NCBI GenBank assembly: GCA_021736135.1
Contig: JAIPGO010000027.1
Span: 1-39,822 of the forward strand
Source: Candidatus Cloacimonadota bacterium
GTDB taxonomy: Bacteria > Cloacimonadota > Cloacimonadia > Cloacimonadales > TCS61
Direction: 5' to 3'
DNA: 39,822 bases
Shown here: positions 1-39,822 of the stretch, piece by piece
How the letters are laid out: the number at the start of each line of letters is the position of its first letter
Numbering within the stretch: position 1 is the first letter of the stretch
The notes under the pieces: generated by a model
What the model was told of the DNA's origin: nothing
The model's database searches: none
What the model saw: the letters and a program-made list of their open reading frames with translations, nothing else
Made by a program: the position numbers and the translations under genes

Positions 1-390
1 TGGGGTGCGAGAGCTGGCAACATTATATTCTACAAATAGATAAGTCCTACGGACTAAAATAATATCCTTTGCTAGTAATAGAATTAGATCGTTTTGTCAA
101 TTTCGATAATTTGCATTCAAAATGATAAATGTGCACTTTTCGATATATTTTGAGAGCGTAACAATTACCTGATAAATATTTACATTGAACAGTCTCCTTA
201 AAAATGTTTGGAGACCTTCGCAAGGGTTGACCTCCAGAATCCCAAGCGCTTAATAATTATTATTCTTCTTCAGGCTGCCCCGGATTTCGACTATCTGAAA
301 TAAAGATATATTGGTCCATCTCTACTAATTTGATATTATTTTTCATATTGCTTCTGATATCCTTATATTATCAATAAAAAAGGAGATTTT
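1..390. other. Intergenic region upstream of msrBA
   Basis: No convincing gene is seen. The stretch holds a small hairpin (AGTCC/GGACT at 43-47 and 51-55), a GTCTCC/GGAGAC inverted repeat near 191-214, and a promoter-like minus-strand motif at 91-136 that recurs at the other end of the window. A 28-codon minus-strand ORF (346 to 260) is too short and has too weak a ribosome site to call. Confidence 0.5.
91..136 (-). repeat. Conserved motif with TTGACA, left copy
   Basis: Read on the minus strand this has GTGCACAT (136-129), an 18-nt gap, then ATTATCGAAATTGACAAAAC (110-91). The same order occurs on the plus strand at 39745-39791, with 19 of 20 positions identical in the second block and a 19-nt gap. 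TTGACA is a perfect -35 hexamer, so this may be a conserved promoter or the end of a dispersed repeat. It points out of the window to the left. Confidence 0.5.
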
Positions 391-1305
391 ATGAAAAATG
401 TCATTCTGGTCATAATTCTCCTGTTAAGTTTGATAATAAAAGGACAGGAGACTGATATGGAACTAACAAAGTTGAATGCCGCAGAGAAGCGGATTATAGA
501 AGATAAAGGCACGGAAGCTCCTTTTACCGGTGAATACTGGAATTTTTTCGGGAAGGGAATATATAAATGCCGGCGCTGCGGTAATGCGCTTTACAATTCA
601 GAAGATAAGTTCTCTTCCGGTTGTGGCTGGCCCAGTTTTGATGATGAGATCAAGGGTGCCGTAAGACGACAAACAGATGCCGACGGAACAAGAACAGAGA
701 TTTTATGTTCTTCCTGCGGAGCTCATCTTGGTCACGTTTTCACCGGCGAAAAATTCACGGAAAAAGACACCCGGCATTGTGTAAATTCGCTTTCTCTTCA
801 TTTTGAAGCAGAACCTTCAAAATCTGAAGTTTCTTATATTGCGGGAGGCTGCTTCTGGGGAGTGGAATACTATCTCAATAAAATGAAAGGAGTTATATCT
901 ACCGAATCAGGATATATGGGTGGTAATGTCCAGAATCCGGAATATCACCAGGTTAGTACTGGAATCACGGGACATGCTGAAACAGTGCGTGTTATCTTTG
1001 ATCCAGAAGTAATTAGCTATGAAGAAATTCTTATAAAATTCTTCGAGATTCATGATCCTACGCAGGTCAATCGCCAGGGTCCTGATCATGGGTCTCAATA
1101 CCGTTCATCAATCTTTTATGATAATGAAAACCAGAAAAACACAGCTCTGAAACTGATCAAAATTCTTCAGAATAATGGATATAATGTTGTTACTGAGCTA
1201 AAACCGGCTCAAGAATTCTGGATTGCCGAAAAATATCACCAGGATTATTATGATAAAAAAGGCGGTACCCCCTATTGTCACAGACCTGTTAAAAGATTTG
1301 ATTAA
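391..1305 (+). CDS. msrBA: Secreted bifunctional peptide-methionine sulfoxide reductase, MsrB-MsrA fusion
   Basis: This enzyme reduces both R- and S-methionine sulfoxide in oxidised proteins. Residues 1-18 form a hydrophobic signal peptide, so it should act outside the cytoplasm. The MsrB domain (about 24-140) has the zinc ligands Cys60/Cys63 and Cys106/Cys109, the GCGWPSF motif, and catalytic Cys130 in RHCVNS. The MsrA domain (about 146-300) has catalytic Cys154 in GGCFWG and a C-terminal Cys296 that could resolve the disulfide. The order is B then A; many characterised fusions are A then B. The start is supported by AAGGAG just upstream of the ATG. The gene stands alone and converges on the HD-GYP gene. 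A periplasmic enzyme needs an electron relay (thioredoxin-like/CcdA-type), which is not in this window. Confidence 0.95.
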   Translation: MKNVILVIILLLSLIIKGQETDMELTKLNAAEKRIIEDKGTEAPFTGEYWNFFGKGIYKCRRCGNALYNSEDKFSSGCGWPSFDDEIKGAVRRQTDADGTRTEILCSSCGAHLGHVFTGEKFTEKDTRHCVNSLSLHFEAEPSKSEVSYIAGGCFWGVEYYLNKMKGVISTESGYMGGNVQNPEYHQVSTGITGHAETVRVIFDPEVISYEEILIKFFEIHDPTQVNRQGPDHGSQYRSSIFYDNENQKNTALKLIKILQNNGYNVVTELKPAQEFWIAEKYHQDYYDKKGGTPYCHRPVKRFD

Positions 1306-1354
1306 CCTCGCAAAATCAGGTTTATAAGAGTATTTATGGCTTTGAGTCTGTGGT

Positions 1355-2821
1355 TCACTCTATATCTATCTGTTCTGGTTCCAGATAGCTGCAGGCATAT
1401 TTCATAAATAATCCGCTTTTTATCGCAAACTCTAGCAGGTCACCATCAATCTCATTGGCATCCACCATCTTTTTAAGAATTGTATATGTTTCAGACAGCG
1501 TTTTGGATTCCTTGTAAGGACGCACTGCCGTGAGTGCTTCAAATACATCTGCCAGAGCCAGGATTCTTGATTGCAGCGGGATCTGGGCTGCACTTAATCC
1601 TCTGGGATAACCCTTACCATTAAGCTTTTCATGATGAGATTCCGCATATAGGGGTGCTCTGGCCAGATACTTGGGAAATTTGATTTGAGAAAGCATTTTA
1701 CCCGTTACATAGGCATGCTCGCGGATTTTTACTATATCTTCTCTGTTTAGAGTACCTGAGCGAATGGAAAGGTTGTAATTTTCGTTTTCAGTTAAAATGA
1801 AATAATTTTTATCCTGATAACTATACCGGAATTCATATATTTTCCTCAAGATTTCCCTATCTTTTTCAGTAAAATTTTCCCTGCCGGGATTGATTTTTTC
1901 CAGAAATGCTTCATATTCGGAAAGAGTTTCAAGAGTGCAATTCAGTTTCTCTTGCCCCTCTTTATCTGCTTTTGAAATATCAAAGCCTATCAGAGACCGT
2001 ATATGTGCCATTCTTTCTTTTACCAGTTCCAGACGGTTAAATATGGCTTCCAGCTTCGAGCTTTTATCCAGTATATGCATTGGTGTTATTATTTTTCCCA
2101 GATCGTGCATCAAGCCGGCAATATTAAGCTCTTCCAATTCATCTTTGCTGAAATTAATGCTGCTGTATTTCAGACTTTCATCATGCCAGGCATTTATTTC
2201 TCCAGCAAACATATTCACCAGAGTTGATACCCTGGCAATATGCCCTGAGAAATGTTTGGATTTACGGTCAATTGCCCAGGCAATTGACTGGATGAACTGG
2301 TTGAATGTTGTTTGCAGATCACTTATCAGCTTATGGTTATTCATCAGAATCGCTGAAATAGAAGTAAGAACCTCCAGATTTTTAATGTCAATATCTGAAA
2401 AAGGTATCACCTTGCCTACTGCATTTAAAGAATTAATCAACTGGATTATGCCTATAATATTACCTTTATGATCCATCATTGGGATTGCAACAATAGATTG
2501 AGTACGATACTTATTTCTCTTATCGTAGGTAACAGTTCCACTGTAATCAAATACATCCTGCTCATAAACATCAGGAAAGTTAAAGCTCTTTTTTTCATGA
2601 TAACAGAGAGCTGCCAGATTACTGAGATTAGGCTGCTTATCTTCTTTATAAAGAGAAATGGGAGGCCAGGTGATTTCATCCAGATTTAATGAAACATTCA
2701 TCTTGGAATTGAAAATCTTGATGAATCTTAATACCTGAGTTTCATCATCAACCATATAAATGGTCGCGCCTTCAGCCTGAGTAAACCCAATAGCTGCATC
2801 AAGTATATGACCAAATAACAC
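1355..2821 (-). CDS. GAF domain plus HD-GYP cyclic-dinucleotide phosphodiesterase
   Basis: The N-terminal half (1-165) is a GAF sensor domain. The C-terminal half is an HD-GYP hydrolase with His239-Asp240 (MHDLGK) and HHEKLNGKGYP at 396-406, followed by the usual LADVFEALTA.RPY stretch. HD-GYP proteins hydrolyse c-di-GMP or related dinucleotides to mono- or linear dinucleotides using a di- or tri-iron centre. About 100 extra residues (about 257-360) sit between the HD segment and the following helix. The only canonical start is GTG at 2821, which cuts off the first GAF helix. The frame stays open to 2956, and an ATA at 2938-2936 sits 5 nt after a strong GGGAGG, so translation probably starts there and overlaps the stop of the upstream cyclase gene. 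Tight coupling with that gene suggests a shared signalling operon. Confidence 0.88.
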   Translation of the reverse strand: MLFGHILDAAIGFTQAEGATIYMVDDETQVLRFIKIFNSKMNVSLNLDEITWPPISLYKEDKQPNLSNLAALCYHEKKSFNFPDVYEQDVFDYSGTVTYDKRNKYRTQSIVAIPMMDHKGNIIGIIQLINSLNAVGKVIPFSDIDIKNLEVLTSISAILMNNHKLISDLQTTFNQFIQSIAWAIDRKSKHFSGHIARVSTLVNMFAGEINAWHDESLKYSSINFSKDELEELNIAGLMHDLGKIITPMHILDKSSKLEAIFNRLELVKERMAHIRSLIGFDISKADKEGQEKLNCTLETLSEYEAFLEKINPGRENFTEKDREILRKIYEFRYSYQDKNYFILTENENYNLSIRSGTLNREDIVKIREHAYVTGKMLSQIKFPKYLARAPLYAESHHEKLNGKGYPRGLSAAQIPLQSRILALADVFEALTAVRPYKESKTLSETYTILKKMVDANEIDGDLLEFAIKSGLFMKYACSYLEPEQIDIE

Positions 2822-2930
2822 ATCAAAATTCCTCTCATTGATGAGTAGAATACTAATCCGCTTTAATAAAAGCAGTTCCTTACCGTTGAGTCCAGGTGCA
2901 GTTTCTTCACTGATTAAAATCTCTTCCTGA

Positions 2931-5900
2931 TTATTTATTTTCGCCTCCCAGGATGTCTATTACTTCCTTTAATCTTTGGCATACTTCATCGGTTATGACA
3001 TCTCCGGGTTTTATCTTCAACAGGTTTTGATGACATCTTTCAAGATACACCCGGGCTTTTTCAAATTCATTTTGCTGATAAAAACATTCACCTAGACTAT
3101 GACAGATATCGGCTGTTGCCGGATGATGTTCGCCATAATATTCTTCATAAATGCGTAGAGCTTTCAGCAGATATTCTTCAGCTTTTTCCTGCTGGCTGTT
3201 CTTAAAGAACACTCTTCCCAGATAGTCATAACTAACTGCGGTAGTGGGATGTTGGCTCCCAAATATCCGCTCTTCAATTGACACAGCTTTGTTGAGATAT
3301 TCCAATGCCCGGTCAAAATCTCCGAGTCCGTCATAAGCACTGCCAATCTGGCGGAAAAGTGCCCCCCCTCGAGGTTTGTCGAGAGCGTTCATTTTTTCCA
3401 GAAGCGGAAGTGCATATTCCAGATACTTCTTTGCTTTATCATAATTTTCCAGTTGCAGATAGAATGCTCCAATATTATTATAGCATGTCACCAGCTTACC
3501 AGGCTGCTTATCAGCATAATGAAGAAGTATTTCCAGAGCGTGTTCATAGTGCTCCTGAGCCTCAGAGTTCCTACTGGTTTGCATATAAATATTACCCAGA
3601 TGCATCAGGCTCATAGCATAATCGGGATGGTTCTCGCCTAATTCTGTCACTCGCATTAGAAGCGATTTGCCATGATAATCAAGCGCTTTCCTGTATTCAC
3701 CTAATATACTGTAAGCATTACCTACATTATTTAATATATCACCAGTTATGGTACTTCTTACTTTTGCTTCATCAAAAAGAGGTAAAGCCTTCAGGTTGTA
3801 ATCCAGTGAAGCTCTATAATCTCCTGTTTCAAAATAGGCAAGTCCCAGGCAGTAATAGCAGTTGGCAAGTCTGTAATTATCTATAGGAGACAGGTTCTGT
3901 ACTATATATAGAGCTTTTTTTGCCAGTTCGAGAGCTTTATTTAAGCGGTTATCACGATAGGCAACAAAAAATGCCTTGAAGTAGTAACTGGTTGCTTTTT
4001 CTAATAAATCTGCCCGTTCAAAATGAAGCCCTATCATTTCATAATACGGCTTTAATTCCTCTTTCTGGTAGATTTTTTCATAGCTCTCTGCCGCAAGTAA
4101 GTTCAATTGTTTTCGTTTCTCATCCAGAAGACGGCTGTAAGCCGTATCCCGGAATAATATCTGGGAAAAGATATAATGCAATTCTCTCAGTTTATTCCAG
4201 ATACAGTTCTCCACTACTTGCTCTGCATCTTGGGTAAGATCATGTTCCAGCATCCTCGAAAGTACCTGGATATCAAATTCCACGCCCAGAACACTGGCAT
4301 AATAAACCAGTTGTCTAATCTGATCTGTAAGATTATCAATACGGGCTCCAATAATATCGGATATCCCGAAAGCTGTTACTAATTCAATATCCTTCTGGAA
4401 ATTTCCCTGTTTATCAAGATAATTCTGCTCTTTTAAAAACAGACTTATCTGTTCAATAAATAAAGGATTACCCTGACTTTTTCGTAAAATGAATTTTGAT
4501 GTGCGGGGTGGGATTTCCTCCAGGTTTAATTCAAAGTTGATTATTTCCAGAGAATATTCATCTTTCAAGGGCTTAAGATCAATATGAAGAACATCTTCAT
4601 ATAATAGGCCACAGTTCAATCTGCTTCCATCTTCCTGATATCGGCTGCAGATGATGATACCCAGATCATTTTGTCCTTCCACACGGCATAATTCACGGAC
4701 AAAAAGCATAGTATCTTCATCAATCCATTGTGCATCCTCTATCTGGATGGCCGTCTGATTGATCTGCGCCAGAGTTGTAAAAAATGTTACCAGAGCTTTG
4801 CGTTCCTGTTCCGGTCTCGCTTTAGGTGGTAATAACTCCCAGACTGAATCCTGCCAGCGGTAGCCAAGAAGCTGTCCAATTATTGATTCAATCCTCTGAA
4901 GCTCTGCATTTTCACCTGCAATATCCTGCCACTGCTTTAAAAAATTGTTCTCGTTCTGCTCAATTTCTATTTTGGGATCATATTGGAAATATTCTTTCAA
5001 GAATCGGATCACTGGCGCATAAGGACTCTTCAGTATCCCGTCACAGAGAAAATAACACCAGGTCACTCGGGAAAGACTCACTGATTTTCTGGCTTCTTCC
5101 ACCAGACGTGATTTACCAATGCCAGGATCACCATGAATGAATATTAGAGGTAAATGAGTTGTATCAGATATATAAAATAATTTATCTATTATTTGCTGTG
5201 CTTCTTCTTCTCTGCCGGTAAATGCCGTTTTCTCAATATAATCCGCACATTGTTTTTCTCCCATGAATTTATAGACAGGCAGTTTCTGTGCGAATCCCTT
5301 CATGCTGATTTCACCTAAATGTTCAAATTCAAAACGGTTGTGTAACATCTCTTGTGAAAACATATCAACCAGTGTTTCACCTATTGAGGCTTTCATCATC
5401 AGACGGGATGCCAGATTCGGTGGATAACCCAGTATTGTATATTCCTGACAATCAGGTGTTCCGGTGAAACCCGCATACACTCTTCCGCTGCTGATGCCAA
5501 GCTTAACTTCCTTAATGACTTCTGTTAGTTCCAAAGCAAAATACATCATCCGGTCAAGAGTCTTTTCCCGCTGACGAGGTGCCCCAAAGATCAGGATGCC
5601 CAGTAATCCCTTGTCGGAATAATCAAGTTTATTGAAAAATGCCTGGTAACGCTCGGCAATTCCTTCTATTGTTTCCATCGCTTGTCGCAGTTCTGAAAAT
5701 TCAATTTTATCAAGATATATGAACGCATTGGATATATCCCTGATCTCATTTTCAACTTTTAAACCGTAAAATGACTTTTGTAGAAAGGATTTTACGGTTT
5801 CCTGCGTATAATGATAATCACGCTGAATGGTACTCTCTGCCAGGATTAATTCAGTTCGCGGGATGTGAGTGCCGTTAATTTCCTCAAAGTATTCATAGCC

Positions 5901-6422
5901 TATAGCTTTAATTGCCGCTTTTGAAAATAATACGTCCTGCTTAGTTTCCGCCATTTCATTACATTGTTGAATCGCTTCACCAAAAAAGAAATACTCATTC
6001 TGAATGTCATTATTGAGTATTATCCACCTGATTTCTCCATAAGCGACTACAAGTCGCGCATCTATCCTGTAGCCTTCCGCTATTTCATTGATCGGCTCAC
6101 TTTCGGATAAACTCAGCAATATAGACTGAAAAACCCTGATTATGGCAGCTCCCGGGACATCTTCAAATACCGACATAAAAGCATCGCCGGCAAATCCTGT
6201 CACAAAGCCGCCCTGTCTTTCAATTGTATTGATCACAGGAGTGAAAGTACTTTCCAAAATTCTGTTGATTACTTCAGCACCCTTCTGACCCTTGCGAGTT
6301 AAAGCTTCCGTTATTCGTGTAAAATCCTTTATATCGAAAAATAGCGCAAATCCCTTGAAGCTACCCTCAAATACTCCCTTCTCATATTTCTGATAAATAT
6401 ATTCAGGAACATACTTAATCAT
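2931..6422 (-). CDS. Tandem class III nucleotide cyclase / AAA ATPase / TPR protein (soluble adenylyl cyclase-like layout)
   Basis: Two class III cyclase domains (about 20-190 and 230-385) are followed by an ATPase module with P-loop GDPGIGKS (about 431-438) and a Walker-B-like IEDAQWID. At least seven tetratricopeptide repeats follow from about residue 810 to the end. The first cyclase domain keeps the metal-binding pair Asp30 (FFDIKDFT) and Asp80 (GFAGDAF). The second keeps the transition-state pair Asn336/Arg340 (PPNLASR). A head-to-tail pseudo-heterodimer with one active site would use both, as in mammalian soluble adenylyl cyclase. No membrane segment or signal peptide is seen, so it is cytoplasmic. 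The product could be cAMP or cGMP; the sequence does not settle which. The HD-GYP gene follows directly and the pentapeptide gene lies 109 nt upstream. Confidence 0.9.
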   Translation of the reverse strand: MIKYVPEYIYQKYEKGVFEGSFKGFALFFDIKDFTRITEALTRKGQKGAEVINRILESTFTPVINTIERQGGFVTGFAGDAFMSVFEDVPGAAIIRVFQSILLSLSESEPINEIAEGYRIDARLVVAYGEIRWIILNNDIQNEYFFFGEAIQQCNEMAETKQDVLFSKAAIKAIGYEYFEEINGTHIPRTELILAESTIQRDYHYTQETVKSFLQKSFYGLKVENEIRDISNAFIYLDKIEFSELRQAMETIEGIAERYQAFFNKLDYSDKGLLGILIFGAPRQREKTLDRMMYFALELTEVIKEVKLGISSGRVYAGFTGTPDCQEYTILGYPPNLASRLMMKASIGETLVDMFSQEMLHNRFEFEHLGEISMKGFAQKLPVYKFMGEKQCADYIEKTAFTGREEEAQQIIDKLFYISDTTHLPLIFIHGDPGIGKSRLVEEARKSVSLSRVTWCYFLCDGILKSPYAPVIRFLKEYFQYDPKIEIEQNENNFLKQWQDIAGENAELQRIESIIGQLLGYRWQDSVWELLPPKARPEQERKALVTFFTTLAQINQTAIQIEDAQWIDEDTMLFVRELCRVEGQNDLGIIICSRYQEDGSRLNCGLLYEDVLHIDLKPLKDEYSLEIINFELNLEEIPPRTSKFILRKSQGNPLFIEQISLFLKEQNYLDKQGNFQKDIELVTAFGISDIIGARIDNLTDQIRQLVYYASVLGVEFDIQVLSRMLEHDLTQDAEQVVENCIWNKLRELHYIFSQILFRDTAYSRLLDEKRKQLNLLAAESYEKIYQKEELKPYYEMIGLHFERADLLEKATSYYFKAFFVAYRDNRLNKALELAKKALYIVQNLSPIDNYRLANCYYCLGLAYFETGDYRASLDYNLKALPLFDEAKVRSTITGDILNNVGNAYSILGEYRKALDYHGKSLLMRVTELGENHPDYAMSLMHLGNIYMQTSRNSEAQEHYEHALEILLHYADKQPGKLVTCYNNIGAFYLQLENYDKAKKYLEYALPLLEKMNALDKPRGGALFRQIGSAYDGLGDFDRALEYLNKAVSIEERIFGSQHPTTAVSYDYLGRVFFKNSQQEKAEEYLLKALRIYEEYYGEHHPATADICHSLGECFYQQNEFEKARVYLERCHQNLLKIKPGDVITDEVCQRLKEVIDILGGENK

Positions 6423-6531
6423 TTGCCCTCCGATAATGAACCAATTTTATTCTCATAAATATAATACAACCGTCAAGTTAATTCTTGTTTCTGAGTTAGT
6501 ATATCCTTTATCATGTTAATAAAACACTTTT

Positions 6532-7095
6532 TTATCTTATGGTTATCTGAAGATATTCCAGAAAGGAAACCACTTCCGGCAGGTCAAAAATTCCACCTTT
6601 TATCTCATTAGTCATTGGATTGATCCGATATCCTTTTGCCCCTAGAAAACTTGCTTTCTTCAAATCTGTGTTATGAAATACCACTTCCCGGAAATTCACA
6701 TTTCGAAATACAGCGCTGCTGAGATCGCTGTTAATAAAATCCGTATTACTGATTTCAGACCCCAGAAACGATATGCCCTTTAATTCCAGTCCCGAATAGT
6801 TGCACTCTCTAATTTGACAATTATTGAAATTCATCTCTGTTATCAATCTGTCAATTTTCGTGAAATCCACTCCCTGAACCCGGCAGTTTCGAAATGTCAC
6901 CGTATGCATTTTTATACCGGCAATGCGTGTTAAACTTATATTACAGTCTTCAAATTCACATTCAATAAACTCTCTACCGCTTAAATCAATAGCAGTTAGA
7001 TCAAGGTTGCGGAATTTACAGTAACTGTAAACGTCCTCCCACACTACAGGTATATTTTCAACATCAAAAATCTCATTCTCTATCTCTTTATACAT
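6532..7095 (-). CDS. Pentapeptide-repeat protein
   Basis: From about residue 35 to 150 the protein is built of imperfect A(D/N)Lxx-type five-residue repeats, for example the series around TDFINSDLSSAVFRNVNF. This predicts a right-handed quadrilateral beta-helix. There is no signal peptide or membrane segment. An in-frame ATG lies 12 nt further upstream (7107), but GAGG is spaced 6 nt from the ATG at 7095, so I prefer the shorter 187-residue form. Functions in the family range from gyrase protection to scaffolding, and none can be assigned. Its place before the cyclase gene on the same strand suggests a link to that signalling group, as an inference from position only. Confidence 0.8.
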   Translation of the reverse strand: MYKEIENEIFDVENIPVVWEDVYSYCKFRNLDLTAIDLSGREFIECEFEDCNISLTRIAGIKMHTVTFRNCRVQGVDFTKIDRLITEMNFNNCQIRECNYSGLELKGISFLGSEISNTDFINSDLSSAVFRNVNFREVVFHNTDLKKASFLGAKGYRINPMTNEIKGGIFDLPEVVSFLEYLQITIR

Positions 7096-7369
7096 CAAGC
7101 ACCTCATTCATACGTGATATTTCTCAAAAATACACTTTTCTGTAAAGCCATTTCCTTCCCACAGTTCATTACTCAAATACCCCTCCCCCATCTCTTACTC
7201 ATTATATTTTTTATCCTTTTAGGATTTCACTTTATCAGGAATGACATATCACGGTAGGAATGATAAAGCAGGTACTCAAGCATCCTAATGATATAATAAT
7301 AGAAGATTTAAGTCTCTTTTTAATGATCTGCTTGGAATGGGAAGGAGCGTGATTGGTGATTGGGTCAAA

Positions 7370-7416
7370 CCAGACCAGGAATGGTCTGGAAACGTTTTCA
7401 GGGCATCCCTGCCCTG
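7370..7416. repeat. Pair of adjacent 7-bp stem-loops
   Basis: The first stem is CCAGACC (7370-7376) with GGTCTGG (7383-7389) around a 6-nt loop. The second is CAGGGCA (7399-7405) with TGCCCTG (7410-7416) around a 4-nt loop. Neither is followed by a T-run, so they are not standard terminators. Their compact paired layout resembles a REP-type intergenic palindrome. Confidence 0.6.
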
Positions 7417-7524
7417 ATTGATCTTATAATAAAATTCTACTGACAGATTTTTATCTGCACTTCTGAAATCTGATACTGATAAGGTAAAACAGATTTTGTA
7501 AAAGCCAGGATGAAGGTAATATTT

Positions 7525-7553
7525 TTGACAAATAAACTGACAAGAAATTTATG
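7525..7553 (+). promoter_or_regulatory. Candidate promoter of the ABC-F operon
   Basis: A perfect -35 hexamer TTGACA (7525-7530) is followed after 17 nt by TTTATG (7548-7553), a weak -10. It lies 33 nt before the start codon of the first gene of a four-gene operon. The call is based on pattern only. Confidence 0.35.
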
Positions 7554-7585
7554 GTTTTTTATTATGGATAAGGAATTTACTTGAA

Positions 7586-9472
7586 ATGAGTTTAATAAGT
7601 ATAAATGAAGTAAGTCATAATTTTGGCGGACATGATATTTTTGAAAATATATCATTTTCTCTTGAGCATAACAGCCGTATAGGTCTAATAGGGTTGAACG
7701 GCAGCGGCAAGACTACTCTGTTCAATATTCTGACGGGTAGAATGGTTCCGCATACAGGTACCGTGCAGAGAGCCAGGAATTTACGTATCGCCTATCTGAG
7801 CCAGGAAGTGGAGCTTAATGAGCAGCAGACGCTGGAAGAATGCGTTAGTGGAGCGCATGAGGAATTTAATCTGCTACATAAAAATCTGGAAGCAGCGCGA
7901 CAGGCAGTGGCTGCCAGACCCGATGAAAGCAATATGAAAAAACTGCAGTCTTTGGAAGAGAATTTCTTTCAGGCGGGGGGCTATCATTTTGCGGCAGAGA
8001 TGAAGATAGTCTTAGCAGGACTAGGTTTTCCACTGGACAGCTGGCAGCGAAAAATTACCGATTTCAGTGGGGGTGAGAAAACACGTATCCAGTTTGCGCG
8101 CATTCTGCTTTCACCCAATGATCTTTTTTTACTGGATGAACCGACTAATCATCTGGATTTTGCCATGATCTACTGGCTGGAAAGTTACCTGGTAAAACAG
8201 GATAAGCCTTACCTGATCATTTCACATGATCGTCATTTTCTGGATAAAACGGTCAATAAGATTGCGGAAATAAAGAATCGCCGAATCTTTTTAACACACG
8301 GGAATTATTCCATCTGGGAAGCAGACCGCGAAACCAGAAGTTTGACCCAGGAAAGAAGTTATAAACGGCAGCAGAAGTTCATAAAAAAGACAGAGGATTT
8401 TATAGCCAAAAACATGGCAGGACAAAAGGTGCAGCAGGCGAAGAGTCGTCAACGTACACTGGCTAAACTTGAAATAATCGATAAACCGGAACATGAAAAA
8501 ATGATTAAGCTTAGTTTCGGGGCTCCCAAGCGTAGTGGTAATGACGTGGTGATTTTTGAAAATGCCAAGTTGGGCTATCCGGGAAACATTCTGGCTCACA
8601 AAGTAAATCTGCATCTTGGTTATCGCAATATAGTTGCTTTGGTAGGAGCTAACGGCAGTGGAAAAACCACCTTATTAAAATGTCTGCGCAACGAACTGAA
8701 GCCATTAGCCGGAAAAGTGAAAATGGGCGCCAGTTTGAATATTGGGTATTATGATCAGATGCACACGGAATTAAATGAAGATATAAATGTATATGAGACA
8801 ATGCAAAACCTGATGCCAGGTGCAACTCAAGGCGAGATATTGAGCTGGCTGGCACGGTTTTCCTTTACTGGAGATGACATCAGCAAACTGGTGAAAGTGC
8901 TGAGTGGAGGTGAAAAGGCAAGACTTTATCTGGCAAGACTCATACGTCAGCAGCCAAATTTTCTGATACTCGATGAGCCAACCAATCATCTTGATATTAA
9001 TACTATAGAGCAACTGGAACTGGCGCTGGAAAATTACCAGGGAACTGTGATCTTCGTATCGCATGACAGTTATTTTATCAGAAGGATTGCGCAGCGGATC
9101 TGGCTGATCAAAGACAAAACAATAAAAGAAATTGATGCTGATATTGAGGAAATATTCAATGATTCTCTGAGCAATCAGAAAGCAAAAAAAAAGCAGGAAT
9201 TTCCGGAACCGAGGGATTTGAAGAAACGCATCAATCCCCAGATACTGGAACAGATGATGACGGAAATAAATGTATTGCATCAGAAGATCGCAGATATCGA
9301 ATCCGAAATAAGTGATATTGAGAGCAAATATGGGGAAGAAAAATATTATTCAAGCAGGGAAAGTATGTTGAATTTAAAAGCTGAACATCTGGAACTGGAA
9401 AACAAGAAGTCGTTTCTGGTTAGGGAACTTGAACAGAAAGAGACTGCCTATCTGGAAAAGTGCGAAGAATGA
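7586..9472 (+). CDS. ABC-F family ATPase (ribosome-associated type)
   Basis: Two ABC ATPase domains are fused without any membrane domain, which defines the ABC-F class that acts at the ribosomal E site. Domain 1 has GLNGSGKT (36-43), the signature FSGGEKTR (about 160-167) and LLDEPTNHLD. Domain 2 has GANGSGKT (354-361), LSGGEKAR and ILDEPTNHLD. The charged linker between them (about 245-310) is the P-site tRNA-interaction motif region. Residues about 545-628 form a coiled-coil C-terminal extension as in Uup. Family members tune translation or protect against antibiotics, and which applies here is not shown. It heads an operon and overlaps the next gene by 4 nt (ATGA). Confidence 0.93.
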   Translation: MSLISINEVSHNFGGHDIFENISFSLEHNSRIGLIGLNGSGKTTLFNILTGRMVPHTGTVQRARNLRIAYLSQEVELNEQQTLEECVSGAHEEFNLLHKNLEAARQAVAARPDESNMKKLQSLEENFFQAGGYHFAAEMKIVLAGLGFPLDSWQRKITDFSGGEKTRIQFARILLSPNDLFLLDEPTNHLDFAMIYWLESYLVKQDKPYLIISHDRHFLDKTVNKIAEIKNRRIFLTHGNYSIWEADRETRSLTQERSYKRQQKFIKKTEDFIAKNMAGQKVQQAKSRQRTLAKLEIIDKPEHEKMIKLSFGAPKRSGNDVVIFENAKLGYPGNILAHKVNLHLGYRNIVALVGANGSGKTTLLKCLRNELKPLAGKVKMGASLNIGYYDQMHTELNEDINVYETMQNLMPGATQGEILSWLARFSFTGDDISKLVKVLSGGEKARLYLARLIRQQPNFLILDEPTNHLDINTIEQLELALENYQGTVIFVSHDSYFIRRIAQRIWLIKDKTIKEIDADIEEIFNDSLSNQKAKKKQEFPEPRDLKKRINPQILEQMMTEINVLHQKIADIESEISDIESKYGEEKYYSSRESMLNLKAEHLELENKKSFLVRELEQKETAYLEKCEE

Positions 9473-10443
9473 AAAAAATAGGATTTACCACCAGTTTTCC
9501 TATCGAGCCCTTTCTGGCTGCTGGTTTTCAGGTTACTGATCTCAATAATGTGTTTATTTCCGGCAGAAGCAATGAACTGGTGCAGTCAGCTGAATTTCAG
9601 GGCTATCCCCGCAACATTTGCGCCTGGATCAAGGGCATGTATGCTCTGATCAAGGAAAGCGATTATGATTACATCTTAGGTGTTATTCAGGGTGATTGCT
9701 CCAATACTCATTCTCTACTTTCCACTCTGGAAGATAGCGGACAGAAAATACTGTATTTTTCTTTTCCTTATGATCGGGACAGAGGTGCGCTGAATAATGA
9801 AATAGCCAAACTGGAAAAATTCTGTGGCGTAAGCAGAGATGAAACACAGAAGATGAAACAGGAACTGGACCGAGTGAGAGCTAAACTGGTGAAACTGGAT
9901 AATCTAACCTGGCAGACGTGTCAGGTAAGTGGAGAAGAAAATCATAGCTGGCTGGTGGCAGCAAGTGATTTTAATGGAGATCATATATTACTTGAAGATC
10001 AGCTAGATAATTTCTTTATATCAATAGAAGATAGACCTCATAATAAAAATGGCTTACGCTTGGGATATCTGGGCGTGCCACCCATTATTTCGGATTTATA
10101 TGAGTTTCTGGAAAGCCGGAACGCACATGTTGTTTTTAATGAAATCCAGAGACAGTTTGCCATGCCGTATCTGGAAAACGATATCATCGAGCAATACTGG
10201 AAATATACTTATCCTTACAGTGTAAAAGAAAGACTGACAGACATTCTGGAACAGATCAAAATCCGTAAACTGCAGGGTTTGATCAGTTATACCCAGAGCT
10301 TCTGTCATCGCCAGATTGATAATCTGCTGATCAGGAAGTATGCCGGAATACCGGTATTGACCCTGGAAGGTGATAATCCCGGAGTGTTGGATGAGCGCAC
10401 AAAACTGCGGCTGGAAAGCTTTATAGATATGTTGACCTTATAG
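9469..10443 (+). CDS. Lone 2-hydroxyacyl-CoA dehydratase D-component-like Fe-S protein (HgdB/FldC family)
   Basis: The fold signature is recognisable from the N-terminal GFTTSFPIEPFLAAGF to the C-terminal EGDNPGVLDERTKLRLESF, typical of the 2-hydroxyglutaryl-CoA dehydratase D-component family (COG1775). Cys51, Cys77 and Cys279 are placed like the ligands of the [4Fe-4S] cluster. In true dehydratases this subunit pairs with HgdA and is activated by the ATPase HgdC, and neither is encoded here. It is therefore probably one of the poorly understood stand-alone members, perhaps a low-potential reductase relative. I prefer the ATG at 9469, which overlaps the stop of the ABC-F gene; a GTG at 9460 would add three residues. 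It is co-transcribed with a metallophosphoesterase and a methyltransferase. Confidence 0.8.
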   Translation: MKKIGFTTSFPIEPFLAAGFQVTDLNNVFISGRSNELVQSAEFQGYPRNICAWIKGMYALIKESDYDYILGVIQGDCSNTHSLLSTLEDSGQKILYFSFPYDRDRGALNNEIAKLEKFCGVSRDETQKMKQELDRVRAKLVKLDNLTWQTCQVSGEENHSWLVAASDFNGDHILLEDQLDNFFISIEDRPHNKNGLRLGYLGVPPIISDLYEFLESRNAHVVFNEIQRQFAMPYLENDIIEQYWKYTYPYSVKERLTDILEQIKIRKLQGLISYTQSFCHRQIDNLLIRKYAGIPVLTLEGDNPGVLDERTKLRLESFIDMLTL

Positions 10444-10451
10444 GAAGAAAT

Positions 10452-11375
10452 ATGCTGGAAAGAAAAGATATTTTTGCGAAAAGAATTGAAAAGGAAAAAA
10501 ACTGCGGCAGAGGTATTTACGATGCAGTAAATAAGACACTCTATATTGAAAACATCCCGCTAATATATAATGCCTTCAGTCGTTTTCTGCAGATTACGGG
10601 GATTTATAAAAAATGGAAAAAGAATGCACTAGCCGTTAGAATCCGGCATGAAACATGGTATCTAAAGCGGTTGCCTGCGAGATTTGAAGAATTCAGGATT
10701 TTGCAGATAAGTGATCTGCACATTGATTCACTGCCGGAACTGGCAGAAATATTACCGGGAATGATCAAGTCAGCAGCCTGCGACCTGGTTGTTTTCACTG
10801 GTGATTTCAGGTTTGGTATCCATTGCCCGGATAATAAGATAGCCGCTTTACTTAAAGTTATAATTGAAGAAGCAAATAAAGCTGAATATGGCGCTTTAGG
10901 AATTCTTGGTAATCATGATTACCTGCAGTATTCACTGGATAACGTAGAAAAGCCGGGGCTTAAATTATTGCTCAACGAAAGCCTGAAATTGAAGAGAAAC
11001 GACGATGAGATCATGATCATCGGGCTGGATGATATTCATTATTACAAAACCGGCAGGCTTTTTGATTTCCGGGAGGAATTACAGAAACCAGGCTTTAAAC
11101 TACTGCTGGTGCATAGTCCTGAAATATATCGTGAAGCGGCGTTATATGGCATTGATCTATATCTTTGCGGACATACTCATGCCGGTCAGATCTGTCTTCC
11201 TGGGGGTATACCACTCATATCCAACAGCCGCAGCCCTCTTCAATATAATCAGGGACGATGGCAATATAGAAGAGTTTCGGGCTATACATCTGCCGGAACA
11301 GGCGCTTCCGGCTTACCTCTGCGCTGGAACTGTCCACCGGAAATTACGGTACACCGGTTAAAGGTAAAGAAATGA
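10452..11375 (+). CDS. Calcineurin-like metallophosphoesterase (YaeI/YkuE type)
   Basis: The five metal-binding blocks are all present: ISDLH (Asp88, His90), TGDF (Asp118), GNHD (Asn154, His155), VHSPE (His221) and CGHTHAGQ (His241, His243). This is a two-metal phosphoesterase. The CGHTHAGQI form with a following PGG is typical of the YaeI/YkuE subgroup, whose members act on phosphodiesters or lipid-linked phosphates. Those are usually membrane-anchored by an N-terminal helix, but here residues 1-70 show only a basic, weakly hydrophobic region and no clear signal peptide. The ATG has AGGAAGAA upstream and lies 8 nt after the previous stop. The 3' end overlaps the methyltransferase start by 4 nt. 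The substrate is unknown. Confidence 0.88.
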   Translation: MLERKDIFAKRIEKEKNCGRGIYDAVNKTLYIENIPLIYNAFSRFLQITGIYKKWKKNALAVRIRHETWYLKRLPARFEEFRILQISDLHIDSLPELAEILPGMIKSAACDLVVFTGDFRFGIHCPDNKIAALLKVIIEEANKAEYGALGILGNHDYLQYSLDNVEKPGLKLLLNESLKLKRNDDEIMIIGLDDIHYYKTGRLFDFREELQKPGFKLLLVHSPEIYREAALYGIDLYLCGHTHAGQICLPGGIPLISNSRSPLQYNQGRWQYRRVSGYTSAGTGASGLPLRWNCPPEITVHRLKVKK

Positions 11376-12028
11376 AACTGAGAAGTATTTTAAAGAAGCA
11401 TCTGAGTTATAATCCGCAACTGATTTTTGACCGGATCGCTCTGGACTATTTTAATATTTGCACTGAAATCCTGGATATTGGTTGTGGTAATGGACGCTTA
11501 ATTGCCCACGATCCAGTCAGAATAGAGGGTCTTGATGCCAGTACAGAGGCTGTGGTCTTTTGCCGGGGAAAAGGGTTTAAGGTTATATTGGGAGCTGCAA
11601 CTGCACTTCCTTATAATGATCAAAGTTTTTCTGGTGTGCATTGCAGTCACTTGATTGAACATCTCCAGCCGGATGATGCCTGGAAACTAATAAGTGAAAT
11701 GAATCGTATTCTCAAAAAAGATGGGATTTTATGCTTGCGAGCACCGTTAATGACACCATCTTTTTATTATGATTTAACGCACGTTAAACCTTACCCGCCT
11801 CAAGCTATAATGCACTCCCTGAGAACCTGGAATAGTTCTGATCCACAGAGTAAACCGCCCCTGGATAGCGAATATAAAGTATTATGCCTGAAATGGAGAC
11901 ATATGCAGATGGGAAATTCGTTTATCAGGCAGCCATTTCTATCCAGGATTCTGGAAGTAATGGCCCATTTTGGAATAAGAGAAATCCGTAGAAGCGGTTA
12001 TCTGCTGATTTTGAAGAAGACAATGTAA
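11372..12028 (+). CDS. Class I SAM-dependent methyltransferase
   Basis: A short Methyltransf_11-type domain is visible. ILDIGCGNGR (33-42) is the SAM-binding motif I, EGLDAS (52-57) carries the acidic residue that holds the ribose, and HCSHLIEHLQPDD-type motif IV/V follows. The C-terminal part (about 140-218) is basic and may contact the substrate. The gene overlaps the metallophosphoesterase by ATGA, so it is the last gene of the four-gene operon. The substrate cannot be read from the sequence. Confidence 0.82.
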   Translation: MKLRSILKKHLSYNPQLIFDRIALDYFNICTEILDIGCGNGRLIAHDPVRIEGLDASTEAVVFCRGKGFKVILGAATALPYNDQSFSGVHCSHLIEHLQPDDAWKLISEMNRILKKDGILCLRAPLMTPSFYYDLTHVKPYPPQAIMHSLRTWNSSDPQSKPPLDSEYKVLCLKWRHMQMGNSFIRQPFLSRILEVMAHFGIREIRRSGYLLILKKTM

Positions 12029-12400
12029 TTGATAATGGATAATGAATAATTCAAAAAAAGATGGAATTTAAAGATTTTCAACCACGAAATGTGCAGAAGG
12101 CGAGAAAAAGAGGGAGCGACTTAACGACTAGCGACATAATGAATTTAGAAGAGAAGATTTTTTTTTACCACAGAGGCACAGAGAACACAGAGTAAATATA
12201 AAATGTCAAATATCGGTTCTCAGTTTTCGGATTAAGCCCCCGTGTTCATTCCCCAAACTCACAAAGTTCGCTTTAGTGAACGTCCACTCTTCACGGATTT
12301 CGAGTTTCGAATCTTGAGTAACTGTTAAGCAAAATATAGAAATTACTTTACAGGTAGAGGGCAATTTTGAAAATGACTTAAATAAATACAGGAGGTATGC
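12029..12400. other. Intergenic region with dispersed-repeat-like DNA
   Basis: No open frame of note is seen. Around 12168-12193 lies ACCACAGAGGCACAGAGAAC followed by ACAGAG, a simple internally repetitive string. From memory, similar strings recur between genes of unrelated environmental genomes. The last part before rpsO is AT-rich and should hold the rpsO promoter, but I could not single out a convincing -10/-35 pair. Confidence 0.45.
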
Positions 12401-12670
12401 ATGGCATTATCACCAGAAGCCAAAAAGGCTATCATGGCAGAGTTTAAACTCCATGAGTCAGACACTGGATCACCAGAAGTCCAGGTGGCATTACTAAGTT
12501 ACAGGATCAAAGAGATCACGGAACATTTGAAAGTTCATCCCAAGGATTTTCATTCACGTCGTGGACTTTTGCAGTTGATCGGAAAACGTCGTCGTTTGCT
12601 CAACTATGTATCGAAGGAAGACATCGAACGTTATCGTAGATTAGTAAAAGAACTTGGCTTAAGACGATAA
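12401..12670 (+). CDS. rpsO: 30S ribosomal protein S15
   Basis: This is a full-length 89-residue S15, which binds the central domain of 16S rRNA early in 30S assembly. The core signature [20 protein letters not shown] is intact and the size is exactly the family's usual one. The start codon is preceded by AGGAGG with good spacing. It lies upstream of pnp in the order known from Escherichia coli, separated by a terminator hairpin and a structured leader. Confidence 0.98.
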
Positions 12671-12686
12671 AGGTTTAAACTATAAG

Positions 12687-12714
12687 ACAGGGGATGCAGT
12701 CATCCCCTGTTTTT
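12687..12714 (+). terminator. Rho-independent terminator between rpsO and pnp
   Basis: A perfect 10-bp stem ACAGGGGATG (12687-12696) pairs with CATCCCCTGT (12701-12710) around a CAGT loop and is followed by TTTT. It lies 17 nt after the rpsO stop. It probably ends most rpsO transcripts while letting some read through into pnp. Confidence 0.85.
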
Positions 12715-12730
12715 AATTGTAAGAATACTT

Positions 12731-12802
12731 GCAAGGGGTAGTGAGCAATAAGCTAAATCCGTTCAGGAAGCAGCTTTAGCCTATTGCTTCTTATCACCTT
12801 GC
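12731..12802 (+). promoter_or_regulatory. Long stem-loop in the pnp leader (candidate RNase III/PNPase control site)
   Basis: The left arm 12731-12757 pairs with the right arm 12775-12802. GCAAGG pairs with CCTTGC, then about five pairs follow a one-base bulge, then 14 of 15 positions pair (GAGCAATAAGCTAAA against TTTAGCCTATTGCTT). Roughly 25 pairs end 9 nt before the GGAG of pnp. In Escherichia coli a leader duplex of this kind is cut by RNase III and then attacked by PNPase to repress pnp. The same role here is inferred from place and shape. Confidence 0.6.
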
Positions 12803-12819
12803 CACAAAAAGGAGACAAA

Positions 12820-15123
12820 ATGCACAATTTTGACATTAAGACTCTCACCAGAACAATAAATGGTAGAGAGCTGACCGTGGAAACCGGTCGTATGGCAAAG
12901 CAGGCAGGAGGCGCTGTTTTCATGACTTATGGCGGAACCAGTATACTGGTTACGGCAACCGTATCGAAGAATGTATCTGAAGGGCAGGATTTCTTTCCCT
13001 TAACAGTAGATTTCATTGAGAAGTATTATGCTTCTGGTAAGATACCAGGCGGTTTTTTCAAAAGAGAAGCCAGACCATCAACAGCAGCAACGCTTTCCGC
13101 AAGGCTAATAGACAGAGCAATCCGTCCACTATTTCCTGATGGATTTCGTAATTCAGTACACGTTGTGATCACAGTTCTTTCCTATGATCAAGTAAATGAC
13201 CCGGCAGTGATTGGGATTTTAGGTGCTTCCATGGCATTAAGTATATCGGAAATACCCTTTAATGGTCCAATTGCGGGCGTTAAGATGGGCATGATCGATG
13301 GTAAATTCATCATCAATCCCACAGCTGAAGAACTGGAAACGTCCCGGCTTAATTTAGATGTAGCCGGAACGGAAACATCAATAGTTATGATTGAAGCAGG
13401 AGCCTTGGAGCTTAGCGAAGAGGATATGACTAATGCCATCTATACCGGTCATGAAACCATCAAAGAGCTCATTGTAATGCAAAAGGAACTTACGGCATTA
13501 GCCGGAAAGGAAAAGATCGAAGTAGTTCTGGATATAATTCCGGAACCGATAATTAGTAAAGTTGAAGCCGATTTCGGTGAGAAGATCAGTGCTGCCTCAA
13601 ACATCAAAGGCAAGCTTGAGCGTCAGGAAACATTTGAAGCAATAAAAGAAGAAATGCTGAAAAAATATGAAGAAGACGATGACGTTGAGACCTATATCAC
13701 CAATGAAAGATATTACCAGAATGCTTATGAAGCGCTGATCAAGAAATTCGTCCGTTATACCATTCTTCATAACCATCACCGCGTTGACGGCAGAGGGCTG
13801 GATGATATTCGTCCCATCACTTGCGAAATAGACATCTTGAAGCAGACACATGGCTCCGCACTTTTCACAAGAGGAGAAACTCAGTCGCTAGGTATTCTAA
13901 CTTTAGGTACCGAAAGAGATATGCAGATCATTGACAGCATGGACGAAGAATACAAGAAACATTATTTTCTGCACTATAACTTCCCGCCATTCAGCGTGGG
14001 TGAAGCAGGATTTATGCGGGGTCCAGGGCGTCGGGAACTTGGTCATGGCGCTTTGGCAGAAAGAGCTTTAGAAGCTATGATACCATCAAAAGAGGAATTC
14101 CCTTACACTATACGCATGGTATCTGAAATATTGGAGTCAAATGGCTCTTCCTCAATGGCATCAGTATGCAGTGGAACCCTGGCATTAATGGCAGGTGGCG
14201 TTCCCATCAAGAAACCGGTGGCAGGAATTGCCAATGGCTTGATCATGGAAGGCGAAGATTTCGTAGTATTAACTGACATAATGGGACTGGAAGATCATCT
14301 GGGAGATATGGATTTCAAGGTGACAGGAACCTATGAGGGTATAACAGCCATTCAAATGGATATAAAGATAGAGGGTATTACCAAAGAGATAATGGGAATA
14401 GCCCTGCAGAAAGCCAAAGTGGCAAGGGCATATATACTTGATCAGATCGTAGCATTGATCCCTGAACCACGGGCAGAACTATCGACCTTTGCCCCAAGAA
14501 TTGAAACCATGAAGATCAATCCGGATAAGATCGGAGCCGTAATAGGATCTGGTGGTAAGACCATCAAGATGATCACCGAACTTACAGGAGTTGATATTAA
14601 CATAGATGATGACGGACAGATCAATATCGCGTCACCGGATGTAAATTCTATCAATAAAGCACGTGAAATGATCCTGTCTATTGTTGAAGAACCACGTATG
14701 GGCGTGATTTATGACGCTAAGGTTTTCAGAACTGAAAGTTTCGGTGCTCTGGTAAAATTTATGAACGGAATGAAAGAAGGACTTGTTCACATCAGCAAAC
14801 TGCATACAGCAAGAATCAATCAGACGGAAGACGTTGTGAAAGTAGGTGATGAAGTAAAAGTTAAACTTCTGGATATTGATAATGGAAAATACCGATTATC
14901 GATGGTTGGTATTCCGGGAAATCCTCAACCAGATCCCAGTAAGATCCAGGCAGCACCACGTCCTTCAGATCGCGGGTCCTATGATCGAGGATCATCTGAC
15001 CGCAATTCCGCTCCCCGCAGCAATTACCGTGACAGAGATTCCAGAGGTGGCGGCAGCAGAGATAGGGATCGTAACAGGAGCACTGATAACAGACATGACG
15101 ACAATCGCAACCGCGATAAATAA
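12820..15123 (+). CDS. pnp: Polyribonucleotide nucleotidyltransferase (PNPase)
   Basis: This enzyme degrades RNA 3'-to-5' by phosphorolysis and is a trimeric degradosome component. The two RNase PH-like domains, the linking alpha domain, a KH domain (with GAVIGSGGKTIK) and an S1 domain (GALVKFMNGMKEGLVHISK) appear in normal order. The tail of about 70 residues is rich in Arg, Asp, Ser and Asn, is surely disordered, and is likely an RNA or partner-binding tail. I start at the ATG at 12820 (MHNFDIK) because GGAG sits 5 nt before it. A TTG 36 nt upstream would read through the leader stem-loop and ribosome site and is unlikely. A stem-loop leader suggests autoregulation. Confidence 0.97.
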   Translation: MHNFDIKTLTRTINGRELTVETGRMAKQAGGAVFMTYGGTSILVTATVSKNVSEGQDFFPLTVDFIEKYYASGKIPGGFFKREARPSTAATLSARLIDRAIRPLFPDGFRNSVHVVITVLSYDQVNDPAVIGILGASMALSISEIPFNGPIAGVKMGMIDGKFIINPTAEELETSRLNLDVAGTETSIVMIEAGALELSEEDMTNAIYTGHETIKELIVMQKELTALAGKEKIEVVLDIIPEPIISKVEADFGEKISAASNIKGKLERQETFEAIKEEMLKKYEEDDDVETYITNERYYQNAYEALIKKFVRYTILHNHHRVDGRGLDDIRPITCEIDILKQTHGSALFTRGETQSLGILTLGTERDMQIIDSMDEEYKKHYFLHYNFPPFSVGEAGFMRGPGRRELGHGALAERALEAMIPSKEEFPYTIRMVSEILESNGSSSMASVCSGTLALMAGGVPIKKPVAGIANGLIMEGEDFVVLTDIMGLEDHLGDMDFKVTGTYEGITAIQMDIKIEGITKEIMGIALQKAKVARAYILDQIVALIPEPRAELSTFAPRIETMKINPDKIGAVIGSGGKTIKMITELTGVDINIDDDGQINIASPDVNSINKAREMILSIVEEPRMGVIYDAKVFRTESFGALVKFMNGMKEGLVHISKLHTARINQTEDVVKVGDEVKVKLLDIDNGKYRLSMVGIPGNPQPDPSKIQAAPRPSDRGSYDRGSSDRNSAPRSNYRDRDSRGGGSRDRDRNRSTDNRHDDNRNRDK

Positions 15124-15138
15124 ATAGAGGATCCTGTA

Positions 15139-16545
15139 ATGGATTACAAAATCAAAGATATAAATCTCCGAGATTTTGGACGCGATGAAATCAGACTGGC
15201 AGAAAGTGAAATGCCTGGTTTGATGCAGTTGCGGGAAAAATATCAGGAGACTAAACCTTTTTCAGGCTTCCGCATTGCCGGAAGCCTGCATATGACTATC
15301 CAGACGGCAGTTTTGATCGAAACACTCAAAGTACTGGGCGCAGATATCCGCTGGTGCAGTTGCAATATTTATTCTACGCAGGATCATGCTGCAGCTGCGA
15401 TTGCTGATGAGGGAGTTCCGGTCTTTGCCTGGAAAGGTGAAACACTTGCTGAATACTGGTGGTGCACAAAACAAGCCTTAACCTGGGGTGATGGCGAAGG
15501 ACCCGACAGTATTGTTGACGATGGTGGAGACGCCACTTTAATGGTGCATGAAGGCTACCGGCTGGAGGAATTGTATCTTAAAACCGGAAAACTGCCCCAA
15601 ACTGATGCTGGCGAAGAGGAAATGGTCATTCTGCAAAAAACTCTTCTGGAAGACCTGGCAGGTGATCCTCAGAAATGGCATCGCATTGCCGGAAAGATCA
15701 AAGGTGTTTCGGAAGAGACAACTACGGGAGTTTTACGGCTATATCAGCAACAGGAAGCAGGCAGGCTCCTCTTCCCCGCTCTCAACGTAAATGATTCGGT
15801 TACTAAATCAAAATTTGATAATCTATATGGCTGCCGGGAATCACTGGCAGATGGCATTAAAAGAGCAACAGACATAATGATCGCCGGCAAAACGGTGGTG
15901 GTTTGTGGTTATGGAGACGTGGGCAAAGGTTGTGCGCGCTCCATGTCCGGTTTTGGCGCGAAAGTGATAATTACCGAGATCGATCCCATCTGCGCTTTGC
16001 AGGCTGCCATGGAAGGATTTGAAGTTTTGAGACTGGAAGAAACCCTGAAAAAATGTGATATCTTCGTAACTGCCACGGGTAACCGTGACATCATAACCGT
16101 GGAGCATATTTTAAAAATGAAGGATAAAGCAATAGTCTGCAACATCGGGCATTTTGATAATGAGATCCAGGTAAATAAGCTTTATGCTCATCCCGGGGTA
16201 AAAAAGAAAAATATCAAACCTCAGGTGGACGAGATAATTCTACCTCACGGAACATCCATAATACTGTTATCAGAAGGACGACTGGTAAATCTGGGTAACG
16301 CCATGGGGCATCCGTCTTTCGTGATGAGCAATTCCTTTACTAACCAGGTTCTGGCACAGATGGAAATACTGCATAAGGAGCTTGCCGTGGGTGTTTATCG
16401 TTTACCAAAGAAGCTTGATGAAGATGTAGCACGTATGCACCTGGAAAAACTGGGAGTTCACCTGACTATTCTCACTGAAGCACAGGCAAAATACATCGGC
16501 GTGGAAAAAGAAGGTCCGTATAAACCGGAGCATTATCGTTATTAA
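15139..16545 (+). CDS. ahcY: Adenosylhomocysteinase (S-adenosylhomocysteine hydrolase)
   Basis: This NAD-dependent enzyme splits S-adenosylhomocysteine into adenosine and homocysteine and so removes the product inhibitor of methyltransferases. Visible motifs are [17 protein letters not shown] (72-88), the substrate-binding [13 protein letters not shown] (216-228), the Rossmann GYGDVGKG (257-264) and the C-terminal PYKPEHYRY that closes the neighbouring subunit's cofactor site. Its 468 residues fit the long bacterial form with an extra insert (about 150-190). It follows pnp by 15 nt and is followed 22 nt later by a sugar dehydrogenase gene, so it lies within one transcription unit. Confidence 0.97.
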
Positions 16546-16567
16546 TAAAGGTGAAGGAGATATAAAC

Positions 16568-17866
16568 GTGAAAAACATTCTACATAAACTGAAAACCAGA
16601 AAAGCAGTTGTGGGAGTGATTGGACTTGGTTATGTGGGCTTGCCAATGGCAGTTACGGTTGCCAGAGCAGGTTATGAAGTAATAGGCATAGACGTAAGTG
16701 AACATGCCATTAACAGTGTAAACAGCGGCATTAATTACATCGGCGATGTAGATGATGATGAACTTAAAGCGATGGTAGAAAAGAAACTGCTGAGTGCTTC
16801 CCGTGATTATACACTTTTACAAAAAGCAGATGTAATACTGATAGCCGTACCCACTCCTTTAGATAAATATCAGCAGCCTGATTCTTCCTATATCCGGTCA
16901 GCCATTGATTCTCTTGCTCCAAATATTACTACTGGTTCAGTTGTTATTCTGGAATCAACTACATATCCTGGAACGACTCTGGAAATCGTAGTACCTGCTA
17001 TTGAGAAACATGGATTTAAGGTCGGAGAAGATGTCTTTGTGGCGTTTTCACCTGAACGAGTAGATCCAGGAAACAAGGATTATAAGACTTTTAATACACC
17101 TAAGGTAGTAGGTGGCGTTACCGAGAAATGCAATCTGGTTACAGAAGCCTTTTATAAAGAAGTACTCAGTGCACCTATACATCTGGTTTCTTCACCCAGC
17201 GTCGCAGAAATGGAAAAAATCTATGAAAACACTTTTCGTAATATCAACATTGCATTAGCTAATGAGATGACAATTCTCTGCAATAAGATGGGGATAGATA
17301 TCTGGGAAGTGATTGAGGCAGCAAAAACCAAGCCATACGGATTTATGCCTTTTTATCCCGGACCGGGAATTGGCGGTCACTGCATTCCACTTGATCCATT
17401 CTATCTAACCTGGAAAGCCAGGGAATATAATTATCATACAAGGCTTATCGAACTTGCCGGTGAGATTAACAACAGTATGCCTTCCTTTGTGATCAGCAAA
17501 GCAGTCCGGCTTCTAAATATCGACGGGAAGGCAATTTCTCGGTCCAGGATACTTCTTCTGGGTGCTGCTTATAAAAAGGACATTGAAGACAGCCGTGAAT
17601 CACCCATTAACGAGATCATCAGACAACTGGAAGATATTGAAGCCGAATTTGATTATCATGATCCTTATGTACCGGAATTTCACAATGAGCGTAATGGAAG
17701 AGATTACAAATCGGTATCACTGGATAACCTGGAAGATTATGATCTGGTGATCATTATTACTGATCACAGTAATTTTGATTATCCTGATATTGTGAAAAGA
17801 GCAAACCTTATACTTGATACTCGTTTTGCGATAAAAGAGCAATATCAGAATGTATTTAAACTATAA
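16568..17866 (+). CDS. UDP-N-acetyl-hexosamine 6-dehydrogenase (WbpA/WecC family)
   Basis: This enzyme oxidises the C6 hydroxyl of a UDP-N-acetyl-sugar to a uronic acid with two NAD+. GLGYVGLP (19-26) is the Rossmann motif and Cys272 in GIGGHCIPLDPFYL is the catalytic thiol. The GGHCIPLDP form and SPERVDPGN (161-169) favour the N-acetyl-sugar group over plain UDP-glucose dehydrogenase. It starts at GTG 16568 with GGAG upstream. It makes a precursor for surface or exopolysaccharide. No glycosyltransferase is nearby, but a NusG paralogue, a type often tied to polysaccharide operons, follows after 3 nt. Confidence 0.9.
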   Translation: MKNILHKLKTRKAVVGVIGLGYVGLPMAVTVARAGYEVIGIDVSEHAINSVNSGINYIGDVDDDELKAMVEKKLLSASRDYTLLQKADVILIAVPTPLDKYQQPDSSYIRSAIDSLAPNITTGSVVILESTTYPGTTLEIVVPAIEKHGFKVGEDVFVAFSPERVDPGNKDYKTFNTPKVVGGVTEKCNLVTEAFYKEVLSAPIHLVSSPSVAEMEKIYENTFRNINIALANEMTILCNKMGIDIWEVIEAAKTKPYGFMPFYPGPGIGGHCIPLDPFYLTWKAREYNYHTRLIELAGEINNSMPSFVISKAVRLLNIDGKAISRSRILLLGAAYKKDIEDSRESPINEIIRQLEDIEAEFDYHDPYVPEFHNERNGRDYKSVSLDNLEDYDLVIIITDHSNFDYPDIVKRANLILDTRFAIKEQYQNVFKL

Positions 17867-17869
17867 GAT

Positions 17870-18421
17870 ATGGCAACTAATAAACCTGTAGAAATTGAGC
17901 AGTTGTTCGGGGGGTTAACGCCCTCCGGCGCTGACGATAACTGGTTTGTTGTTCATACGAAACCGCGCCAGGAAAAGAAACTGGCCCAATACAGCCGGCA
18001 GTGCGCCATCAATTATTTTTTACCGCTGCAGGACAGTACAAAAGTTTATAACCATCGCAAAATAATTTTCACGAAACCTTTATTTCCGGGCTATATTTTT
18101 CTTCGCTGTTCGGCAGCTCAGAAAAATATACTTTTCCGTTCAGGTGCTGTTGTACGTTTTATCAAAGTACCTGATGAAGATGAACTACTTTCCGACCTGA
18201 TCAATATATATCAAAGTACGGAAAAACATCTTCCTCTGGAAAAGCATGCGTACCTGTCAGAAGGTTACCATGTGCGTATTAAAAGAGGACCATTCCTTGA
18301 TGTGGAAGGAATAGTGGTTGACAGTGAAAATCCTGAAAAAGTAATCATTGGTATCCATCTAATTCAGCAGGCAGTATGCATAACTGTCAATCCTGAGGAT
18401 GTGGAACTGCTGAAGAAATAA
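17870..18421 (+). CDS. NusG-family transcription antiterminator paralogue (RfaH/UpxY-like)
   Basis: The N-terminal NGN domain is recognised by NWFVVHTKPRQEKKLAQYSR (about 24-43), FLPLQ and the core LFPGYIFLR. A KOW domain (about 140-183) starts at GYHVRIKRGPFLDVEGIV. At 183 residues it is the size of core NusG, but it lacks the secE/rplK neighbourhood and diverges in the NGN tip. It is therefore most likely a specialised paralogue that binds RNA polymerase and suppresses pausing or termination in certain long operons. It lies 3 nt after the sugar dehydrogenase gene and has no ribosome site of its own, so translation is likely coupled. The target operon is unknown. Confidence 0.85.
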   Translation: MATNKPVEIEQLFGGLTPSGADDNWFVVHTKPRQEKKLAQYSRQCAINYFLPLQDSTKVYNHRKIIFTKPLFPGYIFLRCSAAQKNILFRSGAVVRFIKVPDEDELLSDLINIYQSTEKHLPLEKHAYLSEGYHVRIKRGPFLDVEGIVVDSENPEKVIIGIHLIQQAVCITVNPEDVELLKK

Positions 18422-18440
18422 TTTCTGGTTAACCAGAAAT
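18421..18440. promoter_or_regulatory. Perfect 20-bp palindrome after the NusG-like gene
   Basis: ATTTCTGGTT is followed at once by its exact reverse complement AACCAGAAAT. It begins on the last base of the stop codon and lies just upstream of TTGACT (18444-18449), a -35-like hexamer ahead of hflK. No T-run follows, so an operator for the hflK promoter is as likely as a terminator. Confidence 0.45.
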
Positions 18441-18505
18441 ATCTTGACTTATGTTATAACAGAATAACACTAATATCCTTAGAAATGTTCGATTGAGGAG
18501 TAACA

Positions 18506-19480
18506 ATGGCAGAGTTTGAAGAAGTAAAAAAGAATGTTGTACCCCGTTTTTCCCGAAACAGAGTGGTTACTGTCGGATTATTAGTAATCGTTCTCATTTT
18601 TCTCGCAACTGGTCTTTATACCGTCGATCCCGAAGAAGTAGGAGTGATCCAGCGTTTTGGTAAATACACCACTACTACCCAGCCGGGTTTACATTTTAAA
18701 ATTCCTTTTGGAGTTGATAATCTCACAAAAGTAAAAGTTACCCATATTTATAAGGAAGAATTCGGTTTCAGAACGATTGAACCCGGCATCAAAACCCGTT
18801 ATTCCAGCAGAGATTTCTCCAGCGAATCCCTGATGCTGACCGGTGACCTTAATATAGCCGACCTGGAATGGATCGTGCAATACCGCATCAAAGATCCGGT
18901 ACTTTACCTTTTCCACATCCGCAGCATTGAAGAAACTCTGCGTGATGCTTCGGAATCTGTTATCCGCCAGATAGTGGGCGACCGCAGCGTCGATGAAGTT
19001 ATTGTGCTTACCCGTAAGGAGATCAATGATCTCTGTGAGCAGCAATTGCAGGCATTGCTTTTGGAATACGAAACAGGGATTGAAATCGTAACCGTTAATC
19101 TGCAGAACGTTAATCCACCTGAAAAAGTTAAACCGGCATTTAATGATGTCAATTCTGCCAAGCAGGAAATGGAACGCATCGTAAACGAAGCCTGGCAAAA
19201 ATATAATCAGGAAATACCCAAAGCTGAAGGTAAGGCAAAACAAACTATCCAGGAAGCTGAAGGTTATGCTATTAACAGAGTTAACCGCGCTCAGGGTGAC
19301 GCAGAGCGGTTTACCCAGATATTTGCGGAATACCGGAGTGCCAAAGCAGTTACCAGAAAACGACTCTATCTGGAAACAATGCAGGATATTATACCAAATG
19401 TGGAAAAACTATATATCGTTGATGATAAACTGCAGGGCTTATTACCTCTGTTGAATCTTGATAAAGGGGTGATCAAATGA
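18506..19480 (+). CDS. hflK: HflK-like SPFH/band-7 membrane protein
   Basis: A single N-terminal membrane helix (about 20-38) is followed by an SPFH domain beginning YTVDPEEVGVIQRFGKY and containing QPGLHFKIPFGVD, as in HflK. A coiled-coil stretch rich in Glu, Ala and Lys (about 215-290) follows. HflK and HflC form a large periplasmic dome around the FtsH protease and regulate turnover of membrane proteins. The start has GAGGAG upstream. The following gene starts in the overlap ATGA. A membrane topology with the bulk outside the cytoplasm is expected. Confidence 0.9.
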   Translation: MAEFEEVKKNVVPRFSRNRVVTVGLLVIVLIFLATGLYTVDPEEVGVIQRFGKYTTTTQPGLHFKIPFGVDNLTKVKVTHIYKEEFGFRTIEPGIKTRYSSRDFSSESLMLTGDLNIADLEWIVQYRIKDPVLYLFHIRSIEETLRDASESVIRQIVGDRSVDEVIVLTRKEINDLCEQQLQALLLEYETGIEIVTVNLQNVNPPEKVKPAFNDVNSAKQEMERIVNEAWQKYNQEIPKAEGKAKQTIQEAEGYAINRVNRAQGDAERFTQIFAEYRSAKAVTRKRLYLETMQDIIPNVEKLYIVDDKLQGLLPLLNLDKGVIK

Positions 19481-20412
19481 AAGCGAGAAACTTTATTATT
19501 ATTGCCGTTATTGCTTTAATCCTCCTGACGAATTCTTTTTATGTAGTTGATGAAAGAATTCAGGCAATCATTACCCAATTTGGAGAACCGGTAGGTGATC
19601 CAATTCAGAATGCCGGTTTACACGCCAAGATGCCTTTCATCCAGAAAGTTCATTTCTTTGAAAAACGCATCCTTGAATGGGATGGCGACCCTAAGCAGAT
19701 ACCTACTTCCGATAAAAGATATATCTGGGTTGATACATTTGCCCGTTGGCAGATTACCGATCCACTGAAGTTTTATCAGACAACACGCACGGAACCTGCT
19801 GCCCATAGTCGGCTTGATGACGTTCTTTCCGGTATTACTCGTGATGTTGTCAGCTCAAACCGGCTATTGGAGATAGTCCGAACTTCCAGCCGCAAAATGG
19901 AATTTACATCCGAATTTGAAGACAGTTCGGAAGACGAGATCAGAGCTGATGACAGCATAGTTATGGGGCGTCTGAAAATTGAAGATGAGATTTTTATCCT
20001 GAGTTCACCGAAAATCGAACAGTATGGTATCACACTCATCGACTTAAAGATCAAAAGAATAAATTATAATGAAGATGTCCGCTCCAAAGTCTATGACCGT
20101 ATGATCTCGGAAAGAAACAAGATCGCTGCCAAATATCGTTCCCGCGGTCAGGGTTCTGCCGCTGAAATTACCGGTAAAATGACCAAGGAACTGGATCTCA
20201 TCCAGTCCGGAGCCTATAAAACTGCCCAGCAGATCATCGGTGAAGCTGATGCCAGCGCTATTCAGATATTTGCTAACGCTTATAAACAGGATCCCGAGTT
20301 CTATGAATTCCTTAAAACTCTGGAAACTTATAGAAAAACTATCGATAATAAAGATGTACTCATCATGACCACTGATTCCGATTACTTCAAGTTTTTGAAA
20401 TCTAGCGAATAG
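19477..20412 (+). CDS. hflC: HflC-like SPFH/band-7 membrane protein
   Basis: An N-terminal helix (about 5-22) precedes an SPFH domain starting FYVVDERIQAIITQFGEP, with the HflC-type GLHAKMPFIQKVHFFEKRILEWDGDP block. An Ala/Glu-rich helical region and the typical HflC ending (YKQDPEFYEFLKTLETYRKT) follow. It is the obligate partner of HflK in the dome that encloses FtsH. It overlaps hflK by 4 nt and overlaps tadA by one base at its stop. Confidence 0.92.
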   Translation: MKARNFIIIAVIALILLTNSFYVVDERIQAIITQFGEPVGDPIQNAGLHAKMPFIQKVHFFEKRILEWDGDPKQIPTSDKRYIWVDTFARWQITDPLKFYQTTRTEPAAHSRLDDVLSGITRDVVSSNRLLEIVRTSSRKMEFTSEFEDSSEDEIRADDSIVMGRLKIEDEIFILSSPKIEQYGITLIDLKIKRINYNEDVRSKVYDRMISERNKIAAKYRSRGQGSAAEITGKMTKELDLIQSGAYKTAQQIIGEADASAIQIFANAYKQDPEFYEFLKTLETYRKTIDNKDVLIMTTDSDYFKFLKSSE

Positions 20413-20858
20413 TGCATTCTGACGAATATTTTATGAGACTGGCTCTCGCAGAAGCCGCCAAAGCAGCTCAGCTTGGTGAAATTCCTGTGGGAGCCGTTCT
20501 TGTTAAAGATAACGAAGTTATTGCCACTGCTCACAACCAGACTTCCGGTAATAATTCACCTTTAGGGCATGCAGAGAAACTTGTAATAGAAAATGCATTA
20601 GCAGATGGTGAAAAATATCTTTACAGCTATACGCTCTACGTAACTTTGGAGCCTTGTATAATGTGTAGTGGTGTGATCATTCTTAGCAGAATTGGAAGAG
20701 TGGTATATGGCTGTACAGATCCAAAAGCTGGAGCTGCCGGTTCTTTATATCATCTGCTGCAGGATAAAAGATTAAATCACAGACCCGAAGTAACTGCCGG
20801 TATTCTGGAAACAGAATGTGCCAGTATGCTAACTTCATTCTTCAATAGCAAACGCTAA
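20412..20858 (+). CDS. tadA: tRNA-specific adenosine deaminase
   Basis: TadA converts A34 to inosine in tRNA-Arg(ACG). The zinc site is His53-Ala-Glu55 (GHAEK) with Cys82 and Cys85 in PCIMC. The N-terminal DEYFMRLALAEA block is typical, which supports the GTG start at 20412. That GTG overlaps the last base of the hflC stop. There is no clear ribosome site, so coupling to hflC is likely. Its 148 residues are normal. It sits immediately before a tRNA gene. Confidence 0.93.
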   Translation: MHSDEYFMRLALAEAAKAAQLGEIPVGAVLVKDNEVIATAHNQTSGNNSPLGHAEKLVIENALADGEKYLYSYTLYVTLEPCIMCSGVIILSRIGRVVYGCTDPKAGAAGSLYHLLQDKRLNHRPEVTAGILETECASMLTSFFNSKR

Positions 20859-20861
20859 CGC

Positions 20862-20950
20862 GGAGAGTTGCCGGAGTGGTCGAACGGGACGGTCTCGAAA
20901 ACCGTTGTACGCCTCGCGTACCCAGGGTTCGAATCCCTGACTCTCCGCCA
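20862..20950 (+). tRNA. tRNA-Ser (anticodon CGA)
   Basis: The acceptor GGAGAGT pairs with ACTCTCC, followed by discriminator G and an encoded CCA. The anticodon stem ACGGT/ACCGT encloses the loop CTCGAAA, giving CGA, which reads UCG. A long variable arm (GTACGC/GCGTAC) is typical of serine tRNAs, and the T loop GTTCGAATC is intact. A T7 run follows immediately and may end transcription. Confidence 0.96.
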
Positions 20951-21047
20951 TTTTTTTATAGAATAATTGAGTTATATGCAATATGGGAACGGCAGCAGTT
21001 ATATTAGCGATCTCTTCTTGAGATAAGTGTCAAAATCGGCATATAAC

Positions 21048-21092
21048 ATATTGTGTTCCAATCCATTCATTGCTAAGACTGGAACACAATAT
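21048..21092. terminator. 13-bp inverted repeat between tRNA-Ser and the glucan operon
   Basis: ATATTGTGTTCCA (21048-21060) is the exact reverse complement of TGGAACACAATAT (21080-21092), with a 19-nt loop. It lies 55 nt past the stop of the last gene of the minus-strand operon. There is no strong T-run on either side, so it may be a terminator, a 3'-end stabiliser or another palindromic element. A second inverted repeat, GTTATATGC (20971-20979) with GCATATAAC (21039-21047), sits just before it. Confidence 0.5.
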
Positions 21093-21146
21093 TATCAAAG
21101 GAGACCGAAACATTCCAAAGTATATCCGGCTATTACATAAAAGAAA

Positions 21147-23075
21147 TTATTTTTTATATTCCAGTCCATATCCATAATGGAAGAGTGGATCATAATTTTC
21201 ATCACCGACATTCAAGTTTTCGTCATCGTAGCGGGGCCAGGAAAAGCTCAATTTTCCCTGTATATCCATGTCACCAAAGATCACATCAGCAACTCCCTGC
21301 CCTTCAGATCCCGGGAACCAGGCGACAACGAATGCCTGGGAAGCATCCAATTCCTGAGTAACTACCAGAGGACGACCACAGATCATAACTGTAACCACGG
21401 GAATCCCTTTACTGGTAATTCTGCGGATCGTTTCAATATCTTCCGGATGTAACTGGTGCAGATATAGATGAGTACCGTAAGGACCTTTTTTCATTATCGG
21501 TATATCTTCCCCCGGAAGAGTATCACGTGAGGTTGAACCCTTGCTGATCTTTAAGCCTTTAGCCAAACCTTCCACGCGAATATCACCCAGCATCTCAGCA
21601 TAAGGAACTTCCCCGATAACGACAATTGCCACATCCTGTTTACCCGGATCAGCATCCCTGCCATCGATGCACAAAACAGCATTAGGAGCCACTTTTTGTA
21701 TACTTTCCCAGATAGATGTTCCACCCACGATTTTGGAATTAGAGGTATCATAAGACGCCTCTATATCAGTATCCCGCTCAGATACTGTATCTTTATCAGA
21801 ATAAGAGCTACTGGCAACGGTCTCATTATCATTAACACCCTGCCAGGCAACCGTAAATCCACCACACTGATGGCCACGGTTATGAGCATTTTTTCCGGCT
21901 ACTAAAATGCGGCTGTTTTTATCCAACGGTAAAATATCATTGTCATTTTTTAACATCACGAGAGATTTCTGCACAGCTTCACGAGCAACTTCACGGTGTT
22001 CCAGGCAGCCAAAGCAGGAATTCTGCAAAGACATTTTCCGCTGGGCTGGACGCGGTTTGGTAAACATGCCAAACTTGTATTTCACTCTCAAAATACGACG
22101 TACAGCATCATCAAGACGTTCCATAGGAATGCGGCCATTTTCCACGCTGGTTTTTATATGCCCGATGAATTCCCGCCATTTTTCCGTTACCATAAACATA
22201 TCCATTCCGGCATTCATTGACATAACAACTGCTTCCTCATAATCATCATTAAGATAGTCAATACCATCCCAGTCTGAGACAACAAATCCATCAAATCCTA
22301 ATTCTTTCTTGAGAAGATCTGTTATCAGAAATTTATGCCCATGACATTTCTCACCAAACCAACTGCTTAATGATACCATTACCGTCAAAACTCCCGCATC
22401 AATAGCTGCCTTATATGGCGGAACATGAAGTTTTCTCAGCTCTTCTTCTGAAATGCACATATCGCCCTGATCTATACCGTGCAAAGTAGCACCGTCTCCA
22501 ACCCAGTGTTTCACACAGGCGATCACTTTATCTTCCTGAAAATCTCCCTGCAGTCCCTTCACAAACCGGGGTGCATATTCAGTAACAATTTTCGGATTTT
22601 CCGAATAGCTTTCATAAGTGCGGCCCCAATGACTATTCCGCGCCACAGCTAATGTAGGAGCAAATGTCCAGTCAACTCCGGTGGCAGTTATTTCTTTTGC
22701 CGTCACGGCAGCAATACGCTCAATCAAATCAGGATCATGTGCTGCGCCAAGACCAATATTATGAGGAAATACCACAGAACCTATCACATTTGTATTTCCG
22801 TGAATAGCATCAACACCATAGATGATGGGAATGGCGAGGTGATCTTCATCTTCTTCCATTGAGGCAGCCCAGTATTCATCATTCATTTTGATCCAGTCGT
22901 CAGGTTTGTTATCACCAGGAACGGAACCGCCTCCGCTCAAAATCGAACCAATATGATATTTCTTCACATCCGCCGGTGTGATGAATTCCCTTTCCGGTTG
23001 AGTTATTTGCCCAGCCTTCTGGTCTAAAGTCATTTTTGCCATCAATTCTGAAATCTGTTGTTCAATATCTTTCAT
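21147..23075 (-). CDS. Cytoplasmic GH3 beta-glucosidase / exo-beta-glucan hydrolase (ExoI-like)
   Basis: This is a two-domain family 3 glycoside hydrolase. The TIM-barrel half contains YGVDAIHGN (86-94), KHWVGDG (189-195) and the nucleophile Asp268 in VVSDWDGID. The C-terminal alpha/beta sandwich (about 360-640) runs to the end. The motifs are closest to plant ExoI and bacterial 1,3/1,4-beta-glucan exohydrolases. Unlike many of those it has no signal peptide, so it should act on imported oligosaccharides. It releases glucose from non-reducing ends, complementing the phosphorylase upstream. It is the last gene of the operon. Its start lies 14 nt inside the phosphorylase gene with GGAGA upstream. 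Confidence 0.93.
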   Translation of the reverse strand: MKDIEQQISELMAKMTLDQKAGQITQPEREFITPADVKKYHIGSILSGGGSVPGDNKPDDWIKMNDEYWAASMEEDEDHLAIPIIYGVDAIHGNTNVIGSVVFPHNIGLGAAHDPDLIERIAAVTAKEITATGVDWTFAPTLAVARNSHWGRTYESYSENPKIVTEYAPRFVKGLQGDFQEDKVIACVKHWVGDGATLHGIDQGDMCISEEELRKLHVPPYKAAIDAGVLTVMVSLSSWFGEKCHGHKFLITDLLKKELGFDGFVVSDWDGIDYLNDDYEEAVVMSMNAGMDMFMVTEKWREFIGHIKTSVENGRIPMERLDDAVRRILRVKYKFGMFTKPRPAQRKMSLQNSCFGCLEHREVAREAVQKSLVMLKNDNDILPLDKNSRILVAGKNAHNRGHQCGGFTVAWQGVNDNETVASSSYSDKDTVSERDTDIEASYDTSNSKIVGGTSIWESIQKVAPNAVLCIDGRDADPGKQDVAIVVIGEVPYAEMLGDIRVEGLAKGLKISKGSTSRDTLPGEDIPIMKKGPYGTHLYLHQLHPEDIETIRRITSKGIPVVTVMICGRPLVVTQELDASQAFVVAWFPGSEGQGVADVIFGDMDIQGKLSFSWPRYDDENLNVGDENYDPLFHYGYGLEYKK

Positions 23076-26000
23076 TTTTTATATTCTCCTTCTCGGATTT
23101 TTTAAGTTCAATTTCCATGCGGGCAATCTCACCAGCCCTGATCTTTACAGCAATTTCACCCGTTAAAACTGTGCCTGTAAATTTGCTTTTATTTCCCTCA
23201 ATATCAGTCAATAACCAGGAAACGGGTACAACACCAGCAGTTCCAAAAGTATCTGCCAGCTCCGGATTGTGGTATGTAACCAACATATTACTCAGGAACA
23301 TAAAGCTGAAGCTCTGGGCGGGAAATTCTATTTCCCAAAGTTTTTTATTGATGTATAGTTGACTTTTGCGTGGCTCCGTGGTAAACAGCCAGGCAGGCAG
23401 AGCAGGTTTCAGACTGAAACTTAATTCATTATCTGAATTGATAAAAAAAGGTTTTGCCCCGACACTCATCAGATGCAGGATATGAATAAATTCAGCAGTT
23501 GCACCACTCAATCTGGCGATAAAACCATTACCATGAATAGATGGATCAGGATTGGCACTACTCACGATGAAAGATGAATTCTCCAGAATGCTCCTGCCGT
23601 AAACTGCAGGCTCCATAAAAGGAACGAACACTTTTTTGAAATCCGTGTAAAACTCCTGATAAAGCTCATTACGCAGAAGTTCAAGCATGTATTTATATTC
23701 CATGTGCAGCCAGATGGATTCATTTTCAAACCATCCGGGAGAGAACGTGCGTGCCCTTCCTATTTCCATAGGCTGATCTTCTAAAGATTCATTAACCTTA
23801 TACATATTTAGTTTGTGATCGTAAAGACCGCTTTTTCTGATATTCTTAACGAGAGTTTTTGCCTGTTCCAGGTCTGTATTACTGCGCAGATAATGCACCG
23901 GACCTTCCAGGAAAAGCGGCAGTGCACGTTGTTCAAATTTCTTTGCTCTAAAGCAGGGCAATCCTTTGGCATTGCGGATCAACTTCACTTCACCGTTCAC
24001 ATCCGTAAATTTAATTTCCTCATATTCAACTGCTGCGTTTACGAAATAGGTGGAAATGACATTCTTCTCTTTATTCCAGGCTTTTTCAATTCCTGCCTCT
24101 AACTTATTTAGCCCTGCCAGCAGAAAATCTATAATTTTTTCCACAGTAACGGTTTTTTCACTTCCGCTGATCCCCAGGCGCGTTCTATGACGAAATATTT
24201 CTTTAACTGCTGTTGCCTGATCCCAATATTCAAAAGAAGGTAGATCTGCTTTCAGAATGCCATAAAGAGTATCCATAAAAACCTGCAATTCTTCACACAT
24301 AAACCACTTCTTTGCCGTCATATCCTGCTCGCGTAATGCCTCTAAAAGAAATAGTATATGCCTTTTTACTTCCAGAGTTTCGCTGATGCTCGATCCCATT
24401 AATCCCGGTAAACCATTAAGCGCATCATACCAGTTCGGCTTACCTGTTTCCATCTCAATTCCTATTCCTTCCGGATCAAGAGAGGCTAATTTATTAACTA
24501 TAAGGCACAATATCTTATTGATCAGAGTAGTATAATATACATCTCCTGAACCAGACAGGGTGCGGACTTTATTTCGATCATGATCCCGCTGGTTTATGAG
24601 AATATCCTTTTCTTCGTCAAAAACTACCGCCTCAAGCTGCATCGCCTTGCCATCCCAGATCACATATTTATCGTCTCGTGGCTGAACCCGATGCGGATTG
24701 TCATAATAGGAAAATGATTTTTTCTTAAAAAGGATATAATTCTTCTTTTCAGGATAAACTGCCAGAAAATTTTCCAGCAGATCAAGATTATATGTCCAGT
24801 GATCAGTCCAGAAACCTTCTCCATAACCGGTATCATGATTTTTGTGGCAAATGCCCAGCAGGTCTCCCAGGAAAACTTCCGTTTCACCTTGTACAACTAT
24901 TTGCTGTTCTTGCAGATACATCATCAATTCTCCCGGTGTGAATGAATTTTCGAGAAATGATGTAACTTGTTCCACACATTCCAAGCCGAGATATTCTGAA
25001 AGTACTTTTTTTACCTTTTCAGAATCGGAGAGTGTAAACCTTATTTCCTTGATTACCAGTGGATTAAATCCATCCAATTGGATCAGATTATAAAAATGTT
25101 CCACATTGCCTTCGCGAACATCCGGATTGAAAAAAAGATCATTCCGACGATTCTGGTTCACATCCCTGAAATTACCATTGCCCTGCGAATAATGTGTTGG
25201 TGCCAGACGATAATCATTATAGTCTCTTTCCAGATCTCCATGTTTTCTGGAGTAAAGATGCAGAGTTGAAGAATTTTCTTTGCCCTTCAATGTGTAAGGG
25301 AAACCTCCCCTGAGAGCATTATCCAAAAAATTCTGTCTGGCATAATGATCCAGAACGGGCTCACTGCTGCAAATAAAATTGTTCTGGGTCAATTTTTCGA
25401 CTAATTCCTGATTCATTCTGGCTTTTGTCTCTATATATTCTCTATTTGTGATAACGGGAACCAGATCATTCAATTCCTTCACAGAACCTGCGTGCCCGAT
25501 AATGGAAATATATGTATAAGTCTCACCAGGTTGGATTGTGGTATTAAAAATCCCCATGGCAGAAGGTAAACGGTTTTCAAATATTTGTCCTGAGATCATG
25601 TCTTCCCTTGAGGAAGTTAGAAACTTGTCAGGATAGTTGTAGTCTCCCCTGATACCGAATATCTTAGCAGGATCAACGATTGTTTTAATTAGCCGGGATT
25701 CATTGCCTTCCGACACAAATCCCAGATAGAAATTCCCTTCTTTTATTCTTACCACATCAGGTCTATCTGCCGGTTTTACTTTTCCTTTAAAAAAAGGTAC
25801 GCCATTTTCATGATTGACAACTTCCACAAATGCCTGTACTAAGTGTCGTATGTATTTCAAGCCCCCATTATCGATTCCGTAAGGGATAATGAGCGGTAAA
25901 CCGTCGAGACCTTCTAATGAAACGGGTTCAGATTTAATATTTTCGATTTGCAGTTTCCGGACCAGCCCGGCATAATTATCCTGTGGCACATTGAAATACT

Positions 26001-26418
26001 CAACTGTAAATTTCAATCCCAGTGTCTGATTCACCTCTTCCAGAGTCAATTGCGCCAGTGATATGATCAGGCGTTGACTTCGCTGCATCTCTTTATCGCT
26101 CAGATGATTTTGAAATGGTTCATAAAACTTTGTTATTTCATTATCAGCGAATTTTATAAAAGTCCTGAATCCCTGAGTTGATACCAGATTATATGCCCAG
26201 TTAGCAGGCAGAAATTCCATGATCGGATGGTCTTTATCCTCAATTCCCATACTGCAGATACATTGCCCGCGATTTACGTAAAATACCCACATCGGGATGC
26301 CATTTTTTCCTGCTACTCCGGGGAAAAAACTGGAAAATGATTTTGCTGAATTATAGTCACTTATAATGAATCTGCCATTCTCTTCCAATTGATATTTTTT
26401 TTCCTGGGATGATGTCAC
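23062..26418 (-). CDS. GH94-clan beta-glucan phosphorylase, best fit GH149/GH161 (beta-1,3-oligoglucan phosphorylase)
   Basis: The protein is 1118 residues, the size known for GH149 and GH161 enzymes and larger than typical GH94 cellobiose or laminaribiose phosphorylases (about 800). An N-terminal beta-sandwich (about 15-320) leads into an (alpha/alpha)6 barrel. FWTDHWTYNLDLLENF (536-551) and NWYDALNGLPGLMGSS (662-677) are visible, the latter holding the expected general acid Asp665. There is no signal peptide, so it works in the cytoplasm. It would convert beta-1,3-gluco-oligosaccharides and phosphate to alpha-glucose-1-phosphate, saving ATP. The GTG start has AGGAGG 5 nt upstream. A hairpin lies between it and the preceding surface-protein gene. 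The choice between GH149 and GH161 is not settled by eye. Confidence 0.85.
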   Translation of the reverse strand: MTSSQEKKYQLEENGRFIISDYNSAKSFSSFFPGVAGKNGIPMWVFYVNRGQCICSMGIEDKDHPIMEFLPANWAYNLVSTQGFRTFIKFADNEITKFYEPFQNHLSDKEMQRSQRLIISLAQLTLEEVNQTLGLKFTVEYFNVPQDNYAGLVRKLQIENIKSEPVSLEGLDGLPLIIPYGIDNGGLKYIRHLVQAFVEVVNHENGVPFFKGKVKPADRPDVVRIKEGNFYLGFVSEGNESRLIKTIVDPAKIFGIRGDYNYPDKFLTSSREDMISGQIFENRLPSAMGIFNTTIQPGETYTYISIIGHAGSVKELNDLVPVITNREYIETKARMNQELVEKLTQNNFICSSEPVLDHYARQNFLDNALRGGFPYTLKGKENSSTLHLYSRKHGDLERDYNDYRLAPTHYSQGNGNFRDVNQNRRNDLFFNPDVREGNVEHFYNLIQLDGFNPLVIKEIRFTLSDSEKVKKVLSEYLGLECVEQVTSFLENSFTPGELMMYLQEQQIVVQGETEVFLGDLLGICHKNHDTGYGEGFWTDHWTYNLDLLENFLAVYPEKKNYILFKKKSFSYYDNPHRVQPRDDKYVIWDGKAMQLEAVVFDEEKDILINQRDHDRNKVRTLSGSGDVYYTTLINKILCLIVNKLASLDPEGIGIEMETGKPNWYDALNGLPGLMGSSISETLEVKRHILFLLEALREQDMTAKKWFMCEELQVFMDTLYGILKADLPSFEYWDQATAVKEIFRHRTRLGISGSEKTVTVEKIIDFLLAGLNKLEAGIEKAWNKEKNVISTYFVNAAVEYEEIKFTDVNGEVKLIRNAKGLPCFRAKKFEQRALPLFLEGPVHYLRSNTDLEQAKTLVKNIRKSGLYDHKLNMYKVNESLEDQPMEIGRARTFSPGWFENESIWLHMEYKYMLELLRNELYQEFYTDFKKVFVPFMEPAVYGRSILENSSFIVSSANPDPSIHGNGFIARLSGATAEFIHILHLMSVGAKPFFINSDNELSFSLKPALPAWLFTTEPRKSQLYINKKLWEIEFPAQSFSFMFLSNMLVTYHNPELADTFGTAGVVPVSWLLTDIEGNKSKFTGTVLTGEIAVKIRAGEIARMEIELKKSEKENIKNERY

Positions 26419-26459
26419 TGCAGCCTCCTGTTTTATCTATATCATTTGTTCATAAAATG

Positions 26460-26491
26460 GGCATCAGCCGGTAATATTACCGGCTGACGCC
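26460..26491 (-). terminator. 16-bp hairpin inside the glucan operon
   Basis: GGCATCAGCCGGTAAT (26460-26475) pairs with ATTACCGGCTGACGCC (26476-26491). All 16 positions pair in minus-strand RNA, one as G-U. It lies 9 nt past the stop of the 1482-residue protein gene and is followed on the minus strand by CATTTTATG, a poor U-run. It probably stabilises the upstream mRNA or ends part of the transcripts before the cytoplasmic enzyme genes. Confidence 0.7.
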
Positions 26492-26499
26492 GTTTTATC

Positions 26500-29400
26500 T
26501 TATTTCAGCAGGATCATACGTTTAGTATCGATTGTCCTGTTATCAACACTCAGACGATAGAAATATACTCCCGAGGGAGCTGTATCTGCATTCCAGGTCT
26601 GATGATATGTATTAGCAGCTCTTGACCCATCAACAAGGGTATCCACCAGTCTTCCTTTTGTATCATATACGCTGAGCTTTACGTGACCCGGCTGAGTTAA
26701 ACTGAATGTGATAGTAGTCACTGGATTGAAAGGATTAGGATAATTGCTTCCCAAAGCAGAATTAACCTGAATCGGATTATCTTCATTTGTACCAGTTACG
26801 TTATTATGGAAGTAAATATTGTCAACATACACATTATTGGGATCACCAGAGATGATCAACTGGGCTAAGTGTTCAGTAGTCGTTAATCCGGTAAAATCAG
26901 AAAGAGGAATATCAAAACATACCCATTCGCCAGTCATCAGTGCCGGTGTTGTATTAGCATCAAAAGTAAGCTCATGCTCCACATCATCTCCACCACTCCA
27001 AACGCCATCTGCTCCAAAATCTACGAGCTTGATCTTAAATACTGCTGGAAGAGTTGTGGGATCGGGTGTCCAGATATCCATGTGGAAATGATTCATCGCC
27101 GTGGCATCAATCGTTTGAGATGTAAATTCAATCCCTGCAAATACAAGACTGGTGTAAAGCTTCACGTCATCTCCCATAACCTGCACATCTGTAACATTAG
27201 CCTGATCCCATTCTGCAGACCAGGTGTCAACCGTTACATTAGTGTAGGCATTACTAAATAGTGAAATCACATTTTCTTGAGCAAAAGCAGGTGTTGGAGC
27301 AGGTTCTTCTGGTCCTTCCGGTCCAGCACCCTGTTCATGGAATGTTACATTGTCTATATAGCAGATATTGTCCTGAGTTCTTCCTGCCAGATCGAAATCC
27401 GGGAAAATGACTATCTGATCGATTATTCCAGTGATACCTGCGCCGATACTTCCTGATAGATCAAAAGTTAATTCTTCCCATTCATTTATAACGCTGTTAG
27501 CAACCTTAACTTCCGGCTGTGCTTCACCACTGGCTTCCACGAATTTTACTCCTACATCACTGATCACCGGTTTCCAGACCATCACTTTTACGGTGCAATT
27601 TGTCTCGTCAAAACTGAATTCACCCAGATCTGAGCCATGCTGTGATTCACATCCGGCCCAGGGCTGCCCTGTCTGCAAAGCCGTAAATTTCATCACGGTT
27701 GCGGAAGTGTTTATTCCTGAAACATCAGGATTTGCTAAAATCTCTACAGGGGGATTGTAATCATTTTCAAAAACAGTCCAGGTCCAGTCAGCTCCATAGC
27801 CACCAGCTTCAAAATCAATGGGTGCATGCAATTCACGGGTATTACCCGATTGCAGGTCTGCATTGGAAAACTTGTAATGTTGCTCAACTCCATTAACAGT
27901 GATGGTAAATTCGAGTTTGCTGCTCCTGGCTGTGGTATTATAAGGAATGCGCAGCATTTCACCCGAAATAATCTCCGGGCTGGCAAGAGCAACAGAAAAT
28001 TCTTCCTGGTTTATCGCACTTAAAAGCCCTTCTTTAATGATCGTATTGCCAAAAACAACACTTTCCGAACTTGCTTTTAATTGCAAACTATATACTTCAC
28101 CAGTACCTGTGAGTATTATCTCATTATTTTCTATTTTAATATCAACTCTGCCCTGAGGAGAAGAACCTGTTCTTGTTTGTACTGGGAAAATATCAATCAA
28201 GTCAACACTGTACTGCAGAACAAGTGCTGCATCATAAGCTTCTGCTGAACCGTTTCCATCAACATCACCGGCGATAAGCTGCCAGGTCCAGGGTAAAGGT
28301 GCACCTATGGGATCAAGCATAACAGCAAACTGAAGAAGATTAGCTGCATCAAAAGCATCAATACTCCAGTCTCCTGTAACGTCACCATACAACCAGTAAG
28401 GACCACCGTCATAGAAATATACATTATCAACATAAACCGTGTTGGGATCTCCTGAAATGATCAACTGGGCCAGGTGTTCTCTTGTTACCAGTCCGGTAAA
28501 ATCCTCAAAAGGAATATCAAGACTTACCCAGGTCTCTGTTGCCATTATAGTTTCATCAAAAGTTATTTCGTGTTCCACGTCATCTCCACCCCAAACGCCA
28601 TCTGCTCCAAAATCAACCAGTTTCACCTTGAAAACAGATGGAGCTGCCGTGTTATCTGGAGTCCAGATATCCATATGAAAATGTGTCATTCCGGAAGCAT
28701 CAATCGTCTGCGATGTAAACTCGATTCCTGCATAAACCAGATTAGTATAAAGCTTTGTATCATTTCCGGCGATCTGGATATCTTCAAGATCTGCCATATC
28801 CCATCCGGCTGACCAGGTATCAACAAATACATTTTCGTAATCATTACTATATAAAGAAATTACATGTTCTGCTTCCATTTCCGGAGTGGGAGCCGCTATT
28901 TCAGGTACAGCATCAGCCAAGGTGAAATTTACGTTGTAAGTCAGCATTGTTTCGCCATCTTCTGCTGTTACAACCACTTCGGTAGTGCCGGGAAGCATTG
29001 CTGCAGCATTAACCACGAAGTCTGCTTCAGGATCATTCGTAACGGCAGTTACTACGGGTACTTCAACCGTTCCTGCTGCTAATTCCACCTCATAATTCAT
29101 TACTGAAGGTAAAAATCCCTCTATTGTAACTCCATCCACCAGCAGATCACTCAGCGTTGCATCACTGCCGGGTACATTTGCTGAATAAAAATATATGTTA
29201 TCAAGATATATGGTAGAAGGATTAACTCCTGCCTGCCCATCAAATTTCAACTGGATTATATCTGCCATTGTCATGCCCGTGAAATCAGATAATAGAATAT
29301 CATAACTGTTCCATTCTAAAGAATTTATGGGATCCAGAGGTAGCAGGTGTTCACCAGTTGTTGCACTGATCGGAGAAAACTGAACTACCGTTGCATCAGG

Positions 29401-30948
29401 CGTCCACATGTCTATATGCAAAAAACTCATAGCACTTAAGTCGGTGCTCCCGGCAAATGCTGTTCCCTGATAATTGAAATTATCATACTTCAACATCATA
29501 TATCCAGCAATTTCTTCAAAGGTAACAACTGTGCTCTGTCCCCAGTTCGGATTGAAATTTGTGCCTGCGATGTCATCATAACTATCACTAAAGATAGATA
29601 TAACACTTACTCCCGGTAATGTGGGGTCCGGTGCCGCTGTCTGTGGAACCGGTGTGGGGAAATAGAAGTTTACGTTGTAAGTAAGCATATTACTTTCATC
29701 TTCTGAAGTAACTACTACTTGTGTTGTTCCAGGCAGCACTTCTGTATCAATTACTTCATATTCAGCATTGGGATTTGTTGTCGTTGCTGTTACTGTTGGA
29801 ATAATTGTTGTCCCTTCTGGCAATTCAATATCATAAGTCAATGTCGTGGGGGCAAATCCGGCAACAGTTACCCCGTCAACCTGTAGATCACTCAAAGTGG
29901 CTACTGTTTCAGGACCATCTGGCAATTTATAAAAATAGATATTATCAAGATATATGGTGGAAGGAGTTACTCCCTGCTGACCATCAAATTTCAATTGAAA
30001 GATATTTCCCATGGGAAGTCCTATAAAATCAGTTAAAGGGATATCTATACTGTTCCAGGTCTCTTGTTCCAGGGGAGAAAGGAGCACTAAAAATTCACCG
30101 GGAGGAGCGCTGATGGGAGTAAACATAACTACGGTAGCATCAGCCGTCCACAGATCTATATGAACAAATTCCATCAAAGAAAGATCCTGAGCTGCACTGA
30201 ACTGAGTACCCTGATAATTGAAATTCGCATATTTCAGGGTTAAGTTACCAGCTATAAGCGGAGTAGATACAATTGTTGACTGACCCCAGGGAGGATTAAA
30301 ATTTGTTCCAGGAAGGTCTTCATAAGAATCACTGAAAACTGAGATTACATCTTCGGCAGCCTGCATTGGGGCTGGCGCTGCAACCTGTGGCTCATTTCCT
30401 GCGATCTGTTCGCTGAATGTTACGTTATCATAATAGATGATGTTATTCTGTAACCTGCCAGCCATATCAAAATCGGGGAAAAATACAAACTTGTTATAAG
30501 TATTCCCGATAGCACCTGAAAAGTCATAAACGATCTCTTCCCACTCACCAGTTACAGTATTTGTGGAATTGATCTCTGCCGGTGCACCTGTTCCTTCAAA
30601 TTTCAACCTTACGTCACTTACTACGTCTTTGTGCACCATTATGCTGACGGTACTGTTATCGGCTGTAAAGGTAAATTCTCCGATATCAAGTGTCTCGCAG
30701 CCAGCCCAGGGCTGTCCTGCCTGTAATGCAGTGATCATTCCAACGGTAGCTGACTCATTAAGCCCTGCTACATCAGGATTAGCCACTACTTCAACTGGTG
30801 GGTTTGTCGCATTTTCAAATACTGTCCAGGTCCAGTCTGCTCCATATCCGCCTTCCTCAAAATCGATAGGTGCGTTCTGGGCAAAAATTAACGTATTCAT
30901 CGCCAAGATGAATAATAATACGAAAAAGAACTTTGTTCTGTTTTTCAT
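26500..30948 (-). CDS. Secreted multi-module glucan-binding candidate with dockerin-like segment and T9SS sorting domain
   Basis: This non-catalytic 1482-residue protein has a signal peptide (1-23). Module order as I read it: type A beta-sandwich (26-181); type B (203-341) plus cadherin-like domain (350-429); a second type B (450-588) plus cadherin-like domain (598-676); type C (697-846); a dockerin-like calcium segment with GDVTGDWSIDAFDAANLLQF and GDVDGNGSAEAYDAALVLQY (853-920); an unassigned domain (930-1040); a second type A (1042-1206); a second type C (1228-1382). It ends with a FlgD-like/Por sorting domain (1402-1482) containing NYPNPFNP and PSGVYFYRL. The A, B and C modules look like carbohydrate-binding domains (late DNIYFY strand), and type C recurs in the GH16 enzyme. 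It should sit on the cell surface and hold glucan. Its binding ability is inferred. Confidence 0.85.
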   Translation of the reverse strand: MKNRTKFFFVLLFILAMNTLIFAQNAPIDFEEGGYGADWTWTVFENATNPPVEVVANPDVAGLNESATVGMITALQAGQPWAGCETLDIGEFTFTADNSTVSIMVHKDVVSDVRLKFEGTGAPAEINSTNTVTGEWEEIVYDFSGAIGNTYNKFVFFPDFDMAGRLQNNIIYYDNVTFSEQIAGNEPQVAAPAPMQAAEDVISVFSDSYEDLPGTNFNPPWGQSTIVSTPLIAGNLTLKYANFNYQGTQFSAAQDLSLMEFVHIDLWTADATVVMFTPISAPPGEFLVLLSPLEQETWNSIDIPLTDFIGLPMGNIFQLKFDGQQGVTPSTIYLDNIYFYKLPDGPETVATLSDLQVDGVTVAGFAPTTLTYDIELPEGTTIIPTVTATTTNPNAEYEVIDTEVLPGTTQVVVTSEDESNMLTYNVNFYFPTPVPQTAAPDPTLPGVSVISIFSDSYDDIAGTNFNPNWGQSTVVTFEEIAGYMMLKYDNFNYQGTAFAGSTDLSAMSFLHIDMWTPDATVVQFSPISATTGEHLLPLDPINSLEWNSYDILLSDFTGMTMADIIQLKFDGQAGVNPSTIYLDNIYFYSANVPGSDATLSDLLVDGVTIEGFLPSVMNYEVELAAGTVEVPVVTAVTNDPEADFVVNAAAMLPGTTEVVVTAEDGETMLTYNVNFTLADAVPEIAAPTPEMEAEHVISLYSNDYENVFVDTWSAGWDMADLEDIQIAGNDTKLYTNLVYAGIEFTSQTIDASGMTHFHMDIWTPDNTAAPSVFKVKLVDFGADGVWGGDDVEHEITFDETIMATETWVSLDIPFEDFTGLVTREHLAQLIISGDPNTVYVDNVYFYDGGPYWLYGDVTGDWSIDAFDAANLLQFAVMLDPIGAPLPWTWQLIAGDVDGNGSAEAYDAALVLQYSVDLIDIFPVQTRTGSSPQGRVDIKIENNEIILTGTGEVYSLQLKASSESVVFGNTIIKEGLLSAINQEEFSVALASPEIISGEMLRIPYNTTARSSKLEFTITVNGVEQHYKFSNADLQSGNTRELHAPIDFEAGGYGADWTWTVFENDYNPPVEILANPDVSGINTSATVMKFTALQTGQPWAGCESQHGSDLGEFSFDETNCTVKVMVWKPVISDVGVKFVEASGEAQPEVKVANSVINEWEELTFDLSGSIGAGITGIIDQIVIFPDFDLAGRTQDNICYIDNVTFHEQGAGPEGPEEPAPTPAFAQENVISLFSNAYTNVTVDTWSAEWDQANVTDVQVMGDDVKLYTSLVFAGIEFTSQTIDATAMNHFHMDIWTPDPTTLPAVFKIKLVDFGADGVWSGGDDVEHELTFDANTTPALMTGEWVCFDIPLSDFTGLTTTEHLAQLIISGDPNNVYVDNIYFHNNVTGTNEDNPIQVNSALGSNYPNPFNPVTTITFSLTQPGHVKLSVYDTKGRLVDTLVDGSRAANTYHQTWNADTAPSGVYFYRLSVDNRTIDTKRMILLK
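28921..30342 (-). repeat. Tandem two-copy unit (type B sandwich plus cadherin-like domain) in the surface protein
   Basis: Residues 203-429 and 450-676 are the same two-domain unit twice. Shared stretches include FSDSY, a NFNP.WGQST segment, NFNYQGT and STIYLDNIYFY, as well as LPGTT.VVVT in the following domain. The spacing of 247 residues is constant. This indicates an internal duplication that has diverged. Confidence 0.8.
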
Positions 30949-32018
30949 TTGTCCTCCATTAAGGTATTTTTCTTCATTTTTTCCATCTTTATATAATTAA
31001 GAAAAGATTCCTTGGGTGTTCGGTCTTCATAAAACACTCCCCAATTCTTTTCTATTTCATTTGCTGCCGTCGCTTCTCCCCCGCCTTTCCACGGTTCATC
31101 AAAAGCTTCAAACAAAAATGTTGTTACCTGATTACTGCTGACCCAGTTGTGCAATTCCATGAGAAATGTTTCCTGAGCTTTTAAGCTGACTTCACCTTTG
31201 ATCAAAGTGCCCTGCTCTCCAGGACCCTTTTTCTCTGAATTGTAGGAAGTTGCCCAGCCTATTTCTCCGAGAACGATTTGTTTCCCTGTATGAAATTCTT
31301 TGAGTTCCTGATAGTTTGCGTTCAGCCATTCTATAGAAGAATCCAGTGTTTTCCCGTTCCACAGCGGATATATGTGAGTTACAACGAAATCCACCTCAGA
31401 AGCTACCTTTTTGCTCTCAGGCTTGTTCCAGAAATTGTAATCATCCGCAGTCGTCACGGGAACTTGGGTATATTTACGAACTGTTCTGATATATCTTATC
31501 AGGTCTTCTTCTGCCATCCTGTGCCAGGACCAGAAAACCTGGGTTTCATTTCCTACATTAACTGCTATTACTATATCATTATACTTATTGGTAAGTTCTA
31601 TACAACGTAGAGTATTCGTGATATTATTTTCCTTGTTCGAGCGATTATTATCTTCATTTTCCAGCCACACACCCAGCATGACCTTGATCGGTATTTGGTT
31701 TTCTGCTATGACCTGCAGTATGCGCTCCGTATCATCATCTGCATTATATACCCTGATCAGATTCCAATGCTGTGCTATGATCGTCAGATCTTCCTGTATT
31801 TCTGCCTTTGAAGGTCCCTGCAAGCCGGGAGCCTGACCTTTTCTGTAGCAGCCGTATGAAACTGCCTCTCCTGTCAGATCAATGCTCAATTCTCTTTTAA
31901 TAAAAGGTTCTTCCTGATGCATATCATTTGTTTTCAGTCCCAGGCGAATTTCTGAGATCGCATCTGCTGTAATAGAAATACTCCAGAGCATAAACAGAAT
32001 GATCAGAGCTTTTTTCAT
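30945..32018 (-). CDS. Secreted GH17 family beta-1,3-glucanase/transglycosidase
   Basis: A signal peptide ends near residue 20 (ITADA). The rest is a TIM barrel with the GH17 marks. NVGNET (154-159) carries the acid/base Glu158, and VLGEIGWATSYN (249-260) carries the nucleophile Glu252, matching the LGNE and ETGW motifs of the family. VRVYNADD is the usual strand-2 motif (here IRVYNADD, 88-95). It would cut or rearrange beta-1,3-glucan outside the cytoplasm. No C-terminal sorting domain or lipobox is present, so it may be periplasmic. The stop overlaps the start of the surface protein gene (ATGA), and its last codons contain that gene's GGAGG. Confidence 0.88.
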   Translation of the reverse strand: MKKALIILFMLWSISITADAISEIRLGLKTNDMHQEEPFIKRELSIDLTGEAVSYGCYRKGQAPGLQGPSKAEIQEDLTIIAQHWNLIRVYNADDDTERILQVIAENQIPIKVMLGVWLENEDNNRSNKENNITNTLRCIELTNKYNDIVIAVNVGNETQVFWSWHRMAEEDLIRYIRTVRKYTQVPVTTADDYNFWNKPESKKVASEVDFVVTHIYPLWNGKTLDSSIEWLNANYQELKEFHTGKQIVLGEIGWATSYNSEKKGPGEQGTLIKGEVSLKAQETFLMELHNWVSSNQVTTFLFEAFDEPWKGGGEATAANEIEKNWGVFYEDRTPKESFLNYIKMEKMKKNTLMEDK

Positions 32019-33691
32019 AACTGGATCCTCACTGTCTGCACTGCGTTAGCAGCGATTTCCACTTCTGCAAATTGACTGCCTATCTGCAGATTATAAATTA
32101 TGGGTTTATCTGTGGTGTTTAATAACTGAACACTTAAAATATTATCAGCATTCAGTGTCGCACACGCATGCAGAGCATCACTGCCCAATCCGGTTAATTG
32201 CATCTGGGTATTCACGGCCTGATCACCAGGTCGGATCGTCCGGCTGAATTGCGCTAAAACATAATATACCGGAGTATAATAGATTTCCTGAGTTTCAGTA
32301 TCTATCATAATGGGCGCTCCGCAGAAATTCCCCACATGATTGGGTCCGCCATTTCGGTCTAAAACTATATTCCAGTCGATCCAGCCTTTCACCCAGTGAT
32401 CAAGGCTGACGATTATATTTCTGGCATAACGATGAACTGGAGTATAAACGGGATGATCTTCAACTTTCACGCCTTCCCACGGAACCGTATATCCCCAGTC
32501 TGTTGCGTTATCATTCCACCAGAATTCGTCATTATCAAACCAGTTGCTTTCTTTAAATCTTTCCGGGTCTGCTACTCCAAAAGGTGCATCCTTTCCCAGA
32601 TCGTCTATACAGCCTTCCGTATGTATGATGCCAAACTCAGGATACTTCTCATGTACTCTGTCAAAGATTTCTTCATACACCCTGAATGTGCTTTCATACC
32701 AGTGAACTGCCACACCATAAACATATTGCGCTGATTCGGGATCGGCAAAAATCACATCCGTCCAGTCTTCGATCCCATCACGATTCTGATCATAGATCAG
32801 AAGTTTGATATCATCATATCCGCCGGCTTGCAATTTTGGTCCCAATTCACTTTTCACAAATTCGTTCTGCGATTCAGGCGTAAAATTCATACTTTCCCAC
32901 TGACCATTATTACCATGCGGTTCATTTACCGGAGTTATTCCCCAGATATTAACGCCTTCAGCTTTATAAGCATCCAGATATTTCACAATATAATCTGCAT
33001 AAGTGGAAACATATACGGCTTTTAATGATCCTCCGGTTCCCTGCCAGTTATTTTCAGGTGCTCCGGGAATATACCAGTCTTCGATATCTTTCATCCAGGC
33101 AGGTGCCGTCCAGGCTGAAGATACGATCCGTAATTGATTATCCTGCTGTCTGTTTTTTATTGCCAGTGCCTCTTTGATCATCGGCAAAAGGTCATAAGTC
33201 TCATCCTTGATCCCGGCATATTCTTTCGCACTGAAACCCTCTTTATCAGGGGCGATGTCAAAACTTTCCAGACCATCTTCTTCTTTGTCCGCATAAGAAT
33301 ATCTGCCCTTTACACTAAAATCACAGGCTCCAATATGCGTTCTGGCAAGCGTAAAATCCGCCCCGGTTTCACTGAATATTTTTTCCATCACCTGATGTCT
33401 CATATCTTTATCCAGATGCGCCAGCACGTAGGCTGAGGATTCCGTAAACGACGTCCCGATGCCGTCAATGGTCTGTTTTAAGCTGTCAGGATAAATGTGA
33501 ATTACTGTTCCCTCTGCTTCACCCTGCCTAAAGGTTACGTTATCCTGCAGTGCCAGTTTATCACCACTCGCTGAGGTCAGCAGAATTTCGTATGTTGAAA
33601 CGGGGTTATTGCTTTCATTAGCTCCACAACCGCTATATAACGCTAAAAGAATTATGAAAACCAGTGTTTTTAATATATTCTTTCGCATCAT
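32015..33691 (-). CDS. Lipoprotein GH30 beta-glucanase/glucosidase
   Basis: The N-terminus is a lipoprotein signal with lipobox LYSGC (Cys22). The GH30 (alpha/beta)8 barrel with its beta side domain follows. GITPVNEPHG (251-260) holds the acid/base Glu257, and IIHTEG (355-360) holds the nucleophile Glu359. DGIGTSFTESSAY near the N-terminus is the usual family opening. In a beta-1,3-glucan locus a GH30 is expected to remove beta-1,6-linked glucose branches or cut beta-1,6 stretches (subfamilies 1 or 3), but the subfamily is not decided by eye. The C-terminal part (about 480-558) is the beta sandwich. It overlaps GH17 by 4 nt. Confidence 0.9.
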   Translation of the reverse strand: MMRKNILKTLVFIILLALYSGCGANESNNPVSTYEILLTSASGDKLALQDNVTFRQGEAEGTVIHIYPDSLKQTIDGIGTSFTESSAYVLAHLDKDMRHQVMEKIFSETGADFTLARTHIGACDFSVKGRYSYADKEEDGLESFDIAPDKEGFSAKEYAGIKDETYDLLPMIKEALAIKNRQQDNQLRIVSSAWTAPAWMKDIEDWYIPGAPENNWQGTGGSLKAVYVSTYADYIVKYLDAYKAEGVNIWGITPVNEPHGNNGQWESMNFTPESQNEFVKSELGPKLQAGGYDDIKLLIYDQNRDGIEDWTDVIFADPESAQYVYGVAVHWYESTFRVYEEIFDRVHEKYPEFGIIHTEGCIDDLGKDAPFGVADPERFKESNWFDNDEFWWNDNATDWGYTVPWEGVKVEDHPVYTPVHRYARNIIVSLDHWVKGWIDWNIVLDRNGGPNHVGNFCGAPIMIDTETQEIYYTPVYYVLAQFSRTIRPGDQAVNTQMQLTGLGSDALHACATLNADNILSVQLLNTTDKPIIYNLQIGSQFAEVEIAANAVQTVRIQL

Positions 33692-33709
33692 AATATCCTG
33701 AGATTTTTC

Positions 33710-35164
33710 TTAAACAACTTCTTCAGCTTCATTTTTTTGAGCATGCCGTTTTTCCAGTTCTATACGATTTTCATTTACGCGTTCTTCAGTTAGATCATAA
33801 TTACGCATCAGTAAAAGTGCGATTGAAGTTCCTAATATAGGTAATCCGGAATAAAAAATTCTCAATCCTGTTATTGCTCCTTCAGGTTGCGTAGCAGCGC
33901 CAGCATCAAATCCCACTACTGACATAATAACGCCACTCAAAAGTCCTGCAATAGCAAAGCCAAATTTTACCATCCACCAGTAAATGGCTCCAAATACTCC
34001 TTCCCGACGTTTTCCTGAATTTAATTCGTCCAGATCCATCACATCCGAAGTCATTGACATCATCAAAGTAAATAAACTTCCTATACCAAAAGAAAAGAAA
34101 GGCAGCGCTATGATGAACATGTAAGGTTTTCCGGGAATAAAAAGAAACCATAACAGGATATAACCAATGATTGAGATGCTCTGCGAGATCATAAATGCTT
34201 TCTTTTTCCCATATAACCTTGACATGCGAGCAACTATGGGAATCACAATAAAAGTAGTTCCCAGTGCACCCAGGCAGCCAAAAAGCGTGGGCCATATCCC
34301 TGCAGCTCCGGCATTGCCTCCAAACAGACGATATACAATAATAAAAAATGAAAACGCTGCAATGGTGTTAAAGGCATTAAATATAAAAAAGGTGGATATA
34401 CATAATTTTACAAACTGTGGGATCCTGAAAGCTTCTTTAAAGTTGGCAAAGATTTCTACTAAACTGCTGCCAATTGAATTAAAGTTAAGGGGTAAGTAGT
34501 CTTCTTTTAGCGTAGATTTACTCTTTATAAATATTGCCGGAACCAATGCAAACAGAGTACAGACAATACCTACCCATACGGCAAGTGTCCTGGTTGCCAC
34601 ATCTGCTGATGGGAACCAGTCCTGGTCGTACATAATTACCCAGAACCAGGGAGCAATAACCCATGCCCACTGCCCGATCCATTGGGCTACTGCCATAATG
34701 CTTGTTCTTTCATTATAATCGTTGCTCATCTCATAACCCATGGCAACGTAAGGTACACTGAAAATAGTCAAACCAAGATAGAAGACAAACGAAAGTAGCA
34801 GAAAATAGATAAAGTTGTACGTGATTCCATTTTCAGCATGCAGTTGCCACATTATGATGAAGGCTGCTCCCATGATGATCGAACCAATTAATACATACTT
34901 TCTTCTTCTGCCCCATCTCGATCTGGTGTTATCCGAAATAAAACCCATGATGGGATCAGTGACAGCGTCAAATACCCGGGGCAGGAAAAATAACATGCCC
35001 CACATCCAGCCCGGAAAACCCAAATCCTGTACAAGGACAACCATAAAAATACCCAGGACAGCAGGAAACATCTGATTGGCTAACATACCTACGCCAAAAG
35101 CAACTTTCTGTCCGAATGGAACTGAATTTCTATTATTTGTTAAGGCAACTTTTTCTTTGCTCAT
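33710..35164 (-). CDS. GPH-family (MFS) sugar:cation symporter
   Basis: A 484-residue polytopic inner-membrane protein with about 12 helices. The loop GFISDNTRSRWGRRRKYVLI (about 74-93) is the defining signature of the glycoside-pentoside-hexuronide:cation symporter family. NERTSIMAVAQW and the C-terminal GAIYWWMVKFGFA block fit as well. It would carry short beta-glucans or glucose oligomers into the cytoplasm using a Na+ or H+ gradient. It lies between the GH16 and GH30 genes with gaps of 12 and 18 nt, so it is part of the operon. It is the only importer encoded by the locus. Confidence 0.9.
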   Translation of the reverse strand: MSKEKVALTNNRNSVPFGQKVAFGVGMLANQMFPAVLGIFMVVLVQDLGFPGWMWGMLFFLPRVFDAVTDPIMGFISDNTRSRWGRRRKYVLIGSIIMGAAFIIMWQLHAENGITYNFIYFLLLSFVFYLGLTIFSVPYVAMGYEMSNDYNERTSIMAVAQWIGQWAWVIAPWFWVIMYDQDWFPSADVATRTLAVWVGIVCTLFALVPAIFIKSKSTLKEDYLPLNFNSIGSSLVEIFANFKEAFRIPQFVKLCISTFFIFNAFNTIAAFSFFIIVYRLFGGNAGAAGIWPTLFGCLGALGTTFIVIPIVARMSRLYGKKKAFMISQSISIIGYILLWFLFIPGKPYMFIIALPFFSFGIGSLFTLMMSMTSDVMDLDELNSGKRREGVFGAIYWWMVKFGFAIAGLLSGVIMSVVGFDAGAATQPEGAITGLRIFYSGLPILGTSIALLLMRNYDLTEERVNENRIELEKRHAQKNEAEEVV

Positions 35165-35176
35165 GTTTTCCCTTCT

Positions 35177-37879
35177 TTATTGTGCTTCTAAATAGATGTC
35201 ATCAAAATACAGCTTGCCAAATAACACTGTACCTGTGTCATTTTGAGGATTTGATAAAACCAGAAAATGTACTTCAGACAGGTCAACTCCGGTAAAATCG
35301 CTTAACGGTATCTCATACCTTGCCCAGTTTCCATTTACTATTGGTGTATAATCCCCAGTTTCAATCTCAAAAGAGTTTGCCTGTGTATGCTCTAACTTAA
35401 TTTTCATACTGTCAAATTCACTCATTTCTGATTTATCAATATTGATCACAAAAGTACTATATGCGGTCATATCTGCTCCGGGAACACCATAATCATAGGC
35501 TATCCCACCCCAACTCGATCCGGAGTTAAAATCAAGACTCATTACAAAACTGCCATCCACAGGAACAACCTCAGTGCTCTCTAAATCTACATCCACAACG
35601 TTACCACCCCAGTCAGCACTGTTCCATATCTGAATATAAGCCAGCATCGGGTCAATATGAGATTCAGAATAAATTCCAACTGTTGTGGATTGTTCTTCAG
35701 AATAGAAATATATATTATCCATATAAACTGTAGAAGGACCTGGATCAGCACTAATAACTAATTGAGCCATATGTTCAGTAGTCGTTAATCCGGTAAAATC
35801 AGCAATTGGAATATCAAAATGTACCCATTCTCCTGCCGCTAAGGCAAAAGAGAGCTCTTGTTCTACATCATCTCCTCCCCAAACACCATCAGCACCAAAA
35901 TCAACAAGTTTGATCTTAAAGGCAGCAGTTGCTGTTGGATCAGATGTCCAAACATCCATGCAGAAGTTTGTCATAGCAGAAGCATCAATTGTTTGTGAAG
36001 TAAACTCAATTCCTGCAAATATCAGATTTGTATATTTTTTTGTGTCATTGCCGTTAATTTGAATATCTTCCACATCAGCGTTATCCCAGTCCGCCGACCA
36101 AGTATCAACCGTTACATTCGGATATGCATTACTGAAAAGAGAAATTACATTTTCTGCATTTTGTGTTGGGGTTGGAGCTGCAGCTTCCGGTGAATCGGGA
36201 CTCCCTGAATCTATTGCAGCAAAATCAGTTCTTTCAGTTCCACTCGCATCGGTATAGAATGCTGTAATAGCAACAGCGTTAGTTATTTCTATTGTATCAT
36301 TATCATCATTAGTTAAACCGAAATTCAAAGTTCCGGTTCCTTCCCCATCCCCATCGAGTATGATATCAATGGAAATTGTTTCTGATCCATTATCCACCGA
36401 AACAGATATTGTATCATTAGCAGCAGCTTCGTCTGTTACAGAAATCTCTGCCATAGTATCATCAACTGAATACGTATCAGCATCAAAAGATACACTACCC
36501 GCAGTCGTTCCACCTCCATCCCAATAGATGTCATCAATTGCAAACTGGCACGCAGTTCCATTTTCTTCTAAAATGATAAATTCATAACTTAAAAGACTCA
36601 GGTCCACACTCCCTTTCAGTTCAGCTATCGGAATAACTGCCTGCCCCCATTCCCCATTCCGCACCAGCCCGTAAGCTGTTTGATTTGCCGGAAAATCCAC
36701 ATAACTTTCCACTGCGGATATATCATTTATACCAATTTTAAAGCCCACGTTAGCCGGCATCTTGATCATAAATTTCAGATTGCCCTCTGCAAAGCCGGAT
36801 AGATCTACAGGAACATTCGAACTGATACCGCCACCAAACCAGCCGACTCCCGTGGTTGACCAGGCGATCACATTATCACCCTCAAAAGGTGCTATAGAAG
36901 CTGCTTCCAATGTGTTTTCCCAGACGTAGATCTCGGCATTTAATCCTACGGTCAACCCGGCATCTACCACGGTTTCATCTGTGAATATTCCATAACTGCT
37001 GATTTCCGCCGTGTCACTTTCGCCCTGATAAACCCTGACCCAGTCCACATACATTTTCTGTGGCCACTCAGTTGTGACATCTGGTGTTCCACCCAGATTT
37101 CCGCCAACTGCTACATTTAATATAATAAAAAACTTTCGTAAAAATTCATCCATCGTTGCAGGGTCTATCAGTTTCACATAATATGTGATATCATCGATCC
37201 TGCCTACCACACGCTGCTCATCCCACTCTACTTCAAATACGTGATAATCATCACCCAGAGAGGTACTCAATTCCCGCGTCGTTCCATAACTTTCATGATA
37301 TTCTTCTATGTCGTTCCACCAGTGAAGAGTGCACATGGTCGTATTGCTGCCATGATATAACGGACTCATCTCCATTATATCTATTTCTCCGCAATAGGGC
37401 CAGCCGGCTCCATCAAAACTGCTACCCAGCAGCCAGAAAGCAGGCCACATACCCATTCCCACAGGAGCTTTGATCCTCGACTGGATTTTGCCAAACTTGA
37501 AGGAAAATTTGTCTTTCGTATTTACACGTGATGAAGTTACTGAACCATCACGCTTGCCGGGACTGGTATAATTAACTGAATCCCAAACTGCCAAGATCAC
37601 CAATTTGCCGTCTTCCACTTTCACATTTTCTGGATCGCTGGTATATTCCTGCCATTCGTCATTGCCCCAGCCATCTCCTCCATAACCAAGATCATAACCC
37701 CATTTTTCACTGTCCAATTCACTACCCGCCTCATTAAACTCATCAGACCAGACCAGTTCATAATTGGGAAAATCTGTGGAGTCTGTTTGCGTTTCAGGAC
37801 CTGATACACGATCACATCCGTTAATAAATAGTAAAATGATTACTGGCAGCAGAACTAAATTAAAAATCTTATTCTTCAT
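35177..37879 (-). CDS. Surface lipoprotein GH16 endo-beta-1,3-glucanase (laminarinase) with four extra modules
   Basis: A lipoprotein signal ends at lipobox INGC (Cys22). The GH16 catalytic domain (about 40-287) has GEIDIMEMS with nucleophile Glu165, Asp167 and acid/base Glu170; the extra residue between Asp and Glu (ExDxxE) is the mark of laminarinases rather than lichenases. After it come a beta-sandwich module (about 292-455), an Ig-like domain rich in Asp/Thr (about 462-556), a type C module (578-727) matching the two copies in the T9SS cargo protein, and a last sandwich (about 734-900). The long acidic tail suits glucan binding at the surface. First gene of the operon; a strong GGGAGG precedes the ATG. 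Confidence 0.92.
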   Translation of the reverse strand: MKNKIFNLVLLPVIILLFINGCDRVSGPETQTDSTDFPNYELVWSDEFNEAGSELDSEKWGYDLGYGGDGWGNDEWQEYTSDPENVKVEDGKLVILAVWDSVNYTSPGKRDGSVTSSRVNTKDKFSFKFGKIQSRIKAPVGMGMWPAFWLLGSSFDGAGWPYCGEIDIMEMSPLYHGSNTTMCTLHWWNDIEEYHESYGTTRELSTSLGDDYHVFEVEWDEQRVVGRIDDITYYVKLIDPATMDEFLRKFFIILNVAVGGNLGGTPDVTTEWPQKMYVDWVRVYQGESDTAEISSYGIFTDETVVDAGLTVGLNAEIYVWENTLEAASIAPFEGDNVIAWSTTGVGWFGGGISSNVPVDLSGFAEGNLKFMIKMPANVGFKIGINDISAVESYVDFPANQTAYGLVRNGEWGQAVIPIAELKGSVDLSLLSYEFIILEENGTACQFAIDDIYWDGGGTTAGSVSFDADTYSVDDTMAEISVTDEAAANDTISVSVDNGSETISIDIILDGDGEGTGTLNFGLTNDDNDTIEITNAVAITAFYTDASGTERTDFAAIDSGSPDSPEAAAPTPTQNAENVISLFSNAYPNVTVDTWSADWDNADVEDIQINGNDTKKYTNLIFAGIEFTSQTIDASAMTNFCMDVWTSDPTATAAFKIKLVDFGADGVWGGDDVEQELSFALAAGEWVHFDIPIADFTGLTTTEHMAQLVISADPGPSTVYMDNIYFYSEEQSTTVGIYSESHIDPMLAYIQIWNSADWGGNVVDVDLESTEVVPVDGSFVMSLDFNSGSSWGGIAYDYGVPGADMTAYSTFVINIDKSEMSEFDSMKIKLEHTQANSFEIETGDYTPIVNGNWARYEIPLSDFTGVDLSEVHFLVLSNPQNDTGTVLFGKLYFDDIYLEAQ

Positions 37880-37926
37880 CGTAAAAAACCTCCCGACAAT
37901 TTTATAACAAAAAATATCTTTTTCTC

Positions 37927-37958
37927 ATTATATTTCACTCTTATTGCTATATAGCAAT
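37927..37958 (-). promoter_or_regulatory. Operon promoter with overlapping palindromic operator
   Basis: On the minus strand TATAAT (37932-37927) is a perfect -10, about 50 nt before the GH16 start. TTGCTA (37957-37952), 19 nt upstream, can serve as a weak -35. It forms one half of the perfect palindrome ATTGCTATATAGCAAT (37943-37958). A repressor bound there would cover the -35 region. The likely ligand-binding regulator is the divergent gene product. Confidence 0.6.
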
Positions 37959-38054
37959 TTCTGCCTCACTACTTTTTCCTGTCAAGAACTTTTATCTTTT
38001 AGCTGTTCTGTTTTTTGATTTATTTCTATATTAAGCCTCTTGTTAATTGTTTTC

Positions 38055-38082
38055 TTGACGTAATTATCATTGATTGTAATTT
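38055..38082 (+). promoter_or_regulatory. Candidate promoter of the regulator gene
   Basis: TTGACG (38055-38060) is followed after 16 nt by TAATTT (38077-38082). Just downstream lie ATAGCAGTA (38098-38106) and TACTGCTAT (38143-38151), related to the half-sites of the palindrome at 37943-37958. They would fit autoregulation. Confidence 0.4.
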
Positions 38083-38189
38083 TGATTTAATTGCATTATA
38101 GCAGTATTTATGCTGGATGGTGAACTGGGATTTTCTCCGGGTTACTGCTATATTAATGTTGTTAAAAAAATAATTTATGAAGGATTCGG

Positions 38190-38210
38190 ATGGTAAAAAA
38201 ATATGAGTGA
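38190..38210 (+). promoter_or_regulatory. Six-codon leader ORF overlapping the regulator start
   Basis: ATG at 38190 opens a frame of six codons (MVKKYE) that stops at 38210, after the regulator's ATG at 38203. It has AAGGA 5 nt upstream, ideal spacing, whereas the same AAGGA is 18 nt from the regulator ATG. The frames differ by one, and the A7 run at 38195-38201 lies between them. Confidence 0.4.
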
Positions 38211-39261
38211 GAACTTACCTAAATATCTTAGAGTGAAGCAAAAGATCAAAGATGCTATCAAAGATGGTACCATTGTTGATAAATTGCCGGGAGAACGAGT
38301 CCTGGCTAAAGAATTCAATGTTGCCTATATGACCATCAGAAAAGCTCTTAATGAATTACAGGAAGAAGGTATTCTCCATAAAACCACCACCAGGGGCACC
38401 TTTGTCAGTCACCGTAAGATGAGCCCTAAGACTACAAATAATATCGGCTTTTTCCTGGATTCCGGCATCAGACAGGGTATTTCCAGCCCCTATTATTCTC
38501 TTGTTTTTAAAGCTCTCGAAAAAACCGTGAAAAAAGCAGGTTTTAATCTCCTGCTCTTCTCTGATTCCGAAGATATGAACCCCTTAAAGAAACAGAAGAA
38601 AATTGATGGCGTTATTGTCTGCTGCTTTCCTCGGCTGGAAAAACAGATCCAGGAAATTAAAAAATTCCTGCCAATTGTTCTTCTGGATAACATCGCTTCC
38701 GATAAATCCATTCCTTCCGTGACTATTAATAATTTCAACGCCTGCAGCGAGTCGGTTGCATACCTTATTTCTCTGGGACATAAACGCATCGGCTTTATCT
38801 CCGGGTTACTGGATTCGGATGTATGTAATGACAGGCTTAATGGTTATTTAGATGCCCTCTATCAGCATAGGATTCCCGAAGATGATTCCCTCATTTTCAA
38901 AGGTGATTATTCCTATGAATCCGGCGAAAAGGCTGCTAAATATTTCCTCGCCATGCCCGGCGGTGCCCCCACTGCCATTATGTGTGCCAATGACTCTATG
39001 GCTATTGGTGCAATGAAAGTTATTCAGGAAAATAAACTTAATATTCCCGCTGATATCAGTGTTGTCGGTTTCGATGATATCGAAGTCTCTGCCAGAATTT
39101 TCCCGGCACTCACCACTAGTGCTGCCCCGATCGAGGAAATTGCCACGGAAGCTGTCAATATGCTTTTCTCTTCCATTAAAGGAACTATTATTGAATATAA
39201 ACACGTTATCCTTCCGGCAAAACTCGTGATCAGAGAGTCTGCCTCCCGCGTGAAAAACTGA
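38203..39261 (+). CDS. GntR-type winged-helix / LacI-type sugar-binding transcription regulator
   Basis: Residues 1-75 are a GntR winged helix-turn-helix with LPGERVLAKEFNVAYMTIRKAL and a wing ending in TTTRGTFVS. Residues about 78-345 are a LacI/GalR-type periplasmic-binding-protein fold, with GFISG, ICANDSMAIGAM-like (MCANDSMAIGAMKV) and VVGFDDIE motifs. This hybrid layout is known from AraR of Bacillus. The effector is probably a beta-glucan oligosaccharide, inferred from the divergent operon. Its binding sites are likely the palindromes in the spacer. A partial second copy of its 3' end follows directly. The start codon lacks a well-placed ribosome site (see the leader ORF). Confidence 0.9.
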   Translation: MSENLPKYLRVKQKIKDAIKDGTIVDKLPGERVLAKEFNVAYMTIRKALNELQEEGILHKTTTRGTFVSHRKMSPKTTNNIGFFLDSGIRQGISSPYYSLVFKALEKTVKKAGFNLLLFSDSEDMNPLKKQKKIDGVIVCCFPRLEKQIQEIKKFLPIVLLDNIASDKSIPSVTINNFNACSESVAYLISLGHKRIGFISGLLDSDVCNDRLNGYLDALYQHRIPEDDSLIFKGDYSYESGEKAAKYFLAMPGGAPTAIMCANDSMAIGAMKVIQENKLNIPADISVVGFDDIEVSARIFPALTTSAAPIEEIATEAVNMLFSSIKGTIIEYKHVILPAKLVIRESASRVKN

Positions 39262-39268
39262 TCTTTGT

Positions 39269-39404
39269 GTCGAAGTCTCTGCCAGTATTTTCCCGGCTCT
39301 CACCACGAAGTGCTGCCCTGATCGAGGAAATTGCCACTGGTGCCGTCAATATGCTATCCGGAATTAAACTAACAAGAAAAGTGGCATTACCTCCGGCAAT
39401 CTGA
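39269..39404 (+). pseudogene. Decayed partial copy of the regulator's 3' end
   Basis: From 39269 the DNA repeats the end of the regulator gene (about 39079 onward) at high identity for about 90 nt, for example CGAAGTCTCTGCCAG, ATTTTCCCGGC and GATCGAGGAAATTGCCAC. One extra base near 39308 shifts the frame. Allowing for it, the copy reads VEVSASIFPALTT then SAALIEEIATGAVNMLSG and stops at 39404. It is a remnant of a tandem paralogue or of a duplication. Confidence 0.8.
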
Positions 39405-39538
39405 TCAGCAATACGCATATCTTTTGAGTTTAAGATGCTTAACCTCGATAAGCTGCTCCACAACCGGAGGGAAAAAATAATGACTCCCACCGCTCCTCCC
39501 CCTCGATACTGCGCGCCTGTGGGGTGTGATTACAAATG

Positions 39539-39642
39539 GTAGGGGTAAACCTGCGTGTTTACCCTCTTGCACATATATACCAGGATGGGATTTGTTTTCA
39601 ATATTCCGGTTATAAAGGGCAGACAAATAGGTTTGCCCCTAC
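39539..39642. repeat. MITE-like inverted repeat element
   Basis: The left unit starts GTAGGGGTAAACCT and ends GTTTACCC (39539-39564). The right unit, read on the minus strand (39642-39617), starts GTAGGGGCAAACCT and ends in TCTGCCC. About 20 of 26 positions agree. Each unit is itself a small hairpin (GGGTAAAC/GTTTACCC; GGGCAGAC/GTTTGCCC with one G-T). Inverted ends around about 50 nt suggest a non-autonomous mobile element or REP-type pair. Confidence 0.6.
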
Positions 39643-39744
39643 GCCTCAAATGTGAGTGGTCACGATATCAGATAAATTACGGGGTGATACTGTTCAGTGT
39701 AACTCTTTATATAATTACCAAAATTCTTAAAATGAAGATGAAAT

Positions 39745-39791
39745 GTGCACATCTGCTACGCTTTAGGCAGGATTATCGTAATTGACAAAAC
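39745..39791 (+). repeat. Conserved motif with TTGACA, right copy
   Basis: GTGCACAT (39745-39752), 19 nt, then ATTATCGTAATTGACAAAAC (39772-39791). It matches the minus-strand motif at 91-136. Here it points rightward out of the window. ATGTGCACAT at 39743-39752 is a perfect 10-bp palindrome. Confidence 0.5.
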
Positions 39792-39822
39792 TAAATTTCC
39801 TGAGATAGTTTAGGGAATGTTA

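Follow-up and report, generated by a model that had tools for sequence, protein, structure and literature searches.

An internal dockerin and a putative cohesin-derived domain in a multimodular T9SS cargo protein from a candidate laminarin locus of Cloacimonadota

Most of what is known about cohesin-dockerin assembly comes from cellulose degraders whose anchoring is of the Gram-positive type. In the X-dockerin (XDoc) of clostridial scaffoldins, the X module stands before the dockerin. Zuhlke et al. 2024, the study to which the structure 8qx6 is presumably linked, reportedly described laminarin-binding modules in multimodular proteins from marine Bacteroidota.

A cellulosome-like system has been described in Ca. 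Stygibacter, where, in the account that we draw on, a 3,755-aa scaffoldin is accompanied by GH18, GH57, S8 and C25 enzymes that carry a dockerin at the C-terminus (PMC8542988). The same article describes the planctosome as a non-cellulolytic, peptide-directed cohesin-dockerin system. By these descriptions alone, the planctosome and the Cloacimonadota system are alike in being non-cellulolytic and peptide-directed, but they belong to different phyla. The main text of section 7 of PMC8542988 has no mention of a class of proteins with a dockerin, an X module and a tail, of an X module, or of a dockerin on a beta-glucan-binding protein.

Here we analysed a contig of a Candidatus Cloacimonadota bacterium (JAIPGO010000027.1, 39,822 nucleotides; hereafter, the window) from a genome of 4.14 Mb in 148 contigs, whose nearest named relatives are Cloacimonadota MAGs, including Ca. 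Stygibacter frigidus. The cohesin-dockerin system of this genome resembles that of Ca. Stygibacter as described in PMC8542988 in its lineage, in the C-terminal dockerins on GH18, GH57, S8 and C25 proteins, and in its multi-cohesin scaffoldins with a C-terminal surface-anchoring domain; however, that account names one scaffoldin, whereas we read several scaffoldin ORFs here, together with 54 dockerin ORFs. With the Stygibacter cellulosome-like system already published, what is added here is a pair of dockerin layouts, a probably cohesin-derived X domain, the position of the dockerin-X unit (Doc-X) at a fusion seam, and a locus that fits laminarin. Cohesin-dockerin assembly is thereby seen joined to T9SS export in an uncultured phylum, and it appears to extend to a beta-1,3-glucan (laminarin) locus.

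Module architecture and locus of the window protein

The window protein is encoded by a 1482-aa ORF on the minus strand (26500-30948). Its module order is signal peptide-A1-B1-K1-B2-K2-C1-dockerin-X-A2-C2-T9SS tail, with the following coordinates (residues in brackets):

30880-30948 (1-23), minus strand: signal peptide, called by eye, MKNRTKFFFVLLFILAMNTLIFA
30403-30876 (25-182), minus strand: A1, putative laminarin-type glucan-binding module, 60% identical to A2; residues 35-154 match 8qx6_A (phmmer 6e-7)
29914-30402 (183-345), minus strand: B1, beta-sandwich homologous to C by pairwise alignment
29653-29913 (346-432), minus strand: K1, cadherin-like (Pfam PF12733, 17.9 bits, below the cut-off of 24.2), 57% identical to K2
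29179-29652 (433-590), minus strand: B2, 64% identical to B1
28909-29178 (591-680), minus strand: K2, cadherin-like by its pairing with K1
28405-28908 (681-848), minus strand: C1, 69% identical to C2, a module also found in the GH16 protein of the locus
28168-28404 (849-927), minus strand: type I dockerin, with calcium loops from D856 and D895
27829-28167 (928-1040), minus strand: X, putative cohesin-derived domain travelling with the dockerin, assigned by its slot and by profile comparison
27328-27828 (1041-1207), minus strand: A2, beginning at the apparent mature N-terminus of A-C-tail proteins that occur separately
26794-27327 (1208-1385), minus strand: C2, assigned by its pairing with C1
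26503-26763 (1396-1482), minus strand: T9SS type A sorting tail (TIGR04183, 43.9 bits, cut-off 23; PF18962, 37.7 bits)

The internal pairs A1/A2, B1/B2, C1/C2 and K1/K2 aligned with E values of 5e-70, 2e-72, 3e-88 and 1e-32, respectively, and with z-scores of 32-95 against shuffled sequences. Since the copies are only 62-73% identical in DNA, the duplications are old. B1 and C1 also aligned with each other (34% identity, E 2e-25), so that the sandwich families are fewer than the three kinds, each present twice, of the original prediction: the pairs are real, but the kinds come down to A and one B/C family, with the K pair in addition. The same prediction had placed the A and C pairs on both sides of the dockerin and had seen a tandem duplication of B; the module order agrees with the first, with A1 and C1 before the dockerin and A2 and C2 after it, and the second proved to be a repeated B-K unit. 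The T9SS tail had been recognised correctly as well, and its TIGR04183 score lies well above the cut-off. The genome also has a T9SS (SprA_N, 87.7 bits) and at least 150 sorting tails. By its sorting domain and the T9SS of the genome, the window protein qualifies as a predicted T9SS type A cargo.

The genes around the window protein were annotated by family scan, and the lipobox-like N-termini were called by eye:

21147-23075, minus strand: GH3 beta-glucosidase-like protein
23062-26418, minus strand: divergent relative of GH149 1,3-beta-glucan phosphorylase (NF058639, 126 bits against a cut-off of 1150)
30945-32018, minus strand: GH17-like protein (23.2 bits, below the cut-off of 28.2), whose stop overlaps the start of the window-protein ORF
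32015-33691, minus strand: GH30 protein, endo-1,6-beta-glucanase-like, with a lipobox-like N-terminus
33710-35164, minus strand: MFS/GPH-type sugar symporter
35177-37879, minus strand: GH16 protein with C/B-type modules at its C-terminus and a lipobox-like N-terminus
38203-39261, plus strand: GntR-type regulator with a periplasmic-binding-protein-like domain

All genes from 21147 to 37879 lie on the strand of the window protein, and the stop and start codons of the GH30, GH17 and window-protein genes overlap. Relatives of the six flanking genes are also found around the ortholog in genome G019 (L079/L097). Furthermore, related modules were found at 78 loci in named genomes, and one or more of the six flanking proteins has a relative in 57 of these (MFS 36, GH17 35, GH16 27, GH30 26, GH3 21 and GH149 13). 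In profile comparison, the A module matched the solved chain 8qx6_A (E 1.2e-8), and the GH16 protein of the locus itself also carries the C module. Modules B and C had no confident match among solved chains, the best for C being at chance level (E 0.22). In the family scan, none of the six flanking proteins, enzymes and transporter alike, matched a dockerin or cohesin family; no SusC/SusD pair was found among these six either, and an MFS/GPH symporter is present instead. By context, this would be a beta-1,3-glucan locus, and its set of GH16, GH17, GH30, GH149-like and GH3 proteins fits laminarin. The window protein resembles the laminarin-binding proteins of marine Bacteroidota in the homology of its A module to 8qx6_A and in the similar locus content of its relatives. 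Unlike those proteins, it has Doc-X inside, and this cassette occurs in 0/48 dockerin-free module-bearing ORFs. In another part of the window (2931-6422), we observed a 1163-aa protein with an adenylate/guanylate cyclase domain, an AAA ATPase and many TPRs.

Dockerins and cohesins in the genome

The segment had been described as dockerin-like. Its Dockerin_1 score (PF00404, cut-off 22.9 bits) was 22.6 bits in the scan of the whole protein and 28.3 bits in the genome search. Both calcium loops (D-x-[DNTS]-x-[DNS]...D repeats) are intact, and the closest solved relative is 4uyp_B (E 4e-8 with the single sequence and 2.6e-16 with the profile), presumably the ScaB dockerin of Acetivibrio; it is thus a real two-repeat dockerin. 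Among the 53 dockerin ORFs examined, the window protein included and L068 outside the count, both loops are intact in 52. At the cohesin-contacting positions, which we assigned from what we take to be known of type I dockerins, the window protein, the Doc-X proteins and the proteins with a C-terminal dockerin are alike (A/S at 10, mostly Y/F at 11, L at 17 and mostly Q at 18).

The proposal of docking presupposed a cohesin-like partner in the genome. We found 26 cohesin matches, 21 of them above the Pfam cut-off, so a potential docking partner exists; 59 dockerin matches were found at E <= 0.1, 48 of them above the cut-off. Reading the loci with models built for this analysis gave 54 dockerin ORFs in two layouts. 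In 26 ORFs, many of them peptidases, the dockerin stands at the end (no more than 31 residues after it) and there is no T9SS tail; in another 26, Doc-X is followed at once by a T9SS tail. The remaining two are L068, with the order dockerin-cohesin-tail, and the window protein. Since the dockerin tree intermingles the layouts (9-10 label changes), they are not two clean clades. In 25 of the 26 ORFs with a C-terminal dockerin, the scan found five C25, two S8 and two M14 peptidases, GH18, GH57, a peptidylarginine deiminase, an endonuclease I and CotH. No dockerin-bearing cellulase of GH5, GH9 or GH48 was found in these 25, the other ORF being a 104-aa fragment in L064; for the Doc-X ORFs, the view of this question covers the 25 commonest of 42 families.

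Cohesins were read in 15 ORFs with 32 copies in total; of these ORFs, nine possess a T9SS tail, another three lack one and the last three are truncated at a contig end, and the scaffoldins in G000 carry up to eight cohesins. The genome therefore combines a multi-cohesin scaffoldin with dockerin-bearing enzymes, the combination that is taken as the criterion for a cellulosome. In two conserved neighbourhoods (C123/C110/C69 and C50/C98/C37 in G000, G019 and G004, respectively), a Doc-X-tail gene lies directly upstream of a multi-cohesin scaffoldin. In the first of these, the order dockerin gene, Doc-X gene, scaffoldin was read in G000 and G019, and G004 fits, with cohesin matches beside the Doc-X gene and the scaffoldin outside the listed ORFs. 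These neighbourhoods correspond to loci L061, L083 and L088 and to L063, L086 and L090; the first also has a dockerin-ending gene, which encodes a C25 peptidase in L061. The Doc-X of the window protein is nearest to the cassettes of both neighbourhoods, and its closest counterpart in its own genome (82% over 82 columns) is encoded directly upstream of a five-cohesin scaffoldin.

Across 124 genomes, the counts of Doc-profile matches and cohesins, which are lower bounds, were correlated with a Spearman coefficient of 0.49 when kinship was ignored. Three genomes are rich in Doc-profile matches and have few Pfam cohesins (G027, at least 28 vs 5-6; G002, 23 vs 2; G116, 23 vs 1), which suggests that scaffoldin docking may not be the only or original use of the cassette. 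In addition, a Doc-profile match was present in 52 genomes, and for 13 of these no Pfam cohesin was among the matches listed.

Several further proteins were observed. In G027, cohesin, dockerin, X and tail occur in one chain (L092, L093 and L094). Small single-cohesin proteins without a T9SS tail are encoded in L067 (2925-3449), L069 (7946-8734) and L052 (5410-5961); two of them have lipobox-like N-termini, and they are possible lipoprotein anchors for dockerin enzymes. Two dockerins were found in viral contigs. One IMG/VR contig (L175) codes at 2979-5210 for a 743-aa protein without X, whose C-terminus is a dockerin of the same family as that of the window protein; this contig, filed as viral, is probably bacterial sequence.

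The domain that follows the dockerin

Across the phylum, X fills the slot between dockerin and tail, except in L177, L181 (two proteins), L185, L188, L095 and L068, where a recognisable cohesin stands in its place. In L177, the Pfam Cohesin match (28.3 bits) falls within the match of the Doc-X profile. When profiles were compared with hhalign, X matched the post-dockerin cohesins with P 3.8e-5 and all cohesins with P 8.1e-5 (probabilities of 61-71%); the reversed control gave 0.26. Five other domain profiles gave P 0.15-0.83, and on these values a kinship of X with A, B, C, K or the tail was rejected. As a further control, the tail profile matched the pooled cohesin profile with P 5e-7 in the last columns only, which is put down to some cohesin rows still carrying residues of the tail at their end.

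X is not an ordinary cohesin. Pfam Cohesin (PF00963) matched 0/40 X sequences at E <= 1, and we therefore call X cohesin-derived, not a cohesin; the 40 Doc-X sequences were selected from 112 phmmer rows (E < 1e-15, near full length, duplicates dropped). A PDB sequence search with X gave no match, and X and the dockerin are not repeats of each other (alignment z -0.2). Because relatives have a recognisable cohesin in the same slot, X is most likely derived from a cohesin and has lost recognisable cohesin sequence, a derivation that we state short of certainty since the hhalign probabilities are moderate. The original prediction had regarded residues 930-1040 as a partner or fold support for the dockerin, which came close, as both the slot and the profile match make the segment look like a degenerate cohesin. 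Like clostridial XDoc, the unit is a dockerin with a companion domain; unlike XDoc, the companion comes after the dockerin and appears to be cohesin-derived. Proteins ranging step by step from dockerin-cohesin-tail to dockerin-X-tail offer a way to examine, with small recombinant constructs, where a dockerin companion domain comes from and what it does.

Structure models of Doc-X from single-sequence and three-row jobs both had a pLDDT of 48, too poor to judge packing. The weak model of X has nine strands, and the cohesin-like 2jh2 took Foldseek ranks 1, 3 and 6 at E >= 1.4e-3 with many unrelated sandwiches near. With VIA, the same model gave Z values of 7-8, common to many unrelated sandwiches, and the top rows were pilin, adhesin and copper-protein domains, not cohesins. 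The fold comparison of X thus carries little weight.

A fusion seam and the proposed role

The two halves of the window protein have their counterparts in neighbouring genes in Zophobacter (L081/L102) and in L100: a tail-less B-K-...-C protein, followed by a protein with signal peptide-A-C(-C)-tail. Doc-X is absent from these two-gene loci. The A-C-tail half is also a free-standing protein in L020, L101 and L103. In the window, G019, L098 and G004, which are the four orthologs that reach the seam, both halves form one chain with Doc-X at the join. A2 starts with the residues (APIDFE or a close variant) that come after the signal peptide in the free-standing A-C-tail proteins. Among the 52 module-bearing ORFs listed, four have a dockerin, all of them in the clade of the window protein, and 48 have neither a dockerin nor the Doc-X cassette; the window protein is also the only one of 27 Doc-X ORFs in its own genome in which the tail does not follow directly. 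At the level of sequence, the cassette marks the seam of a fusion between two putative glucan-binding genes that are kept separate in cohesin-poor relatives.

Identity to the orthologs is 76-85% for the dockerin, 71-89% for A, B and C, and 46-54% for X, the least conserved module. X also has the highest pN/pS (0.39-0.44), a rough ratio because synonymous sites are near saturation. Conservation of the dockerin, the fastest divergence in X, and contact positions as in C-terminal dockerins favour an external cohesin over X as the partner.

The protein had been proposed to be a cell-surface glucan-capture scaffold. Glucan capture is consistent with homology and context (the 8qx6_A match, the C module in the GH16 protein and the 57 of 78 loci); the term scaffold is not supported, since there is no Pfam-recognisable cohesin in the protein, and docked adaptor would be the better name. 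On balance, we consider it probable that the window protein is a laminarin-capture adaptor that docks in trans, with X as a support or mask for its dockerin. The T9SS would export this non-catalytic protein of a laminarin-use locus, which would capture beta-1,3-glucan of the laminarin type, and the internal dockerin would bind cohesins of the large T9SS-anchored scaffoldins. Sugar-capture arms would thereby share a surface assembly with dockerin-bearing hydrolases, and the captured glucan would be cut by the lipoprotein-like GH16 and GH30 and the secreted GH17 proteins of the locus. X would most likely give structural support to the dockerin or mask it in part. A point against a docked adaptor is that the protein has its own T9SS tail and so would not need docking to reach the surface. 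The Doc-rich genomes with few cohesins, the negative scan of the locus proteins for dockerins and cohesins, and the want of a confident solved match for B and C also count against it.

The dockerin could instead be occupied by its cohesin-derived neighbour, the unit then being a calcium-stiffened spacer or stalk with no docking site. The recognisable cohesins in the X slot of relatives, the short linker between dockerin and X, and the existence of genomes rich in Doc and poor in cohesin all speak for such a locked unit. However, X diverges fastest while the dockerin is conserved, the 26 ORFs with a C-terminal dockerin have the same contact residues without any X, and the quality of the AlphaFold models is too low to reveal any packing; we regard a locked unit as unlikely, though worth keeping in mind. 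Still less probable is a surface lattice in which the dockerin of one chain binds the X or cohesin of the next T9SS protein: a dockerin and a cohesin or X in one chain would permit polymerisation, and proteins with dockerin-cohesin-tail and cohesin-dockerin-X-tail do exist, but recognisable cohesin sequence has been lost from X, as the Pfam result indicates. Equally improbable is a vestigial dockerin, a partnerless calcium-binding fold in a plain multimodular glucan-binding surface protein, for although the T9SS tail is enough for anchoring and most of the module-bearing ORFs listed, common in relatives, do without a dockerin, the calcium loops are intact in nearly all dockerin ORFs examined, the dockerin is strongly conserved and cohesins abound in the same genome.

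Returning to the docked adaptor, a more tentative extension, which we consider doubtful as a whole, is that Doc-X before a T9SS tail forms a distinct cassette in which a degenerate cohesin keeps the dockerin masked or gated up to export, or up to the point where a scaffoldin cohesin displaces the degenerate one. This cassette might have become widespread among the surface proteins of several Cloacimonadota lineages, and it might, in the present case, have welded two separate laminarin-binding proteins into one docked capture arm.

A separate observation concerns an element present in multiple copies, which abuts the stop codon of T9SS-tail genes; it has inverted-repeat-like ends and, as seen in the copy of G092, two DUF1670 ORFs (Pfam PF07900). 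'DUF1670' had no mention in the open-access literature searched. The full copy is in L220 (G092:C194). A search of the whole own genome found copies at 18 contig ends (L192-L209), visible as ends only because the contigs break there; 16 of the 18 lie exactly after ...KMxLxK*-type ends (AAATAG), with the consensus A..ATG.T..T..T.AAATAG. In other Cloacimonadota, related copies follow the stop of a T9SS-tail gene at most of the sites seen (L210, L211, L212, L214, L217, L222 and L223), with exceptions such as L218. The element looks like a transposon that inserts where T9SS sorting domains have their conserved end, without disrupting the host protein.
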